From Burkholderiales bacterium (lineage in GTDB: Bacteria; Pseudomonadota; Gammaproteobacteria; Burkholderiales; Burkholderiaceae_C), in the NCBI GenBank assembly GCA_016191525.1, contig JACPOK010000026.1:124001-188000 (forward strand): a DNA stretch of 64,000 nucleotides. Reading direction: 5' to 3'. The position numbers and the translations under genes were made by a program. Positions 1-64,000 of the stretch are shown here, piece after piece (within the stretch, counting starts at the first letter, position 1; each line of letters opens with the position of its first letter). The notes below the pieces were generated by a model, which ran no database searches, was not told the DNA's origin, and was given only the letters and a program-made list of their open reading frames with translations.

Positions 1-1372
1 GCGAGATGCGCCCGATGTCTTCCGCCGAGGCTTTGAACTCGATTGCCATTGTCGCTTCACCAATCATCTCCGAGGCATACGTGCTGACAATGTGAATGCC
101 CAGCACTGCATCCGTCTTTTGGTCGGCCAGAACCTTCACGAACCCCGAGGTGTCGCCATTTCCGAGTGCGCGCCCATTGGCAGTGAATGGGAATCTGCCC
201 GCCCGATACGCAATACCAGCCTCTTTCAGCTCCTGCTCGGTACGCCCGACCCAAGCGACCTCCGGACTGGTGTAGATGATCGACGGGATGGCGCCGTAGT
301 TCACGTGACCGGCCAGGCCTGCGATGCGCTCCATCACCATCACGCCTTCGTCTTCCGCCTTGTGGGCCAGCATGGGTCCCCGCACGACATCGCCGATTGC
401 GTACACGCCCTCGACCGACGCGCGGCAGTAGGCGTCAACGTCCACGAAGCCGCGCTCGGTGGTCTTCACGCCAATGGTTTCCAGCCCGAGCCCGGAGCTC
501 GTGGGGACTCGGCCTACCGCAACCACCAGCTTGTCACACGCCACTGAATGAGCCGCCCCTTGCGCGTCAACGTAGGCGAGGCTCAGCGAGCCGTCGCTCG
601 CCCGGTCAAGACCTGTCACGCGCGCGCCGAAGCGAAAATCCATGCCCTGCGCGGTGAGCAACTTGAGCATCTCGCGCGCCACGTCCGTATCGCACATGGG
701 CAACAGCTGCGGCAGCGCCTCGACCACGGTGACCTGCGCACCCAGCCGGCGCCAGACCGACCCCAATTCGAGTCCGATCACACCCGCGCCAATGATCGCC
801 AGGCGGCGCGGAACCGTGGGCAAGTCGAGCGCGCCCGCGTTGTCGCAAATATCCACGTTGTCGATTTCGATGCCAGGCAGTTGGCGCGGAAGAGATCCCG
901 TTGCGACCAAGAGGTTGCGGGTCGTCAGTTCCTGGGTGGAGCCCGATCGCGTGACGGCTACCCTGAAGCCTTCATCTGTCCGTCCAAGGATTGTTGCCCG
1001 GCCCTTCAAATAGACAACCTTGTTCTTGCGGAATAAGTATTCGATGCCTTGCGCCATCTTGGTGACGATCGCGTTTTTGCGTGCAATCATCGCCGGCACG
1101 TCCATCGTGGCACCCGACACGCGGATGCCATGAGCGGCGGCGTGCCTCTCGATCTTCTCGAATTCTTCGCTGGACGACAGCAACGCCTTTGACGGGATGC
1201 AGCCGACGTTCAGGCAGGTGCCACCCGGGCGCGGCTCTCCCCTCGGGTCTGCGTAGGGGTTGGCCTCAACGCACGCGACCTTGAGGCCGAGCTGACCGGC
1301 CCGAATCGATGCGATGTAGCCGCCGGAACCTGCGCCGATCACGAGCACGTCCAATACTTGTTCTTGAGTCAT
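1..1372 (-). CDS. lpd: Dihydrolipoyl dehydrogenase, C-terminus cut by window edge
   Basis: FAD-dependent disulfide oxidoreductase that reoxidises dihydrolipoamide (E3 component of 2-oxo acid dehydrogenases). Reading leftward from the ATG at 1372, the protein opens with an FAD-binding motif (VIGAGSGGY) and the redox-active pair in GGTCLNVGCIPSK. It continues with a second nucleotide-binding motif (IIGAGVIGLELG) and the FAD motif VYAIGDVVRGPMLAHKAEDEG. About 457 codons are visible, and the dimerisation domain with the usual C-terminal HPH box lies outside the window. The long loop between the first GxGxxG and the CxxxxC is typical of proteobacterial Lpd. MerA resembles it, but the IPSKALL segment and the absence of an HMA domain favour Lpd. 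No clear ribosome binding site precedes the start. Confidence 0.9.
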   Translation of the reverse strand, partial: MTQEQVLDVLVIGAGSGGYIASIRAGQLGLKVACVEANPYADPRGEPRPGGTCLNVGCIPSKALLSSSEEFEKIERHAAAHGIRVSGATMDVPAMIARKNAIVTKMAQGIEYLFRKNKVVYLKGRATILGRTDEGFRVAVTRSGSTQELTTRNLLVATGSLPRQLPGIEIDNVDICDNAGALDLPTVPRRLAIIGAGVIGLELGSVWRRLGAQVTVVEALPQLLPMCDTDVAREMLKLLTAQGMDFRFGARVTGLDRASDGSLSLAYVDAQGAAHSVACDKLVVAVGRVPTSSGLGLETIGVKTTERGFVDVDAYCRASVEGVYAIGDVVRGPMLAHKAEDEGVMVMERIAGLAGHVNYGAIPSIIYTSPEVAWVGRTEQELKEAGIAYRAGRFPFTANGRALGNGDTSGFVKVLADQKTDAVLGIHIVSTYASEMIGEATMAIEFKASAEDIGRIS

Positions 1373-1474
1373 CGTTATTCGCAGCACTTAATGCAGCTGG
1401 ACGGGCATTGTAGGCAGGCCACACTCCCGCGAGCTCAATCTCCCCATGGTCGCGCAGCTTGTGAATGGCGCAGC

Positions 1475-1505
1475 TTGACCTTGTACCGACTTCATGGTTT
1501 TCAAT
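1475..1505 (+). promoter_or_regulatory. MerR/CueR-type promoter, copy A
   Basis: A -35 TTGACC (1475-1480), a 19-bp spacer and a -10-like TTCAAT (1500-1505). A 21-bp ACC-N15-GGT dyad lies between, the layout MerR-family activators need. The sequence is a near copy of the one at 9297-9327. No rightward gene follows directly; the next one is at 1780. It may be a duplicated or displaced control region, or it may act on the leftward lpd gene. Confidence 0.5.
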
Positions 1506-1579
1506 TGACGGCCCCGCAAAGCAGCGCCTGCTCAGGCGCCACAAGCGTTAAGCCGTCAACTTCAAGTCGTCGACCATCT

Positions 1580-1687
1580 TCACGAGCAGAAAACCGTACT
1601 AACGGGCTTGGCCCGCTTATTGGCGAAAGTCGCCTGTTGGGTCTTGCCGCCTGAGCAGCCGCATGGTTTGGCCGGGCCTTTGTACAT
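1580..1687 (-). CDS. 35-residue Cys-containing peptide in a PbrR-type promoter unit
   Basis: A small ORF read leftward from ATG at 1687 to TGA at 1580-1582. A good ribosome binding site (GGAGAGG) lies about seven bases upstream. The product has a CGC pair in the segment KPCGCSGGK and a third Cys near the end (VFCS), with six Lys or Arg residues. It is the first ORF behind the canonical PbrR/CadR-type promoter at 1735-1760, so it is probably transcribed under that regulator. A GCGCCTG/CAGGCGC hairpin follows at 1524-1539. The function is not known to me; metal binding is only suggested by the cysteines and context. Confidence 0.5.
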   Translation of the reverse strand: MYKGPAKPCGCSGGKTQQATFANKRAKPVSTVFCS

Positions 1688-1734
1688 AGAATTGCCTCTC
1701 CAATGGGATGGTTTTGACGTTGTTCTCTCATTGG

Positions 1735-1760
1735 CTACCTTCTACTTGATATAGAGTCAA
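1735..1760 (-). promoter_or_regulatory. PbrR/CadR-type operator-promoter
   Basis: On the minus strand the -35 TTGACT occupies 1760-1755. A 21-bp partial dyad (+ strand ACC TTCTAC...ATAGAGT, 1737-1757) fills the long spacer, and a weak -10 falls near 1735. It resembles known pbr and cad operators. It lies 20 bp before the divergent regulator gene at 1780, the usual place for a MerR-family regulator to control its target and itself. Confidence 0.7.
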
Positions 1761-1779
1761 CCTTTTGCGGAGATGAATC

Positions 1780-2178
1780 ATGCTGCAGATCGGTCAACTG
1801 TCGAAGAAGGCGGACTGCCTGGCGCAGACGGTGCGTTTCTACGAGGCTGAAGGCTTGATTCCCGAACCCGCGCGCAGCCAGGGCAATTTCAGGCTGTACG
1901 ACGACGCTCATTTGCAGCGCTTGCTTTTCATTCGCCGCTGCCGAGCGATGGACCTGACGCTGGATGAGATTCGTCAACTGCTGAGTTTTCGGGATGGGCC
2001 GGAGCTGGACTGCAGCGAAGTGAACGGGTTGGTGGACTCCCATATCGCTCAGGTGAGTGCAAAGATCAAAGAATTGCGGGAGTTGGAGCGCGAGTTAATG
2101 GATCTACGGCGCTCCTGCGATACCGCCCGCACCGCGCGCGAATGCGGCATTCTCAACACCTTGGCCGAAGCAGTCTGA
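1780..2178 (+). CDS. pbrR: PbrR/CadR-type MerR-family metal regulator
   Basis: Transcription activator that distorts DNA at long-spacer promoters on binding Cd(II)/Pb(II). The 132-residue protein starts with the MerR winged-helix domain (IGQLSKKAD...TVRFYEAEGLIPEPARSQGNFRLYD). A long dimerisation helix and a metal loop follow. Three cysteines sit where PbrR-type proteins bind metal: one in KKADC (residue 13), one in ELDCSEVN and those in RSCDTARTARECGIL. The gene diverges from the promoter at 1735-1760. A second family member (18284) lacks the first Cys, so the two may differ in metal response. Confidence 0.88.
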   Translation: MLQIGQLSKKADCLAQTVRFYEAEGLIPEPARSQGNFRLYDDAHLQRLLFIRRCRAMDLTLDEIRQLLSFRDGPELDCSEVNGLVDSHIAQVSAKIKELRELERELMDLRRSCDTARTARECGILNTLAEAV

Positions 2179-2300
2179 GCAGCGTGGGGCCCAAACGGCC
2201 ATGGGAGCGGGCTCACGGATACGTTCCCTGCGGGCGATCGGCCGCCGCAATGATTCACACACACTAGTTGCACGGCTTCCACTTCCGCCTCGAGCCGCAG

Positions 2301-3962
2301 TCAAGTTGCCGGAAGGCCGGCACAGCTACCGAAGTTGTAAAAAAAAATTCCGTCACGTCCTTTATCTGGGGCGAAAGCATGGAACGGGCTACGTTTGGGA
2401 ACGTGCAGGCACCGACATTGTCGGTCCACACGCATGGCCTTGCCCGCTGCGGTGATGACCACCGCGACCAGCACCCAGAAAGGCCATAGCCCGAGACGGG
2501 ACATCCACCATGCATACAGGGTGATCCGCTCGCCTCCCTGCACCCTCGCGACGAGAGCGCCTCGGGTATGGCGGGGCAGCAAGTCAGTAACGCGGCCAAA
2601 ACGGTCGATCACGGCGGTGGCACCCGTGTTGGTCGCGCGCAGCACCGGCCTTTCGAACTCCCGTGCGCGCATGCGGCTGATTTGCAGGTGCTGGTCGATC
2701 GCAACCGTGTTGCCAAACCAGGCAATGTTGCTGACGTTGACCAGGACGGTCGGCGCCTGAGCCGCGTCACGGAAACGGACGGCCAGCTCTTCCCCGAAAA
2801 GATCTTCATAACAAATGTTGAGGGCAAAGCGGTTCCCCCTCCATTCGAATGACGGCTGCCCCACCGCTCCAGACTCGAAATCCCCCAGCGGTATGTTCAT
2901 CATCCGCGTGAACCACCTGAATAAGGGCGGGACGAACTCGCCAAAGGGCACGAGGTGATGCTTGTCGTAGCGGTACGCAGCTGCGTCCGGCCGTAGCCCG
3001 ACGACCGAATTCGTGTAGCCTAGTTGCTCGCTACCCAGCGGCATGCCAATCAGCGCAGCCTGCTGCCCTGTGGCGAATTTGGCTCGCAGCATTCCCACAT
3101 AGCCAGGCGGCAGTTGATGGGGCAGGAGTGGAATCGCTGTTTCGGGAGCTACTACCAACGCGGTGCGGGCCGTTAGTAGTTGCGTGGCATACCACTCCAA
3201 TGCATCGCGCACGCCGGTCGCCGCTTCAAACTTCTGTTCCTGCGCGATGTTTGCCTGGAGCAAGGTCACAGAGACGGCAGGAGCCTGCACAGGGCCTTGA
3301 GCTTCATCCGGGCGCGCCGCGGCAGCGAGGACGAGAGCGAGGACGACCAGCGGCCGCCAGGCATCGCGAATTTGCCGCGTGCGAACGAGCATGCCGGCGA
3401 GAAGTGCGGCGACAAAGGCCGCAACCGCACCGATTCCGTACACTCCCACCCAATGCGCGAGCGTCGAGAACGGGCCATCGGTGTGCGCGTACCCCCCAGC
3501 GCCCCACGGGAAGCCGGTAAGTATCGTGGCGCGCAGCAAATCTGCAGCCAGCCACAAGACCGCGAACAAGCAAGCGCGCAACGTGGAATCGCGCGGACGG
3601 AGCAGGCAGAACACCGAGCCGGCCAGCGCGTAGTAGGTAGCCAGAAAGCCTGAAAGGCTCAATACGCTCAACGCGGCAAGGGCGGAAGAGAGCCCGCCGT
3701 AGACGTGCAACGAGATGTAGAGCCACCAGACAGACCCGCCGATCGAACAGGCTGCGAACAGCCAGCAAAGCCCGGCGGCAGCGATTGCGGACCGACACCT
3801 GTCAAGCAGGATAACTAGTAGTGCGACGGCTACCAGTTGCAGCCACCATAAGGGTTGCCCCTCAGTGGGCGAAGCAACAGCCCACGCGTGCATGAAGCCA
3901 GCGACGAGAGCCAGCGCAGGTGCTGAGGCGGAGCGCAGCGCTAGTGCAATCACACGCCTCAC
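2301..3962 (-). CDS. lnt: Apolipoprotein N-acyltransferase
   Basis: Inner-membrane enzyme that adds the third acyl chain to lipoproteins. The N-terminal half has six or more hydrophobic segments. The C-terminal half is the nitrilase-like domain with the catalytic triad recognisable as Glu in APETAIPLL, Lys in DKHHLVPFGEF and Cys in NICYEDLFGE. The start is uncertain: the frame is open up to 4145, but the extra N-terminus is Arg-rich and un-Lnt-like. A GTG at 3962 gives 553 residues, close to family size. The tail after the last membrane segment is about 50 residues longer than usual. A second Lnt beside metal genes, with lspA at 15852, suggests a lipoprotein-processing role in metal tolerance. 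Confidence 0.85.
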   Translation of the reverse strand: MRRVIALALRSASAPALALVAGFMHAWAVASPTEGQPLWWLQLVAVALLVILLDRCRSAIAAAGLCWLFAACSIGGSVWWLYISLHVYGGLSSALAALSVLSLSGFLATYYALAGSVFCLLRPRDSTLRACLFAVLWLAADLLRATILTGFPWGAGGYAHTDGPFSTLAHWVGVYGIGAVAAFVAALLAGMLVRTRQIRDAWRPLVVLALVLAAAARPDEAQGPVQAPAVSVTLLQANIAQEQKFEAATGVRDALEWYATQLLTARTALVVAPETAIPLLPHQLPPGYVGMLRAKFATGQQAALIGMPLGSEQLGYTNSVVGLRPDAAAYRYDKHHLVPFGEFVPPLFRWFTRMMNIPLGDFESGAVGQPSFEWRGNRFALNICYEDLFGEELAVRFRDAAQAPTVLVNVSNIAWFGNTVAIDQHLQISRMRAREFERPVLRATNTGATAVIDRFGRVTDLLPRHTRGALVARVQGGERITLYAWWMSRLGLWPFWVLVAVVITAAGKAMRVDRQCRCLHVPKRSPFHAFAPDKGRDGIFFYNFGSCAGLPAT

Positions 3963-4159
3963 AGCACCTTCAGTCGAAAATCTCTCCAAGCGAGGACGCC
4001 GGCGGCCTCGGGACTCGGAATCCAAGTTCCAGCGCCGGGATTCGGCATCGACTAAACCGGTCCAGCAGAATGTCCAATCCGCTTGTCGAGAACGCCGTGG
4101 TCTAGCCTGAGACCCCGGCACTGGGAGCAGGGACAGCTTGGACACTTCATCCCGGGCCT

Positions 4160-4369
4160 CTATCGCTTGGCGTTCATGCCAATTTCTCGCAGCGCTGTAT
4201 CGATGGCGGGCAGCGAGGCTGGGTCGTGTTCGACTGTCAGCTTTCGCTGCTTGAGGTCAAACGAGAGATCGTGGACACCGGTGAGTTTGCCCAAGCTGCC
4301 GCGGATCTGTGCTTCCTCGCTGCTGCAGTCCATGTTGTCGATCTGGTATAGGGTCTTTGTCGTACTCAT
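4160..4369 (-). CDS. Small HMA-domain metal-binding protein
   Basis: A 69-residue heavy-metal-associated domain, probably a cytosolic metal chaperone for the P-type ATPase. The binding loop is NMDCSSEE, with a single Cys and Glu in place of the second Cys of MxCxxC. The same MDCxxE loop occurs in all five HMA repeats of the ATPase at 10160. The start at 4369 is chosen because AAAGGA lies seven bases upstream; an ATG two codons earlier is too close to it. Transcribed leftward from the PbrR-type promoter at 4399-4429. Confidence 0.85.
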   Translation of the reverse strand: MSTTKTLYQIDNMDCSSEEAQIRGSLGKLTGVHDLSFDLKQRKLTVEHDPASLPAIDTALREIGMNAKR

Positions 4370-4398
4370 CTGCATTTCCTTTCGCGCAAGACTTGTCC

Positions 4399-4429
4399 AT
4401 TTGACAGTCTCCAGTAGGTGGAGAGTCAA
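4399..4429 (-). promoter_or_regulatory. PbrR-type promoter for the HMA gene
   Basis: Minus-strand -35 TTGACT (4429-4424), 19-bp spacer with the dyad CTCTCCA...TGGAGAC, and -10 TCAAAT (4404-4399). It stands back to back with a near-identical promoter at 4436-4466; the two -35 boxes are only six bases apart. Confidence 0.75.
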
Positions 4430-4435
4430 GCCCAC

Positions 4436-4466
4436 TTGACTCTCCACCAGGTAGAGGGAGCCAAAT
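4436..4466 (+). promoter_or_regulatory. PbrR-type promoter for the CusF-like gene
   Basis: Plus-strand -35 TTGACT (4436-4441), a 19-bp spacer with a CTCTCCACC/GGTAGAGGG partial dyad, and a weak -10 (CCAAAT, 4461-4466). Its first 12 bases match the divergent promoter at 4399-4429, so one regulator probably drives both directions. Confidence 0.7.
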
Positions 4467-4510
4467 TTGTTTCCTTATCTGAAATGCGCCCTCTCACCTT
4501 TTGCTTGTCC

Positions 4511-4539
4511 GGCCTCGCCGTGGAGTACCCGGCGAGGCC
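4511..4539 (+). other. Perfect 10-bp hairpin in the leader of the CusF-like gene
   Basis: GGCCTCGCCG (4511-4520) pairs with CGGCGAGGCC (4530-4539) across a nine-base loop. It ends ten bases before the likely start codon at 4550 and no T-run follows. It could hide the weak ribosome binding site or act as a pause or attenuation element. Confidence 0.55.
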
Positions 4540-4549
4540 GATCGAATCA

Positions 4550-4876
4550 ATGAAGCACGTCGTGACTGTTTTCTGCGCACTGTTGGTGGCCTGGGCTGCC
4601 GTGGCGGTGATCTCGCCTTCGCGAAGAACGATGGATGCGGGCAGCGCACCGGCCGGATTCAACGAAGCAGAGGTGCGGAAAGTCGATGGAAAAAACAAGC
4701 AAATCTGGTTGTCGCATGGAGGTGTTGACCATCTTGGGCTACCGCCAATGACCACAATGTTTGATGTTCGCGATGGGGTTTCCTTGGACAAAATCCAGCC
4801 TGGTGATCGCGTCCAGTTCAAGGCCATCAATGACAAGCGAACGCTGTTGATCGTCGAGATGCGCCTGAATCGCTAG
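4550..4876 (+). CDS. CusF-like periplasmic copper-binding protein
   Basis: A 108-residue exported protein with a signal segment (MKHVVTVFCALLVAWAAVAV) followed by a CusF-type OB fold. The metal region reads SHGGVDHLGLPPMTTMF. It has the family His and two Met residues, but Leu replaces the aromatic capping residue known in E. coli CusF and the Met spacing is MTTM rather than MTM. The ATG at 4550 is chosen because the signal peptide begins there, although the frame is open back to 4418. It is driven by the PbrR-type promoter at 4436. In this family it would scavenge periplasmic Cu(I)/Ag(I); the changes at the site leave the metal open. Confidence 0.75.
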   Translation: MKHVVTVFCALLVAWAAVAVISPSRRTMDAGSAPAGFNEAEVRKVDGKNKQIWLSHGGVDHLGLPPMTTMFDVRDGVSLDKIQPGDRVQFKAINDKRTLLIVEMRLNR

Positions 4877-5027
4877 CTTCGGGGGTCGCGCCCTTACAAA
4901 CCGTCCACGCATTTGATGCAGTCGAAATTTTGATGACAATGTTGCAGCAAGGAGTTCGCATGGTCTTTCGCTCTAACTTCACCCGCCGGTTGTACGCCCA
5001 AGGCGGCGAGATGAAGAGGGCCGCCTG

Positions 5028-5507
5028 GTGAGCTCGAAGAGTTCGTCAGGCGGCCTGGAAACGCCGGCACCAGATGAAGACGGAGATTTGTCCGACTTGC
5101 TTGGGGAACTGCGTGTCCTGCTGCTGAGTGCTCAGCTTTTGACTGGTTTCCTGATCACGGTGCCGTTCGACTCGGGATTTGGAAAGATCGTCGCTTGGGA
5201 AAAGTGGCTATTCGTGGCGACATTCGCCATGGCTCTAACCAGCCTCGTTCTGTTCAGTGCACCAGCCGTCCAGCACAGGCTTTTGCGGCCGCTTGGCGAT
5301 CGGCCATCGTTCAAGCGGCTGGCGAGCCTTCAGACTCTTGCAGGGGCGGTTTGCCTTTCATTGGCCCTGGTCTTTGCCGCCGGGCTTGTTCTCACTGAAG
5401 CCTTGGGACAGTTCGTGGGGGCGATAGCAGCATCCGTGCTCGCGCTTCTTATCACGGCGTTCTGGTGGTGGTTGCCTCTGGCCTTGAGGGCCCGAAGACG
5501 TTTATAG
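5028..5507 (+). CDS. Four-helix membrane protein, DUF6328-like
   Basis: A 159-residue protein with an acidic soluble N-terminus and four hydrophobic segments (LLLSAQLLTGFLITVPF, WLFVATFAMALTSLVLFSAP, a segment around LAGAVCLSLALVFAAG, and AIAASVLALLITAFWWWLPL). The pattern matches DUF6328 proteins of unknown function. The start is a GTG at 5028. A six-codon ORF (MKRAAW) begins at 5011 and ends across the GTG, so translation may be coupled. Confidence 0.65.
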   Translation: MSSKSSSGGLETPAPDEDGDLSDLLGELRVLLLSAQLLTGFLITVPFDSGFGKIVAWEKWLFVATFAMALTSLVLFSAPAVQHRLLRPLGDRPSFKRLASLQTLAGAVCLSLALVFAAGLVLTEALGQFVGAIAASVLALLITAFWWWLPLALRARRRL

Positions 5508-6171
5508 CTGCGAGTGCCCATAAGCTGAGTTGGCCGATGCCGGTGTTCGCCGTGCAACGGTCTTTGGAAGCCAGGCTGACTTTTTGCCTACTGGAGAGTG
5601 GGAGATGGTGTTTTTGGCAGCAAGAAATGTCGATGAACACAGCCGTGCTGGCGAACGGTCTCGGCCGGCGCCGGTTGGCAGTCAGCGGCGCTTTATGGCG
5701 GCCGGTGCCGCATTGGGACGACTGTGAGACGCCACCCGATCTCAGCCAAAATTCGAGCAGCGATTTTCGCGTACTGCGCATGCATCTCGGTGCTTGAGGC
5801 CGAATTGCCGCCCGCGCCCTTGCCTCTGCGCTGCGAGCTAGCAACGAGGTTGATCGTTCCGCATGGCTGCGCCCCGACCGAAAACCGCCGCTGGCAGTGA
5901 CCAACGAGTGCTGGCTGCGTGGTTGCTTATCGCTCCCTTCTCGTACACCTGACCGGTGAACCTTACCGATGCGGTGGTGTATCAGCAGCTGGCCTTGAGC
6001 AGATAAAGCGGCTCAGCCGAAACGCTGAAGGTTATCGGTGACCGCAGCCAGTTCACCTCACCGTCCGTTGCGACCTTCGTAAGCGTCCGGTGATCCCGTA
6101 TTGACATGGATGTGTGCCGCACTGCGCATAATGGTTGATGCTCCTCTTGCCTACTGGATCCCACGCATCAC
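5508..6171. other. 664-bp gap, possible dedA promoter only
   Basis: No credible gene: the ORFs on both strands have low-complexity or Arg/Ser-rich products and lack ribosome binding sites. A TTGACA (6101-6106) and CATAAT (6127-6132) separated by 20 bp may be a promoter for dedA, though the spacer is long and has no clear dyad. The rest may be decayed sequence. Confidence 0.35.
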
Positions 6172-6774
6172 ATGGCTGAGTGGGTCGTCAGCTTTATCCA
6201 GTCGAACGGGGTGCCAGCAGTCGCTCTACTGATGTTTCTCGAAAACGTGTTTCCGCCGATCCCCTCTGAACTCATCATGCCTTTCGCAGGGTTCGCCGCA
6301 GCGAAGGGGGATATGAATATCGTGATGGTTGCTTTGGCTGGAGCCTTGGGCTCTGTGGCCGGTGCGGTTTTTTGGTATTGGGTCGGTCGTCGGTTCGGGG
6401 TCGAGCGAGTGCAGCGATGGGCTGCGGATCACGGCACCTATTTGGCGATGTCCTCTGACGACGTTGGCCGTGCCGAAGCGTGGTTCAAGCGAAAGGGTAC
6501 AGTGGCCGTTTTCATTGGCCGATTGGTGCCTGCCGTGCGCACGTTGATCTCAGTCCCCGCAGGTATGGTCGCCATGAGCCTGCCCAAGTTTCTACTGTGG
6601 TCATTCGCAGGGTCGCTGCTGTGGTCTAGCCTGCTCGCCGGACTTGGCTTCTTACTTGGAGAAAAATTCGAAGACGCGACTCGATGGCTGGACATTGCGA
6701 CGAAGGTGATTCTTGCGTGTCTGTTCGTCGCTTACGTGTGGCGGGTCGTCAAGCTGCGTCGCTCACGTACCTAA
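6172..6774 (+). CDS. DedA-family membrane protein
   Basis: A 200-residue inner-membrane protein of the DedA/SNARE-associated family; some members act as undecaprenyl-phosphate or phospholipid scramblases. Diagnostic features are FLENVFPPIPSELIMPFAGF near the N-terminus and the GR-containing loops FIGRLVPAVRTLISVPAGMVAMSLPKFL, with hydrophobic segments at both ends. Loss of DedA proteins is known to alter envelope stress and metal tolerance in other bacteria, which fits this island. Confidence 0.85.
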   Translation: MAEWVVSFIQSNGVPAVALLMFLENVFPPIPSELIMPFAGFAAAKGDMNIVMVALAGALGSVAGAVFWYWVGRRFGVERVQRWAADHGTYLAMSSDDVGRAEAWFKRKGTVAVFIGRLVPAVRTLISVPAGMVAMSLPKFLLWSFAGSLLWSSLLAGLGFLLGEKFEDATRWLDIATKVILACLFVAYVWRVVKLRRSRT

Positions 6775-6822
6775 ATCCAACCTCGTTGTCGCGCCCTGAA
6801 ACTGAACGACGGCCGAGCAGCA

Positions 6823-7060
6823 GCGTGAAGGAACTCGAACGCGAGGTGCGCGAGCTGCGCGGCGCCAACGTGATGCTGAAGCTGGCCGGCGCGCATTTAA
6901 CCCAGGCGGAGCTCGACCGCCGCTTGAAGTCGTATCGGCATTCGTGGACGAGCATCGCGCTCGCTCCGGGGACGAGCCGATCTGCAAAGCCTTGCAGGTC
7001 GCCCCGTCTGCGTACTGGCTCGAGGCGGCGCGCAAGCGCGATCCTGCGCTGTGCCCGTCC
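6823..7060 (+). pseudogene. IS3-family transposase remnant (orfA end / orfB start)
   Basis: The first part reads VKELEREVRELRGANVMLKL...AELDRRLK, the coiled-coil end of an IS3-family OrfA. Shortly after, in another frame, VDEHRARSGDEPICKALQVAPSAYW matches the OrfB start. This is the natural OrfA/OrfB frameshift junction. The helix-turn-helix, the DDE catalytic core and both terminal repeats are missing, so only about 240 bp of a dead element remain, between dedA and the zinc-ribbon gene. Confidence 0.7.
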
Positions 7061-7169
7061 AGGCGCTTCCCGCAGCCAATCGCCCCACGAGCATGCTTGC
7101 CGCCATCCCAACACCGATGTCAGGATGTGCGCCACGACTGTGCCGAACGGCAGAGAAACGGAAATCGCG

Positions 7170-7442
7170 TCAGTCAAATAGATCCTTCAAGAACCCCCGA
7201 CGCTTCTGCGGGTGGTTTCCATAACTTCCGCGATCGTCACAGTCGCTGCGCTGAACCTGTCCATAGCCAGGCTGGACCGCCCCGGCCCCGGTAGAGCCGG
7301 TCTCGACCATGGACCGCTCAATAATCTTGTCGAGTTCGCCCCGGTCGAGCCATACTCCCCGGCAATTCGGGCAGTAGTCGATCTCGATGCCTTGGCGCGC
7401 GGTCATGACCAGCACTGATTCCACACAGGTGGGACATTTCAT
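7170..7442 (-). CDS. TFIIB-type zinc-ribbon protein
   Basis: A 90-residue protein with a zinc ribbon (MKCPTC...YCPNCRGVWLDRGELDKIIER), the signature of the zf-TFIIB family of small bacterial proteins. The C-terminus is Gly/Gln-rich and ends in RRGFLKDLFD, typical of the family. GGAG lies eight bases before the ATG at 7442. Function unknown; relatives often occur in stress and metal loci. Confidence 0.75.
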   Translation of the reverse strand: MKCPTCVESVLVMTARQGIEIDYCPNCRGVWLDRGELDKIIERSMVETGSTGAGAVQPGYGQVQRSDCDDRGSYGNHPQKRRGFLKDLFD

Positions 7443-7649
7443 GGAATTCTCCGAAGTAAGGGTTGCGGGTATTTAAGACCCTCTAGCCGCTTGAGTGTCA
7501 ACCATGCCCGCGAACCATGAGGTCGGCAAAGAACAAAGGCGTTTGAAAGTCGCGAAGCAGAGCACGCGTTTCTGAGCCAAGATGATTGTGGTGTGTCAAG
7601 CCACAGCTTACGTGTGGCAGGTCATCAGCCTCGTCGCCACAGAGTGTGA

Positions 7650-7901
7650 TTATTGAGTTCCAAAATGAGCACGCAGGGCCATTCTCAACGAATCGACGTT
7701 GATCGGACGCTGATCCACTCCTAGGCAATGTTGCTCAATTACGCTCACGCATTCTTCAACAAACATCTGAGCAAACTTGTCGAAATTTAGCTCGCTCCAG
7801 GATTCGCTTTGGCCCGAGCAATTGTCGCTATGTTGCTTGAGCTCCGTAGCTTGGGTTGCAAGCGCTCTCACTCGTTGACTAGTAGGTAGAGTTGTTTGCA
7901 T
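7650..7901 (-). CDS. Hypothetical protein behind the exchanger gene
   Basis: An 83-residue soluble protein starting at ATG 7901 with AGAGG eight bases upstream, eight bases after the stop of the exchanger gene, so the two form one leftward unit. It contains LNFDKFAQMFVEECVSVIEQ and three Cys in total. Base composition is lower in GC than its neighbours. I do not recognise a function. Confidence 0.6.
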   Translation of the reverse strand: MQTTLPTSQRVRALATQATELKQHSDNCSGQSESWSELNFDKFAQMFVEECVSVIEQHCLGVDQRPINVDSLRMALRAHFGTQ

Positions 7902-7909
7902 TGACGCCT

Positions 7910-9184
7910 CTAAGTTTGATCGGGCCCCGATCCTCGGCGCGCCGCGCCTAGAGGATCGTGCCCATGAATCGTGGCCTCCAGTTTTCTCACCGCCCGCCAG
8001 GCGGCCGGCCCGGAGACTGCGAACAAGATCGCGGCGAGCCCCAGGTACAGCCACCCGAGCATGGTTAGCGAGGCGATGGCCCTGGCGGCGTCCTCCCGGT
8101 AAACAAACGCGAGAACGACTTGTACGGAAAAAAGGGTGGCAAGCACGACTGCGGATAGCAGGCTCAAGCGCAACCGCAGCAACAGAGCCACTCCGAACAG
8201 CGACTGCGCCGCGGTCAGGAAGAATTCCTCGTGCTGCCGCGCGTCCAGCGGCAGCGAGGTGATCGCACCGGCGCCCACACTCATTGCCAGCGGCAGCATG
8301 CCCACCAGCAGTGTCCACTGGTTGATCTTGTCGCTGATCATGGTCGTGAGTCCGCCCTCGGCACGCCCGGACAGGACAAAGAGAACTGCGATGACCACGG
8401 CCGGTGCCTCGCTCGCCAGCGGCGCCAGCCATTGGATCAGAAGAAACTCGTCGATGCCGAGGATCCGCCCGGAGGCGACGATGGATTCGGCGAACGGCTC
8501 GGCCGCCGCCAGGATTACGCCCGCGGCGACGATCGCTAGCCCGGCCATCCACGCCCACTGCTTGCGCGCAGAGAGCTCCGACAGCGCTGCGGCAGGGCCA
8601 GGCTCGTCGTCGGCTTCCAGCTCGGTTTCCACCTTTGGTAGCCGGCTCGTTAGCCAAAGGTAGGTGCCGAAAACCAAGACCAAAATGACCGTGTCAAACA
8701 GATCGATGCGGTTCTTCAGGACGATCGAAAATGCGTAGACGCTGGCCACCAACAGGAACCCCACTTCCAGCACGTTCACGCTTGCCAGTTCGATGGTGCG
8801 CTTGCGGGTGCGCCACCAATGAAGGAACAGCATGAGAGGCCACGCCACGCCGACCAGCAGCCGGTTGGCGCCTGTCATGTTGGCGGCGGCATAGTGCACA
8901 TAATTCGACTCCGGCGCCTTGCCCGCTTGATAGGCGTAGTAAAAATCTACGGCGTATTCTGGCAAGACTGTGATCAGCGCGACCAGAGCCAGTATCAGGC
9001 CTTGTGAAATGCGCTTTTCCGCGGCTTCGGCGCCCCATGAGAGCATGAAGCCCGCCGCCAGCACGGCGAGACCGAACACAGCCGTGTCCACCACGGCATT
9101 GGGGCGCCATCCGCTGATCCTGAAGACGGCAGCAGGGACTATCGCGGTTATCGCGATCGCGAGCAGAACAAGAAACCTTTTCAT
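7910..9184 (-). CDS. CaCA-family sodium/calcium exchanger-like transporter
   Basis: A 424-residue inner-membrane protein with about ten hydrophobic segments. Two inverted alpha repeats are visible: ALITVLPEYAVDF in the first half and QWLAPLASEAPAVVIAVLF in the second, the acidic ion-binding regions of cation/Ca exchangers. An acidic loop (ETELEADDEPGP) separates the halves. The start at 9184 follows AGGGG and begins a hydrophobic segment. In this setting it may export Ca(II) or a toxic divalent cation; substrate unproven. Confidence 0.8.
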   Translation of the reverse strand: MKRFLVLLAIAITAIVPAAVFRISGWRPNAVVDTAVFGLAVLAAGFMLSWGAEAAEKRISQGLILALVALITVLPEYAVDFYYAYQAGKAPESNYVHYAAANMTGANRLLVGVAWPLMLFLHWWRTRKRTIELASVNVLEVGFLLVASVYAFSIVLKNRIDLFDTVILVLVFGTYLWLTSRLPKVETELEADDEPGPAAALSELSARKQWAWMAGLAIVAAGVILAAAEPFAESIVASGRILGIDEFLLIQWLAPLASEAPAVVIAVLFVLSGRAEGGLTTMISDKINQWTLLVGMLPLAMSVGAGAITSLPLDARQHEEFFLTAAQSLFGVALLLRLRLSLLSAVVLATLFSVQVVLAFVYREDAARAIASLTMLGWLYLGLAAILFAVSGPAAWRAVRKLEATIHGHDPLGAARRGSGPDQT

Positions 9185-9296
9185 CTTTTTGCATCCCCTA
9201 TTTGACAATCCGGTCTGCTGCGCTTCGGCATTCTATGCAGCACCAACTCCGGCGGACCAAATACCCCATGGTCGCGCAGCTTGCAATTGTCGCGAC

Positions 9297-9327
9297 TTGA
9301 CCTTGCACCGACTTCATGGTTTCCAAT
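9297..9327 (+). promoter_or_regulatory. MerR/CueR-type promoter for dsbA, copy B
   Basis: TTGACC (9297-9302), 19-bp spacer, TCCAAT (9322-9327) and the dyad ACCTTGCACC...TTCATGGT. It lies 36 bp before the dsbA start and matches copy A at 1475-1505 closely; the similarity extends leftward to CCCCATGGTCGCGCAGCTTG. In both copies a short Cys-containing minus-strand ORF (here 9198-9317) begins inside the operator and ends just before the next leftward gene. Confidence 0.65.
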
Positions 9328-9363
9328 CACGGCCTTGCGAAACCGCATACTTCCAGACCCCTC

Positions 9364-9999
9364 ATGAAACGAAGACTTCTTGCTGCATCTCTTTTGACCC
9401 CCATGGCCGCGTGGATCGTGCCTGCGGCCGCCCAGGGCCTCCCCATGGAAGGCCGCAGCTACCTTGTCCTGCAATCGCGGCAGCCCACGCGCGACGCGCG
9501 CCAAGTGGAAGTGCTGGAATTCTTCGCCTATAGCTGCGGGCACTGCAACGCCTTCGAACCCATGATCGACAGCTGGCAGAAAAAGTTGCCGCGCGACGTT
9601 TTGTTCCGCCGCATCCCGGTGGCGTTTCGCGACGATTTGGTAGTCCACCAGAAGCTGTATTTCGCGATGGAGGCGATGGGCCTCGTAGAGCAACTGCATC
9701 CCAAGGTCTTCGCGGCCATCCATGCGGAACGCAAGAAGCTGGACACGCCCGATCAAATCGGGGCCTTCATCGCGGCCAACGGCGTAGACCGCGTGCGCTT
9801 CCTGCAAGTGCTCGACTCGTTCAGCATCGCGGCAAAGGTAAAGCAAGCCAGCGCCCTGGCGAGCGGCTACGCCATCGAAGGTACGCCTTCTATTGGCGTC
9901 AACGGTCGCTGGCTCACTTCCGGCTCGCTGGCCGGATCCAACCCTCAATCGCTCGCGGTGGCTGAATACCTGATTGGCCTGGCGCGCAAGGGCGGATAG
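9364..9999 (+). CDS. dsbA: DsbA-like periplasmic thiol:disulfide oxidoreductase
   Basis: A 211-residue exported protein: signal peptide (MKRRLLAASLLTPMAAWIVPAAAQ), then a thioredoxin fold with the active site FFAYSCGHCNAFEP, an inserted helical domain and the cis-Pro loop EGTPSIGVNGRW. The CGHC centre is that of a strong oxidant. The start at 9364 is chosen for the signal peptide. It is driven by the MerR-type promoter just upstream, suggesting metal-induced oxidative folding. Confidence 0.88.
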   Translation: MKRRLLAASLLTPMAAWIVPAAAQGLPMEGRSYLVLQSRQPTRDARQVEVLEFFAYSCGHCNAFEPMIDSWQKKLPRDVLFRRIPVAFRDDLVVHQKLYFAMEAMGLVEQLHPKVFAAIHAERKKLDTPDQIGAFIAANGVDRVRFLQVLDSFSIAAKVKQASALASGYAIEGTPSIGVNGRWLTSGSLAGSNPQSLAVAEYLIGLARKGG

Positions 10000-10097
10000 T
10001 GGACGACGATGAAATTCGCGGCGATGGACTTTGCGTCCAGCAATGCTCAGGGCCGATTGGCCTTCGTTCATTGTGTACGGTGGGCGGTTTGTCCTAC

Positions 10098-10128
10098 TTG
10101 ACCCTGAAGCGACTACAGGGTGTATCGT
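10098..10128 (+). promoter_or_regulatory. CadR/PbrR-type promoter of the ATPase operon
   Basis: TTGACC (10098-10103), 19-bp spacer, TATCGT (10123-10128), with the dyad ACCCTGAAG...CTACAGGGT. It strongly resembles known cadA/pbrA operator-promoters. It lies 31 bp before the ATPase start. Confidence 0.8.
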
Positions 10129-10159
10129 GACCTGATAGAGATCAATGGAGAGTCAAGCG

Positions 10160-13100
10160 ATGGATTCCAGCAACACAAAATCGTGCGGTACCGCCGCATG
10201 TGAATCGCTGGCCAGCCAGCCCATGGTGGGCTCGGCGCGGCCAGCGACCGACACCGTCTTCTACATCGAGAAGATGGATTGTCCGAGCGAAGAGCGCCAG
10301 CTGCGGCAGCGCTTGGGCCAGATTGCGGGGGTCGAAGCACTTGGGTTCGACCTGCAGCAGCATCGACTGACCGTGACTCACCGGCTCGACGACCTGTCAC
10401 CTGTGACCTCGGCGCTCGTGGAGCTCGGACTTCCGCCCGGGAGCCACGAAGAAGCGCGCACGGAAGCCTTCCACGTTCCTCGCATGGACTGCAAGAACGA
10501 AGTCGCACAAATCCGCGCCAGCCTTGGACAGCTTGCCGGTGTCGAGGACTTGCACTTCGACCTCGCGCAGCGTGTCCTGACGGTCGCGCATCGCTTGCCC
10601 GATTCCATGGCGGTCATGGATGCGCTCGCGGCCTTGGGGATGCCCGCGACGCTGCGCCAGCCAGGCGAACCGGCAATCCGATCCACCTTCCACGTGCCGA
10701 AGATGGATTGCCGCAACGAGGAGCGTCAAGTGCGCGAGGCCTTGCAAGGCACGGCCGGTATCGAGGAGTTGGAATTCGACCTGCCGCAGCGCCGGCTGAC
10801 AGTCGTGCACCGGCTGCCGGACACGAGCGTGGTTGTCCGGGCCCTGACGGAGATTGGCATGCCGCCAGCGGACGCGCAGCTACCGGCGCAGATGCCGCCT
10901 GCGTCAGTGGCTGCGACCCTGCGCACCGACACCTTCCTCATCGACAAGATGGATTGCCCCACGGAAGAGGGCCTGATCCGCAAGCGGCTGGGTTCGCTCG
11001 AAGGAATCGACGCCCTCGACTTCAATTTGATGCAACGCAAGCTGACCGTGCGGCACACGTTGCCGTCGACTGAGACGATCGTCACCGCTCTGAAGGATAT
11101 CGGCTTGCCGCCGGCCGAGGCAGTTGCCTCCGCCCCCGGCGGCGCGCAGCGCAGCGTCTATCGGATCGAGAACATGGATTGCCCGACGGAAGAAGGCCTG
11201 ATCCGCGACAAGCTGCAGAACATGCCGGGTGTCCAGTCCCTGGACTTCAATCTGATGCAGCGCAAGCTGACGGTCTCGCACACGGCGCCGGCCGCCGAGC
11301 TGGAGTCCGCCCTGCACTCAATCGGCATGAAGGCCGTGCCCGATGCAGGCGGCACTGACATCGAACAATCACCAAAACCCTCCGTGAGCAAGCGTCAGTG
11401 GGCCTTGATGGCCGTAGCTGGCGTGAGCGCCGCCGTCGCCGAAGCCATTGCATTCGGGACGGGAAATGACTCCGCCTGGCCGGTGATCGGTCTCGCGCTG
11501 GTATCAATCGCCACCGGTGGCTGGCCCACTTACAAGAAGGGCTGGCTGGCGCTCAAGAGCGGTGTCCTCAACATGAACGCCCTGATGTCCATCGCGGTGA
11601 CCGGTGCGATCTTGATCGGCCAGTGGCCCGAGGCGGCAATGGTGATGTTCCTGTTCGCCCTGGCCGAGGTGATCGAGGTGCTATCGCTGGACCGCGCCCG
11701 CAACGCGATCCGGGGCCTGCTGGCAATGGCGCCGGAGCAAGCCACCGTGCAGCAACCCGATAGCAGCTGGCTGGAGGTGCCAGCCAAGACAGTGGCCGTG
11801 GGGCAACTCGTTCGCATCCGGCCGGGAGAACGTATCCCGCTGGACGGCGTTCTGGAGAGCGGCCAGTCGGCGATCAACCAGGCGCCGATCACGGGCGAGA
11901 GTATCCCGGTAGCCAAAGCTGCTGGCGATACGGTATTCGCCGGGACGATCAACGAAACCGGCTCCTTCGTCTATCGCGTGACGGCGGAGGCCACGCACTC
12001 CACGCTGGCGCGCATCATCAAGGCGGTCGAAGAGGCTCAGGGGAGCCGGGCGCCCACCCAGCGCTTCGTCGATCAGTTTGCCAAGGTCTACACCCCCGCG
12101 GTCTTTGCGGTGGCCTTGGCCGTCATGCTGGTGCCGCCTCTTTTCCTGGGCGGCGCGTGGATGGACTGGATCTACAAGGCGCTGGTGATGCTGGTGATCG
12201 CCTGCCCCTGTGCACTGGTGATTTCCACGCCGGTCACGGTGGTGAGCGGCCTTGCCGCGGCGGCGCGCCGCGGGATCCTGGTCAAGGGCGGCGCCTATCT
12301 GGAGCAGGGCCGCCAGCTCCGATCCCTCGCCTTGGACAAGACCGGCACCATCACGCAAGGAAAGCCGGTCGTCACCGACGTTGTGCGCATCGGGGCTGAT
12401 GAAGGCGAGGCATTGCGCCTGGCGGCCAGCCTGGCCGCGCGTTCCGACCATCCGGTTTCGGGCGCTGTGGCCAGCTACTGGCGCGAAAAGCATGGTCAGG
12501 CGCTGGGTGAAGCGGACGATTTCGAGTCTCTCACCGGACGCGGTGTCAAGGGTCGCGTGGGCGGGCAGTGGTTTTACCTCGGCAGCCACCGGCTGCTGCA
12601 GGAACTGGGGATCGGCAGCGGTGCCGCAGAAGCGGCACTGAAGAAGCTCGAGGCGGAGGGCAAGACCGCCATCGCCATCGCCAGCCAGCACGAGGCTCTG
12701 GCCGTCATCGGGGTGGCGGACACCGTCCGCGACTCCAGTCGGGAGGCGATCCGCGAACTGCACGCCCTGGGCGTGCGCACGGTCATGCTGACCGGCGACA
12801 ACCAGCAGACGGCGAGCGTGATCGCCCGCGGCGTGGGCATAGACGACGCGCGCGGCGGACTGATGCCGGAAGACAAGCTCAAGGCCATCGACGCCGAACT
12901 CGCCGCGCACGGCACGGTGGGCATGGTCGGCGACGGCATCAACGACGCACCGGCGCTCGCCAAGTCCAGCATCGGCTTCGCGATGGGGGCGGCGGGTACC
13001 GACACCGCGATCGAGACGGCCGATGTGGCGCTGATGGACGACGACCTGCGCAAGATTCCGCAGTTCATTCGCCTGAGCCGCAAGACGGGGGCGATCCTGA

Positions 13101-13258
13101 AGCAGAACATCGTGCTGGCGCTGGGCATCAAGGCAGTCTTCCTGGTGCTGGCGTTGACCGGCACGGCGACCCTGTGGATGGCGGTGTTCGCGGACATGGG
13201 AGCGAGCCTGCTCGTGGTGTTCAACGGCCTGCGGCTGCTGAAAACGCGCGGCGCCTGA
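10160..13258 (+). CDS. pbrA: P1B-type Zn/Cd/Pb-exporting ATPase with five HMA repeats
   Basis: Inner-membrane pump that exports divalent soft metals using ATP. The 1032-residue protein has five tandem N-terminal HMA domains whose loops all read MDCxxE, with Cys at about residues 41, 111, 184, 266 and 341. Membrane segments and the signature motifs follow: ITGES, CPCALVIS (ion-binding CPC), DKTGTITQGKP (phosphorylated Asp), SDHPVS, and GDGINDAPALA. Family members usually carry none to two HMA domains, so five is exceptional. The ATG at 10160 is preferred over 10145 because GGAGAG lies seven bases upstream. It heads the operon of envelope genes to 18188. Confidence 0.92.
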   Translation: MDSSNTKSCGTAACESLASQPMVGSARPATDTVFYIEKMDCPSEERQLRQRLGQIAGVEALGFDLQQHRLTVTHRLDDLSPVTSALVELGLPPGSHEEARTEAFHVPRMDCKNEVAQIRASLGQLAGVEDLHFDLAQRVLTVAHRLPDSMAVMDALAALGMPATLRQPGEPAIRSTFHVPKMDCRNEERQVREALQGTAGIEELEFDLPQRRLTVVHRLPDTSVVVRALTEIGMPPADAQLPAQMPPASVAATLRTDTFLIDKMDCPTEEGLIRKRLGSLEGIDALDFNLMQRKLTVRHTLPSTETIVTALKDIGLPPAEAVASAPGGAQRSVYRIENMDCPTEEGLIRDKLQNMPGVQSLDFNLMQRKLTVSHTAPAAELESALHSIGMKAVPDAGGTDIEQSPKPSVSKRQWALMAVAGVSAAVAEAIAFGTGNDSAWPVIGLALVSIATGGWPTYKKGWLALKSGVLNMNALMSIAVTGAILIGQWPEAAMVMFLFALAEVIEVLSLDRARNAIRGLLAMAPEQATVQQPDSSWLEVPAKTVAVGQLVRIRPGERIPLDGVLESGQSAINQAPITGESIPVAKAAGDTVFAGTINETGSFVYRVTAEATHSTLARIIKAVEEAQGSRAPTQRFVDQFAKVYTPAVFAVALAVMLVPPLFLGGAWMDWIYKALVMLVIACPCALVISTPVTVVSGLAAAARRGILVKGGAYLEQGRQLRSLALDKTGTITQGKPVVTDVVRIGADEGEALRLAASLAARSDHPVSGAVASYWREKHGQALGEADDFESLTGRGVKGRVGGQWFYLGSHRLLQELGIGSGAAEAALKKLEAEGKTAIAIASQHEALAVIGVADTVRDSSREAIRELHALGVRTVMLTGDNQQTASVIARGVGIDDARGGLMPEDKLKAIDAELAAHGTVGMVGDGINDAPALAKSSIGFAMGAAGTDTAIETADVALMDDDLRKIPQFIRLSRKTGAILKQNIVLALGIKAVFLVLALTGTATLWMAVFADMGASLLVVFNGLRLLKTRGA

Positions 13259-13263
13259 GCGCG

Positions 13264-13872
13264 ATGGGCGCTGGCGACATGGGACTGCTGCGGCACTGGA
13301 TGTATGACTGGGGCGGTCTCAACACCCAGCTGATGCTGTGGACCAACCGATCCATGTCTGCCGACTGGATCGGCGTGGCCCGTTCGCTCTCCGCAATCGG
13401 CAGCTATTGGGGCGCGCCACTCATGGGCCTGTTGCTGCTGGGCTGGCGGGCGGTCAAGCGTTGTGAGCCCGCGGCGATGGCACCGTTCCGGTTTGGGGTC
13501 GGTGTCGTGGTCGCTATGCTCCTGGCCTGGATGGCCAAGGCCGCGTTTGCGTTCCCGCGACCGTCGGACCTGTATGCCAACGATATGGTGTGGGTACTTG
13601 GTGAACCCGACAGCCTTTATGCGTTTCCCAGCGGCCACGCTGTCTACACCGCAGCCGTTGTCGCCTGCCTCTGGCCATTGGGTCCCTGGCCTTTCCGGCT
13701 GCTGTTGCTCGCCGTCGCGGCAGCCGTCGGCTGGTCCCGCGTGGCACTGGGCGCGCATTTCCCGGCGGATGTTGTGGCCGGCTTCCTGCTCGGCGCCGCC
13801 TGCGTCGCAGCGACCCATGGTTGGGCCGTGTCGTCGAAGCGAGCAGTCGACAAGTGGCGGGCCACGCGATGA
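13264..13872 (+). CDS. PAP2-family membrane phosphatase (PbrB-like)
   Basis: A 202-residue membrane protein with the three acid-phosphatase motifs: KAAFAFPRP, PSGHA and SRVALGAHFPADV. It probably dephosphorylates undecaprenyl pyrophosphate. In the pbr system of Cupriavidus metallidurans such an enzyme releases phosphate that precipitates exported Pb(II), and position directly after the ATPase supports the same job. The start (13264, or 13279) is not fixed by a strong ribosome binding site. The stop overlaps the next start as ATGA. Confidence 0.85.
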   Translation: MGAGDMGLLRHWMYDWGGLNTQLMLWTNRSMSADWIGVARSLSAIGSYWGAPLMGLLLLGWRAVKRCEPAAMAPFRFGVGVVVAMLLAWMAKAAFAFPRPSDLYANDMVWVLGEPDSLYAFPSGHAVYTAAVVACLWPLGPWPFRLLLLAVAAAVGWSRVALGAHFPADVVAGFLLGAACVAATHGWAVSSKRAVDKWRATR

Positions 13873-14693
13873 CGTTCGGTTTTGCCGCGGCGCTGCGCCT
13901 GGCCGGCCGCATAGACACCGTCAATCGCCAGATGGCGTTCGTGGTGCGCTGGGGCCTGCTGGCCAATGCCGTCCTCATCGCCGGCAATGCGTTCAGCCGC
14001 AAGCTGCTGGGCGTCGCGTCTTCGAGCATGTACGACGTGCAGCCGCACTTCTTCGCGGCGGCGGTGCTGCTGATGGCAGCCTTTGCGCTGCAGCGCGATG
14101 AGCATGTGCGCATCGACGTCTTTTCGGGATGGCTCGGACCACGGGGCATGGCCTGGCTTGACCTGGTGGGGGTTATCGTCGTGCTGCTGCCGCTCTGCGT
14201 GGTCGCTATCTGGGTGACCGCTCCGGAATTCGCGCGGTCCTTCGCCAGCGGCGAAACGCGCGGCAGCCGCGAAAGCCTGAGCACATTTCCCGCGTGGATC
14301 ATGAAGGGGATGATCCCCCTGGGATTCCTCTCGCTGGGCGCCCAGGGCATCGCTGAGGCCGTACGCTGCATCGCCTTCCTCGCCGGCGCCCGCCGGCCCG
14401 ACGCGTGGCGCAGGCCGCGCAGCAGGGCAGCCGTCCATGAGTCCCGAACTCATCGCGCCCGTCATGTTCGGCACCCTGGTGGTCGTGCTGCTGGCCGGTT
14501 TTCCCGTGGCGTTCTCCCTGGCCGCGGTCGCCGCGGTGTTCGGCATCGCGGGCGTTCTCACCGGCCAGTTCACCGCGCCGTTTCTGCTGAACATGCCCCT
14601 GCGGGTGCAGGGCGTCTTCAACAGCGACAACTTCCTCGCGATTCCCATGTTCGTGCTGATGGGCCTGATCCTGGAGCGAACCGGGATCGCTGA
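13869..14693 (+). CDS. TRAP transporter small subunit (DctQ-type), abnormal C-terminus
   Basis: The first ~180 residues are a DctQ-type four-helix subunit (segments near LLANAVLIAGNAFSRK, FFAAAVLLMAAFALQRDEHVRIDVF, WLDLVGVIVVLLPLCVV and MKGMIPLGFLSLGAQG). After ARRPDAWRRP the frame fails to stop. It runs 257 bp into the next gene, adding some 85 residues rich in Arg, Gly and His that look like out-of-frame product. The natural end is probably near 14440, so a small indel may have removed the stop. It partners with DctM downstream. Confidence 0.75.
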   Translation: MTFGFAAALRLAGRIDTVNRQMAFVVRWGLLANAVLIAGNAFSRKLLGVASSSMYDVQPHFFAAAVLLMAAFALQRDEHVRIDVFSGWLGPRGMAWLDLVGVIVVLLPLCVVAIWVTAPEFARSFASGETRGSRESLSTFPAWIMKGMIPLGFLSLGAQGIAEAVRCIAFLAGARRPDAWRRPRSRAAVHESRTHRARHVRHPGGRAAGRFSRGVLPGRGRRGVRHRGRSHRPVHRAVSAEHAPAGAGRLQQRQLPRDSHVRADGPDPGANRDR

Positions 14694-15849
14694 GGACACC
14701 CTCGTTGCCCTCGGCCGCCTGTTCCGAAAGCAGCCAGGCGGCTTGCTGGTGGCCACCCTCATCGTGGGATCCATGCTGTCCGCCATTACCGGGTTCGTGT
14801 CGGCCTCGGTCATTGCCATGGGCCTGATCGCGCTACCGACCATGCTCAAGGCGGGTTACGACCCCAAGCTGGCCACCGGCTCGATCGCGGCCGCCGGCAC
14901 GCTGGCGCAGATGCTGCCGCCCAGCCTGGTGCTCATCGTGCTGGCCGAGCAGGTTGAGGTACCGCTGGTGGAGATATTCCACGCGGCCCTGCTGCCCAGC
15001 GCCATGCTGGTCGGTCTCTACCTGGTGTACGTCGTCGTCGCAACCCGGTGGCGCCCCGGTTTGGCGCCGCCCTTGATAGATGCCACCACCTCCTCCTTTT
15101 CGAACGCGTGGAAGGAGGCTGCGGTGGCGGCCGGTTTTCCATTGATGCTCATCCTGGCAATCCTGGCGTCGATCTTCTTCGGCGTCGCCACCCCGACCGA
15201 AGGCGGTGCGGTGGGCGTATGCGCCGCGCTGCTGATCGGGCTGGCCAAGCGCCGCCTGAGCCGTCAGCGGCTGACCGAAGCGCTCACCAACGCAGGCGTC
15301 TTGTGTTCCAGCGTGATCTTCCTGCTGCTGGGTGCATCCTTCTTCATGCTGGTGTTTCGAGGTTTCAACGGGCAGGCCTGGATCGAACAACTCTTCGGCC
15401 ACCTGCCGCAGGGACAGCTGCCCTTCCTGCTGTTCGTGTGTATCGGCATCTTCTTGCTCGGATTCTTTCTCGACTTCTTCGAGATCGCCTTCATCGTCGT
15501 GCCCCTGATCGCGCCGGTGGCCCGCAAGCTCGGCATCGACATGGTCTGGTTCACCGTCATCGTGGCGGTGGTCCTGCAGACCTCTTTCATGCACCCGCCG
15601 TTCGGCATCGCGCTGTACAACCTGCGCAGCGTGGCACCGCCTGAAGTTCGAACGTCCGACATCTACCTCGGCGCCATCCCGTTTCTGATACTGCAGATGG
15701 TGATGGTGGGCATCCTCGTGGCGTTCCCCGGGATCGCCAGCACACCGCCGCCGCCGGCCACGCTGACAGATAAGCAGGTCGAAGACGCGTTGAAAGCGCC
15801 GCCCGAAGTGGCGCCGGAACCGCCCCCAGACCCCATTCCCACCAAGTGA
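14437..15849 (+). CDS. dctM: TRAP transporter large permease subunit (DctM-type)
   Basis: A 470-residue membrane permease of the tripartite ATP-independent transporters, with about twelve hydrophobic segments and DctM hallmarks such as NFLAIPMFVLMGLILERTG, GTLAQMLPPSLVLIVLAEQ and ATPTEGGAVG. No DctP substrate-binding protein is found in the window, so the transported compound cannot be guessed. The C-terminus carries a Pro-rich extension of about 30 residues. It is embedded between a phosphatase and lspA in a metal operon, an unusual location. Confidence 0.88.
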   Translation: MSPELIAPVMFGTLVVVLLAGFPVAFSLAAVAAVFGIAGVLTGQFTAPFLLNMPLRVQGVFNSDNFLAIPMFVLMGLILERTGIAEDTLVALGRLFRKQPGGLLVATLIVGSMLSAITGFVSASVIAMGLIALPTMLKAGYDPKLATGSIAAAGTLAQMLPPSLVLIVLAEQVEVPLVEIFHAALLPSAMLVGLYLVYVVVATRWRPGLAPPLIDATTSSFSNAWKEAAVAAGFPLMLILAILASIFFGVATPTEGGAVGVCAALLIGLAKRRLSRQRLTEALTNAGVLCSSVIFLLLGASFFMLVFRGFNGQAWIEQLFGHLPQGQLPFLLFVCIGIFLLGFFLDFFEIAFIVVPLIAPVARKLGIDMVWFTVIVAVVLQTSFMHPPFGIALYNLRSVAPPEVRTSDIYLGAIPFLILQMVMVGILVAFPGIASTPPPPATLTDKQVEDALKAPPEVAPEPPPDPIPTK

Positions 15850-15851
15850 AT

Positions 15852-16343
15852 ATGCATCCACATCGACAAGCTCCCTGGTTCTCGCTCGCCTTTGTTGTTC
15901 TCGCCGCCGACCAGGCCGCCAAAAGCACCGTCGACGCCACCACGCCCCTGGGTTGGTCCTATCCGGTCACGGCGTTCTTTAACCTGGTCCATGTCCTGAA
16001 TCCGGGTGCAGCCTTCAGTTTCCTTGCCGGCGCGGGCGGGTGGCAGCGCTGGTTCTTCCTGGCCATTGCGATCGCGGCTTCCGCCTGGTTGATCTGGATG
16101 TTGCGGCAACCTCGGCCGCGCAGCGAGTCGCTGGCCTTCAGTCTGATCCTGGGGGGCGCGCTGGGAAATGCCTTTGATCGAGCCCTGCGCGGACAGGTCA
16201 TCGACTACCTGGATTTCCATCTCGCCGGATGGCATTGGCCAGCGTTCAATGTGGCAGACATCGCCATCACATTGGGCGCGGCTTGCCTGGTGCTTGCATC
16301 GTTCACCGCTTCGAAGCAACCGCAGGCGCAGGAGAAGGCATGA
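15852..16343 (+). CDS. lspA: Lipoprotein signal peptidase II
   Basis: A 163-residue inner-membrane aspartyl protease that cleaves prolipoprotein signal peptides. The catalytic aspartates are in NAFDRALRGQVIDYLDF and FNVADIAIT; four membrane helices are visible, and the early segment DQAAKSTVDA matches the family. The ATG at 15852 is three bases past the dctM stop. In lead operons the homologue is PbrC. With lnt at 2301 it gives the island two of the three lipoprotein-maturation enzymes; Lgt is absent. Confidence 0.9.
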   Translation: MHPHRQAPWFSLAFVVLAADQAAKSTVDATTPLGWSYPVTAFFNLVHVLNPGAAFSFLAGAGGWQRWFFLAIAIAASAWLIWMLRQPRPRSESLAFSLILGGALGNAFDRALRGQVIDYLDFHLAGWHWPAFNVADIAITLGAACLVLASFTASKQPQAQEKA

Positions 16344-17014
16344 GCAACTCCAGCGCTCGCAAGCTTCGCCGAATGTCGAACGGGCCGCAGGACGCGAAGG
16401 TGGAGCGCAAGCGAGTCGCGCTGGTGGTCGGGATCTTCATGCTGCTCGCCGCGCCGACCGTACTTCTTGTGCAGTCCAAGTCCTATCCCGTACCCAGCCC
16501 CTTCAAGCTGATCGACATCACCGGAGCGGGTTATGCGGGCGACTTCCTCTTGCCCGATCACAATGGCGTGACGCGCAGCCTCAAGGACTTCAACGGCGAA
16601 GTAGCCGTCGTCTTCTTCGGCATCACGCAGTGCCCGGACGTCTGCCCAACCACCTTGACCGAAATTGTGCAGGCCAAGAAGCTGATGGGCCCGGACGGGG
16701 CCAGGCTGAAGGCAATCTTCGTGACCGTTGACCCGGAGCGCGACACCTCGCAAGTGCTGAAGACCTACCTGGCCAATTTCGATCCCGCCTTCGTAGCGCT
16801 GCGGCCAGAGCCGGGCCAGCTTGAACAGGTGGCAAAAGAATTCAAGCTCCACATCCGCAAGAATCCGGGGCAGTCGCCCAGTTCGTACACGATGGACCAT
16901 ACGGCGGCCAGCTTCGTCTATGACCCGCGTGGCCGACTGCGGCTGTATGCGCGGTATGGCGCTGGCGCCGAGGCACTGGCCGCCGATGCCAAGCTGCTTC
17001 TGGGTGGTGCGTGA
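16340..17014 (+). CDS. SCO1/SenC-family copper chaperone/thiol protein
   Basis: A 224-residue membrane-anchored periplasmic protein: N-terminal anchor (VALVVGIFMLLAAPTVLLV), then a thioredoxin-like domain with the Cu-binding/redox motif GITQCPDVCPTTL and the conserved His in TMDHTAASFVYDP. SCO proteins deliver copper to cytochrome oxidase or keep cysteines reduced. Start overlaps the lspA stop as ATGA. Confidence 0.88.
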   Translation: MSNSSARKLRRMSNGPQDAKVERKRVALVVGIFMLLAAPTVLLVQSKSYPVPSPFKLIDITGAGYAGDFLLPDHNGVTRSLKDFNGEVAVVFFGITQCPDVCPTTLTEIVQAKKLMGPDGARLKAIFVTVDPERDTSQVLKTYLANFDPAFVALRPEPGQLEQVAKEFKLHIRKNPGQSPSSYTMDHTAASFVYDPRGRLRLYARYGAGAEALAADAKLLLGGA

Positions 17015-17619
17015 TGCAGGCCCTGGTTGATGAATCCACGGGCAGTCGCCGTCGGCGCTGGATGCTTGCGCTGGGCCTGCCGGCTGCGGCCGGGCTGGGC
17101 CTGTTCGCATACCTCTACTCCAATCGGCCGGCCGGAAGCGCCAGCGTGAGCGCTCTGCCGCTTGTGATGCGCGCGCAGCCTGTGCCGCTGCCGGACCTGA
17201 GAGTGCTGGATGGCACGGGGCGGCCGGTCGATCTCTCGAGTTTCAGGGGCAAGGTGGTCCTGCTGAATATCTGGGCCACGTGGTGCCCGCCGTGCCGCCA
17301 GGAAATGCCTTCCTTGGACCGGCTGCAGGCGCAGTTGGGTGGTGGCGAATTCCAGGTCGTCGCGCTCTCCATGGACGCAGGCGCCAAGGCATTGGACCAG
17401 GTCAAGTCCTTCTATGCGTCGGTGGGAATCAAGCATCTGGCCGTCTACCTGGACGCGGATGCGGCCGCGATCTTCACGCTCAAGGCGGTCAGCGTGCCTA
17501 CAACCTTGCTCCTGGACCGGCAAGGCCGTGAACTGGGCCGCATGAGCGGAACCGCGGAATGGGACAGCCCGCAGATCGTCGAGGCTCTGCAGGCGCTGTC
17601 GGGCGCGCGGGTGAAGTGA
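17014..17619 (+). CDS. TlpA/ResA-like thiol:disulfide protein
   Basis: A 201-residue membrane-anchored thioredoxin. The anchor is around WMLALGLPAAAGLGLFAYLY. The active site reads LNIWATWCPPCRQEMPSL, and VPTTLLLDRQG holds the cis-Pro. Such proteins reduce periplasmic partners, here plausibly SCO1, whose gene ends where this one begins. The start is ATG 17014, or a GTG three bases earlier. Confidence 0.88.
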   Translation: MQALVDESTGSRRRRWMLALGLPAAAGLGLFAYLYSNRPAGSASVSALPLVMRAQPVPLPDLRVLDGTGRPVDLSSFRGKVVLLNIWATWCPPCRQEMPSLDRLQAQLGGGEFQVVALSMDAGAKALDQVKSFYASVGIKHLAVYLDADAAAIFTLKAVSVPTTLLLDRQGRELGRMSGTAEWDSPQIVEALQALSGARVK

Positions 17620-18188
17620 TGGCCATGACACCCTACCAATTGATGGAAGACGAACTTCGACAGGAGCAGCGCAAGGTGCATTGGCGCAGCGGCGCAGCGG
17701 CGGTCGTCTGTGCAGTGACGTACGGACTTGCCTACCTGTTTCTACCGAACTTGCTGCACTTCCCGGACGACCTCGATTCGGCATTGACGTTCGGGGCGGG
17801 TGCCAGCCTGTTCATCGTCCTGTGGATCATGGTCGGCATCGGCCTGGTCTCGCGCGGCAGACGGCTTTCCGCGCAGGACATTCGCGGCTCGGCCTACGGT
17901 CAGCCGAGCCCGCGGATCGCGGTGTATGCGGCCTTCCTGCAGAACACGCTGGAGCAGGCCACGGTCACGATCATCTTGCTGCTGGCCGTCCTTCTGCTGC
18001 TGAGAGGCCAGGCAATGCCGTTTGTTGGCGCATCCGTGGTGCTCTTCGCCGTGGGCCGGGTGGCGTTCCTGCGCGGATACCCGGACGGGGCGGGGGCGCG
18101 CGCGTTCGGCATGGCCTTGACTGCCCTGCCGAGCGTGGTGGCCTTTGTCGCGGCGGTGGCCGCGGTCGTCACACGCATCTTGCGATGA
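17619..18188 (+). CDS. MAPEG-family membrane protein
   Basis: A 189-residue protein with four hydrophobic segments and the pattern of bacterial MAPEG proteins, whose eukaryotic relatives are glutathione-dependent enzymes. The segment AYAAFLQNTLEQATV (read VYAAFLQNTLEQATV here) is the characteristic NxxE-like region. The ATG at 17619 overlaps the preceding TGA. Last structural gene of the ATPase operon; its substrate is unknown. Confidence 0.7.
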   Translation: MAMTPYQLMEDELRQEQRKVHWRSGAAAVVCAVTYGLAYLFLPNLLHFPDDLDSALTFGAGASLFIVLWIMVGIGLVSRGRRLSAQDIRGSAYGQPSPRIAVYAAFLQNTLEQATVTIILLLAVLLLLRGQAMPFVGASVVLFAVGRVAFLRGYPDGAGARAFGMALTALPSVVAFVAAVAAVVTRILR

Positions 18189-18283
18189 GTAAGCCAACTA
18201 CATCGGCGCTGGCACCGGCGACGCCCAACTCTACAGGCACTTCAAGGTTCAGCGCTACACTTCGGGGTTGGAAAGGCCTTCCC

Positions 18284-18757
18284 ATGAAGATCGGCGAACT
18301 CGCGAAAGTAACCCAGACGCAGGCGGAAACGATCCGCTTCTACGAGCGTGAGGGCTTGTTGAAGGAGCCTCCCCGCAGTGACGGAAACTACCGGCTCTAC
18401 GGGCGCGAGCACCTGGAGCGGCTCGCCTTCATCCGGCACTGCCGCTCGCTCGACATGACGCTCGATGAAATTCGTGCGCTGCTGCTCTTCCAGGATGCAC
18501 CCCGGGAAAACTGCCATGCCGTCAATGAGGTCCTGGACGAGCACATCGAGCACGTGGCCCAGCGCATCCGCGACCTGAGAGAACTCCAGAAGGAACTCAA
18601 ATCGCTTCGCGAGCAATGCGATGGAGTGGCGGCCGAGTGCGGCATCCTGGATGGCCTGAAGAAAGTCAACGTCCGAAAGTCCACGGGCCAAGGGGTGCAC
18701 TCGGTCGGGCACCGGCGGCCCCCGCAGGGACCGCGCAGCCCGAAGCCAGCGCATTGA
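18284..18757 (+). CDS. cadR: CadR-like MerR-family regulator lacking the N-terminal Cys
   Basis: A 157-residue MerR-family regulator with the helix-turn-helix MKIGELAKVTQTQAETIRFYEREGLL, a long helix, and metal-loop cysteines in PRENCHAVNEV and REQCDGVAAECGIL. The Cys found near residue 13 of the regulator at 1780 is Gln or Ala here, and the His-rich tail of Pseudomonas CadR is missing, replaced by a basic stretch. The start at 18284 follows GGAAAGG. It lies 95 bp after the operon it probably controls via 10098-10128. Confidence 0.82.
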   Translation: MKIGELAKVTQTQAETIRFYEREGLLKEPPRSDGNYRLYGREHLERLAFIRHCRSLDMTLDEIRALLLFQDAPRENCHAVNEVLDEHIEHVAQRIRDLRELQKELKSLREQCDGVAAECGILDGLKKVNVRKSTGQGVHSVGHRRPPQGPRSPKPAH

Positions 18758-19491
18758 AGTCGTTGGAACCGGACGGCCTCGCTTGGGCTGGGCGCGCCTG
18801 GATCGCCCCCGGGGTAGGCGTGTTCCGTGGAAGCGTCGGCGCACACGACTGGCACCAGCACCTTGCCCACCAGATCACGGTGGGCCTGGAAGGGGCCGTA
18901 GAGGTGGAGACCCCGGCCGGTCGCCTGCAAGGTCGGGCACTGGTGATCCCGGCCGGGACGCGCCATAGGCTCGGCGGCGGCGCGGTGCTTTCGATCTACC
19001 TGGATGCGCTCGCGCCCGAGGCGACGGCGCTGCGATTGCGCCCGCACCAACTCGCTGTGGCGCTCGATCCCGACATGGCGCGGCGGCTGCTGGACTTCGC
19101 GAATGCAGACGACCTGGCGACCGTTCAGAGCATCTTCCTTTCGGACCCGACGCGTGCAGCCGACAGGCGACTGGAAGCGGTTGTGCGCGAACTTCGAGCC
19201 TGCAGGGGAGAGACCGACAGGCGCAGCCTGGCGGCGATGGTTCATGTGTCGCCGGAACGCTTTTCACATTGGTTCGTGGAGCAGACGGGCCTGCCCCTTC
19301 GCAGCTACCTGAAGTGGGTGCGCCTGATCGAGACGCTGCGGCAACTCTCGGCGGGAGGCAACCTCACCGAGGCCGCCCATCTGGGCGGGTTCTCCGACTC
19401 CGCCCATCTGAGCCGGACGTTCCGGGCCATGTTGGGGAGCAGCCCGGCGACCCTGCTGAGACAAGTCGCGCTTTCCGGCGCGATCGACTGA
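18754..19491 (+). CDS. AraC-family transcription regulator
   Basis: About 245 residues: an N-terminal cupin-like sensor (HQITVGLEGAVEVETPAGRLQGRALVIPAGTRH) and a C-terminal double helix-turn-helix (SLAAMVHVSPERFSHWFVEQTGLPLRSYLKWVRL...AHLGGFSDSAHLSRTFRAMLG). The start is uncertain; a TTG at 18754 overlaps the cadR stop, while the frame is open back to 18616. It probably regulates the hydroxylase gene that follows 64 bp later. Confidence 0.82.
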   Translation: MKSLEPDGLAWAGRAWIAPGVGVFRGSVGAHDWHQHLAHQITVGLEGAVEVETPAGRLQGRALVIPAGTRHRLGGGAVLSIYLDALAPEATALRLRPHQLAVALDPDMARRLLDFANADDLATVQSIFLSDPTRAADRRLEAVVRELRACRGETDRRSLAAMVHVSPERFSHWFVEQTGLPLRSYLKWVRLIETLRQLSAGGNLTEAAHLGGFSDSAHLSRTFRAMLGSSPATLLRQVALSGAID

Positions 19492-19555
19492 TTCGTTCAA
19501 GCCGCAAGCGCGGCGCGCCTCTATCGTCGGCACCCATCACAACCAAGGTACCGAC

Positions 19556-20437
19556 ATGAAGCAACTCGCACAATCAGTCCTTCGCTGGGGTAGCTATCCG
19601 CTGGTATTCGGCGGTTCGGCACTGGCCATTGTCTACACGCTCTATGCCGGCATGCCGTACTGGCCCATCGTGCCCGCGATCTCGCTAGCCGGCGTGCTCG
19701 CCGTTGCGTTCCTGGAGCGATTCCGGCCCTTCCGCGCGGCCTGGCTGGTGGACCACGGCGATACCCACACCGACATCGCGCACACCGTTGTCAACCTTGC
19801 GGTCATCCAGCTCACCGCCGTGTGGATCGCCAGACTGGGCGACTGCGTGCCGCCGGAGTGGCGCCTGTTTCCCGTGCAGTGGCCATTGTGGAGCCAGTTG
19901 CTGCTCGTGGCTGCCGTGTTCGACCTCGGTCTCTATGCCGTGCACCGCGTCAGCCATGCCGTGCCCTGGCTTTGGCGCCTGCATGCGCCGCACCATAGTG
20001 CCGAGCGCCTGTACTGGCTCAACGGCGAGCGGCGGCATCCCTTGCATGCCGCGCTGATGGCGGCGCCGGGATTGACAGTCCTGTTTGCGATGGGCACTCC
20101 CTCGGAGCTTGTCGCGGCCTGGCTGGCTATCCTGGTCATTCACCTGACATTCCAGCACTCGAACCTGGACTACAGCCTGGGTCCCATGCGGCATCTGATT
20201 GGGGTCGCCGAGACGCATCGTTGGCATCACAAGCGGGACTTCGAAGACGCGCAGGTGAACTTCGGCGAGTTCTTCATGATCTGGGACCGGGCTCTGGGGA
20301 CCTACTTCGATAGCAGGGATCACTTGGGCGACGCTGCGGTGGGCCTGCGAGAAAGGGACTATCCGCGGGACTACTGGAGCCAGCTGCTGCATCCGCTCAA
20401 GCGCGCGACAACTGCCGATGTCATTTCACCGAAGTAA
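19556..20437 (+). CDS. Sterol desaturase / fatty acid hydroxylase-family protein
   Basis: A 293-residue membrane di-iron oxygenase. The histidine boxes are HRVSHAVPWLW, HAPHHS and ETHRWHHKRD; membrane segments surround them. Members hydroxylate or desaturate lipids. Placed behind an AraC regulator at the end of the island, it may remodel membrane lipids under stress; the substrate is not indicated. Confidence 0.82.
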   Translation: MKQLAQSVLRWGSYPLVFGGSALAIVYTLYAGMPYWPIVPAISLAGVLAVAFLERFRPFRAAWLVDHGDTHTDIAHTVVNLAVIQLTAVWIARLGDCVPPEWRLFPVQWPLWSQLLLVAAVFDLGLYAVHRVSHAVPWLWRLHAPHHSAERLYWLNGERRHPLHAALMAAPGLTVLFAMGTPSELVAAWLAILVIHLTFQHSNLDYSLGPMRHLIGVAETHRWHHKRDFEDAQVNFGEFFMIWDRALGTYFDSRDHLGDAAVGLRERDYPRDYWSQLLHPLKRATTADVISPK

Positions 20438-20847
20438 CGGAGGCATCCTTGGGCTGAGCAACTGCGGGTTGTCCCGCGCGTCTAAGCGCAACAATCGGCA
20501 CGGAAACCAAGATCACCCCAGAATGCCTACATCGCCTCGATATTCGAGAGCAGGGCCACGCTAGCGGGTTGCATTCCCATTGTGTCGGGGAGCCGCTTCA
20601 TTGCGGCAGTGAGGGTGGTGGCAGGCGGCCGTACGAAGGTCGCCACGCAGATGGAGCCCGACGGCACGCGCGCGACATGGTGGTTAGAGCGGGAGCAGGC
20701 CGTCAAGGGTGGCGACCGTGGTGCGGTTCAGTAGAAGCACGCTTGTCCGCGCATGCGCGCGGGAAAAGCCCTGAATCAGCGGTTTTCGCCCGCCGAAGCA
20801 GCGGGCCAAGGGCGCGAGACTGGTCGGGCCGAATTGGACCCTGACCT
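20438..20847. other. 410-bp gap at the boundary between the two blocks
   Basis: No ORF with a ribosome binding site. One short hairpin (TGCGGGTTGTCCCGC near 20462) is seen. No transposon inverted repeat or direct repeat was recognised. The gene style changes here from metal-island operons to small backbone genes. Confidence 0.4.
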
Positions 20848-21156
20848 ATGTCCTCCTCCTCCTTTGACTGGTGCGCACGATGCGGGTTCATCCTCGCGGT
20901 GGAAGAGCTGCCGCCGGTGGGCGCCAACGTGCACGTGGTGCTCGTCTACACGAACGCCGTCAACCCCGGATTTCCGGTGTCTGTGGTCCGCATCGGGACG
21001 TCACTGCGCCGGCACAACGACCTTGTGTTCGTGTCGGCCGACGGCGGCGTGGTGCCGGCCAGCGCAGTCGTCGCGTGGCGGCCATCAACGTCGACCATTC
21101 GACCAGGTTGGACGTTCCCAACGCGCAGGGTCCAGCGACAGCGCGAGGTTGCGTAA
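20848..21156 (+). CDS. Hypothetical protein
   Basis: A 102-residue protein beginning MSSSSFDWCARCGF, so one CxxC pair near the N-terminus, then a beta-rich stretch (ELPPVGANVHVVLVYTNAVNPGFPVSVVRIG). No clear ribosome binding site. First of a rightward run of overlapping small genes to 25491. No family recognised. Confidence 0.5.
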   Translation: MSSSSFDWCARCGFILAVEELPPVGANVHVVLVYTNAVNPGFPVSVVRIGTSLRRHNDLVFVSADGGVVPASAVVAWRPSTSTIRPGWTFPTRRVQRQREVA

Positions 21157-21695
21157 TGCGGCCAGGCTCGCTCTTCCGTTTCCACGCTCGCTTCGAACTG
21201 GCCAGGGCCGGCGACCTGGCGAGGCTTCTCTCACGTTCCGAAGGACGCGGCCATCTGCTCGGCGCCGCCGGCATCGCCGGTGAAGCGGGCAGGGGGCTGG
21301 TGCTTGTCAGCGATGCCAGGGCGTTGATGAGTGAGGCGGCTGGCATGCATGCCTCCATGGCGGCGCCCTACCTCATGACGGTATGGTCCCCGCTGCTGGA
21401 ACTCGTCCTCGGGTGCCCGTCGACGCGAATGAGCTGGGTGTTCCAGGATGGAACAGGGCGGCTTTCCATCGCGACGTTGCAGCGCGGAGGCGCAATAGAG
21501 TGGGAACCCGGGCCGGACTTGCAGGGAAGCAACGGCGAAGACCAGCTGATGCGGATCGATCCCCAGCTTGCTCCCGTGCTCGCGCAGATTCTGGCCGTGG
21601 GGGCCGATGGACCGCCCGTCTCTGGACCGTGGCCGCCCCTGGTTCAATCACCCAGCTTGAATGTCCGAAGTGGTGGCGCAGACTGGTCTTCATGA
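21156..21695 (+). CDS. Hypothetical protein
   Basis: A 179-residue soluble protein; its ATG at 21156 overlaps the previous stop as TAATG with GCGAGG upstream. It has an SRSEGRGHLLGAAGIAGEAGRGLVLVSDAR segment and an acidic C-terminal part. Coding is supported by the coupled overlaps at both ends (ATGA with the next gene). No family recognised. Confidence 0.6.
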   Translation: MRPGSLFRFHARFELARAGDLARLLSRSEGRGHLLGAAGIAGEAGRGLVLVSDARALMSEAAGMHASMAAPYLMTVWSPLLELVLGCPSTRMSWVFQDGTGRLSIATLQRGGAIEWEPGPDLQGSNGEDQLMRIDPQLAPVLAQILAVGADGPPVSGPWPPLVQSPSLNVRSGGADWSS

Positions 21696-22648
21696 TGCTC
21701 GCTCACGTCGCACCAAACACCCAACGCAGGCGCTCTCCCCTGTGGACGCCTGCCACATTGGGCTCCACACGCCGAGCCCTCGCCCAGCAGGAACGCGAAT
21801 CTCAGGGCCCGTCCAAATCGGCTTTCGAGCTGGGGTGGGACTTCGCCCGGTACGGACTCGATGGCGCGGACATGCTCCGCGAGGACCAGGATTTCAGCGC
21901 GGGATTTCGCGCCGGCCGGTCGCACTGGCCCAGGCGGCGGACCGATGACAGGTACGTCCGTAAGTGGCTGCAGCTGCGCGCAAGCGCGCTAGTTCGAGGC
22001 GTTGGCTTCTCCGAAGCGGTGACGCCGGCGTACCTCCAGTCCATCGACAAGCCTGTGTGTCCGGTGACACGCAAGACGATGACTCGCTGCACGGGTGAAC
22101 CGACCGACGTTTCGGTGGACAGGATCAACAACGCCATCGGCTACCACCCAGGCAACCTGGTCGTGATGAGTGTGTTGGCCAACGGCGCGAAGGCAAACCT
22201 TGGCTCGACCGAGATGCTGGAAGTGGTACACGCTCTCGGCGGCCGCACAACTGGTTCAACATGCCAGGGGCTGGGCATCCAGGAATGGGCAAGGCTGGCG
22301 ACGCTCGCCGCGTATTCCGAAACATTCGCCGACCCCGCGGCGATCGAAGCCTGGCCGCTGGTTGTGATGCCTGCCCCGCTGATGCGCATGCCCAGCTCCG
22401 CTTGGCAGCGCAAGCTCGAACTCGCAGAGCGGGCACTGGCTGGCGAAGCGGCCGCAGTGCCGGCGCACGGCGCGGCCGCGTTCGACCGCTTCACGCGGGC
22501 AATCCGGTCCGCGCATGCTGACGCGATCACCCAGCTGGGCGATCCTGTGAGGGCCGCCGAGGACGCGTGGCTGGCCACCGATGTCAATCGGGCGTGGGTC
22601 GAGCTGCGGGACGCCTTGGCGGCCCCATCGCAAGGGGCATCGTCATGA
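21692..22648 (+). CDS. HNH-like domain protein
   Basis: A 318-residue protein. Its centre reads PVCPVTRKTMTRCTGEPTDVSVDRINNAIGYHPGNLVVMS. The DxxSVDRINN...GYxPGNLVV pattern is that of the HNH beta-beta-alpha metal fold, with Cys residues positioned like its zinc ligands. The first catalytic His of a classic HNH is not evident where SVD stands, so activity is uncertain. The C-terminal half is Ala-rich and helical. Start ATG 21692 overlaps the previous stop. Possibly an element-borne nuclease or an inactive relative. Confidence 0.55.
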   Translation: MMLAHVAPNTQRRRSPLWTPATLGSTRRALAQQERESQGPSKSAFELGWDFARYGLDGADMLREDQDFSAGFRAGRSHWPRRRTDDRYVRKWLQLRASALVRGVGFSEAVTPAYLQSIDKPVCPVTRKTMTRCTGEPTDVSVDRINNAIGYHPGNLVVMSVLANGAKANLGSTEMLEVVHALGGRTTGSTCQGLGIQEWARLATLAAYSETFADPAAIEAWPLVVMPAPLMRMPSSAWQRKLELAERALAGEAAAVPAHGAAAFDRFTRAIRSAHADAITQLGDPVRAAEDAWLATDVNRAWVELRDALAAPSQGASS

Positions 22649-23190
22649 CGCGCCGCGGCGCAGGGTTGTTGGCCTCCCTGGCGGCCTGGATTCAGCCGCA
22701 ACGGGAAACCCTGGATGATGCAGAGATCGCCATGGCGACCATCGAATCCCTCGAGAGATGTGGTCTGGATCCGCAGACGTTCGAGGTGCACAGCATGGAT
22801 ATGGGCTCGCGCGCCGCACCGATGTTGCTGGTGACCTTGAGCACCGAAATACCCGCGCTTTGGGAATACATCGAGCACGTCGAGGCCTACGTGGTGGACA
22901 GACTGCATCGAAAGTTTGGATTTCTGATCGGCCGGATCTTGTTCATGCGGCCGCTTCGTGACGCCATGGACTTGCGCGAAGCGCGGCGAGGCGTGCGAGC
23001 TGTGTACACGCAGCTGCGAGGGGACCACGCTGTCGCGATTTTCTCCACCGCCGTCGGCGAGCCCCCTCGAAACCATCACATCGACGAGAGTGCACTGTCC
23101 AGTTCCCACAGCGTCTGTGAATCAGTCGTCGCGGGCCTCGACATCGTTGCGGCCCCTCATATCGATCACACAATAGCGAAGACACAATGA
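22645..23190 (+). CDS. Hypothetical protein
   Basis: A 181-residue protein joined to its neighbours by four-base overlaps on both sides. It contains an amphipathic N-terminus and a segment EYIEHVEAYVVDRLHRKFGFLIGRILFMRPLRDAMDL. No signal peptide or known motif. Function unknown. Confidence 0.6.
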   Translation: MTRRGAGLLASLAAWIQPQRETLDDAEIAMATIESLERCGLDPQTFEVHSMDMGSRAAPMLLVTLSTEIPALWEYIEHVEAYVVDRLHRKFGFLIGRILFMRPLRDAMDLREARRGVRAVYTQLRGDHAVAIFSTAVGEPPRNHHIDESALSSSHSVCESVVAGLDIVAAPHIDHTIAKTQ

Positions 23191-23765
23191 TCACTCGTGC
23201 AGAAGAATCCCGCGGCGTCGCTTCGGACCTGGCCATCCACGATGCAGCGGCCCATGCGCGGGTGTTGTCGCAGCAGTTGCACATGGCGATCGCCGAAATC
23301 CGGGATCGGTACCCAAACAACAGCCTGGGAGGCTTGGTCGATCGCGTTTCGCAGTTGTCGGTGTTCGCCAACGTTCACGCCGATGCCCTCTCGCATGCCG
23401 CCGACACGCAATTGCTGGAGCGCGGTGAGCTTGTTCCGCCCGAGGCTGGTGCCGAACTTCAGGCGCCGGCATCGGTGCTGACCGTGTTCGAGCGTGCGGA
23501 ACTCCTCGAACCTGAACTGTCGGTCCCCGAAGCCGCGCAACTGGCTGCCCAGGGCAAGCTGGTGATCCTGCGCGACAAGAGGGTGCAGGAGCGCCACTTG
23601 AAGCCGCATGGTGCAGCCATTTTCGGACCGGGCATAGACTGGACCGTCGTGCGTCTTTGGTGGCCGCGAATTTTCAGTAGGGAACTCGCGGTCGCTCTCA
23701 TGTCGACCGACTTCGACGGGGTGTGGATCGAAACCACCATGGGCGAAGAAGACCTCCCGGAATAG
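23187..23765 (+). CDS. Hypothetical protein
   Basis: A 192-residue soluble protein with a helical N-terminal half (HARVLSQQLHMAIAEIRDRYPNN) and a compact C-terminal part ending WIETTMGEEDLPE. It is the last gene of the overlapping series 20848-23765 before a structured leader. No family recognised. Confidence 0.6.
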   Translation: MITRAEESRGVASDLAIHDAAAHARVLSQQLHMAIAEIRDRYPNNSLGGLVDRVSQLSVFANVHADALSHAADTQLLERGELVPPEAGAELQAPASVLTVFERAELLEPELSVPEAAQLAAQGKLVILRDKRVQERHLKPHGAAIFGPGIDWTVVRLWWPRIFSRELAVALMSTDFDGVWIETTMGEEDLPE

Positions 23766-23777
23766 GCATCCGACAGT

Positions 23778-23916
23778 TGCGACGGGCTCGTTCGCATCCT
23801 AGAATTCGTCCCACATGTGCTGTACGCACATACGCCTGCTGAGGCTTATCAGCATCACCCGTGCGGGGTCTACCTCCCGCGTCGGGTCGTCGGCTCCTCA
23901 CGTTCTGGAGGATCCG
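23778..23916 (+). ncRNA. Structured leader, TGCGA-hairpin family member 1
   Basis: Stem TGCGA (23778-23782) / TCGCA (23792-23796) with loop CGGGCTCGT, then TGTGC/GCACA (23816-23830), GCTGA/TCAGC and a CGGG/CCCG hairpin before the ribosome binding site CTGGAGG. Related stems precede the genes at 43086, 53237 and 57989. Confidence 0.45.
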
Positions 23917-24198
23917 ATGTCTCCCAATCAAATTGCCGGCACCGTTGCGGTGCCCGTGTCGATCAAGCCTGCGCAGCAATGCGCAGCTTCGTGGCCGCGT
24001 GTTTTCGCGGCCGCGGGCTGGCGCGTTTTCGGCAAGCGTTGCACCGGCACGCTCCGGCGCGACTGGCTTGCCAAGCACGAAGAGCACGTCTTCGCCTTTC
24101 ACCAGGTGGATGACGTGGCTTGCGTGCAGGAGCTGCTGCTGCCTCATGCGCAGGCAGATGGCCTCCTCAAGCTTCTTTCTCACGCTGGACTCGTCTAG
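23917..24198 (+). CDS. Hypothetical protein
   Basis: A 93-residue protein starting at ATG 23917, seven bases after CTGGAGG. It contains AAGWRVFGKRCTGTLRRDWLAKHEEHVFAF and a leucine-rich end. It has two Cys in the middle part. A GGCCC/GGGCC hairpin follows in the gap to the next gene. Function unknown. Confidence 0.6.
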   Translation: MSPNQIAGTVAVPVSIKPAQQCAASWPRVFAAAGWRVFGKRCTGTLRRDWLAKHEEHVFAFHQVDDVACVQELLLPHAQADGLLKLLSHAGLV

Positions 24199-24253
24199 CC
24201 CCAACAACCACGGCCCCTCGGGCCGAGTGAACCCCCAAATCCTGGAGATCACC

Positions 24254-24679
24254 ATGAAAAAATTGAATGCTGCCATCGCCGAAGCCGGCACGGCCAAGCC
24301 CGCCGCTTTCGGCTCGGTCGCGATCGGCGACTACACGTTGGCCTTCGAGGCCGCGACGTACGAGTACGGCGGTGAAGCGCCTCTGGCCGTCCACCTCCAC
24401 GTGATGGACGGAGACCAGCCCGTCGAGCCGTTCTGCGATGTGACGTCCTGCGTGCAAGGCGCCTCCGTTGGTCCCGACGAGATCATCGTCAAGACGTACA
24501 ACGAAAGCGAGATCATCCGCGAACCGCTGCTGGCCTCGGGCTATTTCGAGGACACCGGCCGGCGCATCGCTTCGCACTTCGCTGAGCTCGAAGTCTGGAA
24601 GCTGACGCGCAAGTTCGTGGAAGCTTTCGCCGCGACAACGCCATTCGACGCTGCGGCCGATGTGCCGGCCCTTTCGTGA
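24254..24679 (+). CDS. Hypothetical protein
   Basis: A 141-residue acidic protein, ATG at 24254 behind CTGGAGAT. Its first half looks like a beta sandwich (FGSVAIGDYTLAFEAATYEYGGEAPLAVHLHVMDG). Its stop overlaps a GTG start of the next gene (GTGA), so the two are likely co-translated. No family recognised. Confidence 0.6.
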   Translation: MKKLNAAIAEAGTAKPAAFGSVAIGDYTLAFEAATYEYGGEAPLAVHLHVMDGDQPVEPFCDVTSCVQGASVGPDEIIVKTYNESEIIREPLLASGYFEDTGRRIASHFAELEVWKLTRKFVEAFAATTPFDAAADVPALS

Positions 24680-25254
24680 ACGGCGCTTCGGCATCCCTTG
24701 GTGCCACCGCAATCGCCCGCCGCCGAGCCATGCTTGAAGGACTGTGGCGGGACACCAGCCCGCTCGGTCTGCGATGCATGCTTGCCATGGCGCGGGTCAT
24801 GGAGCCGTTCGACCTCGAATACAGCCGGGAGCTGCGCGATCGCGCTGAGGACCTAGCATCCGTTGCCGGCGAAAACGCTGCACCCGATGAGGACATACCT
24901 GCACTGCTGGCCGACGACGAAGACCTTGCCATGGCCTTCGATTGCGGGCGAGACCAGGCAGATATGTGGAAGGCCTACCTGAACCTGCATCCAAGTTCCG
25001 TGTGGTGCGACACATGGACGATGGATCTCGATGGACTCAACGAGACCCGCGCCAGCGTGGTCAAGTCACCGGACGGGTTCCTTCCCGGCCTCGAGGTGTC
25101 CCACCGCGGAGGTGATTGCAATCCGACATTCGGAGACCCATTGCCGACTCTGGAGCACGCAATTAAGGCCGCCAAGGCCTCGGAGCAGGAGTGGCATAGG
25201 CAGCTGCACGAGAACCTCGCAGAAGACGCGCAGGGATCGGACCCGAGAGCCTAG
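24676..25254 (+). CDS. Hypothetical protein
   Basis: A 192-residue protein from GTG 24676. The N-terminal half is acidic and helical (LRDRAEDLASVAGENAAPDEDIPALLADDED); the C-terminal part has a single-domain look (WTMDLDGLNETRASVVKSPDGFLPG). No recognised motif. Coupled to genes on both sides. Confidence 0.6.
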   Translation: MNGASASLGATAIARRRAMLEGLWRDTSPLGLRCMLAMARVMEPFDLEYSRELRDRAEDLASVAGENAAPDEDIPALLADDEDLAMAFDCGRDQADMWKAYLNLHPSSVWCDTWTMDLDGLNETRASVVKSPDGFLPGLEVSHRGGDCNPTFGDPLPTLEHAIKAAKASEQEWHRQLHENLAEDAQGSDPRA

Positions 25255-25491
25255 ATGCACAGACTGGCCAAGCCAATGCGCGAGCTGACCAACGAAGAAT
25301 TCGACGCCTATCAAGCGTCTTGCATGTGGGGTGTGCTCGCATATCCCGGCGAAGCGGGCGAATGGGTTGAATCGATCAAGCATCCGACGCACAAAGACGC
25401 ACTGACTGAAGTCGAAAAGGCGCGGAAGGCGGGCGTGCCTGCCGATGTGGTCAAGATGTTGCCCGACGGCACGTTTACGACCGAGTTCTAA
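25255..25491 (+). CDS. Hypothetical small protein
   Basis: A 78-residue protein starting directly after the preceding TAG and ending 38 bp before a strong terminator. It contains MRELTNEEFDAYQASCMWGVLAYPGEAGEWVE. Function unknown. Confidence 0.55.
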   Translation: MHRLAKPMRELTNEEFDAYQASCMWGVLAYPGEAGEWVESIKHPTHKDALTEVEKARKAGVPADVVKMLPDGTFTTEF

Positions 25492-25528
25492 GTAACGAAC
25501 GCGCCCGAATACAGGGCGAGACGAACTG

Positions 25529-25565
25529 GCCCGGAGTTCCCCGCATGGGGACTCCGGGCTTTTTC
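25529..25565. terminator. Intrinsic terminator between convergent units
   Basis: A 14-bp stem (GCCCGGAGTTCCCC / GGGGACTCCGGGC, with a small mismatch) and a GCAT loop are followed by TTTTT. It ends the rightward series 20848-25491 and lies just before the end of the leftward operon at 25574. Confidence 0.85.
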
Positions 25566-25573
25566 ACGTCTAT

Positions 25574-26011
25574 CTAGACCAGCGGTGGAAGCTTCTTGGC
25601 TTCGAGTGCCGCAGCGGCGGGCGTATCTCCCGCGTCGAAGCGGCCCTCGAAGAATCCATATCTGTCGTCCAACAGGTAGTGATCCAGGCCCAGCTTCCGA
25701 AGTTCGCCTTTCGCCTCATTGCTCCAAACAGTCCATCGCTCCTCGCGTTCGTTGGCCGCACGTTCCTCGTCGAGCCGTTCGAGGCAGTCCTTCGCCAGCG
25801 TCATGAACGCCAAGTCAGTTTCACCATGACGCCGATAGTGAGTCAGCATCTCCACAAACGCGTTGAAGTGCGCGTCGTCAATTTCCCCCAAATGGGACAA
25901 ACTCAGCGGGTGATCAAGCCCGCTGTACATGCAGAGCACAGCACGGCGCAGCCAAGACGCGGTGCTGTATCTGCCCAGGACCTTCGACCTGTGCGTGACG
26001 AATGGATTCAT
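25574..26011 (-). CDS. Hypothetical protein, last gene of GHKL operon
   Basis: A 145-residue helical protein (SLSHLGEIDDAHFNAFVEMLTHYRRHGETDLAFMTLAKDCLERLDEERAANEREERW). Its ATG overlaps the stop of the upstream gene by four bases, so it is translated with the operon 30188-25574. No family recognised. Confidence 0.6.
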   Translation of the reverse strand: MNPFVTHRSKVLGRYSTASWLRRAVLCMYSGLDHPLSLSHLGEIDDAHFNAFVEMLTHYRRHGETDLAFMTLAKDCLERLDEERAANEREERWTVWSNEAKGELRKLGLDHYLLDDRYGFFEGRFDAGDTPAAAALEAKKLPPLV

Positions 26012-27054
26012 GCTTTCCCCTGTGTCGGCGCGGCAAGGTGCGGCGGCGGCAACATGGTAGCTCGCGCGATCTCCAGCACCGCCGTGGCCTGGAGGTTCGG
26101 CTCGTTGAGCGTCATGGTGGACAGCACCAGCGTGGAAAGTGCATAGCGATCAGCGTCGACGATCGGCACGCCGATCTTCCGACTGCCTAGTGATACCGTG
26201 AGGTACAGGGCATGCGCCTGGTGCTCGGCCGCGAGGTGTTTGTTGTTGTTCTGGCCGTGGAACTTGAATGTCGCGGCGTCGATCCATCCCATGAGCAGCG
26301 CGAAGAATTCCGGCAGCTCCCGCAATGTCACCTGGAAGGGAATTTTGTTTCGCCAGTCGTAGCTGTCCTCGCCGGCGAGCTTCTCCGCGGCCTCGATGAT
26401 GACGGTCATCGCGGTGCTTTCTCGCACCTGGATCTGCTCTATGGTGAGCGCCGCGGTCTTGCCATACACCTTCACCTTGCGCGGCGGCAATGCCCGATCG
26501 GCCGCCGCCGGCGGCGCGGGCCCACCGCCGACATGGTGAGGTTCGTGTGGGGCTGGCTCGGGTTCTGCCAGATGGTGCGCTGCGGCGGGCGCCTCGCGCA
26601 CTTCGCGAATCTCCTGGAGGACGGGCAAGTCCTTGTCACTGATCTCGCCGCACAGCTCCTTCAGCGTGCGGGCCGCGGCCTCGCGGTCCGCCGGCGCGGC
26701 CTCGGCTCGCATCAGCGTGGCCAGGGCCGGATTGAATCGCGCTCCCGTCGCTTCCGTTGCCGTCTGCAGCAGCACATCAGCCCTCCAGACAATGCGCTCT
26801 GCCCGCAGCGCCGTACGCGCGGCCGCCCGCGAGACATTGCGAAACGCGGCCAGCAGCTCGAAGGCATCGGTTGCATCACCGCCTTTGCCGAGCACATGGG
26901 CCGCCCACTCGATCTTCTCCAGCTGCAGGCCCGTGAGTTCCTGCAGCGCCTGGTCGACGTCGGCGCGCGCGCATTGGATGCCCCGTTGGGACATGGTTTG
27001 CCAGATGGAGCCGCTGACCCGGCGGGCGTGTTCATGTTGGCGGTGTGCGTTCAT
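26008..27054 (-). CDS. Hypothetical protein in GHKL operon
   Basis: A 348-residue protein with an Ala-rich helical N-terminal half, a His/Pro-rich linker (AEPEPAPHEPHHVGGGPAPPAAA) and a C-terminal folded domain (FQVTLRELPEFFALLMGWIDAATFKFHGQNNNKHLAAEHQ). Its ATG at 27054 overlaps the recombinase-like gene. The two-domain build suggests an adaptor or DNA-associated protein, but I recognise no family. Confidence 0.6.
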   Translation of the reverse strand: MNAHRQHEHARRVSGSIWQTMSQRGIQCARADVDQALQELTGLQLEKIEWAAHVLGKGGDATDAFELLAAFRNVSRAAARTALRAERIVWRADVLLQTATEATGARFNPALATLMRAEAAPADREAAARTLKELCGEISDKDLPVLQEIREVREAPAAAHHLAEPEPAPHEPHHVGGGPAPPAAADRALPPRKVKVYGKTAALTIEQIQVRESTAMTVIIEAAEKLAGEDSYDWRNKIPFQVTLRELPEFFALLMGWIDAATFKFHGQNNNKHLAAEHQAHALYLTVSLGSRKIGVPIVDADRYALSTLVLSTMTLNEPNLQATAVLEIARATMLPPPHLAAPTQGKA

Positions 27055-28076
27055 AGAGCAGGCATTGGTCGTCCTGCACGGCGCGGCGTGGCGTACCCGC
27101 TGAACAGGGAGTTGTTTACCAACACTGTAAGCCTCTCCAGATTCTTGGCTTCCTTGAGGCCGCTCTCGGCCAGGACCTGGTCCAGGGGGCGACCCTGCAG
27201 CAACCACTGCAGGATTCGCGTGTTGCGCAGCACCATGGGGCCCAGGTGCGGCGGCAGGGCCATGCCGCTGCGCTCGGCCGCCTTGGCGACGCGCGGCGCC
27301 ACGATGTCGAACAAGGAATGCCGCGACATGGGCGTGAGGCGTGCCGTGAGAAACCAGTGTGCACCGACGGCCTGTCCGGGTGTGAGGCGGCCGCGGTGCT
27401 CGTGCCACAGGCACAGGTCGCGCAGCAGCTCGGGGCTCGGATGCAGCGACCGAGACTGCCATGGCCGGTCTTTCGAGCCGACGACGTCGATCACCACGTT
27501 CGACGGATCCAAAAGGTCCCGGTGCGGCGCGTGCAGGTTGGCCACCTCGTCGGGCGTCAGCGCGAGTTCCATGAATAGCCGCATGACGGCACGATCGCGC
27601 ACGTCCATCCAGTGGTCCCCGGCCGGCAGGATCTGCTGCAGTTGCTCCCACATGCGCGGTGTCAATGCGACGCCGGCGGATCGCTCGCTCTTGAGCGGGT
27701 GTTCCGTCAGGTCCTCGGGAATGTCGGCCGGGTTCGCCGCGAGCTGGCCACGCAGCACTGCGAATGCGTAAATCCTCTGCAGCACCCGCCAGTACCGGCG
27801 CGTCGTGACTTCCGAGATCTTCTTCTTGCGCTTGGCGGCCGGGCTCGGACCGCTACCAACGAAGGACATCACTTGCCCGTACGTCGCATCGCGCCAACTC
27901 GCGGCTCGGCGCTGGTCGGCGCCGGGGGAGGGCGTGGCCAGCCACCGGCACCAGCTGAGCCAGATCCACTCGTAGGGCTTGGCCTGCTCGGGCTTGCGGA
28001 TCGGATCCCTCGAGGCGGACAGGCAGCTCTTGAGCCACTGCTGGAAGATTTCCTCCTCGCCCATCAACTCGGTCAT
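27051..28076 (-). CDS. Tyrosine recombinase-like protein with altered active site
   Basis: A 341-residue protein with the build of a tyrosine integrase: an N-terminal SAM-like domain (YEWIWLSWCRWL...VTTRRYWRVLQRIYAFAVLRGQLAANPA) and a catalytic-type domain (RDRAVMRLFMELALTPDEVANL...MVLRNTRILQWLLQGRPLDQVLAESG). The usual first Arg (as in GLRxSEL) reads ALTPDEV, and the HxLRHT box reads MVLRNT. A Tyr remains near the end (FSGYATP). It may be a DNA-binding relative with no strand-exchange activity. GAGGG precedes the ATG. Confidence 0.65.
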   Translation of the reverse strand: MTELMGEEEIFQQWLKSCLSASRDPIRKPEQAKPYEWIWLSWCRWLATPSPGADQRRAASWRDATYGQVMSFVGSGPSPAAKRKKKISEVTTRRYWRVLQRIYAFAVLRGQLAANPADIPEDLTEHPLKSERSAGVALTPRMWEQLQQILPAGDHWMDVRDRAVMRLFMELALTPDEVANLHAPHRDLLDPSNVVIDVVGSKDRPWQSRSLHPSPELLRDLCLWHEHRGRLTPGQAVGAHWFLTARLTPMSRHSLFDIVAPRVAKAAERSGMALPPHLGPMVLRNTRILQWLLQGRPLDQVLAESGLKEAKNLERLTVLVNNSLFSGYATPRRAGRPMPAL

Positions 28077-28084
28077 GGCGGCCC

Positions 28085-28708
28085 TCACATGAACAGCAGG
28101 CGATCGCCCGCTGTGCGCTGTGTCCGTAGCCCGGGCACGCTGGCGAAGAAGTCGGCGCGGCCGCGGCGATCCAGGCCCGCGCGGCGCAGCAGCGCGCCCA
28201 CCAGCGACTTGCGGTAGCCCCCACTTTCTTCTGCCGGCACCTGGGCGCGGATTCTTCCGAGCAGGGAGAGCGTTTCCGCGCCTGGGCTCGCCTGGGGCAG
28301 TACCAGCGATTCGACTTCGCAGGTCGCCGGCGTGCAGGGCCCGTGGCACACCAGTACTCGTGCGCCCAGATCCTGCAGGCGCTGCGCGGTGGCCAGCAGC
28401 AGGTTGTCGCGCGACACGATCACCACGCGCAGCTGCTGCTGCAGGTGCCGCTCGAGGCGCGCGCCCAGGGCGAGCAGCAAGGCGACGTCCGCCGCCTGGC
28501 TGCGGCAGGGCACCCGCGTCGCGTGAACCGGCACCGTGGCCAGGCCGCGCAGGGTCTGCGACCACTTCGCCAGGTGCGGCCCCTTCGTGTGGCCGAATAG
28601 TTCGATCGCCTGCGGCACCAGCGCCCGGCCGCCCAGCGCGCGAAGAAGGGCAGGGGCGAGGGCGGCTGCCTGGTTGTCGGCGTCGACATAGACGATGCAG
28701 TCAGCCAT
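28085..28708 (-). CDS. NYN/PIN-like nuclease-domain protein
   Basis: A 207-residue protein. The first ~130 residues match a NYN (PIN-like) fold: YVDADNQ at the start, SQAADVALLLALG in the middle, and VIVSRDNLLLATAQRLQDLGARVLVC, supplying the acidic metal-binding residues. The C-terminal ~70 residues (LLGRIRAQVP...SLVGALLRRAGLDRRGRADFFASVPGL) could be a small winged helix. Such proteins usually cleave RNA. It overlaps the GHKL-protease gene by eight bases. Confidence 0.7.
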   Translation of the reverse strand: MADCIVYVDADNQAAALAPALLRALGGRALVPQAIELFGHTKGPHLAKWSQTLRGLATVPVHATRVPCRSQAADVALLLALGARLERHLQQQLRVVIVSRDNLLLATAQRLQDLGARVLVCHGPCTPATCEVESLVLPQASPGAETLSLLGRIRAQVPAEESGGYRKSLVGALLRRAGLDRRGRADFFASVPGLRTQRTAGDRLLFM

Positions 28709-30188
28709 GGAGGGCTCCTTCGCGTTGGCGCTCCGTGAGGTCGAGCCGGAAGAGGGCGGGCTCGGCCAGCGCCAGGCTGGCCAGCGCGCCGCCCAGCCGG
28801 GTCAGGGCCTTGTGATACCCGTCGCTGAGGTGGTCGCTCGCGTGGTGGTGGCCGAATTCGTGCAGCAGTAGATCCAGGATGTCCGCCAGCGGCCCGCCGA
28901 ACCACTCCCGCCCGAGCCTGCCGGCGTTGAAGACCAGGTGGCCGGGGCCGTAAGTGGCGCCGAACGGCCAGGTCGGCTCCATGGCGATCCGCACGCTGAT
29001 GCCGGTGCCGAGCAGGCGGCTGGCCAGCCGCTTGGCCAGACCCACCACGGCCTGCATTTCCTCGGTCCAGTCCTCCTCGGCCACCAGCTTCAGCGGCCTG
29101 CCGCCGTCGACGTAGGGCCGCGGCGAGGGGGTGACCCTGCCGGCCGGCTCGATCGCGCCCGCGCCGCGCGCGGCCGACCATTCCGCGGCGGACATCTGCG
29201 AGCCGTGCACCACGGTGTAGCCGGCGGCCACGGCGCGGGAGTTGGCCTCCGGGTCGCTCGGGTCGTAGCTCACCCGGCGATCGCCAAAGCGCGCGCTCAG
29301 CACGGCGGCCACGGTCGTCTGGCTCAACTCGCCTCCGTGGTGCTCGAAGGCATCGCGCACCCAGGCGCCGTTGGCCTTCTCGGCGTCCAGCTGGCCGTGC
29401 ATCACTTCCAGCACGCCGGCGCGCAGCTTGGCCAGGAAGGCCGGCGGCACGTTGTCACGGTCGAACGCGAGCGGCACCTTCTGGCCCACGTCGACGTGCC
29501 ACGGCAGCCCCGATTCGACGATTGGCACGCCCAGCTCGTAGATCATCGGCGTCTCGCCCTCCAGCGGCTGGTGCACGGCCACCGAAGTCTTGCGCTGGGT
29601 GCGGCGCAGCCGCCCCTCGTCGTCCGCCAGCTCGGTGGCCAGCACCAGCTCGCAGCGCCCCTCGGGCGCCCGGTGCGGCAGCTCCTCGCCGTTGTAGCGG
29701 GTGGCCACGCCGGCGGGCGCGAGGAGGGTGCGCGCAGCGCGGTCGCATTCGGCGCGTTCGTCCTCGGTCATCCTGACCACCACGGTGATGCAGGAGCCCT
29801 GCGCCAAGCGCTTGCGGCTCTGGTGCCGGCCGTCCCGGTCGAACAGCACGGTGCCGCGCGTGGAGGCGATCTCCGCGCTCTCGGCCAGCGCCAGCACGAG
29901 CTTCTCGCCCATGTTGAAGCGGCCGCGCTTGCCGGCGTCGGCCGACTTCTTCGAGCTGGCCCAGAGCACCCAGGCGTGCCGTAGGTCCGCGAACCCGTCG
30001 GGGTTGTTGTCGCGCACGCACAGGCGCACGTTCCGCGTGCCGGCGATCCGCTCGAGCGTGATGTCGACCTCGGTGGCCGCCTCGTCCCAGGCGTTGCCCA
30101 CCAGTTCGAACAGCAGGAAGCCCTTGCCACGGCGCTCCAGCACCTTGGCCAGGCCAGCCCGATCAACTTCAAACCAATTCATATCCAT
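28701..30188 (-). CDS. GHKL ATPase with C-terminal zinc metalloprotease site
   Basis: A 495-residue protein. The N-terminal half has Bergerat ATP-binding motifs: ELVGNAWDEA (N box), RDNNPDGF (G1 type) and KRGRFNMGEKLVLAL (lid/G2), as in Hsp90, MutL and topoisomerase VI. The last third carries LLLHEFGHHHASDHLSDGYH, an HExxH zinc-protease signature with more His and Asp nearby. I know few proteins with this pairing. It leads a coupled leftward operon with a NYN nuclease, a recombinase-like protein and two unknown proteins. AGGAG precedes ATG 30188. Confidence 0.75.
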   Translation of the reverse strand: MDMNWFEVDRAGLAKVLERRGKGFLLFELVGNAWDEAATEVDITLERIAGTRNVRLCVRDNNPDGFADLRHAWVLWASSKKSADAGKRGRFNMGEKLVLALAESAEIASTRGTVLFDRDGRHQSRKRLAQGSCITVVVRMTEDERAECDRAARTLLAPAGVATRYNGEELPHRAPEGRCELVLATELADDEGRLRRTQRKTSVAVHQPLEGETPMIYELGVPIVESGLPWHVDVGQKVPLAFDRDNVPPAFLAKLRAGVLEVMHGQLDAEKANGAWVRDAFEHHGGELSQTTVAAVLSARFGDRRVSYDPSDPEANSRAVAAGYTVVHGSQMSAAEWSAARGAGAIEPAGRVTPSPRPYVDGGRPLKLVAEEDWTEEMQAVVGLAKRLASRLLGTGISVRIAMEPTWPFGATYGPGHLVFNAGRLGREWFGGPLADILDLLLHEFGHHHASDHLSDGYHKALTRLGGALASLALAEPALFRLDLTERQREGALHG

Positions 30189-30228
30189 GGAGCTCCTATT
30201 CTGGCAGGGGACACAGCTCCCGCCTAGT

Positions 30229-30242
30229 ACCTAACTTACACG
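30229..30242 (-). promoter_or_regulatory. Putative KfrA-like operator, left arm
   Basis: ACCTAACTTACACG. An exact inverted copy lies at 30390-30403. This arm is 41 bp before the GHKL gene start; the other is 50 bp before the kfrA-like gene. KfrA-type proteins repress from their own promoters, so both promoters may share this control. Confidence 0.55.
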
Positions 30243-30389
30243 GTGGCGCAAGAAATTCCACCTCACTCCGGCGAAGCCCTGCCGCTCCACCGCTCTGGAA
30301 AACCTGAGCGCGCCCCGACCCCGCCCGCCGGTTGAAGGATGAACGAAGGGAAATACAAGGTCGCCAAAGTGGGGGCGATGACCGGCCTA

Positions 30390-30403
30390 CGTGTAAGTTA
30401 GGT
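30390..30403 (+). promoter_or_regulatory. Putative KfrA-like operator, right arm
   Basis: CGTGTAAGTTAGGT, the exact inverse of 30229-30242, 50 bp before the kfrA-like start. Lower-GC sequence and TTGAAA (30412) follow, suggesting the promoter overlaps or abuts the site. Confidence 0.55.
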
Positions 30404-30452
30404 GATGCCTTGAAACACTTAATTTCTTTCTTTCTATTGATAGAATCTTTCG

Positions 30453-31139
30453 ATGCGACCGAAAGAAATTGAAGACGATGTTGTTGTCCAAGCGGGCAAA
30501 GAGCTGCGCGCGGCCGGCCGCGCCGTCACGGGCTACGCCCTGCGACGCGAGGTCGGGGGCGGCAGCGCGCAGCGGCTGGCCGCCGTGTGGGCGCAGTTCG
30601 TGGCGGGCGAGCAATCGACGCAGGCGTTGCCGGCCACCCAGCTGCCGATGGAGATCGCCGGCCAGTTGTCGGGGCTGCTGACCGAGATGAGCGAACGCCT
30701 GACCGGGATGGCCCATGCGATGAACGACACGGCGGTTTCCGCCTCGGAGCGCCGGGTCACGGACCTGGTGCGCGCGGCCACCGAGCAGCGCACGCAGGCC
30801 GAGCGCGAGCTGGCCGATGCCGACCAGGCGGTGAGCGAGCTGGAGGCGAACCTCGACCAGGAACGGCAGGCCCGAACGCAGTTGGAATCGCAGCTGCAGG
30901 AGGCCAGTGGGCAGTTGCAGTCGCGCGAGGTCGAGCTGGCCAGGCTGCAGGAAAAGCACCAGGCAGACCGCGAGGAGATCGAGCGCGCTGCCGCGCGCAT
31001 CGTGCAGCTGGAGGCCGACGTGGCGCGGCTGCAGCGCGAGGCCAGCGAGGCGCGCGACGGCGCCGCCGAAGTGCGTGGCGAACTACGCGCGGTCCAGCAG
31101 CAGAACACGCAGTTGCTGCAGAGGATCGGCAAGGGCTGA
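30453..31139 (+). CDS. KfrA-like DNA-binding coiled-coil protein
   Basis: A 228-residue protein: a short N-terminal DNA-binding domain (IEDDVVVQAGKELRAAGRAVTGYALRREVGGGSAQRLAAVW) and a coiled coil filling the rest (RTQAERELADADQAVSELEANLDQERQARTQLESQL). This layout is that of KfrA and related plasmid proteins that bind their own promoter and form filaments or aid partition. No ribosome binding site is seen and the ATG lies close to the likely promoter, so translation may be nearly leaderless. Divergent from the GHKL operon. Confidence 0.8.
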   Translation: MRPKEIEDDVVVQAGKELRAAGRAVTGYALRREVGGGSAQRLAAVWAQFVAGEQSTQALPATQLPMEIAGQLSGLLTEMSERLTGMAHAMNDTAVSASERRVTDLVRAATEQRTQAERELADADQAVSELEANLDQERQARTQLESQLQEASGQLQSREVELARLQEKHQADREEIERAAARIVQLEADVARLQREASEARDGAAEVRGELRAVQQQNTQLLQRIGKG

Positions 31140-31146
31140 TGCCGCC

Positions 31147-31410
31147 ATGAAGATCCGATTGATGGGCACCGCGGACTTGGTGAGCGCATGGAAGGCCGCG
31201 CTCGAAAAGGAATACGGCATCCAGGGCGAGACCTATCCGAGCCGGCGCGGCCAAGGTGAGGTCCGCGTGTACTTCGAACTGGATGACCGGCAGGCCGCCG
31301 CGATCGTCGGGTTGCCGGCGGCAGCTTCGGCCGTGGCTGCCGCTGCGCCAAGCACGGCGGCGGTGGTGCGCCCGGGCCGCGCATCGCGGCCGCGGCGCCT
31401 GGCAAGGTAG
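31147..31410 (+). CDS. Hypothetical small protein
   Basis: An 87-residue protein from ATG 31147, eight bases after the kfrA-like stop. The first 55 residues may fold (MKIRLMGTADLVSAWKAALEKEYGIQGETYPSRRGQGEVRVYFELDD); the end is Ala/Arg-rich. Probably co-transcribed with the KfrA-like gene. Function unknown. Confidence 0.55.
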   Translation: MKIRLMGTADLVSAWKAALEKEYGIQGETYPSRRGQGEVRVYFELDDRQAAAIVGLPAAASAVAAAAPSTAAVVRPGRASRPRRLAR

Positions 31411-31416
31411 GGTCGC

Positions 31417-31773
31417 GTGGTCGGCAGCAGCCGGACGCGCGCAATCGCCGCATATGTGCCCACGCCGGCGCAGGCGGCGATGCTGGTGGACGTGCTGCGT
31501 CAACACCCCAGACCCTTCTGTCCGCGTCAGCGCGTGATCGCGCAGCGCCTGGTTGCCGCTGAAATGCTCGCGGTGCTGGACCACGGCTACGTTCTCACCG
31601 GCACCGGGTTGGATCTTGCCGCACGGCTGAGCGCGCAGCGCGTGATCGACGCCGTGCACGAAAAGCGTCGAGCGACAGCACCCACACCAACGTCCACCTC
31701 ACCTAGCGTGCGGCTCGACGGCGCACCAGTCGAGTGGCCATTTCATACCAGCGCCCACGACTGGTCCGGCTGA
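31417..31773 (+). CDS. Hypothetical protein
   Basis: A 118-residue protein from a GTG at 31417 behind AAGGTAGGG. It begins with a helical region (AYVPTPAQAAMLVDVLRQH...RQRVIAQRLVAAEMLAVLDHGYVLTGTG), somewhat like a winged helix, and ends in a Thr/Ser/Pro-rich tail. No family recognised. Confidence 0.5.
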   Translation: MVGSSRTRAIAAYVPTPAQAAMLVDVLRQHPRPFCPRQRVIAQRLVAAEMLAVLDHGYVLTGTGLDLAARLSAQRVIDAVHEKRRATAPTPTSTSPSVRLDGAPVEWPFHTSAHDWSG

Positions 31774-32154
31774 CCACAAATATGCGCCAAGAAGGTGCGC
31801 CGCTGTAAGCGGTTGGACTACCACTGCTTCTTTCGACCAACAGTGGTTATGCGCGGCAGTTGGAGGACGAATACTCCCACACGGACCTCACCTGAGAGTC
31901 GCACACGAGTCAGTAGCTCGCACAAGAGCAAGCCCCGAGTCGCCTTCGCCGATGCAGCTCGCAGTGATAGCATGCCGTGTCGTCCCGACCCCCTGCTGCA
32001 GGCACGCAGCAATGACGGCTCTGCCGAGCCGCCGGCGAAGCCCACGCGGCTAAGCCCCACCCATCACGATTCTTCCGACCTTGGCCACGAAGCTGGCTTC
32101 GGAGGATCAATTCTGCGCGCGCGAAGTTTTGGCGCGCAGCAGAGCAGGAGATCT
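31774..32154. other. 381-bp gap with hairpins
   Basis: Contains CCACTG/CAGTGG around 31817-31842 and a GCGCGC/GCGCGC hairpin around 32115-32137, shortly before the ribosome binding site of the next gene. An open frame covers the gap but its product is Ser/Arg/Pro-rich and unsupported. No promoter is clear. Confidence 0.35.
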
Positions 32155-32469
32155 ATGACATCCATAACCGCGTCGCTATCGACGCAAAGTCACGGCTCCA
32201 CCGCAACCAGCATGCGAGGACCCGAGCCTTTCCAACACCTGCCGCTTCCCGCCAAGTGCGCCATCGAGTACCTCGATGCGCAAGGCTATGGGAATCGCAG
32301 CATCGCCCGTCTTAACGGCTACCTCGAACACTACTTCCGTGTGTACGGGCTTGCATGCGACGAGCACATCCGCGCCTCGTGCCACCACATTGCGGTGTGC
32401 AGATTCGGCCTCACCGGGGCCGACGCCGAGGGCGATACGTCAATGGGTTGGCACACCGCGAACAAGTAG
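32155..32469 (+). CDS. Hypothetical protein
   Basis: A 104-residue protein whose ATG (32155) follows AGCAGGAGATCT. Its core FQHLPLPAKCAIEYLDAQGYGNRSIARLNGYLEHYFRVYGLACDEHIRASC looks helical with three or four Cys. Function unknown. Confidence 0.55.
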   Translation: MTSITASLSTQSHGSTATSMRGPEPFQHLPLPAKCAIEYLDAQGYGNRSIARLNGYLEHYFRVYGLACDEHIRASCHHIAVCRFGLTGADAEGDTSMGWHTANK

Positions 32470-32540
32470 CGGTCCGATCTCTGACGAGACACGTGGAGTG
32501 CACCAGCACTCCTCACCAATATTTCCACAATTGACTCAAC

Positions 32541-33635
32541 ATGGAACAACAGAAAACCGTTTCGCTGTACTTCACCGAGGGCAGCTCGGACAAGAGCTAT
32601 CAAGCCACGCTGCGTGAACGCGACGGCGGCTGGGTTGTCGACTTCAGCTATGGCCCGCGAGGCAAGGCGCAGAAGACGGGAACCAAGACGGAGACGCCGG
32701 TCGGCTACGCGGCCGCCGACAAGATCTTCGAGAAACTGGTGCGTGAAAAGACGGCCAAGGGTTACACGCCGGACGAAAGCGGCGCCGCGTACACCAACAC
32801 GGAGCACGCGCAGGCATCCAGCGGACTCGCGCCGCAGCTGCCGACCGCGATCACCGAGGCCACCTTCGCAACGCTACTCGTCGACCCACGCTACGGTCTC
32901 GAGGAGAAACGCGACGGCGAGAACCGGCTGCTGCAGGTAACCGGGGAGGGCAAGGTCCGCGGGATCAACCGTCGCGGTTTGTACGTGGACATCCCGCAAG
33001 CGTGGGCCGCGACGCAGTTGGCCACCGTCGGGGGCAGCGTCATAGCCGGAGAGCACATGCCCGGGGACCAGTTCGACGCATTTGACCTGCTCGAGATCGC
33101 CGGCGAGAACCTGCGTTCGCAATCGTATGCCGCAAGGCACGCGCGCCTGGTTCAGTTCGCCGCGCAGCTGGGCGCACCGTGGTTCAAGGTCCTGCCGCTC
33201 TACCGCGACTCCGCGGACAAGCGGGGCGAGGCCGATCGGCTGCGGGCCTGCCAGGCCGAGGGCGTCGTCTTCAAAAGGCTGGATGCCCCCTTCGAAAGCG
33301 GCCGCAGCGCTGCCGCTCTGAAGTTCAAGTTCGTCGACAGCGCAACCTGCATCGTGGTGCGCCAGAACCAGCAGCGATCCGTTGTCGTCGGTTTGCTCGA
33401 CGCCGGCGGCGACGTGGAAGAACTGGGGAACGTGACGATCCCTGCAGGCGAAGCGGTGCCGGCCGTGGACACGCTCGTGGAAGTGCGGTACCTGTACCGC
33501 TACGAGAACGGCTGCTTCGAGCAGCCCGTGTACCTGGGCCCGCGCTCCGACATGACGCGCAACGACGCGACGGTCGACCAGATCGCGCGCATCAAGCGAA
33601 AGACGGCGCAGGAGATGCCTGCCATGGCCGAGTAG
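32541..33635 (+). CDS. WGR domain fused to an ATP-dependent DNA ligase core
   Basis: A 364-residue protein. Residues ~5-75 form a WGR domain (SLYFTEGSSDKSYQATLRERDGGWVVDFSYGPRGKAQKTG), a nucleic-acid-binding unit known from PARPs. From ~110 comes a ligase-type nucleotidyltransferase: GLEEKRDGENRLL (motif I, KxDG, adenylated Lys), AGEHMPGDQFDAFDLL, AEGVVFKRLDAPFESGR (motif IV) and LKFKFVDSATCIVV (motif V), ending in an OB-like region. It is small for a ligase. It may seal or tag nicks; partners nearby are unknown small genes and the DpdA-like gene. Confidence 0.8.
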   Translation: MEQQKTVSLYFTEGSSDKSYQATLRERDGGWVVDFSYGPRGKAQKTGTKTETPVGYAAADKIFEKLVREKTAKGYTPDESGAAYTNTEHAQASSGLAPQLPTAITEATFATLLVDPRYGLEEKRDGENRLLQVTGEGKVRGINRRGLYVDIPQAWAATQLATVGGSVIAGEHMPGDQFDAFDLLEIAGENLRSQSYAARHARLVQFAAQLGAPWFKVLPLYRDSADKRGEADRLRACQAEGVVFKRLDAPFESGRSAAALKFKFVDSATCIVVRQNQQRSVVVGLLDAGGDVEELGNVTIPAGEAVPAVDTLVEVRYLYRYENGCFEQPVYLGPRSDMTRNDATVDQIARIKRKTAQEMPAMAE

Positions 33636-33758
33636 TCGGCCACAGAGACAGTCCCCTTCCCCAGGGGATGGGACGCCGGCACGCGCCGGCGATCCTCATA
33701 TCAACCCGCCGGAGGATCTGTCCCACGGGGCAGCGCCTCCGGCATTCCGGAGACCAAT

Positions 33759-34049
33759 TTGCAAAACATCATCGACCTGTGCGCCCGTATCGAGGCGGGC
33801 TACGAGCAGGGGAAGTCGGGCATGGACAACGGCATGATCGACCGCGTCCTCGAGCTTTCCAACCACGCCAAGTCCATTGGCGAGGCCTTCAAGGAACTTG
33901 CGACGGTCAGGCAGTTGATCGCTGACCTGTGCAGCGAGAGCCAGTTCGACCACTCGGGCACCGAAGTGGAGTCCTTGACGGCCGTTAAGGACCGCGGCCG
34001 CGAATACGTGCGCGCGTTCCTGCCCCAGCATGCCAAAGACCTTGCGTGA
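33759..34049 (+). CDS. Hypothetical protein before the DpdA-like gene
   Basis: A 96-residue helical protein from a TTG at 33759 with GGAGA upstream. It overlaps the DpdA-like start by 20 bp, so they are probably translated together. The sequence (IIDLCARIEAGYEQGKSGMDNGMIDRVLELSNHAKSIGEAFKEL) has no motif I know. Upstream, 33645-33757 holds several hairpins, including CGCCGGC/GCCGGCG. Confidence 0.5.
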   Translation: MQNIIDLCARIEAGYEQGKSGMDNGMIDRVLELSNHAKSIGEAFKELATVRQLIADLCSESQFDHSGTEVESLTAVKDRGREYVRAFLPQHAKDLA

Positions 34050-35163
34050 CACCGTTCGGTCGAGCGCGCCGGCGGCGGCACACCGGCTGCTGGTCCGCGT
34101 GGGCGTGCCCCTCGTGTCCGGCGACCTGACGCTGCGCTGCCTTGCCACCGGACTGCCGCTGCTGTTCTCGGCCAATGCGTTCGCTCGCAATGCCGCGGAC
34201 GGCTCATTCGGCTCGTTCAGGCTGCAGGCGGCCGAGCGCCTGCCCGCTGGCCACGACATCGCGCTGGATAGCGCGGGCTTCGTGAGTTCCGCCCTGTACG
34301 GCGATTACCGATGGTCGATCGACTCCTACCTTGACCTGGTCGCTACAAGGTCCTGGACCTTCTGGGCCTCCTTAGACCACACATGTGAGCCTGAGGTGGC
34401 CGCGAACGCCGCGGTGCGAAGGCTGCGCATCGACGCGACCGTGGCGAACTTCGTGCGCTGCGCAAACCGCGCCGCGCAGCGAGGCCTGTCCGAACCCTTG
34501 TTCATCATCCAGGGCCACACGCCGGACGACTACGAGTACTGCATTCGCACGGCGCCGTTCACCCGATGGCCGCCGCTGGTAGGCATCGGCTCGGTGTGCC
34601 GGCGGCACGCCCATGGCGAGAACGGCCTCCTGCGCGTGATGGAGAGGATCGACGCGCTGCTGCCTGAGGGCACGCGTTGTCACCTGTTCGGCTGCAAGGG
34701 CACCGGCCTCGCGGCCCTGAAGCCGTTCTGGCAACGCCGGATCTTTTCGGTCGACTCGATGGCTTGGGACGTTTCGGCGCGCCGTGCACAGCCGACAGGG
34801 CGCACCCAAGAAATGCGGGCCGCGTTCATGGTCCAGTGGCATGACAAGCTGCAGCAGCGCCTGGCCGATCCGCAGCCGCTGGGCGCTCAAGTGAGCCTGG
34901 ATCTGCGTCGCGTCGACGTGTTCGCAGTCGCCGGCGAAGCCGTGGGCAGCGCGATCGCCGATCTCTACGGGTCCAGCGATCTGGACTACCGGGATTGCAG
35001 TGCGCTTGTGTCAAACGACATGGCCATCGTCTCGTGTCTGCTCAAGTCCGCCGGTGCTGCGGCGTTCGGCGCCGAAGATCCCGAGGAAGACTTCGGCTTG
35101 GGCATCGTCTACGGCGCCGTTCGCCAGGCGCTGATCGACGCAGGAGAGCTGGCCGCCCAGTAG
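34030..35163 (+). CDS. DpdA/TGT-like transglycosylase-family protein
   Basis: A 377-residue protein with features of tRNA-guanine transglycosylase folds: LDSAGFVSSALYG (compare DSGGFQ, the catalytic Asp region), SLDHTCEPEVA, FIIQGHTPDDYEYC, VGIGSVCRR, HLFGCKGTGLAALKPFW and RIFSVDSMAWD. On phages and mobile elements, DpdA relatives insert 7-deazaguanine bases into DNA. No preQ0 genes are in the window, so the precursor would come from the host. Possible role: DNA modification to evade restriction. Start overlaps the preceding gene. Confidence 0.65.
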   Translation: MPKTLRDTVRSSAPAAAHRLLVRVGVPLVSGDLTLRCLATGLPLLFSANAFARNAADGSFGSFRLQAAERLPAGHDIALDSAGFVSSALYGDYRWSIDSYLDLVATRSWTFWASLDHTCEPEVAANAAVRRLRIDATVANFVRCANRAAQRGLSEPLFIIQGHTPDDYEYCIRTAPFTRWPPLVGIGSVCRRHAHGENGLLRVMERIDALLPEGTRCHLFGCKGTGLAALKPFWQRRIFSVDSMAWDVSARRAQPTGRTQEMRAAFMVQWHDKLQQRLADPQPLGAQVSLDLRRVDVFAVAGEAVGSAIADLYGSSDLDYRDCSALVSNDMAIVSCLLKSAGAAAFGAEDPEEDFGLGIVYGAVRQALIDAGELAAQ

Positions 35164-35179
35164 GGCGGCCAGGGCAGGG

Positions 35180-35236
35180 CACCAGCGAACAGCTGGTGCT
35201 CTCCAAAGCCCGCGCCAAGCGGGTTTTGGAGAGCAC
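35180..35236 (+). other. Two overlapping, mutually exclusive hairpins
   Basis: CACCAGC (35180-35186) pairs with GCTGGTG (35192-35198). A larger 18-bp stem, 35196-35213 with 35219-35236 (one G-U pair, loop GCCAA), reuses the last three bases of the first. No T-run follows. It fills the gap between the DpdA-like gene and the TrlF-like gene and could be a terminator, a processed RNA or a switch. Confidence 0.55.
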
Positions 35237-35400
35237 GTCCTGTACCTCAATCCGGTCGAGCGGACTTGCCTCAGTAAGCGCATTTCAACTCACTTTTGGG
35301 GGCGCAGGCCGCATTCGGAATCGGCAGGCCAAGAGCCTGCAGCCAGGCCCGCAATGCTTTGCCTGCACAATCTGACAACAACGATTAAGGAGGCGAGCAT

Positions 35401-38092
35401 GAACGCACTTGAAGCAATATCTAAACAGCCGGCAGGCGCGTCGTTCTTTCGCGCCGATCTTCACGTTCATTGCTTTGGAGGCTCCCACGACGTCACGGAC
35501 CCCACCATGACGCCTGAGGCTGTGGTCGCAACTGCCGTGAAAGAGAATTTGTCGCTTGTTGCGATTGCCGACCACAACGAAATTGCTAGCGTAGAGAGAG
35601 CGCTCGCGGCGGCAAACGGGACATCTGTGCTGGTCGTGCCTGCAATAGAGCTTTCAACGGGTCAGGGCCACTTGCTATGCTACTTCCCGTCGTTGACGGT
35701 GTTACGCCGATTTCACGGCCAGTTGACGCTCGTAGACAGTGGTTCGCCCACCTCGCGATGCCAGCAATCGATGCTCGAGTGTCTCAATCTAACTAACGAA
35801 CTTGGTGGGTTCGGGTTGCTGGCTCACGTGGACGCTCCTTCCGGATTTGAGGTACACGTCCCGGGTTCCTCTCCTCACAAGGCCGACATCATCTGTCATC
35901 CTGCCCTCCTCGGAATGGAGTTGAAGGCAGCCAACTCTTTGATCTCCTACGGGCCCACTGACCCTGACGTGAATCGCGGCCATCTCGGAAATGAGCGCAT
36001 CAGACGTCTGGGCCTGGGCTCAAAGCAGAACCTCGCCAGGGTGCTCAATTCAGACGCACACACGCTCGCTGCGCTGGGTCGAAATGCCGAGAATGCCCAA
36101 AAGGTAACTCGCTACAAGATGGACGAGCCGGGGTTCCACGCACTGCGTATCGCACTTGAAGACGCCGATGCACGTGTGCGAATTGAAGACCTCGTGCCAT
36201 CCCGAATCCCCAGCGTGATTGGCCTTCAAATTGATGGAGGCTTCCTCGCCAACCAGACCATACGATTTAGCCCGAACCTGAACTGCATCATCGGTGGCCG
36301 CGGGACAGGGAAGTCAACCACTTTCGAAGCTGTGCGATGTCTCATCGAGGATGGAGAGGAGCGAAACCAGGTCGTCGATTCGGACGTTTGGCCGGAGGAG
36401 CTCAACTTGGTCTGGCGTGACAAGGCCGCGCAGGAACACTCGCTTTTTCGTTTGAAGGGCGGCGAAGTTGAGAACCTAGACGCGCCAGACGCTGGCCCAA
36501 CGAGCTTCGACATCGACTGTTTTGGCCAAGGCGAAGCGGCCAAGATCAGTGCCCAGGCTCAGTCGAACCCGCTCGCACTGCTCCACTATCTCGACCGATT
36601 TGTCGACGTCAATCAAGCATTGGCGGAGGAGACGACGGTTCGTGAAAAGCTTCTAAAGCTGCAGACTGACATCGAGGCAGCCGACCAGAAAGTGCAACTC
36701 ATTCCTCAACACGAGCGACTGCTCGCGATTACTAAACAGCAACTCACCGCCCTTCAGAAGCCCGACGTGAAGGAGCTAATTGCCCTTCAGCGAAAACTCG
36801 CGACGGAGAAGGAGGTCCGCACCCAAGTTACGGACCTCCTCGCTCTCGCCAAACGAGAGTCTGCTTCGCTCCCCTCACGAGAGGCCGTGAAAGACATTCG
36901 AGAACTTGGAGACCCAGCTCAACTCGTGGTGGGCGGCGCTGAGTTTCGAGCGATTCTAGCGGGCGCGTCGGAGCTTGAGGTCACCGTGTCGACAGCGGAG
37001 ACCGACATCAAAGGCGGTCTAGCCAAGTTTGAGAAGGTGGTCACCGCACAGATGGCGCAATGGAAATCAAAAGAGACCGAGGCCCAGAAGAAAATCGATG
37101 CCAAGAGACGCGAGCTTGAAGCGCTCAAGATCTCCTTCGACATGTCGTACATCGCGAAGCTGGCAAAGGACGAGGCGACTCATGAGCAATCAGTCAAAAA
37201 CCTCAAGTCTTGGGTCCCTCATCTCGCCGATCTCCGCAATCAACGCGCAGCTGCACTCTTGGAACGTTGGCGCGCCCGGGACAAGGTTGCAGCCCTTCGC
37301 GATGCCTTTGGCAGGACGGCATCGCGAACTCTGCAAGAGGCGCTCTCGGACCTGAACGTCAGCCTCAAGTACGCTGCAAGCGCCTACTCGATCGAAGCCG
37401 CAGATTTGATTATTGAAGCTATGGGCTGGCGCACAAATCAGCAGCAGCGTGCAACCTGGCTAGTGAAGGTCTTGACGTTGCCGGCGCTTCTCACTGCAGT
37501 CGGCAAGAAAGATGCGAAGCCTTTACTCGCCATTCGGACACCGGAAGACGTTCAGGTGTTCAAGTCTGATGAAGCTCAGCTTATCCTTGAACGGCTCGGG
37601 GAGCGGACGGTGCTCTACGCACTTGAGCGCGTGGCACTCCACGACCTGCCACGCCTGCAGGTCACAAAGAAGGTTGTCGGCGTCGATGGATCGGAGCGAT
37701 TCGTTCGGAAGGACTTTTCGAAGCTCTCTCTTGGGCAACAACAATCGGTTCTCTTGGCGCTGATGCTGTCGGCCGACACCGACCGCCCACTGATCATCGA
37801 CCAGCCCGAAGACAACTTGGATGGAGAGTTCATCTACTCCACGCTGGTGCCCGTACTGCGGCGAGCTAAGGAACGGCGTCAGGTAATCATCGTGACTCAC
37901 AATGCCAATGTTGCAGTACTGGGTGATGCCGAACAAATCGTGGTGATGAAGGCGGCAAACGACAGAGGTGAAATTGTTGCCAGGGGGTCGATTGACCACC
38001 AGCCGACCCGCGACGCTGCGTGCGCAATCCTTGAGGGAGCAAAGGAAGCATTTCTCCGGCGGGCCAAGATGTACGGAATGGCTGTCAGCTAA
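35401..38092 (+). CDS. TrlF-like PHP-domain plus SMC-type ATPase
   Basis: An 896-residue protein. Residues ~15-260 are a PHP phosphoesterase domain (ADLHVHCFGG, IADHNEIAS, HVDAPSG, NSDAHTLAALG). Next come an ABC/SMC-type ATP-binding start (CIIGGRGTGKSTT), a long coiled coil, and the ABC signature and Walker B (LSLGQQQSVLLALML, PLIIDQPEDNLDG) with the switch His (IIVTHNANV). This matches TrlF-family proteins, which occur in defence islands. AAGGAGG lies seven bases before ATG 35401. Base use is less GC-rich than neighbours, suggesting separate transfer. An ATTTCAACTCAC element lies at 35282-35293. Confidence 0.8.
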
Positions 38093-38173
38093 CCGCACCG
38101 GGTTTGCTCCCGGCCGGCGCTTCGACGACTCATTTGTGACCACGCGAACCGGATCGTGGAGAATCCGTCCACG

Positions 38174-38437
38174 ATGATTCAGCCCTCCACCCCCCCGGAT
38201 TCCGCCAAAGGCGGCCGCGCGCGCGGGCATTGGGAGGCGCTACGCCGAGATGAGCTGGTTGACCAAGTGAGCCAGCTGCAGCGCGCCGCAGGTCCAAAGC
38301 AGTGGCAGCCCGCGCAGCGCGTGGGCGTGTGGAGCATCGTGATAGAGATGTGGAGAGAGTGGGGTGATCGGCGTCGCTATTTCAACGTGAAATGGCGCTG
38401 GCCCTGGAGCAAGGAAAAGGGGGTCCGGCCCCGCTAG
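38174..38437 (+). CDS. Hypothetical small protein
   Basis: An 87-residue basic, Trp-rich protein (GVWSIVIEMWREWGDRRRYFNVKWRWPWSKEKG). The ATG at 38174 has GGAGA ten bases upstream; an in-frame GTG lies at 38156. Function unknown. Confidence 0.45.
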   Translation: MIQPSTPPDSAKGGRARGHWEALRRDELVDQVSQLQRAAGPKQWQPAQRVGVWSIVIEMWREWGDRRRYFNVKWRWPWSKEKGVRPR

Positions 38438-38455
38438 GGACCGGACCTGCACAGC

Positions 38456-38842
38456 TTACGCCGCCAAGGCGGGCCACCGAAGGTGGATCCCGCGCTCGGA
38501 CAGAGCGGCCATCACCGGGGGCATGCGCGAAACCGCAAGCAGCGCCTGCGATTGCGCGTCCACATCCTCGGGACTATGCCGGGCCGAGTCGAGCTGCTGC
38601 TGCAGCATCATCCCGTACCCGATCAGGCTGGCTGCCGACGCGACGCGGCGGCACCAGACGGCGAACTCCAGATCGAAGTCGGCTTGCGCCTTCTCCTGGG
38701 CTTGGGCGACGTTTCGGGAGAACCCGAAATACATCACCTTGGCCCCATCCGGGTATGTCAACACGGCCATGTGAATCCACAGGACGCGCCATAGCCGAAT
38801 CGAATCGTCGACTGCGGCTTCTCGTTGAATGAAACGAATCAA
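38456..38842 (-). CDS. Hypothetical protein
   Basis: About 128 residues if it begins at the TTG at 38842, which has AAGGAAAG upstream; the frame is open to an ATG at 38920 that lacks such a site. It contains LWRVLWIHMAVLTYPDGAKVMYFGFSRNVAQAQEKAQADFDLEFAVWCRRVASAASLIG. Stands alone leftward. No family recognised. Confidence 0.5.
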   Translation of the reverse strand: MIRFIQREAAVDDSIRLWRVLWIHMAVLTYPDGAKVMYFGFSRNVAQAQEKAQADFDLEFAVWCRRVASAASLIGYGMMLQQQLDSARHSPEDVDAQSQALLAVSRMPPVMAALSERGIHLRWPALAA

Positions 38843-39069
38843 ACTTCTTTCCTTCAGGGCATTGAAGTCAAGACGCACGAACCCACGATGCCCCGTGGAT
38901 CCATGCGATTCCACGGGCATGTGGACGGACGCGTGAGCGTCCGGTGTGCCTCTGGCCGCGTGCGGCCGGAGACGAGCTCTGCAGAGCTGATGCTGGGATA
39001 TTTCGACTGTGCCAGCACACAGATTCTTCCCTTACGGGATAGAGGCGGTGATCGTACACCGGGAGCCGA

Positions 39070-40113
39070 TCAGGCTGGCGATGTGTCGTTGAATTCGTGG
39101 GGCGTGGCGTAGGTCGACGTGACGCGCATCAGGGCCGCGTCGTTCACCCATATGCGGTTGCGGGCCGAGATCTCGGCTTGGAAAAGACCGATGACGCGGT
39201 CGCCGGCACCGCCTCGCACCAGGCACTCTTCTTCGCGCGGGAAACGGTTCGCCAGGGCCTTGGCCAAGCCCGAGGACATGAATAGGGGCGGCCCGTGGTG
39301 CCTCAGGTGCGTGGCCACGGCCTGGCCAGCCTGCTGCGCGGTCTTGATCTCCCCCACCACGAGGAACAGCGGCACGGCACTCTCTGTCCGCTGGAAGTTG
39401 TCGACGAACGCTTTCCAGGCGGTGTCGATGTCATCTTTGCGAGTGGCGTCGAAGACAGGCACGACATACAGTACCGACCGCATGGCGACACGGCCGAGGC
39501 TTCCCTGCTCGATGACGCTGTGCAGCCCGGTCACGATATCGCCCCACCTTCGTCCTTCCGCGTGTCGAGTCAATCCAGCGGTTGAGCACAGGTAGCGCAG
39601 CGTGTCACGCAGACTCAATGAGTCGCGTTGGGGCACGGGGACCGCGCCTGAGGAAGGCGCGGACGGTGGCCGCGCAGGCGTCGGGGCCTCGGACGGCGCC
39701 ACCTCAAGCCGCCGCAGGCTGAACCCGGGATTGATGTTGAACCCGTCTACCGTCTCGTCGACGGCCGCCAGCGCATGGGCGCGCGCATCCTGGTAGTCGG
39801 TTTCCGATCGGAAGAACCTGCAGCTGGCCGCATGAGCAGTTCCGCCATTGGGCCACGTGGCCAGGAAGTACCGGTCGCCTTCGGCCCCGGATATCCGCCT
39901 GACCACCAGTTGCGGCCGCGGTTCAGCGCAGAGGCACAGCGCATGCCCGTGTTCGGCCTTTGCCTTGGACAATGCCTGCGCGAATAGAGTCGGCTCGCGT
40001 TCATACGCCGCGATGTCGACCATCGCGCCGCCGGCGAGGACACGCCCGGCCGCTGCCGGGGTGTTCCCCGCGCCGTCAGTGGGCGTCGCAGCTTCGGCGT
40101 TCCCAGCATTCAT
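39070..40113 (-). CDS. DUF1173-family protein
   Basis: A 347-residue protein. The N-terminal part reads HALCLCAEPRPQLVVRRISG...YFLATWPNGGTAHAASCRFF, the pattern of DUF1173 proteins, which are common on plasmids and integrative elements and have no known role. The CLC and ASC cysteines may bind metal. A Pro/Ser-rich linker joins it to a C-terminal domain (MRSVLYVVPVFDATRKDDIDTAWKAFVDNFQRTESAVPLFLVVGEIK). It overlaps the thermonuclease gene by 38 bp. Confidence 0.7.
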   Translation of the reverse strand: MNAGNAEAATPTDGAGNTPAAAGRVLAGGAMVDIAAYEREPTLFAQALSKAKAEHGHALCLCAEPRPQLVVRRISGAEGDRYFLATWPNGGTAHAASCRFFRSETDYQDARAHALAAVDETVDGFNINPGFSLRRLEVAPSEAPTPARPPSAPSSGAVPVPQRDSLSLRDTLRYLCSTAGLTRHAEGRRWGDIVTGLHSVIEQGSLGRVAMRSVLYVVPVFDATRKDDIDTAWKAFVDNFQRTESAVPLFLVVGEIKTAQQAGQAVATHLRHHGPPLFMSSGLAKALANRFPREEECLVRGGAGDRVIGLFQAEISARNRIWVNDAALMRVTSTYATPHEFNDTSPA

Positions 40114-40609
40114 GGCGCCAGTTCCAGGGTTCGATCGGCTTTGCCTCGGACCACAGGCCGCGCCGCGAGGCGCGTGCTTCCTGCTGTGCGTCCAGTACGC
40201 TGCGATCGCGCAAGTAGCGAGCCTGCGCGGTGTTGGCCCACGCCAGACCCGCGCGCACGAGTTCCTTGTTCACGTGATGGCCGTCACGATAGAAATCGCA
40301 GACCTTCCGGCCGTAACGGTCCTGGCCCACGCAATTCACCTTCACGACTTTGCCCTGCAACTCGCGCTCCAGCCATTTCGTCGATTGGACGCTGAACGGC
40401 TGACCCGGCTTGGCTTGCCCATGGCTCATTTCCGGCGCGTCGATGTTCGCCAGCCGAACGCGCTGCTCCCAGTTCTCGACGACGACGGTATCGCCATCGA
40501 GCACCCTCGTTACCCTGACTTCATCGGCGGCGAGAGACGGGCGCGCCATCGAGTGGATGCCCGCCACGGAACTTGCCGCAATCAGCAAAATGGAAATCAG
40601 TCGTCGCAT
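40076..40609 (-). CDS. Exported thermonuclease (SNase-family)
   Basis: A 177-residue protein with a signal peptide (MRRLISILLIAASSVAGIHS) and an SNase domain: VRVTRVLDGDTVVVENWEQRVRLANIDAPEM, then YGRKVCDFYRDGHHVNKELVRAGLAWA. The Asp and Arg residues of the staphylococcal nuclease active site appear to be present. Such exported nucleases are frequent on conjugative elements and may act during DNA transfer or entry. Three extra Cys sit near the C-terminus. Confidence 0.85.
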   Translation of the reverse strand: MRRLISILLIAASSVAGIHSMARPSLAADEVRVTRVLDGDTVVVENWEQRVRLANIDAPEMSHGQAKPGQPFSVQSTKWLERELQGKVVKVNCVGQDRYGRKVCDFYRDGHHVNKELVRAGLAWANTAQARYLRDRSVLDAQQEARASRRGLWSEAKPIEPWNWRHECWERRSCDAH

Positions 40610-40706
40610 GTTTTTGGTTCTCCTGTATCAGACCACACAGTACGTGAGCGGCCCAGGAATTCAATGAGTGAGGAGAGGACCTGTCCCGGTGATGTCTCGC
40701 ACAGAA

Positions 40707-40870
40707 TTTCAGTAGCAAAGCGGGTGGACGTATCGGCACTCTGGCGTCTCGGCGTCCCCTGGTGCTAGCATTTGCGGGTCTTTCGACGCCTTGCTGCGGG
40801 CTTATGCAGCACCGTGTCCGGTTCCCGGGCGCAACTGTTTCGGTCGTTAGGACCGACACCTCACTTCAAC
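40707..40870 (+). ncRNA. Structured leader RNA candidate, copy L1
   Basis: Begins TTTCAGTAG (40707-40715). A 36-nt core at 40776-40811 matches 32 of 36 bases of the core at 48728-48763. It ends in the hairpin TGCTGC/GCAGCA, followed by a CCGG/CCGG hairpin, GTTTCG, and CGGTC/GACCG. The distance from TTTCAGTAG to the core is 69 bases here and 67 in L2. It precedes the operon 40956-42829. Confidence 0.5.
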
Positions 40871-40955
40871 CTGCCGATCGCATCCGACTGAGGAACGCGA
40901 GCGGCAATCACACGCCGGCCAGCCCCACGGCTCGCCGCGCGCAAGGACCCAATTC

Positions 40956-41294
40956 ATGGATCAACACCAACCGCGAGTTCTTCTCGCAGAAGCGCCTGTG
41001 CCCTTCGAGTTTCAGGGCCAGACGTTCTTCGGTGCAGGAACGACTCTCACAGAAGACCGCGTTGCGGGGGCCTACCTGGCCGCCGACGGCCTGGTGAAGT
41101 CGGCACACGGTCAACCGATCGGCACCTACCGCGTCACCACGTCGTGGCCGACGCCTCGCAGCTGGATCGCATCTCGCCGCTGCCACGTGCGAGCCATCGT
41201 GAAGGGGCGCACCTACCAGGGACAGAGCTGGGGGACGGGAATGCTGTTCAACGGCCGCCGCCTGGCGGCAGAACTGCGAGGTGTCCGTGGCTGA
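40956..41294 (+). CDS. Hypothetical protein
   Basis: A 112-residue protein behind leader L1. It contains VPFEFQGQTFFGAGTTLTEDRVAGAYLAADG and a basic C-terminal half. Its end overlaps the next gene by 14 bp, so coupling is likely. No family recognised. Confidence 0.55.
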   Translation: MDQHQPRVLLAEAPVPFEFQGQTFFGAGTTLTEDRVAGAYLAADGLVKSAHGQPIGTYRVTTSWPTPRSWIASRRCHVRAIVKGRTYQGQSWGTGMLFNGRRLAAELRGVRG

Positions 41295-42045
41295 TCTCGA
41301 CCAGGACACCTACGTTGCCACCATCGACTACGGACGAGACCCGAGCCTGATCCGCGTCCGCTGCGGCGGCTGCGAGTGGCAGGGCTTCGCATCCTCGCTG
41401 ACCGCGATCGAGGACTGCTCCCTGACCCCGGGTGATGCGTCCCCTGCCGGCCGCTGCCCCGACTGCAATACGCTTGCCTACGTGGAGCGACGGGTGGGAC
41501 CGCCCCCGTTCAAGACGCCGGTCTACCTCGCCGCAGGCAAGTTCCTGTGCGCGGCGGATGCCGAACTCATCGCCCAGCTGGTCGACCACACCCCCGATGA
41601 AGCGGCAGCGCTTGTTCGGCTGGTCAATGCGGCGGTCAACTACGACGACGAAGTCGAGGTGCGAGACCCGGATCCACAAGCCGAGGCCACCTGGAACGCG
41701 CAGTGCGCGAGTGAAGAATGGACCGACGCCGAGCAGCTGCGTCGCATGAGCCTGTTCCTGCGAGAGCGCGGCTTGTTCGATCTGCTGCTACAGCACTCCA
41801 AGATTCCCAGCGACAACGGCATTCTGGGTACCTTCGCAACCCCCGCCAGCGAAAAGCGTCACGGCGCTGCATTCGCTCTTCTCGAAGAAGTCGCCAGCTA
41901 CGAACGCGAGAAGTTTGAAGGAGACCAGGACACCGATCTGAACGTCAGCGGCGCCGATCTGGTCGACTGGTTCAGCGGAGTCCGGGAACGCGCCGACGCC
42001 TTGGTCAAGGCCGAACGTGAATCCTCGGTCGGAGGCACCCAGTGA
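41281..42045 (+). CDS. Hypothetical zinc-ribbon protein
   Basis: A 254-residue protein from GTG 41281. The N-terminal part contains two Cys pairs in a zinc-ribbon arrangement (VRCGGCEWQGF...RCPDCNTLAYVERRVG), then an acidic helical region. It ends with a four-base overlap with the next GTG. Function unknown; probably nucleic-acid or protein binding. Confidence 0.6.
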   Translation: MSVADLDQDTYVATIDYGRDPSLIRVRCGGCEWQGFASSLTAIEDCSLTPGDASPAGRCPDCNTLAYVERRVGPPPFKTPVYLAAGKFLCAADAELIAQLVDHTPDEAAALVRLVNAAVNYDDEVEVRDPDPQAEATWNAQCASEEWTDAEQLRRMSLFLRERGLFDLLLQHSKIPSDNGILGTFATPASEKRHGAAFALLEEVASYEREKFEGDQDTDLNVSGADLVDWFSGVRERADALVKAERESSVGGTQ

Positions 42046-42263
42046 CGCGCTTCTTCATCGACCTGAGAGTCACCGATGCGGAGGAACTCTTTGCCGCGGC
42101 GCTCAGGCACGCGACAACCGTCGAGTCCATGACGCAACAACAGGCCGAGGAACTCCTCAAGCCTGCCGGGGAGATCGACGAGGCCGCGTGCCTGGTGATG
42201 CTGCTCGACCCGGGTGTCTCACCTTCCGGGACGGAGATCGACGAATCCGGAGTGGAGTCATGA
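42042..42263 (+). CDS. Hypothetical small protein
   Basis: A 73-residue acidic protein from GTG 42042, overlapping both neighbours by four bases (GTGA, ATGA). Sequence: TRFFIDLRVTDAEELFAAALRHATTVE near the start. No known motif. Confidence 0.55.
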   Translation: MTRFFIDLRVTDAEELFAAALRHATTVESMTQQQAEELLKPAGEIDEAACLVMLLDPGVSPSGTEIDESGVES

Positions 42264-42829
42264 GCACGCACTATGTTCCCATCGACCCACACCAGCTGCA
42301 TGCCGACTGGATCGGGTATGACCACCGCGGCTTTGCGCCAAGCCCCCGCCAGCGGCTCCTGATGGGTGCCATCCGGCAGGCTCTCGCCGAGAGGCTGTTC
42401 GACAGCGAGGCCGTCAAGGATCGGGTTGCCCAGTTGGTCGGATACGCGCGCGGTTCGGACACGAACGTGCTGAACGTCCACGGCGGCGATTTCGGCATGG
42501 ACGTCTATTACGCGCGTCGGGCTCGCGAAGCCGAGTCACGCAACGAGGCGGAAGCCGAGACAGCATCCGAGATGTGTCTGCAAGCCGAGGAATCGCTCGG
42601 AACGCTGGTGTTCTCCGACTACAAGCGGACCACCGGGGTGAAGCTGCTTGAACCTGTGGACGCGTGGACCTGGAAGTTCGAGGGCAAGCGCGGCTCGTCG
42701 CGAGTGGCGGGCACGGCAAGCGTTCTGCAGCTGAAGAGCGCTATCGACCGGGCCTTTCAGCAAGGCGCCCGCAAGGGACCCTACGCGCAGTTCCTGGCAA
42801 GCCGGGACTGCACCGCACTTCTGGTTTAG
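42260..42829 (+). CDS. Hypothetical protein
   Basis: A 189-residue protein ending the L1-led operon. The segment ADWIGYDHRGFAPSPRQRLLMGAIRQALAERLFDSEAVKDRVAQLVGYARG is helical and basic. A middle coil (REAESRNEAEAETASEMCLQAEE) follows. No family recognised. Confidence 0.55.
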   Translation: MSTHYVPIDPHQLHADWIGYDHRGFAPSPRQRLLMGAIRQALAERLFDSEAVKDRVAQLVGYARGSDTNVLNVHGGDFGMDVYYARRAREAESRNEAEAETASEMCLQAEESLGTLVFSDYKRTTGVKLLEPVDAWTWKFEGKRGSSRVAGTASVLQLKSAIDRAFQQGARKGPYAQFLASRDCTALLV

Positions 42830-42839
42830 GGCGTCGCCC

Positions 42840-43075
42840 CGAGCCGAGTACCTGCCGCAACACATCACGCGGCAGGCGAGAACACCCACGGTGTTCTCCC
42901 AAGCACTCGCGACGAGTCCTTGGGAGAGCGCCGGCACTAAAGCTGCCAGCCGCAACTTTCGTTGGCCTCCGCCAACCCCGTGCGACCGGGTCATGTCGCA
43001 AGCCTCGGCCTATGCCGAGGTCATCCACCCTGCAGGGGGCGTTCCCCTGTGGGCGCCCCTTGCTTTTCTTTTTTT
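42840..43075 (+). ncRNA. Multi-hairpin leader with terminator-like end (attenuator candidate)
   Basis: Hairpins in order: CTGCCGC/GCGGCAG (42852-42875), GAGAACACC/GGTGTTCTC (42878-42898), a two-part stem (42899-42923), GTTGGC/GCCAAC (42961-42976), TGCGAC/GTCGCA (42981-43000), CCTCGGC/GCCGAGG (43003-43020) and CAGGGG/CCCCTG (43033-43049). The last overlaps an alternative GGGGCG/CGCCCC stem followed by TTTTCTTTTTTT, then TGAGGAGAG and the ATG at 43086. Alternative stems plus a T-run before the ribosome binding site is the layout of a riboswitch or attenuator. Confidence 0.55.
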
Positions 43076-43085
43076 GAGGAGAGCA

Positions 43086-43364
43086 ATGACACACTCAAAA
43101 GCGTGCGATTCCGTGCCCGCTGGCGAGCCGGCCTACACCCGCAATGGCTACCGGTTCTACGCCCAGCCTGATGGGACATGGTTGATCGTGGACGGCGATG
43201 GCGAAGACGCGCGGCGCGCCGCGACCTTCGATTTGGCCACCACCTCCGGGCGACCGTCCAACATCCAGCTGCTTGGTCTCTACTCGACACAGCGATTCCA
43301 ATTGGAAGACCTGATCGAGACGTTCGCGAAGCATGCGGCGGCGGGAGGTGAGCGTGGCGGGTGA
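43086..43364 (+). CDS. Hypothetical small protein
   Basis: A 92-residue protein, ATG 43086 five bases after GAGGAGAG. Contains GYRFYAQPDGTWLIVDGDGEDARRAATFDLATTSG. First gene after the multi-hairpin leader. Function unknown. Confidence 0.6.
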   Translation: MTHSKACDSVPAGEPAYTRNGYRFYAQPDGTWLIVDGDGEDARRAATFDLATTSGRPSNIQLLGLYSTQRFQLEDLIETFAKHAAAGGERGG

Positions 43365-44268
43365 TTTCGAAAATCTCTTCGCCATCGGCCTCCAGGAACC
43401 CCCTCAAGGTTCCGGCCCATCGACCGACGTGCTGGAGGAGGCCGCGCCCACGCCGGCGCATCCGGTCGCCGACATGCAGCGCGACTACGAACAGGCATTC
43501 GTGCTGTACGAGAAGGCCTTCGAGGCCTTCGAAGAGGCTGATCGTGTGGCCCCTGGCTACAGCAGTCGAATCTCGCGCTCGTCGGTCGACTACGACGACA
43601 TGAGCCGCTGCGCCGTCCGCAAGACAGTTGAACTGTTCACCGAGCAGGTCCTTGGTGGATCGGCAAAGCTGGACGACGATGAAGAGTTCACTCGGGCTAC
43701 GGGCACGAGCCTCAGCGACGCCCTCTACGGCGAACGCGGCCGGCGCCGGCATCGCCACCACGATGACGACGAGGAACAAGCCCCCGTCAGGTTGGACCTG
43801 ATCGCGCTGTGGGACTCCATGGCACGCGTCTACGACGATGGAGGTGTGTGGCTGTCCCGCCATCAGGCGGCCAACGCCATCATGGACGAATGGCGATTGC
43901 AAAGCCAACCGTTCGAGGTGAAGAACGGGAAGGCCTTGATCGAGCACCGCGTGTACTCGGAGCCGCCGTCCAGTTATCAACCTCGGCGCGTCCACTACAA
44001 CTACGTCCAAGGGCTGACCAAGCTGTGCAAGGCCCTGGACGTCTTCTTCGACTACGCCGACCTTTCGGGCCAGGCCACGCGCATGCTGTGGAACATGCAG
44101 GGTTCGCGTGGGCATGACGTGGTGATCGACTCCGGCTCCACCCACGTGGTGGTGCCCGGGCTGGCGCAAGTTCGGACCTTCAACGAGCAGTGGAAGTGGA
44201 CGATGCGCGCAGACATGGCGGAGAAGCTGCGCGAGTTCATCGCCGCCTACCACCCGCCGAAGCAGTAG
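43354..44268 (+). CDS. Hypothetical protein, possibly DUF4942-like
   Basis: About 304 residues from a GTG at 43354 that follows GGGAG. It has a helical N-terminus (YEQAFVLYEKAFEAFEEADRV), a His/Asp-rich linker (RHRHHDDDEE) and a C-terminal domain ending VRTFNEQWKWTMRADMAEKLREFIAAYH. The final segment vaguely resembles DUF4942 proteins of mobile elements. Confidence in that link is low. Confidence 0.55.
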   Translation: MAGDFENLFAIGLQEPPQGSGPSTDVLEEAAPTPAHPVADMQRDYEQAFVLYEKAFEAFEEADRVAPGYSSRISRSSVDYDDMSRCAVRKTVELFTEQVLGGSAKLDDDEEFTRATGTSLSDALYGERGRRRHRHHDDDEEQAPVRLDLIALWDSMARVYDDGGVWLSRHQAANAIMDEWRLQSQPFEVKNGKALIEHRVYSEPPSSYQPRRVHYNYVQGLTKLCKALDVFFDYADLSGQATRMLWNMQGSRGHDVVIDSGSTHVVVPGLAQVRTFNEQWKWTMRADMAEKLREFIAAYHPPKQ

Positions 44269-44294
44269 TCATCCGGCCTCGCGGCCGCCCAGGT

Positions 44295-44318
44295 CCCCCG
44301 CGTCTTTGCGCGCGGGGG
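44295..44318 (+). other. GC-rich hairpin between genes
   Basis: CCCCCGCG (44295-44302) pairs with CGCGGGGG (44311-44318). There is no T-run. It sits 51 bp before the methyltransferase-helicase gene. Confidence 0.4.
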
Positions 44319-44369
44319 ATCGCAGGGTGACGGGTTGAATCCCCGCCGCCCTTCTTCACACTTATCCGA

Positions 44370-47300
44370 ATGACTTCTTGGAGAGAACGACTCGAAGAAC
44401 TTACCAGTCTCGGCGCCGCCCATGCGGGCGTGTCGCGTCTGGCCGATCTGGCGCAAGCCCGGTCGGAACACCTGGGGCAGTTCTTCACCCCCCTACCGAT
44501 CGCCCGCCTCATGTGGGCAGTGGTCGAGCAAGCCGCGTCCGACATCCCGGACGAGACCTTGAGCATTCTGGACAACTCTGTCGGCAGCGGCAGGTTGTTG
44601 CACTTCGCGGTCCCGGAACGCCATCGGCTGTTCGGGCTCGATGTCCACCAGGATTCGATGCAGCTCCTGCAAGAGGAAGCCGAGAAAGCAGGGTTCACCT
44701 GCGAGTTCAGGGCCTGCGCGATGGAAGATGCAGCGCCGAAGGACTTCGACGTCGCCCTGATCAACCCTCCGTTCAGTTTGAACCTGCAGAGCCCACATAT
44801 GAAGCCCTATCCGTGCACCCGATGGGGTCGGTTCGGGCCGAGTTCGGGGGCCACCAGCGACGAATACGCCCTCGCCCAGGCACTTGCCGCGGCGCAGCTG
44901 GTTGTCGCCCTGCTTCCGGCGAGTACCGTCGACGCGCTCTTGACCAGCGGCAACGAGCTGCTCGGTGACGATGCGAAACGCTTGCGCGCCATCTACGACC
45001 TGAGCGCCAAAGCGTTCCGGGAGGAGGGCGCGAACGTGACCACAGCAATCGTCGTGTTCGGGCCCTCGAAGTCGAGCAGGCCTGTCCACCGAGCGAAGGT
45101 GGCCGATGTGGCCGCTTTTGTGCTTCCGGCAATGGGGGTACAGCTGGAAGCGCGTTCCTGGGCCAAACCCCGCCTTCGCGTGGCATTGCCCGACACGGAA
45201 GCGCCGGCGATCACGCTGCCAGTCACGGGGGACCGACAGGTCCGCGTGGTCCACAGCGGCCGGAAGATCCACCTCAAGTTCAAGTGTGGATTCATGCAGG
45301 CCCGCTGCCTCAACGCGGTGTACCGGCGTGTGGTCCGTTCAACACTGGAGCACCGACTGCCCAACGGCGTGCGGTTCGCGGGCCAGGGCCTGCTGGACGT
45401 CGAGTGCATCTTGGCTGCCGAGAAGCCTGCTGACGAATGGCACCGACTGCTTGACACGCTGAGAGGCGAGGGGGCCGATGTGCTGGTTGACCCCGGACTC
45501 GGCAACTATCTCAAGCGGCGAATCCGGGCGCTGAAGCGCTCGACGATGCCGTTCGGTCATTGGATCTGGCAGGAGGATGCCGGCGACCAGGTGATGGCGA
45601 CCGCGGCGGTGCCGGTGGCGCTGAACCCAAAGTCTTGGGTGTCGCCGGTGGTCAAGGCGGGAGAACAGGCCCCCCTGCGCCGGGTCAATGGTGCATGGGA
45701 ACTGGAGTGGCAGGGCCAGACCCGCACGTTCACGCCCGACGAAGCCCGCAAGGTGTTTTCGTTCGGTGACTGCGAAGCGGGCTGGGTGCAGCTGCACCCG
45801 CCGCTGCAGGAGCTCTTCCCGAGCGAGGCGCAGTCCTTGCGCGCGAGAGCGCGCCAGCTCGGCATCGATCAGTGGCTGAACTGGGACTACCAGTTCGAAG
45901 ACTTGATCGAGTTGTGCCTGCGCCCACGTGGCGCTGTATGCGCGTGGAAACAGGGGCTTGGCAAGGCGCGGTTGGCCGCGGCCATAGCGCTGTTGCTGGG
46001 AGTGCGTGCGAGCGTCATCGTGATGCCCGCATTCCTGCTCGACGAGTTCCCAGACAGGCTGGATGCAGCAGGGCTGGACCGCACGCTGTGGCAGGTGATC
46101 CGGAGTCCGTCGGACATCCAGCAGCTGCGCGTGATCAACGTGATCAGCTACGAGCGCCTGCGCATGGAAATGCCGGGCACGAAACGAACCTACGCGGCCG
46201 CCCTCCGTCGTCGCGCGTCGCTTGCGATTTGCGACGAAGGGGAGGTGCTGGCCAACGATAGCAGCGACCAGAGCAGGGCCGTCGCCCAGCTCGCGCCGCG
46301 CAAGTTGTTCATCCTCACGGGTACGCCGATTCCGAACTACCCGAGGGACTTGCTGAACGTCGCTGCGCAAGCAGTTGGCGACGGTGTAGTGGGGCAACCC
46401 TATGGCGTGTATCAGCCGATGCTCGCAGCGGCGAACGTCCGTTCCATGGAGTTCGCTGAGCGAGGTAAGGCGGCCTTTGCTGATGCATTCTGCAGCTGGG
46501 TGTGGACCACGCCCGAATTCGCCGAGACCTTGCAGACTGGGGCGAAGCGGGAAGTTCCGAAGATCGCGAGCTTGTCACGCTATCGAGCGTGGCTCGGCCC
46601 GTTCATTAAGCGCCGCTTGACCGATGAGCCCGAAGTGGCTCGGTGGGTGCGAATTCCGAAACCCGACACCGAGATCCATGAGATCGAGTGGGACCGGGCA
46701 CACCTCGCACATTACCTGCGCGTGGCTGACGAATTCGCCCATTGGTGGAAGCAACGCAACGAGGATCGGCGTGGCGGCAATCTGATCGCGCTTTTGGCGC
46801 GGATCGACGCCGTCATCCAGGCTGGCAACGCGCCGCAGGTGCCGTCATCCAAGGGTTCTCCGTCGCTGTATCGCGGGAGCCTGACTTCCAAGCAGCGTTG
46901 GGTTATCAACCGCGCTGTCGAACTGGCAGGCACTGCCAAGGTGGTGGTCTACGCCCGCTCCCCGTCACTGCTGGACCTGATGGCCGAGGAGATTAATGGC
47001 TGCGGCATGGACGCCGTGGTCTATCACGGCGAAGTCAGCCAGGCCGCACGTCGAGCGGGACTCAAACGGTTCCGGCACGGCGAGTCCAATGTTTTGTTGG
47101 CGAGCTACGGCGTTACAAGGGCAGGGCTGGACCTGTACCAGGCGAAACACGCAATCCTCGCGTCTCGCTCGTGGTCGGATCGCGAAGAAGATCAGGCGAT
47201 CCGCCGGCTCCTCCGCCCGCAGCAGCGCCAGGCAGTGAGTGTCGACAAGCCGCACCTGCGAGGTGGCATCGACGTCTACCAGGACCAGCTGGTGGCCTGG

Positions 47301-47465
47301 AAGGCCTCGGCCGCGAACGCCGGGCTCGATTGGGCGACGCCGATCAGTGATGACCAGGAGTTTTTCCACCTGGACCAGATCCTCGGCCGCTTTGTCGAGA
47401 ACCTGGCGTCGATGCACAAGATGAATGCCCGCGACTTTCGGGAGTGGGCAAAGGAGACCGCATGA
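44370..47465 (+). CDS. N6-adenine methyltransferase joined to SNF2-type helicase
   Basis: A 1031-residue protein. The N-terminal part is an amino-methyltransferase: QFFTPLPIARLM, SILDNSVGSGRLL (SAM binding) and ALINPPFSLN (NPPF catalytic motif). The C-terminal half is a superfamily 2 helicase: AVCAWKQGLGKARLAAAIALL (motif I, with Gly-Lys-Ala in place of Gly-Lys-Thr), LAICDEGEVLAND (motif II, DEGE), ILTGTPIPNYPRD (motif III), and QAIRRLLRPQQRQA (motif VI). No nuclease motif was seen. It may be a transfer-protective modification or antirestriction factor. Confidence 0.8.
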   Translation: MTSWRERLEELTSLGAAHAGVSRLADLAQARSEHLGQFFTPLPIARLMWAVVEQAASDIPDETLSILDNSVGSGRLLHFAVPERHRLFGLDVHQDSMQLLQEEAEKAGFTCEFRACAMEDAAPKDFDVALINPPFSLNLQSPHMKPYPCTRWGRFGPSSGATSDEYALAQALAAAQLVVALLPASTVDALLTSGNELLGDDAKRLRAIYDLSAKAFREEGANVTTAIVVFGPSKSSRPVHRAKVADVAAFVLPAMGVQLEARSWAKPRLRVALPDTEAPAITLPVTGDRQVRVVHSGRKIHLKFKCGFMQARCLNAVYRRVVRSTLEHRLPNGVRFAGQGLLDVECILAAEKPADEWHRLLDTLRGEGADVLVDPGLGNYLKRRIRALKRSTMPFGHWIWQEDAGDQVMATAAVPVALNPKSWVSPVVKAGEQAPLRRVNGAWELEWQGQTRTFTPDEARKVFSFGDCEAGWVQLHPPLQELFPSEAQSLRARARQLGIDQWLNWDYQFEDLIELCLRPRGAVCAWKQGLGKARLAAAIALLLGVRASVIVMPAFLLDEFPDRLDAAGLDRTLWQVIRSPSDIQQLRVINVISYERLRMEMPGTKRTYAAALRRRASLAICDEGEVLANDSSDQSRAVAQLAPRKLFILTGTPIPNYPRDLLNVAAQAVGDGVVGQPYGVYQPMLAAANVRSMEFAERGKAAFADAFCSWVWTTPEFAETLQTGAKREVPKIASLSRYRAWLGPFIKRRLTDEPEVARWVRIPKPDTEIHEIEWDRAHLAHYLRVADEFAHWWKQRNEDRRGGNLIALLARIDAVIQAGNAPQVPSSKGSPSLYRGSLTSKQRWVINRAVELAGTAKVVVYARSPSLLDLMAEEINGCGMDAVVYHGEVSQAARRAGLKRFRHGESNVLLASYGVTRAGLDLYQAKHAILASRSWSDREEDQAIRRLLRPQQRQAVSVDKPHLRGGIDVYQDQLVAWKASAANAGLDWATPISDDQEFFHLDQILGRFVENLASMHKMNARDFREWAKETA

Positions 47466-47704
47466 AAACGGATACCAGCTCCGTCGCAATAGGAGAGGGC
47501 GTAGTGGTCCTCAGGCGCAGAGGTCGACCGGCGGCAACGGCGGCGATTCTCGGCAGTCAGGCCGGACCGGATGGCCTCACGCAGACATTCTGGCTTGACC
47601 GGATGCTGCATGAGCCCGGGGAGGACACGTTGGGTGGCCACCCGGTGTGCGGCGCCGTCGTCACGCAAATCGTCGTGCCGGCAGGCATGGATCTACAGGA
47701 GTAA
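47462..47704 (+). CDS. Hypothetical small protein
   Basis: An 80-residue protein starting at an ATGA overlap with the methyltransferase-helicase gene. Includes GEGVVVLRRRGRPAATAAILG. Followed by a strong terminator. It may be an accessory of the large enzyme, judged only by coupling. Confidence 0.55.
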   Translation: MKTDTSSVAIGEGVVVLRRRGRPAATAAILGSQAGPDGLTQTFWLDRMLHEPGEDTLGGHPVCGAVVTQIVVPAGMDLQE

Positions 47705-47709
47705 CGTTG

Positions 47710-47743
47710 AAGGGTTCGCCGCAAGGCGGACCCTTCTTTTTTT
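47710..47743 (+). terminator. Intrinsic terminator of the 43086-47704 operon
   Basis: AAGGGTTCGCC pairs with GGCGGACCCTT (one mismatch) across GCAA, followed by CTTTTTTT. Confidence 0.88.
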
Positions 47744-47852
47744 GTGATCGCCGCAGTGGTGCGTGGCACGGCGAATACGTTCAGGCCCCGGTCCAGGGCG
47801 CAGGCCACAATGGTGGACAAATCAGTTCCGGGAGGTGCCGGGATCCATATCG

Positions 47853-48629
47853 ATGAAGCACGAGCAACCCCTCAAAGGCAATCCAAATCAGATCACCGTC
47901 AACCAGCATGTACTTCCTCGTTCGGCGATCGCGCGATTCGCCAAGGGCGCTGGCTTGGTCGAGGTTCAAAGGCTCGCTGGCAGCGCCCCCTTCAAGCTGA
48001 AGCCGGACGACGAACTGTTTTGTGCACGGCGAGCGTGGGATCAGGGGTCGGAAACGTTTCGCACACACGAAACCGAACAAGCCTACGCAGGGCTAGCGGA
48101 CAAGATCGTCGCCGGCCATGTGAACGGACTCTCGCCAGCGATGGACGAGATTGTGAGCGCCTTCTATTCTCTGTGGCGGCATCGACAGGCAGCACGACTT
48201 CAACCGATTTCCGACGCGCGGCTCAATTTGGAGGAAGCTGAGAGAACTCTTGATAAGCACGCCGAGGAGGTCATTGAATCCAAGGGCGGTCTGTTCATTC
48301 GCGGCGACACCGTTCCGAGTCGGTTCATGACGGGGCTGACGATGATGCGGGCGATCGACTGGCACGTGAGCACGCTAAGAGGCTCACACTGGGGGATCGT
48401 CAGATCCGAGTACGCGCACTTTCTCGTACCCGATGGTCCAGGGGAGATCTGCGCTGTTCCGCTATGCCCGACGATTTGCCTGTGCAAGGACATGCCTGAC
48501 GTGATCGTGACGGCGCCGCAGGTTGGTGAGATGAATCGTCAGCTGCTCGAACGCTCGGCCAGCTACTACTTCGGCGATGAACTGGACCGATGCCCAATTC
48601 TGCGTCGAACCATTCCATGGGAAGAGTAA
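47853..48629 (+). CDS. DUF4238-like hypothetical protein
   Basis: A 258-residue protein. Its start ITVNQHVLPRSAIARFA resembles the HYVPQ-type opening of DUF4238 proteins, which have a helical core and unknown role. The inner region HRQAARLQPISDARLNLEEAERTLDKHAEEVIESKGGLF is helical. No good ribosome binding site precedes the ATG at 47853, and the frame is open back to 47763. Sits alone between a terminator and leader L2. Confidence 0.55.
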   Translation: MKHEQPLKGNPNQITVNQHVLPRSAIARFAKGAGLVEVQRLAGSAPFKLKPDDELFCARRAWDQGSETFRTHETEQAYAGLADKIVAGHVNGLSPAMDEIVSAFYSLWRHRQAARLQPISDARLNLEEAERTLDKHAEEVIESKGGLFIRGDTVPSRFMTGLTMMRAIDWHVSTLRGSHWGIVRSEYAHFLVPDGPGEICAVPLCPTICLCKDMPDVIVTAPQVGEMNRQLLERSASYYFGDELDRCPILRRTIPWEE

Positions 48630-48660
48630 GAGGCAAGCGCCGATCGCAACATCTCAGGTA

Positions 48661-48820
48661 TTTCAGTAGGTACCGGGACTCGCCTGTCGGCGGCTGTACT
48701 CGGTCGGGACCCGGTGGTACCATTCTTGGGTCTTTTGACGCCCTGCTGCGGGCTCACGCAGCAATAGGCCCGTTCGGGCCGTTTCGCAGTCCCTCATAGG
48801 GCCTGCTTCACTTTCCATTT
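48661..48820 (+). ncRNA. Structured leader RNA candidate, copy L2
   Basis: Begins TTTCAGTAGG (48661). A GGTACC...GGTACC long-range stem follows, then the 36-nt core at 48728-48763 with hairpin TGCTGCG/CGCAGCA, GGCCCG/CGGGCC, GTTTCG and GCAG-CCC/GGG-CTGC, then TTCACTTT. Same order of elements as L1 with different paired bases. It precedes the operon containing ftsA. Confidence 0.5.
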
Positions 48821-48894
48821 CGACTTCACACCGGGCACGTCCGTCCGTTGCGGTGTTGACCCGAGCACGTTCGCGAGCTCGGAAAGGCCTTCCC

Positions 48895-49500
48895 ATGCAA
48901 ATTGAAGAGCGGCAGGCATTGCCTGCCCACGCCGGCCGCGCATTGGCCGAGCAAATTTCAACCGTGACGCTCCTGATGCGCGCGGAAGAGTTGCTCGGGC
49001 AAGCGATGAGCCAGCACATTTATGACGCGGCCAACGGCGAGAAGCCGGGGCCCGAGTGCGCCTATACGGTGCTCCTGTCCGATTTGAAGACCTTCCTGGC
49101 GCATCCGCGTCCAGTTCCTGGTGACGTCTTGGCAGAGGGTTTGAGGCTCATCGCATCCCAGAGCATCGGGCCTGACTGGACGCACCAGCAAGCCTTCGAC
49201 TTCATTCGCACCACAGCCAAAGCGCATCTGGCCACCGCCGCTGGATTGCCGCCGGCAAAGATCGTGATGGTGCTCAGCGGCGGCTTACTGCAAAGCGGCC
49301 ACGGCAGCGACCCGTTCCCGCACATGGATGTCGTGCTGGTCGACCGCGATCACCTTGAGGAACGCGGCCTTTCGGACGACGAGTCCGACGAGATCGAAGC
49401 GGCAGCGATCGCCGACTGCCCGAACGCACTGCTTTGGGTAGTGGCAGACCCGGCCAAAGAAGTGGCCAGCCCCTCGTTTGGAGGCTGTCATGTCGAGTAG
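48895..49500 (+). CDS. Hypothetical protein upstream of ftsA
   Basis: A 201-residue soluble protein from ATG 48895. GGAAAGG lies close upstream in a sequence, GGAAAGGCCTTCCCATG, that is identical at the cadR start (18270-18286). It contains HQQAFDFIRTTAKAHLATAAGLPPAKIVMVLSGG and PFPHMDVVLVDRDHLEERG. It overlaps ftsA by 11 bp. No family recognised. Confidence 0.6.
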   Translation: MQIEERQALPAHAGRALAEQISTVTLLMRAEELLGQAMSQHIYDAANGEKPGPECAYTVLLSDLKTFLAHPRPVPGDVLAEGLRLIASQSIGPDWTHQQAFDFIRTTAKAHLATAAGLPPAKIVMVLSGGLLQSGHGSDPFPHMDVVLVDRDHLEERGLSDDESDEIEAAAIADCPNALLWVVADPAKEVASPSFGGCHVE

Positions 49501-50710
49501 CCATAGCGGCCTCATCGTCGCACTGGACATCGGCACCAGCAAGGTAGAGGCAGTGATCGGGGAAGCAAAGGGCAACGGTGCTCTGCAACTCCTGGGCCGC
49601 GGCAAAGCGGTGATCGACGGCCTCGAAGGCGGCGTCGTGATCGACATCGAAGCCACAGCGCACAGCGTGCGCCAAGCCTTGAGAGAAGCGGAGGCCCAGG
49701 CCAAGCAGAAGGCCACGCGGGTCATCGCTGGAGTCACGGGGAACCATCTTCGGGTGTTCACCTCCAGTAGCGTCGTGGCTCTCAGCGGCCGCGAAGTAAC
49801 CCCTGCGGATGTGGCTCGCGGTATGCGCATCGCGCAAGCGATCGCACTACCCACCGACCAGCGACTGTTGATGGTGGAGCCTCAGGGCTTCCTGATCGAC
49901 GGTCAACACGGGAGGAACCCGGTCGGCATGTCAGGAGCTTCCCTGGAGACCCGTGTCCATGTCGTCACGGGCGGCAACGGCCCGATTGAAAACCTCTGCA
50001 AGAGCATCCGCTTGGGCGGAGTTGAGGTGGAACATTTGGCCCTGAATTCAGTCGCCACCTCACTTGCGGTCCTGAGCGACGATGAACGCAAGATGGGCGT
50101 GGCGGTCGTGGATGTCGGAGCCGGAACGACCGATGTGACGATTTTCAGTGACGGCATGCTTCGGCACGCTGCTTCGATCTCGATCGGAGGCAACCAACTC
50201 ACTGGAGATATCGCAAAGGCACTTCGGACGGCTCGTACAGAGGCCGAGTCGCTGAAGCGTGCGTCCGGCTGCGCAGTGCAGGCCTTGGCCGACGCCGACA
50301 AGCTGTTTGATGTGCGTCACCTGGTTGGTCACGAGAAATTTGTGGTCAGCCAGCGAGCACTGTCTGCGGTGATCGAGCCACGCCTCGAGGAGATCTTCGC
50401 GCTGGTGCAGCAGGTGATCCGTGAGTCGGGGTTCGAGGAAGCAATCACCGCTGGGGTGGTCATCGCTGGTGGATGCTCTGCGATGCCTGGGATGGTCGAA
50501 CTCGCGCTAGACGTGATCCAGAAGCCTGTGCGCCTCGGGATGCCCATGTCGGATCGGCCTGGGTTCGAGACCTTCACCGGCGCCGGCGACGCAACTGTTG
50601 CTGGCCTGTTGGAACAAGGGCGCCGCATCCGCGAACGGCCTTTGGCCGTCCCCGCGAAGCCGGCGAGCAATTCTTGGCTTCAAACATTCATGAGGAGGGC
50701 TCACCCATGA
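49490..50710 (+). CDS. ftsA: Element-borne FtsA-like actin-family protein
   Basis: A 406-residue protein with FtsA order throughout: phosphate 1 LIVALDIGTSKVEAVIGE, the 1C/SHS2 insertion (VIAGVTGNHLRVFTSSSVVALSGREVTPADVARGM), phosphate 2 VAVVDVGAGTTDVTIF, adenosine region GVVIAGGCSAMPGM, and a C-terminal amphipathic helix (SWLQTFMRRAHP) like the membrane-binding tail. FtsA normally anchors FtsZ at the division site and is chromosomal beside ftsQ/ftsZ; neither is here. GGAGG lies six bases before ATG 49490. It may alter host division or have been recruited for DNA segregation. Confidence 0.85.
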   Translation: MSSSHSGLIVALDIGTSKVEAVIGEAKGNGALQLLGRGKAVIDGLEGGVVIDIEATAHSVRQALREAEAQAKQKATRVIAGVTGNHLRVFTSSSVVALSGREVTPADVARGMRIAQAIALPTDQRLLMVEPQGFLIDGQHGRNPVGMSGASLETRVHVVTGGNGPIENLCKSIRLGGVEVEHLALNSVATSLAVLSDDERKMGVAVVDVGAGTTDVTIFSDGMLRHAASISIGGNQLTGDIAKALRTARTEAESLKRASGCAVQALADADKLFDVRHLVGHEKFVVSQRALSAVIEPRLEEIFALVQQVIRESGFEEAITAGVVIAGGCSAMPGMVELALDVIQKPVRLGMPMSDRPGFETFTGAGDATVAGLLEQGRRIRERPLAVPAKPASNSWLQTFMRRAHP

Positions 50711-51780
50711 GTTCAACCTACATCAGCGGATACCGCGCTGTTGCGTTTCGCACACTCGCTGGGTTTGCATACTGCCTCTTCAACGAGACGGCCGAAAGCA
50801 ACCTGCATCCGAGGACGCCGCATTGGTCGGCGCACCTTCTGGGTTCGCTCGGCGATCTCGGAGGACGACTGGTGCAGCACGCATATTGCTGCGATGACGG
50901 TTCGGTTCGCGGCCCGCACGGCCGTGAAATCCGTGCCGAGCACTACATCAAGCGCAGCGAGGATGCGATCCGAGCTGCAGCCCTGATCGAGTACCCCGTC
51001 GCCCTGTGCTTCGGGAAGTACCTCCACGACATTCCGTCGGAGCTTTGCGAAGTGTTCGACGGTATGGCCGCCCAGTTGGGCGTCCACCCGGCCTGCAGCA
51101 CCAGCGGCGCTGAAGCGAACGGTCGGCAAGTCCGCGAGCTGGATCTTCGCGACCCCGCCCACGGTGAGCTGATCGCACGGTTCGCAGCGGCGCATCGGGG
51201 CAAGGCATATCCGTGGCGGATCTTTCCTCACACCCCCAGCCCTTGCGGCGTGTTGGGAGAGTGGAACGTCCCTGATCTCCAGGCTGACCTGCAGCGGATA
51301 GAAGGCAACGCGGCGCGCTCGTACCTGTCGATGTTCCGTTTGGTCGAACTGGCATGCCCGTATGACGGGCAGAGCTACATCGACGCGAAGACAGCTGTCA
51401 TCGACCAGGCAGGGCGGATCTGCAGTACTTCCCCGCTCCAGTGGTTTTGCGCGGGCTACTTGAAGGAACGCAACGCTGCGACGTTCGGGGCGAGCGCGGT
51501 CTGTCTGCGCGAGTACCGCAAGTGGGAAAAGGAAGACCGCGAAAAGGTCGCCTTCCAGGAGCTGGCCATCGAAGCGTCGTTGCTCGATGGTCAATCCGAC
51601 TATGCGCGGCGCTGCGCCACTGAGCTCGCCGGCGGCGATCCTTCGGCCAAGGTCTTCGGTGTTGCCCAGCCGCAGGCGGCCTGGCAGTACCTTCACATGG
51701 CAGGTCAGCAGCTCGACTTCCGCGTGCAGAAGATGGCGCGCGCTGCGAATGCGGCCGTGACTACAACGTCTCTTTTCTAA
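50707..51780 (+). CDS. Hypothetical protein downstream of ftsA
   Basis: A 357-residue protein starting at an ATGA overlap with ftsA. It has scattered Cys and a segment YLSMFRLVELACPYDGQSYIDAKTAVIDQAGRICSTSPLQWFCAGYLKERNAATFG. It ends 26 bp before a terminator, completing the three-gene unit. No family recognised. Confidence 0.6.
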   Translation: MSSTYISGYRAVAFRTLAGFAYCLFNETAESNLHPRTPHWSAHLLGSLGDLGGRLVQHAYCCDDGSVRGPHGREIRAEHYIKRSEDAIRAAALIEYPVALCFGKYLHDIPSELCEVFDGMAAQLGVHPACSTSGAEANGRQVRELDLRDPAHGELIARFAAAHRGKAYPWRIFPHTPSPCGVLGEWNVPDLQADLQRIEGNAARSYLSMFRLVELACPYDGQSYIDAKTAVIDQAGRICSTSPLQWFCAGYLKERNAATFGASAVCLREYRKWEKEDREKVAFQELAIEASLLDGQSDYARRCATELAGGDPSAKVFGVAQPQAAWQYLHMAGQQLDFRVQKMARAANAAVTTTSLF

Positions 51781-51806
51781 GTACCTACTTCCTCTCGGAG
51801 GTTTAA

Positions 51807-51841
51807 TGGCCCGGGCTGCAAAGCCCGGGCCATTCTTCTTT
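51807..51841 (+). terminator. Intrinsic terminator of the ftsA operon
   Basis: TGGCCCGGGCT (51807-51817) pairs perfectly with AGCCCGGGCCA (51822-51832) across GCAA; TTCTTCTTT follows. Confidence 0.85.
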
Positions 51842-51912
51842 GCCTCACCCAAAAGTGAATACTCAAACCGACATGCTAGGCTTGTCCAAAGATCAACGAT
51901 CCGATCGACAAA

Positions 51913-52302
51913 ATGGCCAGCTCCATCAGCACCGACGAGAAACACCGAGATACGCTTGCAGTTTTGCAGGAAGCCCTCGACTATCTGCGCCGCATGCCCC
52001 CCGTGCCAGTGACCGTCGAGATGTGCGGCAAGCTGCAGCGACATCTGGAGCAGCCGACGAACCGCCTGGTGGCACAGCAGCAAGACACGTGGGCCGGAGA
52101 GTCCTACCAACCCTCTGGCCTTTGCTACCTTGTTGCGCGCATGAAGGGCGACCTCCTGGAGGTCCGTATCCCTCAAGACGATGGGAAATTCCAGAAGAAT
52201 ATTGAGCAGGTTGCTCTCGAACAACTGCGGACAGGCGTAGTGATCCAACTCAAGAATCACGGCTTCGACCCGTTCGCCGCGGGCGACTCGCGCCTGCCGT
52301 GA
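51913..52302 (+). CDS. Hypothetical protein
   Basis: A 129-residue protein, ATG 51913. Helical first half (TLAVLQEALDYLRRMPPVPVTVEMCGKLQRHLEQPTN), then a short beta-like region. No clear ribosome binding site. Function unknown. Confidence 0.5.
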   Translation: MASSISTDEKHRDTLAVLQEALDYLRRMPPVPVTVEMCGKLQRHLEQPTNRLVAQQQDTWAGESYQPSGLCYLVARMKGDLLEVRIPQDDGKFQKNIEQVALEQLRTGVVIQLKNHGFDPFAAGDSRLP

Positions 52303-52312
52303 AAGCCTCAAC

Positions 52313-53086
52313 ATGCACCGTCCCCACTTAGCGACCTGGTTCACTTCGCTGGTCCAGCGGCTCCCACTACAGGCCCTTCCGAGTCGCGAACAGATCCAGT
52401 TGGCCAAAGAACTTGTCGAGCAGCCGGACGCTCCGTGGTGCTCGATCAGCCAGCGCACTGCGCATGCCGTTGTTTGGGCCCAGGGTCAGCAGCCCGCCAC
52501 CGACGCCCTCCCTGCCGAACTCGTCGCGGCACTTACATGGGACCGGTGCATCGTGAAGCCCGCGCCATTGGAGTTGATGGCGATCCAGCGGGACAACCAA
52601 CTCGCGGACAGTGCGCTCGAAGACCTGGCCCAGCTTCCTGGTCAGACGGTATACATGCTGGTCGAGCAGCCCCTGCTGGGAGACGGGGCGGCATTCATGA
52701 ATGGAGTCTGGCTCATGAAAGACGTGGACCACGAGTCGGGTGCAATCAAGCTGGTCCTGTTGTTCGACCTGTTGATTGGCGGGCGGGCGGATCGCACTAT
52801 GCTGCTACAGCTGCCGGTGGCTTCGTCGTTCGCGCTCGCCATCGAAACTGCCGCTGACGATTGGGGAACGCTGATCGCAGATGCCGCGGACCTGGCTCGC
52901 CGGAACGCCGAGCGGACCACCTTGCTCGCCATCCGGCCCGTCCTCGCCGCACTCCATGCGACTTTCGTGGCCGGCGCCGCGCGCGTCGAAGAAGCCAGGG
53001 CCATGGGTCAGCGAGACGAGTTGGATTTCATCCTGGTGGACCTGAGCGGCGCGCCGGCGCGCCCTGCAGCAGGCTTGTTCCACTGA
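52313..53086 (+). CDS. Hypothetical protein
   Basis: A 257-residue protein, ten bases after the previous stop. Contains WDRCIVKPAPLELMAIQRDNQLADSALEDLAQLPGQTVYMLVEQPLL and a Leu/Ala-rich helical C-terminal half. No family recognised. Probably co-transcribed with 51913-52302. Confidence 0.55.
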   Translation: MHRPHLATWFTSLVQRLPLQALPSREQIQLAKELVEQPDAPWCSISQRTAHAVVWAQGQQPATDALPAELVAALTWDRCIVKPAPLELMAIQRDNQLADSALEDLAQLPGQTVYMLVEQPLLGDGAAFMNGVWLMKDVDHESGAIKLVLLFDLLIGGRADRTMLLQLPVASSFALAIETAADDWGTLIADAADLARRNAERTTLLAIRPVLAALHATFVAGAARVEEARAMGQRDELDFILVDLSGAPARPAAGLFH

Positions 53087-53236
53087 CTTGCTGGCCCATT
53101 GGGCCAGCCGGTATACTGACCATCAACTGGCCCTTGCGGCTATACCGTGCGAGCGGGTCGTTCTCGCAATACCAACCACCCTTCGGGATTTCCATCCCGA
53201 TTGGGCAATGGGAATCCCTTCATCCTGGAGATTCCC
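53087..53236 (+). ncRNA. Promoter and structured leader, TGCGA-hairpin family member 3
   Basis: Possible promoter TTGCTG, 18 bp, TATACT, with the palindrome CTGGCCCATTGGGCCAG between the boxes. Then TGCGAG/CTCGCA (53148-53168) with loop CGGGTCGTT, CGGGAT/ATCCCG, and TGGGAATC pairing with GATTCCCA. The last stem includes the start codon A at 53237 and leaves CTGGAG in the loop. Confidence 0.45.
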
Positions 53237-53656
53237 ATGATCCTGAAAAACCTCTTCGTTTCTCCCGACGCCTTCAAGCTCGGCATCACGCTCAACGGCG
53301 AAGTGCTGCGCAAGAGCGAATCGGACGCGGAAGACGGAACCCTGCTGGTCACCGGCAACGCGCGGCGCGACGTCGCCCTGCGCATCAGCCAGGTGTCCGG
53401 CAAGAAACTGGTCGACATCACGACGCTGGCCAAGGAGCTGCAGGTGCAGCTGCTGGAACGCGTGAAGGCGGCCATCGAGCGCGCCAGGCTTTCGGCTGTC
53501 TTCATGTACGAGGCCTGCTGGAAGCGGGCGACGTTGCGCAGCGAACTGAAGGCCGCCCACCGGCTGGAGTCCCTGCCTGACGAACTGGAACGCCGCCACC
53601 GGCGTGTCGGTCCCCATGCGATGTACCACCTGGGTGCACGCGCTGTGCTTGCCTGA
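53237..53656 (+). CDS. Hypothetical protein
   Basis: A 139-residue basic protein, ATG 53237 behind CTGGAG. It combines a beta-rich start (KNLFVSPDAFKLGITLNGEVLRKSESDAEDG) with a helical, Arg-rich end. No family recognised. A compact GGCC/GGCC hairpin leader separates it from the next gene. Confidence 0.55.
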   Translation: MILKNLFVSPDAFKLGITLNGEVLRKSESDAEDGTLLVTGNARRDVALRISQVSGKKLVDITTLAKELQVQLLERVKAAIERARLSAVFMYEACWKRATLRSELKAAHRLESLPDELERRHRRVGPHAMYHLGARAVLA

Positions 53657-53718
53657 CAGGGCGAGCAACTTTCAAGCGAAGGCCTTCGGGCCTCCGCCAT
53701 CCCCTTCGGAGTCACAGC

Positions 53719-54012
53719 ATGCTTTTGATCCTTCTCATCCTGGGTGGAGCACTGGGCTTCTTCGTGTTGCTCGGTTACGGCCTCGGCACCATCCAGCACA
53801 AACTGACCGCTCCCCGTCCGCGGGCACTGTTGGCTTCGCCAAAGACCACGTCGCCCGCCCTCGAAATCGCTTCACCGAATGGTGAGGTGGGTGTGGGTCG
53901 AACTCTTGAACCAGGAACGTCCTCATCGGACGCCCCTACACCGCCCCCGCAGGTGCATCGTCACGAACCATCCCTCGCGGAGTCACTCGCCATGGAGCAC
54001 GTCAATTCATGA
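53719..54012 (+). CDS. Single-pass membrane protein, Pro-rich tail
   Basis: A 97-residue protein with an N-terminal membrane helix (LLILLILGGALGFFVLLGYGLG) and a Pro/Ser/Thr-rich soluble tail (SSSDAPTPPPQVHRHEPS). Overlaps the next gene by four bases. Function unknown. Confidence 0.6.
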   Translation: MLLILLILGGALGFFVLLGYGLGTIQHKLTAPRPRALLASPKTTSPALEIASPNGEVGVGRTLEPGTSSSDAPTPPPQVHRHEPSLAESLAMEHVNS

Positions 54013-54197
54013 AAAGCAAACGGATCGCGTGGATCCTGATCGCCGCCGGCATCGTGCTGATGCTGGCTGCGCTATCCATCCCGGAAGACCACGTCGCCTT
54101 GGCCGCCCTGTTCGCGGGACTTGTTGTCCTGCTTGTTGGCGTCGTCATGAACGAACGCGTCAGCTGCGGAACTGCCACTCTGGCTTGGCCCGAGTAG
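54009..54197 (+). CDS. Small two-helix membrane protein
   Basis: A 62-residue protein with helices IAWILIAAGIVLMLAALSIP and VALAALFAGLVVLLVGVVMN. Its ATG overlaps the preceding stop and a terminator follows 15 bases later. Function unknown. Confidence 0.6.
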   Translation: MKSKRIAWILIAAGIVLMLAALSIPEDHVALAALFAGLVVLLVGVVMNERVSCGTATLAWPE

Positions 54198-54212
54198 TCA
54201 TCCCTTCACGTG

Positions 54213-54242
54213 AAAAAGCCCGGCTTCGGTCGGGCTTTTTTT
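54213..54242. terminator. Bidirectional intrinsic terminator
   Basis: AAAAAGCCCG, loop GCTTCGGT, CGGGCTTTTTTT. A and T runs on both sides serve the rightward genes ending at 54197 and the leftward genes ending at 54255. Confidence 0.9.
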
Positions 54243-54254
54243 CGTTCTGGCTTT

Positions 54255-54785
54255 TCAGGAAGGCCGCGACCGATCGCGCGGCCACTCGGCCTCTGCAAAG
54301 CCGCTGCGAAGCGAGTCCAAGCGTTCCAGCAGCAGCACCGCCACGCCGGGAAACAGTTCGGCGAATGCAGCGCGCGAACTGGGTGCGTTCCTTCCGCTCA
54401 GGGAGCGGAGCGGCCGCCAGTCGATGTGAACACTGCCACCCGGGAAAATCGTCGGGTCGACGATGTCGAAGCGCCCCATGGAATCGACCTGCACCCACAC
54501 CGGCCTCCCCTGCGGACAGGCGAAGGTAGCAGCGACGCTGCCGCGCCAGTGCGACACGATCGAATCCATGGCATTGGTCGCACTCGCCCCGTCATTCCGT
54601 CCACCGTCGAGCCCCGCCAGGTCAACCACCAGAACGACAGGAACTTGATCTGAATCGGCGTTCCGGCCAACCGCAAGCAGCACGATCCCGCCCGCCGGCT
54701 CGACGGTGATGGGTCGCTCGGAGTTCAGCGACGCGTCAAACCGCGCTTCGAACATCACGGCGTCACGTGCAGACATGCTCATCAC
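54255..54785 (-). CDS. Hypothetical protein
   Basis: A 176-residue protein at the end of a leftward pair; its start overlaps the upstream gene by four bases. It contains ERPITVEPAGGIVLLAVGRNADSDQVPVVLVVDLAGLDGG and ERLDSLRSGFAEAEW. No family recognised; likely a partner of the upstream protein. Confidence 0.55.
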   Translation of the reverse strand: MMSMSARDAVMFEARFDASLNSERPITVEPAGGIVLLAVGRNADSDQVPVVLVVDLAGLDGGRNDGASATNAMDSIVSHWRGSVAATFACPQGRPVWVQVDSMGRFDIVDPTIFPGGSVHIDWRPLRSLSGRNAPSSRAAFAELFPGVAVLLLERLDSLRSGFAEAEWPRDRSRPS

Positions 54786-55825
54786 GCCGCGGCGGCCGCA
54801 GGAGCGGCAGCAGGAGGCTTCGCGGCCACGTCGGCGCCGGTGTCACCTGCTGCGTCACCGGCCGTTCCGCCAGCCGCAGCCTGTGCCACGAGCCTGCTGG
54901 TCAGATCGGCAATGTCCGCAGAAGCAGAGGGGATGGCGACCCGAACCACGTGCTCGCCGGCGGCGCCATCGGCGAAGCGCGCCTCCACCAGGTCCTCGAA
55001 TTGCTCCGCGTCTTCGCGCGTCTCTGCGAACGTCCCGTTGTCTCGCAACGTCAACAGCATGGACTCGAACTCCGCTCGATCGAGGCCGGCATCCTTTTCC
55101 GCCGTGCGATGCGCGGCGAGCGCCTGCGCGGCCTTGGCGAAATTGCCTTCGCGCAGCCGAAGCGATGCATACCAGAAGGTGGTGCCCATCGACTGGCTCG
55201 ACGATTTGGGCTCCAGCGTGAGCCACATCTTCAGGCCGGCCAGGCCGCCGAACAGCTTCTTGAGCATTTCGAGCGAAGTGCGCAGGTCCGTCACGGCATT
55301 GATCGATCCCGTTCGAAAGATGAAGTACGCGCCCTCGTGTTCCTGGCCTTCGATCTGGAGCACCAGGCGCGCCAGTGCGTCACACCGGTTCTGCTCGCCG
55401 TAGTCGCACCCGTCGGGCCCGGGGCAGGGCACTTCCGCGGTTGCACCTGTGGCGATGTCACGGCGTTTTGCCTTGCATCCGTTGCCCACGCACATCGGCC
55501 TGCCGTCGCGGTTGAACACCGCGAATTGCTCGCTCAGCGACAGCATCGGGTTGTCGAAGCCGATAACGACAGGAATGCGCCGCAGCTTCTTGTCGTTGTT
55601 GGGGAGGGGGGTGCCGTGCTGCTCACGCAACGTTGCGTCCAGTGGGTGGGTCGCCCACGTGCCGTCCGGCTCCTTGTGCTTCAGGGTGATGGAGAACTCG
55701 TCGTCGCGGCAGGGTAGCCTCTTGCCCTGGCGCGAGACGATATAGCCGGAGCGGATCACCCCGGCGATGGGAACTGTGTAGGTCAAACCCGTCAAAAGCC
55801 CGGGTACGTCGGAATTGCTGCTCAT
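54782..55825 (-). CDS. Cys-rich metal-binding protein, resembles Gp3-type directionality factors
   Basis: A 347-residue protein. The centre has a Cys cluster (MCVGNGCKAKRR...PCPGPDGCDYGEQNRCDALARL) followed by YFIFRTGSINAVTDLRTSLEMLKKLFGG. This build resembles phage Gp3-like recombination directionality factors and the so-called hydrolase or metal-binding proteins of plasmids. The tail is a long Ala/Pro-rich stretch. GGAGG precedes ATG 55825. Near the ExoVIII-like gene it suggests a recombination module. Identification is tentative. Confidence 0.5.
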   Translation of the reverse strand: MSSNSDVPGLLTGLTYTVPIAGVIRSGYIVSRQGKRLPCRDDEFSITLKHKEPDGTWATHPLDATLREQHGTPLPNNDKKLRRIPVVIGFDNPMLSLSEQFAVFNRDGRPMCVGNGCKAKRRDIATGATAEVPCPGPDGCDYGEQNRCDALARLVLQIEGQEHEGAYFIFRTGSINAVTDLRTSLEMLKKLFGGLAGLKMWLTLEPKSSSQSMGTTFWYASLRLREGNFAKAAQALAAHRTAEKDAGLDRAEFESMLLTLRDNGTFAETREDAEQFEDLVEARFADGAAGEHVVRVAIPSASADIADLTSRLVAQAAAGGTAGDAAGDTGADVAAKPPAAAPAAAAA

Positions 55826-55871
55826 TCGGTCCTCCAGATTGGTGATGCCCAGTCTGCGGGAGGCGGCTCGA

Positions 55872-55883
55872 AATTCAACTCAC
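55872..55883 (-). promoter_or_regulatory. GTGAGTTGAATT element, copy 1
   Basis: On the minus strand GTGAGTTGAATT lies 47 bp before the 55825 start. The identical element stands 41 bp before the exonuclease gene at 56817, in the same orientation to its gene. TTGAAT inside it could be a -35 box. A related ATTTCAACTCAC is at 35282-35293. Confidence 0.5.
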
Positions 55884-55893
55884 CCACCCACCC

Positions 55894-56733
55894 CTAATGC
55901 ACGATGCGCTCTTCGTCTTCAGCCTCGGAGCCGGCCAAGCGAAATGCCATTTGCATCGCGGAGAGTCGCTGCAGCAACTGCTCTACACGCCTCTCAGGGA
56001 GAGTGGAGAGATCCACGATGAATTCGGTTCGCACCGTACCGCGATGCACCGTGATCAGAACTTGATTTCGCCCGAGGAAGTCCGCGTCTACCCGCGACCC
56101 TTGGCCATGCAGCTCCAGGTACATGCGGCAAAGCCCCTCGAACCCGTTCATCAGTGCTTCGTCTGCGGCGCACGGCGCCAGCACTCGATTCCGCAAAAGC
56201 GTAGACCCCATGCACAACGCGCTCTCGACGCTCCTGCACGCAGAGCTGCTATTCCATGACTGGGGATTGGGCAAGATCAGTGCTTCGGGATCTTCTTCTT
56301 GGCGGTAGATCGCCCCGGCGATGAAACCGATGATGTGCTTGCTGCGGTGGATGCCCTCGTCGACGATCCAGTCTTCGAGCGTGAAGAAGGGGTCATTACG
56401 CTCCAGGCAGTGACCGGCCACAAGCTTGCTCGCGGTTTCGACATCAGCGCCGCCGATGCATGCACTCGCGACCCATGAGGGCGAGACCAGGCGATCCAGG
56501 ATCACCAGGCTCTGCGTGCAGTTCCGGTTGATCGAGGAGAGAAGCGCCTCGAAAATCCTGTCGAACTTCGGCAAGATGGGATCGGAGGGAAAGTGGTCCT
56601 TGGCCAACTGGGGATGCATGAGCACAGGTGCCGCGATGAGGGCGGCCTTTGCCGGCACTGGGCCGGTGACCGCAAATTCGTCAAGAGGCAATGGCTTAAA
56701 CATGTCAGGAATGTAGGCCCCGGCATGCGTCAT
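55894..56733 (-). CDS. Hypothetical protein
   Basis: A 279-residue protein, leftward, between the two GTGAGTTGAATT elements. It contains SDPILPKFDRIFEALLSSINRNCTQSLVILDRLVSPSWVASACIGG and CRMYLELHGQGSRVDADFLGRNQVLITVHRGTVRTEFIVDLSTLPE. No family recognised. It lacks a strong ribosome binding site before the apparent ATG; a later start is possible. Confidence 0.55.
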   Translation of the reverse strand: MTHAGAYIPDMFKPLPLDEFAVTGPVPAKAALIAAPVLMHPQLAKDHFPSDPILPKFDRIFEALLSSINRNCTQSLVILDRLVSPSWVASACIGGADVETASKLVAGHCLERNDPFFTLEDWIVDEGIHRSKHIIGFIAGAIYRQEEDPEALILPNPQSWNSSSACRSVESALCMGSTLLRNRVLAPCAADEALMNGFEGLCRMYLELHGQGSRVDADFLGRNQVLITVHRGTVRTEFIVDLSTLPERRVEQLLQRLSAMQMAFRLAGSEAEDEERIVH

Positions 56734-56764
56734 TGACCATGAGTGAGGAAGAACCGAGCGTGCA

Positions 56765-56776
56765 GTGAGTTGAATT
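56765..56776 (+). promoter_or_regulatory. GTGAGTTGAATT element, copy 2
   Basis: GTGAGTTGAATT, 41 bp before ATG 56817. It is followed by CCCGTGACCGTCGGG and then by GCAGGAGCTACCTGC, a hairpin that holds the ribosome binding site directly before the start codon. Confidence 0.5.
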
Positions 56777-56816
56777 CCCGTGACCGTCGGGCACCCTACG
56801 TGCAGGAGCTACCTGC

Positions 56817-57794
56817 ATGAACAACTATCTCGACATTTCCGCGCTCAGCACCCTGGTACCTGCCCTCGCTGGGGCGCCCCAAGTCGCAGCCGTGACGCCG
56901 CGCACTGCGTTGTCCGCCGTGCCCATGCCGGGCGTGGCGCCCAACTGCTACGCCCTGGACATCACGGACGACGAATACCACGGCAGTTGCCCGGGCGCTT
57001 CGTCCAGTGCGCTCAAAAAGCTGCTGCGCTCACCCGCTCACTACCAGGCGTATTTGAGCGAGACGGACGCCGACACGTCCGACCGGAAGTTCGGCCGCGC
57101 CGTCCACGCGTTGGCCCTTGAACCCGCCGTTTTCCAAGACAAGTTCGCCGTTTGGTGCGAAGGGCGGCGCGCCGGCTGGAAGTACGAGGAATTCTGTGAG
57201 CAGCATCCGGGCAAAACGATTCTGAAGGAAGAGGAACACCATCGCGCCATGGAAGCGGTGATAGCGCTGCGCAACTGCCCCGACTTCCCGATCGGCTCGT
57301 GGCTGTCTGGCCTGCCTGCGACCTCGACCCACGGTGCCGTACCTGCGGCACGGTGTGAGTTCACGATCGTTTGGATTGATGAGGAAACCGGCCTGCAGTG
57401 CAAGGCGCGCATCGACGCGCATGGCTGCGTCCCTCAGCCCCTGGCGATGGATGTGAAGACCACGGACGACGCACGCAAAGCGAGCTTCCTCCGCCAGTAC
57501 ATGAAGCTGCACTACGACTTGCAGGCCGCGCACTATCGGGCGGCTCTCAAGGCGTTCTACGGCGTGGACTTTCCCTTTCTCTTCGCCGCTGTGGAAGCAA
57601 AGGCTCCGCATGCCACCGGGATCTTCGGGATGTCCGCGGCGATGCTGGCCAACGGCGAGGAGAAGCGCCGGTTTGCAATGGCTCGTCTCGCCCGCTGCGC
57701 CGAGAGCGGGGTTTGGCCCGCCTACCAGACCGGAGGGGTCCAGACCTTGGACGTGCCATTTATGGGCCGGTTCGACGCTAGCGCGGTCCCCTGA
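56817..57794 (+). CDS. ExoVIII/RecE-like PD-(D/E)XK nuclease
   Basis: A 325-residue protein with the DUF3799/RecE C-terminal nuclease pattern: FGRAVHALALEP (His of the N-terminal helix), CKARIDAHG...LAMDVKTTDDARKASF (the D..DVK metal site), and YDLQAAHYRAAL. It probably digests one strand of linear duplex for recombination. No RecT-type annealing protein is seen nearby; the Gp3-like gene at 54782 shares its upstream element. The ribosome binding site is inside a GCAGG/CCTGC hairpin, suggesting translational control. Confidence 0.82.
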   Translation: MNNYLDISALSTLVPALAGAPQVAAVTPRTALSAVPMPGVAPNCYALDITDDEYHGSCPGASSSALKKLLRSPAHYQAYLSETDADTSDRKFGRAVHALALEPAVFQDKFAVWCEGRRAGWKYEEFCEQHPGKTILKEEEHHRAMEAVIALRNCPDFPIGSWLSGLPATSTHGAVPAARCEFTIVWIDEETGLQCKARIDAHGCVPQPLAMDVKTTDDARKASFLRQYMKLHYDLQAAHYRAALKAFYGVDFPFLFAAVEAKAPHATGIFGMSAAMLANGEEKRRFAMARLARCAESGVWPAYQTGGVQTLDVPFMGRFDASAVP

Positions 57795-57838
57795 GTCGGC
57801 GCGCGGCGCTCGTGCTCCTACTGACTTGCGCCGCGCCG

Positions 57839-57988
57839 TGCGACAGGCCGTGTACGGTTGTCGCAGCCCCGGGCGTGTGACAGAATCGAAATGCAATCAC
57901 CCGTGCTGGCGGATACCCAGCATCACCCCGGCAGCCCCTGCCGGGGCCGCTGTCGGGGGTCTTTGATCACAACCCCAAGGAAACCGAC
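57839..57988 (+). ncRNA. Structured leader, TGCGA-hairpin family member 4
   Basis: TGCGACA (57839-57845) pairs with TGTCGCA (57859-57865) around an inner CCGT/ACGG stem. Then GCTGG/CCAGC, CCCCGGCA/TGCCGGGG and GGGGT/ACCCC hairpins, then AAGGA before ATG 57989. Confidence 0.45.
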
Positions 57989-58207
57989 ATGCGTAAGGCA
58001 AAGAAGGATGCCGCCGTGCCGCCGCCGGCACCCGCGACACTCCAACCTCAACTCGAACTGAGTCCTCCGAATCCGCCGCCACCGGCGAATGCGATGGAAT
58101 CGTTCGCCATCAACTTTCTGGTCGCCGACGCCAAGGCTCCCAGCACACCCACCAGGCGGGCGCCGATCGCGTCCGGCCTGATGTTGAAACATGCGCCTGG
58201 CCGTTGA
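57989..58207 (+). CDS. Hypothetical Pro-rich small protein
   Basis: A 72-residue protein, ATG 57989 behind AAGGA. Lys-rich start, then Pro-rich (PPPAPATLQPQLELSPPNPPPPANAM), then a basic end. Overlaps the next gene by 17 bp. Function unknown. Confidence 0.5.
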   Translation: MRKAKKDAAVPPPAPATLQPQLELSPPNPPPPANAMESFAINFLVADAKAPSTPTRRAPIASGLMLKHAPGR

Positions 58208-58460
58208 CGTCGAGTCGGCGGGTGCGACCTTCGGCATCGCCGGCGCGATGCTGCTGGCGCTGGCCATCCCGCAATCCCGCTGGGCGTGGTGCCTTCTACT
58301 CGGCTCGAACCTGTGCTGGCTGGTGTTCGCTCACCGACACAAGTACCGGAAGCTGCTGCGGCAGACGCTCGTTTTCACGGCGTCCAGCCTGCTCGGAATC
58401 CTCAACAGCTTCTTGCCTGGCAATCCCGTCCAGGCCTGGCTGACGGCTCTTCTCAGCTGA
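58191..58460 (+). CDS. Small membrane protein
   Basis: An 89-residue protein with about three hydrophobic segments (ATFGIAGAMLLALAIP, WAWCLLLGSNLCWLVFA, TLVFTASSLLGILNSFLPG). It looks like small PQ-loop-type or DUF membrane proteins but is too short to assign. Function unknown. Confidence 0.55.
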   Translation: MRLAVDVESAGATFGIAGAMLLALAIPQSRWAWCLLLGSNLCWLVFAHRHKYRKLLRQTLVFTASSLLGILNSFLPGNPVQAWLTALLS

Positions 58461-58536
58461 ACTCGGCGCCTTTGTGGCGCCGCCCTTTTGAAACCCGGCA
58501 CCGTCCTCGCCCATAGGCGAGGGCGAGGCCACTTCC

Positions 58537-59076
58537 ATGGATGAATCCCCCATGTCTCCCTTGATGCACCTCATGAGCCAGTGGGCCAACCACGGCACGT
58601 ATACGCTGCGCGGGCAGCAAATCGCATTGCACGAAGCCGAGAACTCTCCCGAGATCCGTCGGCTCACCCACGCGCGGCTGCGCAGAATGGATCGCGCCTA
58701 TGGCGGCGTGATCGTCGCGTTGTTTCTGCGTGAGCACCCCTGGGTGGCCAAGTTCACCCTGTACCTCTCCGCGGGGATGGGCCACGGTCAAGTGAACGTT
58801 GCCCACCTGGCGGGCGTCGGAGGCTACGACGTCCCGGAGTCGTGTGCTGACGCGGACGGCGACATCCACCAGCGCAAGTCAGCCCAGCGCCTGGAAGAGT
58901 GGTGGGCCGACCATAGGGGCGACATGCATTCCGCAGTCGCCGAAGACGAGTTGGCCGATGCCAGTTTTGCCATCGACCGGACTGTGGTCGCGCACCTCCT
59001 GGAACAGCAGGATGTCGACGGCCTGGCCGTGATGGAGGCACTCGAGGCCGCCACGCAACGCGGTCGCAGCCAATAG
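58537..59076 (+). CDS. Hypothetical protein
   Basis: A 179-residue protein (ATG 58537; a second ATG at 58552) after a leader with GGCGCC/GGCGCC and CCTCGCC/GGCGAGG hairpins. It has a helical acidic C-terminus (RLEEWWADHRGDMHSAVAEDELADASFAIDRTVVAHLLEQQ). A terminator follows. Function unknown. Confidence 0.6.
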   Translation: MDESPMSPLMHLMSQWANHGTYTLRGQQIALHEAENSPEIRRLTHARLRRMDRAYGGVIVALFLREHPWVAKFTLYLSAGMGHGQVNVAHLAGVGGYDVPESCADADGDIHQRKSAQRLEEWWADHRGDMHSAVAEDELADASFAIDRTVVAHLLEQQDVDGLAVMEALEAATQRGRSQ

Positions 59077-59083
59077 AACGACA

Positions 59084-59119
59084 CCGACGCCCCGATGCAC
59101 TCCTGCATCGGGGCGTCGG
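59084..59119 (+). terminator. Perfect 16-bp terminator-type hairpin
   Basis: 59084-59099 pairs perfectly with 59104-59119 across CTCC (CCGACGCCCCGATGCA on the left arm), followed by CCTTTC. Long stem but short T-tract. Confidence 0.7.
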
Positions 59120-59445
59120 CCTTTCAGGTCACGTGCTTCATCGCAGGCGAATTCAGTAGGACGACACGCATCACCCGGCCTGCGAAGCTTTGCCAGAGGC
59201 AGAATTGCCCTTATCATGTGTCGCATCTCTCTCCTCGCACGAGGAAGACCTGGGTGCTGACCCGGGAAACGACCTCAGCATCGATCTTCGAACCATGTCC
59301 ATCGCCGCTTGCGTCGATGGAACGACAGTCACTCTGTCGAGGCGCCCGCGCCACATGGTGATCTCCTGCCGCATGGCACCTACTTTCCATTCCCACGAGT
59401 GGCAAGCAGGGGCCATGTGGCTCGCCTCGTGCAATGGAGATCATC
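59120..59445. other. 326-bp gap, possible weak structured leader
   Basis: No supported gene. It contains TTCAGTAG (59154-59161), as at the start of leaders L1 and L2, then CGACAC and, about 50 bases on, GTGTCG, which could pair. A CCTCG/CGAGG and a CCTGGG/CCCGGG hairpin follow. The 36-nt core of L1/L2 is absent. Confidence 0.35.
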
Positions 59446-59634
59446 ATGTTCTATGCCAACCGTCAATTGATGGCACCCGCTGGGGTCTGCACCCCGCAAA
59501 CGATGGCCGCGAAGGGCGTCCCCCTGGACGCCGCGCTGCTGTTCCACACCCGTCTGCGGCCGCTCGGGCCGCGCACCCGCATCGAGCACACCGTGTTCAA
59601 TTGCGTCAGGGCGCTCGTCGCACGATCGCCCTAG
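59446..59634 (+). CDS. Hypothetical small protein
   Basis: A 62-residue protein starting at ATG 59446, seven bases after TGGAG. Contains MFYANRQLMAPAGVCTPQTMAAKGVPLDAALLFHTRLRP. No family recognised. Confidence 0.5.
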   Translation: MFYANRQLMAPAGVCTPQTMAAKGVPLDAALLFHTRLRPLGPRTRIEHTVFNCVRALVARSP

Positions 59635-59701
59635 GCTGACCTGATCGACCCTGTCGACCAGCCCTCGCCTAGGAGCGGACGACAAGCAGCATCAGCCGGC
59701 A

Positions 59702-59899
59702 GCGGGGCCTCGTGCCCCGCAGCTCGCTTCCCACTTCCACCCCCACCAGACCGTTTTGCCATCGGATCAGCCGATCACAAAGCCGTTTGGGCGTGCGCGT
59801 TCGCACGCCACCGGTGATCCCATTCGACCTTCGGTCGGACCGCGTTGCTGAACGCGTCATCCTCAGCATTTCCAATCCCACTGCGGGGCAATCCCGCAG
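59702..59899 (+). ncRNA. Array of six hairpins upstream of parB
   Basis: GCGGGGC/GCCCCGC (59702-59720), ATCGG/CCGAT (59761-59775), GGCGTGCG/CGCACGCC (59790-59809), CGACC/GGTCG (59825-59837), CGCGTT/AACGCG (59841-59856) and CTGCGGG/CCCGCAG (59881-59899), then CAGGAG and the parB ATG. It could be a regulatory leader or, as DNA, a partition-site region; no repeated ParB-site sequence was recognised. Confidence 0.45.
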
Positions 59900-59929
59900 G
59901 GGTTGCTCCGTTCAATTCAGGAGCATTCC

Positions 59930-61705
59930 ATGAGCAATCTTGCTCTCGCGCCGGCTGATCATTCGATCGCCGTTCGCGTCCTGCCCGGCGGGCAACTGGC
60001 GTATGTCAAGCGAAGTCGGATCGTCACAGGACGAAACCCGCGAACCCAGTTCGAGCCGGCCAAAATGGCCGAACTCGAAGACGGCATCCGGGCCGTTGGC
60101 TGCGTGCTGGAGCCCCTCGTCGTCCGCAGGATCATGATCGAGGTCGACGGTGTCGAGGTGGAGTTCTTCCAGATCGTCGCCGGCGAGCGCCGCTACCGCG
60201 CCGCTGGCACTGTCCTCGGCGAGGACTGCGACATGCCGATCCACATCCTCGAGCTCGATGACAAGGCGGCGGCGGCAGCCGCGCTGATCGAGAACCGGGC
60301 CCGAGACAATCTCAACCCGGTCGAAGAGGCCGAGGCCGCCGCGCAGCTGCTGGGCGAGCTGGCCAACGACAAGGCCGAAACGGCGCGCTGGCTGGGGCTG
60401 AAGTCCGTGGCGCAGCTGGAGCGGCTGCTCGGGCTGATGAACGCCACACCGGCGGTCCGCAAGGCGCTGTCGACGAAGCAGATCCTGCCCGGTCACGCCG
60501 AGCTGATCGCCGCGGCGGAGAAGTCGAAACAGGACAAGATCCTGGAGGGCCTGCTGGCCACCAACCCGATGCACTCGCCGGCGCAGCTGCGCGAGATGCT
60601 CGCGGCGATCTCGAAACCCTTGGGGACCGCGTGCTTTGACACGACGGAATGCCAAGGTTGCCCACAGAACTCGTCCCGCCAGGCGGCGATGTTCAGCGAC
60701 ACGATCGACATCGGCAACTGCACCGGCCCGGAGTGCTACACGGCGAAGACCGAGGCGGTGCTCGAGGAGAAGCGCAAGCAACTCGCCGACACGTGGACGC
60801 GGATCGAAATCGTTCGGCCCGGTGCCGACTACACCGTCAACAAGTTGAAGGTCGATGGACCGGACGGCGTCGGAGAGGAACAGGCCAAGAGCTGCCGCCA
60901 ATGTGGCAATTTCGGGGCTGCGATCAGCGCGATTCCCGGCAAGCAAGGGCGCGTGTACGAGAACATGTGCTTCGACACGCCCTGCAACCAGCGGATGGTC
61001 GCGCGCAACATCCGTGCTCAAGCCGACGCGGCCGCAGCTGACACCAGCAACGCCGAGAACCAGGGCGAACCCTCGACGACGGCCGCAAGGCCGAAGAAGA
61101 AGACGAAGCCGAAGCGCAGCGTGCCGGTGGCCACCTTGTCGTCGTCGGTGATCGACTTTCGCAAGAAGTTGTGGCGCAAGGCCTTCGCGGCGGAGTGCGT
61201 GATGACGGCCGAACGGTCGCTGTCATTGCTTCTCGCCATGGCGGCCAGCGGCAACTCCCGGCAGATCGACCAGGAAGGGGCTGTTGCGGCACTCGACGCC
61301 GAGATCTCCACGAACGGCTCGATCACGACGGACGGGATGTCGATGGAACAGATCCAGCGCCAGCTGGTGGGGCACCCGAAGGAGTCGATGGCGAAAGCCG
61401 TGCTCAAGCTGGCGGCCACGGCATCGGAAAAGCTGTCGATCGAAGACGTGCAGGGCACGCTCGCGGTCTATGGCACCGACCTGGCCAAGTACTTCCGCGT
61501 CGACGAGGAGTACCTGAACCTGATGACCAAGACCGAGATCGCGGCGGTCGCCGATGAAATCGGCTTGGCTGCAGCGTACGGCGACAAGTTCAAGTCGCTC
61601 GCCAACGGCAAGAAGGACGCGCTCATCAAGGGGCTCCTCGGTGTCGAAGGCTTCGACTACGCGGTTGTCCCGCAAGCCCTGCGCTACGAAAGCGCGGAGA
61701 GCTGA
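59930..61705 (+). CDS. parB: PRTRC-type ParB-family protein
   Basis: A 591-residue protein. Residues ~30-130 are the ParB/Spo0J N-terminal domain (RNPRTQFEPAKMAELEDGIRAVGCVLEPLVVRR...IVAGERRYRAAG, then ENRARDNLNPVEEAEAA), followed by a helix-turn-helix (TARWLGLKSVAQLERLLGLM). Unlike plain ParB it has a Cys-rich middle (FDTTECQGCPQNSSRQ, DIGNCTGPECY, SCRQCGNFG, MCFDTPCNQ), a Lys-rich linker and a helical C-terminal domain. This is the PRTRC ParB pattern. No ParA was found in the window. CAGGAG precedes ATG 59930. Confidence 0.85.
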   Translation: MSNLALAPADHSIAVRVLPGGQLAYVKRSRIVTGRNPRTQFEPAKMAELEDGIRAVGCVLEPLVVRRIMIEVDGVEVEFFQIVAGERRYRAAGTVLGEDCDMPIHILELDDKAAAAAALIENRARDNLNPVEEAEAAAQLLGELANDKAETARWLGLKSVAQLERLLGLMNATPAVRKALSTKQILPGHAELIAAAEKSKQDKILEGLLATNPMHSPAQLREMLAAISKPLGTACFDTTECQGCPQNSSRQAAMFSDTIDIGNCTGPECYTAKTEAVLEEKRKQLADTWTRIEIVRPGADYTVNKLKVDGPDGVGEEQAKSCRQCGNFGAAISAIPGKQGRVYENMCFDTPCNQRMVARNIRAQADAAAADTSNAENQGEPSTTAARPKKKTKPKRSVPVATLSSSVIDFRKKLWRKAFAAECVMTAERSLSLLLAMAASGNSRQIDQEGAVAALDAEISTNGSITTDGMSMEQIQRQLVGHPKESMAKAVLKLAATASEKLSIEDVQGTLAVYGTDLAKYFRVDEEYLNLMTKTEIAAVADEIGLAAAYGDKFKSLANGKKDALIKGLLGVEGFDYAVVPQALRYESAES

Positions 61706-61749
61706 TCCCCCACCCACGGCCCGCCAAGCGGGCCAGAAAGGATTCACCA

Positions 61750-62247
61750 GTGTTGAACGTTCTCATGAAGCTCGCCCAACAAACGGACTTCACCATGGCT
61801 TTCCACGCTACTGGCGCGGACAAGGCGCGGCTCAGCATCGTGCTGATGCCGGTGGCCAAGGAAGGCCAGGATGCGGCGTTGTCGCATCCGGTCAAGCTCG
61901 AAGGTACCGTCGACGAGATCGAGGCGGGGTTCGAAAACGCAATGGCGAAGTACGCCACGGCCAGGGCCAACCTGACCGAGCAGCTCGACGCCACGTTGAC
62001 CCTCCTGGATGCAGCCCAGAAGTCGTCGGCGGCGAAGGCCGCGGAAGGCCTCAAGGGCAAGACGAAAACGCCTGCGAAGGCGCCGGGCGTCAAGCCCGCA
62101 GCCACGACGGCCGATCCGCTCGAGTCCGACGACCACGACGAAGACACCGTGGTCGACGACGAAGGCGGTGAAGGGCCGGCTACTGCCGCACCGGCAGCGG
62201 CTCCTGCACCTGCGGCCTTGGCCACGGGCAACCTCTTCGGCGCTTGA
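61750..62247 (+). CDS. PRTRC system protein E-like
   Basis: A 165-residue protein from GTG 61750 with AAAGGA upstream. The N-terminus (LNVLMKLAQQTDFTMAFHATGADKARLSIVLMPVAK...HPVKLEGTVDEIEAGF) follows the PRTRC protein E pattern; the C-terminal half is Ala/Pro/Lys and acidic, low-complexity. Position directly after the PRTRC ParB supports the call. Biochemical role unknown. Confidence 0.65.
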   Translation: MLNVLMKLAQQTDFTMAFHATGADKARLSIVLMPVAKEGQDAALSHPVKLEGTVDEIEAGFENAMAKYATARANLTEQLDATLTLLDAAQKSSAAKAAEGLKGKTKTPAKAPGVKPAATTADPLESDDHDEDTVVDDEGGEGPATAAPAAAPAPAALATGNLFGA

Positions 62248-62258
62248 AGGCACGGCGG

Positions 62259-62678
62259 ATGAAGATCCTCGTAAGCGTCCCGGCCAAATCTGAGCTGGGA
62301 CCGCTTCCGAAGGCAGTGCAGTTCTTCGTCACAGAGGAATTGCTTGTCAAGCTCGAAGGGTTGCACCTGGTGCTGATCCAGAACGGCTTGGCAAGCATCG
62401 CAACGTTCGATGCGGTGGACGTGTGGGGAGACCCGTGCTTCGCCGCTCGGCATCGCCTCCACGATGAAGAGCTCGTCCTGGATGCGGCCGGCTTCCGCTT
62501 CGTCGCCACCGGGCGCGTTGTTGGCCAAGTGAGCACAGTCGCCCTTGACCTGCAAAAGCTCGCGGCTCTGTGCCGCCAACACAGCGACGGCGCGCAGCTG
62601 CAGTTCGACGCCACCGGAGGCCTGGTTGCCGCCTCTGCGGCGGTCAAGGCCTCAACGGAGGCATTTCAGCCGGCCTAG
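62259..62678 (+). CDS. Hypothetical protein in PRTRC unit
   Basis: A 139-residue protein from ATG 62259 (AAGGC upstream; an in-frame TTG lies at 62244). It has a beta-rich look (QFFVTEELLVKLEGLHLVLIQNGLASIATFDAVDVWGDP). It follows the protein E gene by 11 bases. None of the other PRTRC proteins is recognised in it. Confidence 0.55.
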   Translation: MKILVSVPAKSELGPLPKAVQFFVTEELLVKLEGLHLVLIQNGLASIATFDAVDVWGDPCFAARHRLHDEELVLDAAGFRFVATGRVVGQVSTVALDLQKLAALCRQHSDGAQLQFDATGGLVAASAAVKASTEAFQPA

Positions 62679-62744
62679 TGCCGGCTTCACGGATCCGGGG
62701 CAGCAATGCTGCTGCCTCGGACCTTTCAACCACAAGGAGTCACC

Positions 62745-63134
62745 ATGGACAAGTCCATCGCGTACCTCGTGGTCCTGCTTCCCGCCATCGCGTCCGCGCT
62801 GCTCGCCTTCTTCGTGGAGTGCATGCCAGCGCTCGCAAGGGGCTACCGGAGCTTCATGGAGTCCCGCCACAAGGTGGAGTGGCTTCGTGAGATCGTGACG
62901 CATGCCGCGTTTTACGGCTCGGCCATTGGTGCCGCCTTGGGCGTGAAAAAGGATTCGGCTCTCCTTGGGTGGATTGCTGCAGCCTGGTTCATTGCCCTCA
63001 TTTCGGCGGCATACGCGTTGACCGAGCACGTGGAGCGTCTGAGCGAGCCCGATGAGGACGAAACGCCTGGCGCAGCAGCGCGCCAGCGACCGGTTGAATC
63101 CGGCGCCAGTCCTCTCTATACTGGAGAGGACTAG
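62745..63134 (+). CDS. Small membrane protein
   Basis: A 129-residue protein from ATG 62745 behind AAGGAG. Hydrophobic segments AYLVVLLPAIASALLAFFVECM, FYGSAIGAALGVKK and LGWIAAAWFIALISAAYALTEHV; acidic C-terminus. A GGGGCAGCA/TGCTGCCTC hairpin lies in its leader. Function unknown. Confidence 0.6.
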   Translation: MDKSIAYLVVLLPAIASALLAFFVECMPALARGYRSFMESRHKVEWLREIVTHAAFYGSAIGAALGVKKDSALLGWIAAAWFIALISAAYALTEHVERLSEPDEDETPGAAARQRPVESGASPLYTGED

Positions 63135-63136
63135 CA

Positions 63137-63307
63137 ATGGGACAAATCGTGTTTTCCGATCCTCTGATCAATTGGGTAGCTGGAGCCATGTTGCTCGGCA
63201 TCGTGGCGGCGCTGGCGCTCGCCCGCGACGCCCACAAGCGCAGCCGCGCCAGCAAGCCTCGAGATCACGTGATGCCCGCGCAAGCGGGAGCGCAAAAGCA
63301 GGCCTAA
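63137..63307 (+). CDS. 56-residue single-pass membrane protein
   Basis: Reads from ATG 63137 (GGAG 12-15 bases upstream) to TAA 63305-63307. It has one membrane helix (NWVAGAMLLGIVAALALAR) followed by a basic tail (DAHKRSRASKPRDH). Two bases separate it from the previous stop and a terminator follows, so it is the last gene of the unit. Confidence 0.55.
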   Translation: MGQIVFSDPLINWVAGAMLLGIVAALALARDAHKRSRASKPRDHVMPAQAGAQKQA

Positions 63308-63319
63308 CGAGCCACTTGG

Positions 63320-63358
63320 AAACGGGCCCATCCTTACGGTGGGCCCGTTTTCCTTTTT
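63320..63358 (+). terminator. Intrinsic terminator
   Basis: AACGGGCCCA pairs with TGGGCCCGTT (63340-63349) across a nine-base loop; TTTTCCTTTTT follows. Confidence 0.88.
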
Positions 63359-63555
63359 GCGGTTCTTAAACTGGAGTTTTCCAGCCTCCTGCCTCCTCAT
63401 TGTTGGCTTCAGGCGTTGTCCCGGGTCGGGCGCCCGAACGTTCGCGCTCCGACCTAATCGAGCACGTCAACTACCTCTGTGGCTCCTGAAAGCCGAGCCG
63501 ATGCTCCACTGGGAAAGGACGACAGGGCGACAGTCGCTTAGGGTCAGGAGCAGAG

Positions 63556-64000
63556 TCAGGGCTCCTTGGGCGGCCAAAGTAGGCCGGACGCGAGATCGGG
63601 ATGACGCGGTTCACCCGTCGGCCTTCCATGCTCCAGACGCCATTCCTCGATTTGACCAAGAAGCATGAAGGCGGCCCCCTGTCGTCTCTTGTCCTCGTTC
63701 GCCATTTTGAAAAGTCGGACACGCAGATCGTTTGATGCGCGCGCGTGTTCCGTGAAGGCGTTGGCATCTTGATCGTAGGGTCGTCGCTCGACGAAGGCGC
63801 CTCTTAGTTGATCCCAGACGCCTTGTGGCACGGGCGAGGCTTTGGCGTCATCGATCAGGTTCAGATTTGCAGCGAAGGCATCCGGCGTTCCGAGCCCGGC
63901 CAGGATTCGCGAGAGAGCATGCCGGTTGAGTTCCGGCAGGTCGCGTTCGCACAATTGCAGCAACCGCGCAGCCGGCTCCAGTCTGTCTTGGGCGAGTTCA
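63556..64000 (-). CDS. C-terminal part of a larger protein, cut by window edge
   Basis: The frame stays open past the right edge, so the start lies outside. The visible ~147 residues are helical (LEPAARLLQLCERDLPELNRHALSRILAGL) and end RLEHGRPTGEPRHPDLASGLLWPPKEP. The family is not recognised. It converges on the terminator at 63320; the 63359-63555 stretch between them shows no gene. Confidence 0.5.
   Translation of the reverse strand, partial: ELAQDRLEPAARLLQLCERDLPELNRHALSRILAGLGTPDAFAANLNLIDDAKASPVPQGVWDQLRGAFVERRPYDQDANAFTEHARASNDLRVRLFKMANEDKRRQGAAFMLLGQIEEWRLEHGRPTGEPRHPDLASGLLWPPKEP

Follow-up and report, generated by a model that had tools for sequence, protein, structure and literature searches.

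A recurrent folded leader RNA appears to precede unrelated backbone operons of a PRTRC-type, megaplasmid-like replicon from a Burkholderiales bacterium

On a large plasmid-like molecule, at least four gene clusters appear to open with one common folded RNA leader. Together with a similar leader of different sequence that distantly related plasmids carry in many copies, this suggests that plasmid-upkeep genes are under an undescribed form of RNA-based control. Three of these leaders (L1, L2 and L3) lie in the window, a stretch of 64,000 nucleotides, and the fourth (L4) elsewhere on the same contig of 278.6 kb, C27. On the best reading of the data, the leaders would control translation or stability of the backbone operons that follow them.

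Results

Architecture of the leaders

Direct reading confirmed the elements by which a preliminary description had paired L1 and L2, namely the upstream element TTTCAGTAG (40707-40715 in L1, its start 56 nt ahead of the extended -10 box, and 48661-48669 in L2) and, at a spacing of 69 and 67 nt respectively, the 36-nt core GGGTCTTTYGACGCCYTGCTGCGGGCTYAYGCAGCA (40776-40811 and 48728-48763), which is identical at 32 of 36 positions, all four differences being C/T. The local alignment of both copies scored 105, the maximum among 300 mononucleotide shuffles being 57, and blastn aligned them over 54 nt with 81.5% identity (E 1.1e-9). The core begins 4 nt 3' of an extended -10 box (TGCTAGCAT, 40763-40771 in L1, a match to the consensus only; TGGTACCAT, 48715-48723 in L2) and therefore probably starts at or near the transcript start, to judge from the sequence; a simple sigma-70 scan found no full -35/-10 promoter at these two boxes. 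Counted from this putative start, the leader would span 180 nt in L1 (40776-40955) and 167 nt in L2 (48728-48894), the AUGs at 40956 and 48895 lying 145 and 132 nt past the core, in keeping with the 130-145 bases given earlier for the distance to the operon starts. The predicted folds open with a small hairpin, H0 (GUC-UUUC-GAC, 40778-40787 in L1; GUC-UUUU-GAC, 48730-48739 in L2), followed by H1 (UGCUGC-GGGCUUAU-GCAGCA, 40792-40811; UGCUGC-GGGCUCAC-GCAGCA, 48744-48763). Two later hairpins whose stems differ but still pair, as had been proposed, were predicted in both copies: H2 (8 bp, 40814-40832) and H3 at the GTTTCG linker (40837-40859) in both the MFE and the centroid fold of L1, and H2 (48767-48780) and H3 (48786-48806) in the predicted fold of L2. 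As a whole, the 105-108 nt of L1 and L2 fold with z-scores of -1.62 and -2.55.

That a repeated structured leader precedes unrelated operons was borne out, but the count of two copies was too low, since the replicon carries at least four. L3 and L4 were found by motif on the contig, and a covariance model built from L1 and L2 alone recovered L3 as its top untrained match (25.2 bits, E 1.1e-4 in 278,571 bases), but L4 just as the third, with E 0.096 and over model positions 27-53 only, the H1 half. A further model, R1, was trained on L1-L4, so its scores for these four copies are no evidence. In L3, the element TCAGTAG (31910-31916) and the extended -10 box TGATAGCAT (31965-31973) precede a putative leader of about 178 nt (31977-32154) with H0 at 31979-31989, H1 at 31994-32011 and H2 at 32016-32031. 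All four copies share the extended -10, over which they can be aligned, a GUC/GAC-type hairpin, UGCUGC/GCAGCA 20-22 nt past the -10 and an AUG 167-180 nt from the putative start. The distance from the first base of TCAGTAG to the box is 54 nt in L1, 52 nt in L2 and 55 nt in L3, and L4 has by eye only a weak match at the corresponding distance; H0 is reversed in L4 (GAC/GUC instead of GUC/GAC). The six core pairs of H1 are invariant, and they enclose a loop of 6 (L3), 8 (L1 and L2) or 9 nt (L4) that is asymmetric and partly conserved (GG..A).

Two looser, A-type leaders may tentatively be counted as members of the family. One, at 23800-23916, combines a -10 TAGAAT, the hairpin UGCUGA-GGCUUA-UCAGCA (23837-23854), UCACC and an AUG at 23917, with a body z-score of -4.60; the other, at 57881-57988, has a -10 CAGAAT, the hairpin UGCUGG..CCAGCA (57904-57922), UCACC and an AUG at 57989 (body z -4.05). 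The hairpin at 23837-23854 sits within a heuristically called ORF. The TGCTG..CAGCA pattern on which the A-type set is based is intergenic at 9 of its 23 sites on the contig, of which 9% is intergenic according to heuristic gene calls; these nine sites include L1-L4 and exclude the one at 23837.

Downstream genes and carrier replicon

The leaders and the genes after them are on the forward strand in the window. To judge from their spacing, the genes that follow L1 (40956-48629) would form one operon, which starts with small proteins without assigned function (ORFs 40956, 41281, 42017, 42891 and 43333) and continues with a SNF2-helicase/methyltransferase (44370-47465) and the ORFs 47444-47704 and 47763-48629. 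L2 precedes a 201-aa protein without assigned function and an FtsA homologue (49478-50710) in the stretch 48895-50710, while L3 stands before 32155-35163, comprising a 104-aa ORF (32155-32469) with an SD and no family match, a WGR/RNA-ligase-domain protein (32541-33635) and a DpdA homologue (34030-35163). L4, outside the window, lies ahead of PRTRC C, B, A and ThiF. The carrier C27 is a megaplasmid-like contig with a PRTRC-type backbone, on which PRTRC ParB, E, C, B, A and ThiF all scored above the curated cut-offs (6/6); the contig ends do not overlap.

Folding and covariation of the window's leaders

The leader bodies downstream of H1, which had no role in finding the copies, folded better than shuffles, with z-scores of -3.64 (L1), -2.23 (L2), -2.05 (L3) and -3.81 (L4), the mean of control upstream regions being also negative (-1.11). 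The statement that structure is kept while sequence varies could not be upheld from the window's copies, as 135 of 500 shuffles reached the covariation score of the four-copy alignment of L1-L4. SD hairpins were not evident in these few leaders (2/4, against a background of 21/106 heuristic contig genes), and terminator-like sites were absent from L1-L4 and from the three A-type leaders tested. A long-range pairing between the 5' end and the SD was convincing for L1 only and was dropped as no better than chance overall, shuffles being as good in 15 (L1), 280 (L2), 427 (L3) and 124 (L4) of 1000 cases. The case for an RNA is built on the body z-scores, the variable loop length and the analogy with a separate leader family of related plasmids, in which covariation lies above that of the controls.

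A separate leader family on related plasmids

Seven plasmids with related backbones, all from Burkholderiaceae, carry a leader family of their own, here called B-type, with 8-11 matches each. The covariance model R3 gave 54 matches in six plasmids, 12 of them training copies and 51 readable (W02 333697, W07 742295 and W06 6694 being left out); pHG1 of Cupriavidus necator H16 has nine, and pMOL28 of C. metallidurans CH34 has 11, none of which was trained on or enters the SD, terminator or covariation counts. A single R3 match in a Rhodanobacter thiooxydans plasmid falls within a predicted gene. The covariation score of the B-type H1 was 0.123 against 0.064 ± 0.010 in shuffles, 0 of 500 reaching it, in an alignment (A8) that includes the Rhodanobacter match and the doubtful W12 328619. 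For the parB leader of 15 plasmids (A9, 15 of 37 records, W02 and W08 being omitted for an inserted hairpin) the score was 0.110 against 0.068 ± 0.007, again reached by 0 of 500 and with slid versions at or below 0.039. To both scores the tool's own caveat applies that related sequences may beat every shuffle without structure. The number of pair types did not exceed that of shuffles in either alignment (reached by 199/500 for H1 and 307/500 for the parB leader), nor did the H1 pairs changed on both sides (173/500).

The SD lies in a hairpin in 25 of 32 B-type leaders against 10 of 43 control genes (Fisher P 2.6e-6), a comparison in which orthologous copies are not independent and two of the six plasmids supplied the controls; a further 19 of the 51 leaders have no SD-AUG in the searched range. 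Terminator-like hairpins occur in 8 of the 51, and at four places in the related-plasmid loci L015 and L019 terminator-like hairpins with U-tracts were seen by eye in the gap that separates one operon from the leader after it. The B-type and L families share the same layout and differ in the head, which is GCGUC/GACGC-AUCGAC in the former and UGCUGC/GCAGCA in the latter. Homology between them is not claimed, because R3 finds no match in C27 (best E 1.1).

Relatives and described families

The preliminary description had staked its reading on further homologues: relatives in sequence were not found in the other genomes and collections searched, though they were within the replicon, as L3 and L4. 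Neither L1 with its first gene nor L2 had a blastn match among 72,556 plasmids, and in 200 family genomes L2 matched eight including its own, the other seven over 20-34 nt (E 0.001-0.008). A 21-nt core pattern had one match in the genome_contigs collection, within a long ORF that we take to resemble ribonucleotide reductase, and none in viral_contigs, where loci related by the 254-aa protein were likewise not found and where the at least 120 stretches fitting a loose promoter-hairpin pattern were taken as chance. R1, under stricter filters, matched in 41 of 399 genomes of the order at E<=0.05, the own genome included; 15 of the 17 loci viewed lie in a gene predicted by the heuristic caller at the locus midpoint, which in L157, L161 and L163 is not the match itself, and TGNTA was kept in 0 of the 10 alignments viewed. 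In 12 related plasmids R1 gave five weak matches in three records, the two best (on a B. contaminans plasmid) lying in predicted genes.

The absence of a described family, as previously stated, held in the scan of the window with Rfam 15, which covers L1, L2 and L3 and gave no gathering-score match except the ALIL pseudoknot of an IS at 6890. At E<=5 there were 0, 2 and 2 matches for L1, L2 and L4, all far below the gathering score and unrelated by name, and the loci L015 and L019 had no gathering-score match; the scanned leaders have nothing in common with Rfam 15 families. Nor were the leaders found in the literature searched, in which the 2010 candidate-RNA list is represented by its main text. 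That work tables, without an Rfam number, the Burkholderiales-1 motif (Weinberg 2010), a candidate RNA of the same order as the related plasmids.

Discussion

We give an even chance to the proposal that L1 and L2 are two members of a larger group of structured 5' leaders, spread over the replicon and acting in cis, with a common head, a shared trans-acting factor and an operon-specific body. Transcription would start a few bases past the extended -10, so that the head, the small GUC/GAC hairpin and then UGCUGC/GCAGCA with its G-rich loop, would emerge first; hairpins peculiar to each operon would come next, with the AUG some 170-180 nt in. The head might serve as the recognition point for one factor, either an sRNA or an RNA-binding protein of plasmid or host, while the body, acting post-transcriptionally, might set ribosome access or mRNA stability. 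In this way unrelated backbone operons would be tuned jointly.

Constant half-site spacing is typical of dimer operators. An operator in DNA, where a dimeric repressor (KorA/KorB-like, KfrA-like or PRTRC ParB) binds the TGCTGC-GCAGCA dyad just past the promoters, represses the operons jointly and the RNA hairpin is incidental, is an unlikely alternative. In its favour, the six H1 core pairs are invariant and the replicon encodes candidate repressors, namely a KfrA_N protein (30453-31139) whose gene lies some 0.8 kb ahead of L3 and the PRTRC ParB at 59903-61705. The spacer of the half-sites, however, is neither constant nor symmetric, and a loop of 6-9 nt is easier to accommodate in an RNA hairpin than in a rigid DNA dyad; moreover, the leader sequence beyond the dyad folds better than its shuffled versions, and the related-plasmid hairpins covary as far as the SD. 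In IncP-1 plasmids KorA and KorB co-ordinate operons through operators at many promoters, one short site recurring along the backbone as the L heads do, but the OB sites lie upstream of their promoters (PMC11790492), whereas the L dyad is downstream of the -10, in a predicted transcribed leader, and has a variable spacer.

A 5' hairpin protects the ompA mRNA from decay. In the simplest reading, a promoter segment was duplicated and its 5' hairpin does no more than protect the mRNA, with neither regulation nor a dedicated factor. This reading agrees with the extended -10 common to the copies and with a 5'-terminal hairpin near the putative start; we consider it rather improbable, as stability by itself needs no single sequence, while H1 and its loop are sequence-specific and recur, with a similar leader length, in four copies before backbone operons. 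Still less probable is put-like processive antitermination, in which the head would bind the elongating RNA polymerase and allow read-through of terminators in long operons. Terminator-like hairpins do occur in some B-type leaders, and an RfaH-type route is unlikely because the only NusG match of the genome is on contig C17, an RfaH/ActX-type NusG paralogue having been looked for on C27 and not found. But none of the L1-L4 or tested A-type leaders has a terminator-like site, and the terminator-like hairpins placed between operon ends and the next leaders would serve no purpose if the leaders were to suppress termination. In phage HK022, putL and putR are two similar two-stem RNAs of about 70 nt after the early promoters that need no protein factors (PMC9378689). 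They suppress termination directly, through the beta' zinc-binding domain of RNA polymerase. Like the L leaders they are similar structured RNAs after promoters of separate operons on one element, and the layout of H1 and H2, on which alone they were compared, is similar; the L leaders differ in their at least four copies. Finally, it is very improbable that the core encodes the short leader peptide GSFDALLRA[YH]AA: the frame is open to a TAG in L1 and L2, the four differences amounting to two synonymous, one third-position and one residue change, but inspection by hand gave no common ATG/GTG/TTG start with an SD, for which the putative transcript start leaves no room, and L3 and L4, with loops of 6 and 9 nt, do not preserve the peptide past the hairpin.

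The preferred reading, a set of cis-acting leaders with a common head, recalls SD-sequestering cis-regulatory leaders, a known general class. The likeness lies in the structured 5' leader, with the SD in a hairpin for the related plasmids only; the window's leaders depart from that class in placing one head on many unrelated operons and in lacking an evident SD hairpin.

What is known of plasmid gene control concerns mainly DNA-binding repressors and the antisense RNAs of replication; a structured leader placed in common before many unrelated operons on a single replicon would represent a different layer. It is possible, though we hold this only tentatively, that PRTRC megaplasmids have an RNA regulon, in which many backbone operons of a replicon share one head and one reader, encoded by plasmid or host, the heads being lineage-specific as if head and reader co-evolved against cross-talk; if true, such a regulon would parallel, at the level of RNA, the operator networks of the Kor system. 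The B-type family occurs on named plasmids of laboratory strains, pHG1 and pMOL28, and is therefore testable at once, in part in published transcript-start data. In transcript-start mapping, a TAnAAT -10 consensus was obtained for pMOL30, the chromosome and the chromid and not for pMOL28 (PMC7563307), a missing consensus on which the B-type leaders may bear.

Results

The leaders L1 and L2 (cores at window 40776-40811 and 48728-48763), which the preliminary description had presented as two structured RNAs about 8 kb apart, are a real pair. Both carry TTTCAGTAG and the hairpins originally described, and their 36-nt cores agree at 32 positions. Since this core begins 4 nt 3' of an extended -10 box, transcription probably starts where the shared part does. 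No complete -35/-10 pair was recognised at the two promoters, and a TCAGTAG motif lying ~60-67 bases upstream of the inferred start may, as a guess, be a putative activator site.

The number of copies did not stand at two. Searching the whole of contig C27 for the dyad of H1, the UGCUGC/GCAGCA hairpin of the leader head, yielded two more: L3 (window 31965-32155) and, beyond the limits of the window, L4 (contig 219059-219249). Each has an extended -10, a hairpin of the GUC/GAC or GAC/GUC type and CC ahead of the UGCUGC/GCAGCA stem. The H1 loop ranges from 6 to 9 nt among the four leaders, and the distance to the AUG is 180, 167, 178 and 177 nt in L1 to L4, respectively; TCAGTAG occurs at a similar distance in L3, with only a weak match in L4. 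When a model trained solely on L1 and L2 was run over the 278,571 bases of C27, L3 ranked next (25.2 bits, E 1.1e-4), followed by a site at contig 218130 on the minus strand (14.8 bits, E 0.093) and by L4 (14.7 bits, E 0.096, covering model positions 27-53 only). On these scores L3 is well supported as a copy of the family and L4 is supported mainly by position and layout. A tentative, looser leader group, the A-type sites (e.g. window 23837 and 57904), carries UGCUG..CAGCA 14-31 nt 3' of an ordinary -10, often with A-U, G-C or U-A as sixth pair and with UCACC shortly after. Beyond the hairpins, TCACTTCAAC, which we take to resemble the boxA antitermination motif, is common to L1 (C27:164861) and L4 (C27:219181) and partially present in L2 and L3. 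At window 6140-6170 a 28-nt stretch is similar to a segment of the L4 leader (CTCTTGCC..ATCCCACG..ATCAC) and lacks an L-type head.

Downstream of L1 lie genes up to an SNF2-type helicase and beyond; L2 precedes an FtsA homologue (a cell-division protein, window 49478-50710, above the TIGR01174 cut-off, here on a plasmid-like contig), L3 a WGR/RNA-ligase-domain protein and, beside it in the backbone, a DpdA homologue (7-deazaguanine DNA modification, PF23859, window 34030-35163), and L4 the genes for PRTRC C, B, A and ThiF. Contig C27, of which bases 124001-188000 make up the window, belongs to a genome of 5.0 Mb and encodes ThiF together with PRTRC ParB, E, C, B and A, all six above their NCBIfam cut-offs. 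Relatives of the SNF2-type helicase/methyltransferase, at most 46% identical, occur on 70 plasmid records, including those of Xanthomonas, Cupriavidus, Burkholderia, Paraburkholderia and Caballeronia, and among 399 genomes of the same family only the window's own genome encodes this helicase at E<=1e-30. Homologues of the window's 201-aa and 254-aa proteins were located on contigs of up to 146,911 and 32,208 bases, respectively. Because of the PRTRC proteins and the plasmid-borne helicase relatives, C27 is read either as a megaplasmid of the PRTRC type or as a related element that has integrated. An ALIL pseudoknot (Rfam RF01497), the frameshift signal of IS3-family elements, lies at window 6890-7006.

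The leader bodies, that is, the stretches after H1, played no part in finding L1-L4. They fold better than dinucleotide shuffles, with z values of -3.64, -2.23, -2.05 and -3.81 in L1 to L4, and of -4.60, -4.05 and -2.87 in three A-type leaders; since 60 control upstream regions from two related plasmids had a mean z of -1.11, part of this folding signal is background. The claim that structure is kept while sequence varies was not borne out in L1-L4, where covariation among the four sequences is not significant, its score being reached by 135 of 500 shuffles. Hairpins covering the Shine-Dalgarno (SD) sequence are not clearly commoner in the C27 leaders (2/4) than in other genes (21/106). Long-range pairing of the 5' end with the SD failed as a general leader feature. 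These three outcomes speak against an RNA reading of the C27 leaders.

When 20 intergenic stretches from six related plasmids were read, a recurring element came to light in pHG1 of Cupriavidus necator and in a plasmid of Burkholderia contaminans. Its order is a -10 (often present), 13 nt, a GCGUC-NNN-GACGC hairpin, AUCGAC, more hairpins, SD and AUG. A covariance model trained on 12 copies (R3) gave 54 matches at E<=0.1, training copies included, with 8-10 in each of six Burkholderiaceae plasmids and all but one on one strand of their plasmid. The plasmids of Rhodanobacter denitrificans, Dyella, Ahniella, Xanthomonas and Thiodictyon contained none, and that of R. thiooxydans a single, genic match. 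In pMOL28, which lay outside the training set though chosen because its DNA matched the head, 11 matches were found, all on the same strand and ten at E 4e-5 or better. The parB leader of B. contaminans matches 37 plasmid records, exclusively of Burkholderia, Cupriavidus, Paraburkholderia, Caballeronia or Robbsia, with at least 80% covered in 22; some matches, such as that in pMOL28, span the head only. Neither of the two loci compared with Rfam (L015 and L019) contained a match. At loci L186-L238 of the six Burkholderiaceae plasmids and in pMOL28 the leaders form a separate, structured multi-copy family with a GCGUC/GACGC-AUCGAC head, covarying hairpins and an SD hairpin.

Bodies of 51 leaders of this family had a mean z of -2.65 versus -1.11 in the controls (P 3e-5). 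For its first hairpin, in an alignment fitted to the structure and including one genic row, covariation was 0.123 against 0.064 +- 0.010 (0/500 shuffles reaching it), and across 52 distinct rows 9 cells changed on both sides; the two pairs with both-side change were reached by 173/500 shuffles and the four pair types by 199/500. A sequence-based alignment of the parB leader from 15 plasmids shows pairing in 98% of cells and both-side change in 9 cells, leaving uncounted an extra hairpin (GCCGGC/GCCGGC, GCUGAC/GUCAGC and others). No shuffle of 500 reached its covariation score, 13 reached the number of pairs with both-side change and 307 that of pair types; all slid versions scored far lower, a test favoured by the structure having been predicted from the same alignment. 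Among the 32 leaders in which an SD-AUG could be recognised, 25 have a stem covering the SD (20 distinct stems), versus 10 of 43 control genes, and all these counts overstate independence because copies on different plasmids are partly orthologous. Arguably, this family is a stronger discovery than the L1/L2 pair of the window.

A terminator-like hairpin starting ~45-115 nt past the -10 was seen in 8 of the 51 leaders (plasmids W02 at 345256, W06 at 55550, W07 at 728982, 735761 and 749547, and W12 at 261441, 266389 and 290594), some of which may be small RNAs instead of mRNA leaders. In the Ahniella plasmid, CTATCCGCGCAACTC is common by eye to two intergenic stretches (L017:10900-11277 and L017:18142-18640) and is perhaps that plasmid's own version.

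Discussion

The best single reading would be a set of cis-acting leaders whose common head is read by one factor. A Kor-like operator, acting as DNA, stays the chief alternative, because the gene for a KfrA_N protein lies a short way upstream of L3 and IncP-1 plasmids have established networks of this sort (PMC11790492). Antitermination of the put type (PMC9378689) is less likely, given that in the related plasmids terminator-like sites at operon ends precede the next leader (four places, by eye). Among the open papers listed by the searches (including PMC2864571, PMC9045368, PMC7563307, PMC9378689 and PMC11790492), none was found to describe either leader family, a result that does not extend to 'Burkholderiales-1' of the 2010 list.

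As regards the relation between the leaders of C27 and those of the related plasmids, carrier type, position and layout are common to both, and GGGUCUUUCGACGCC of L1 looks by eye like GCGUCUUCGACGC. R3 finds nothing in C27, and R1, the model trained on L1-L4, gave five weak sites in the related plasmids, the best two genic. These searches did not establish homology between the two sets, which may represent the same type of device with lineage-specific sequence.
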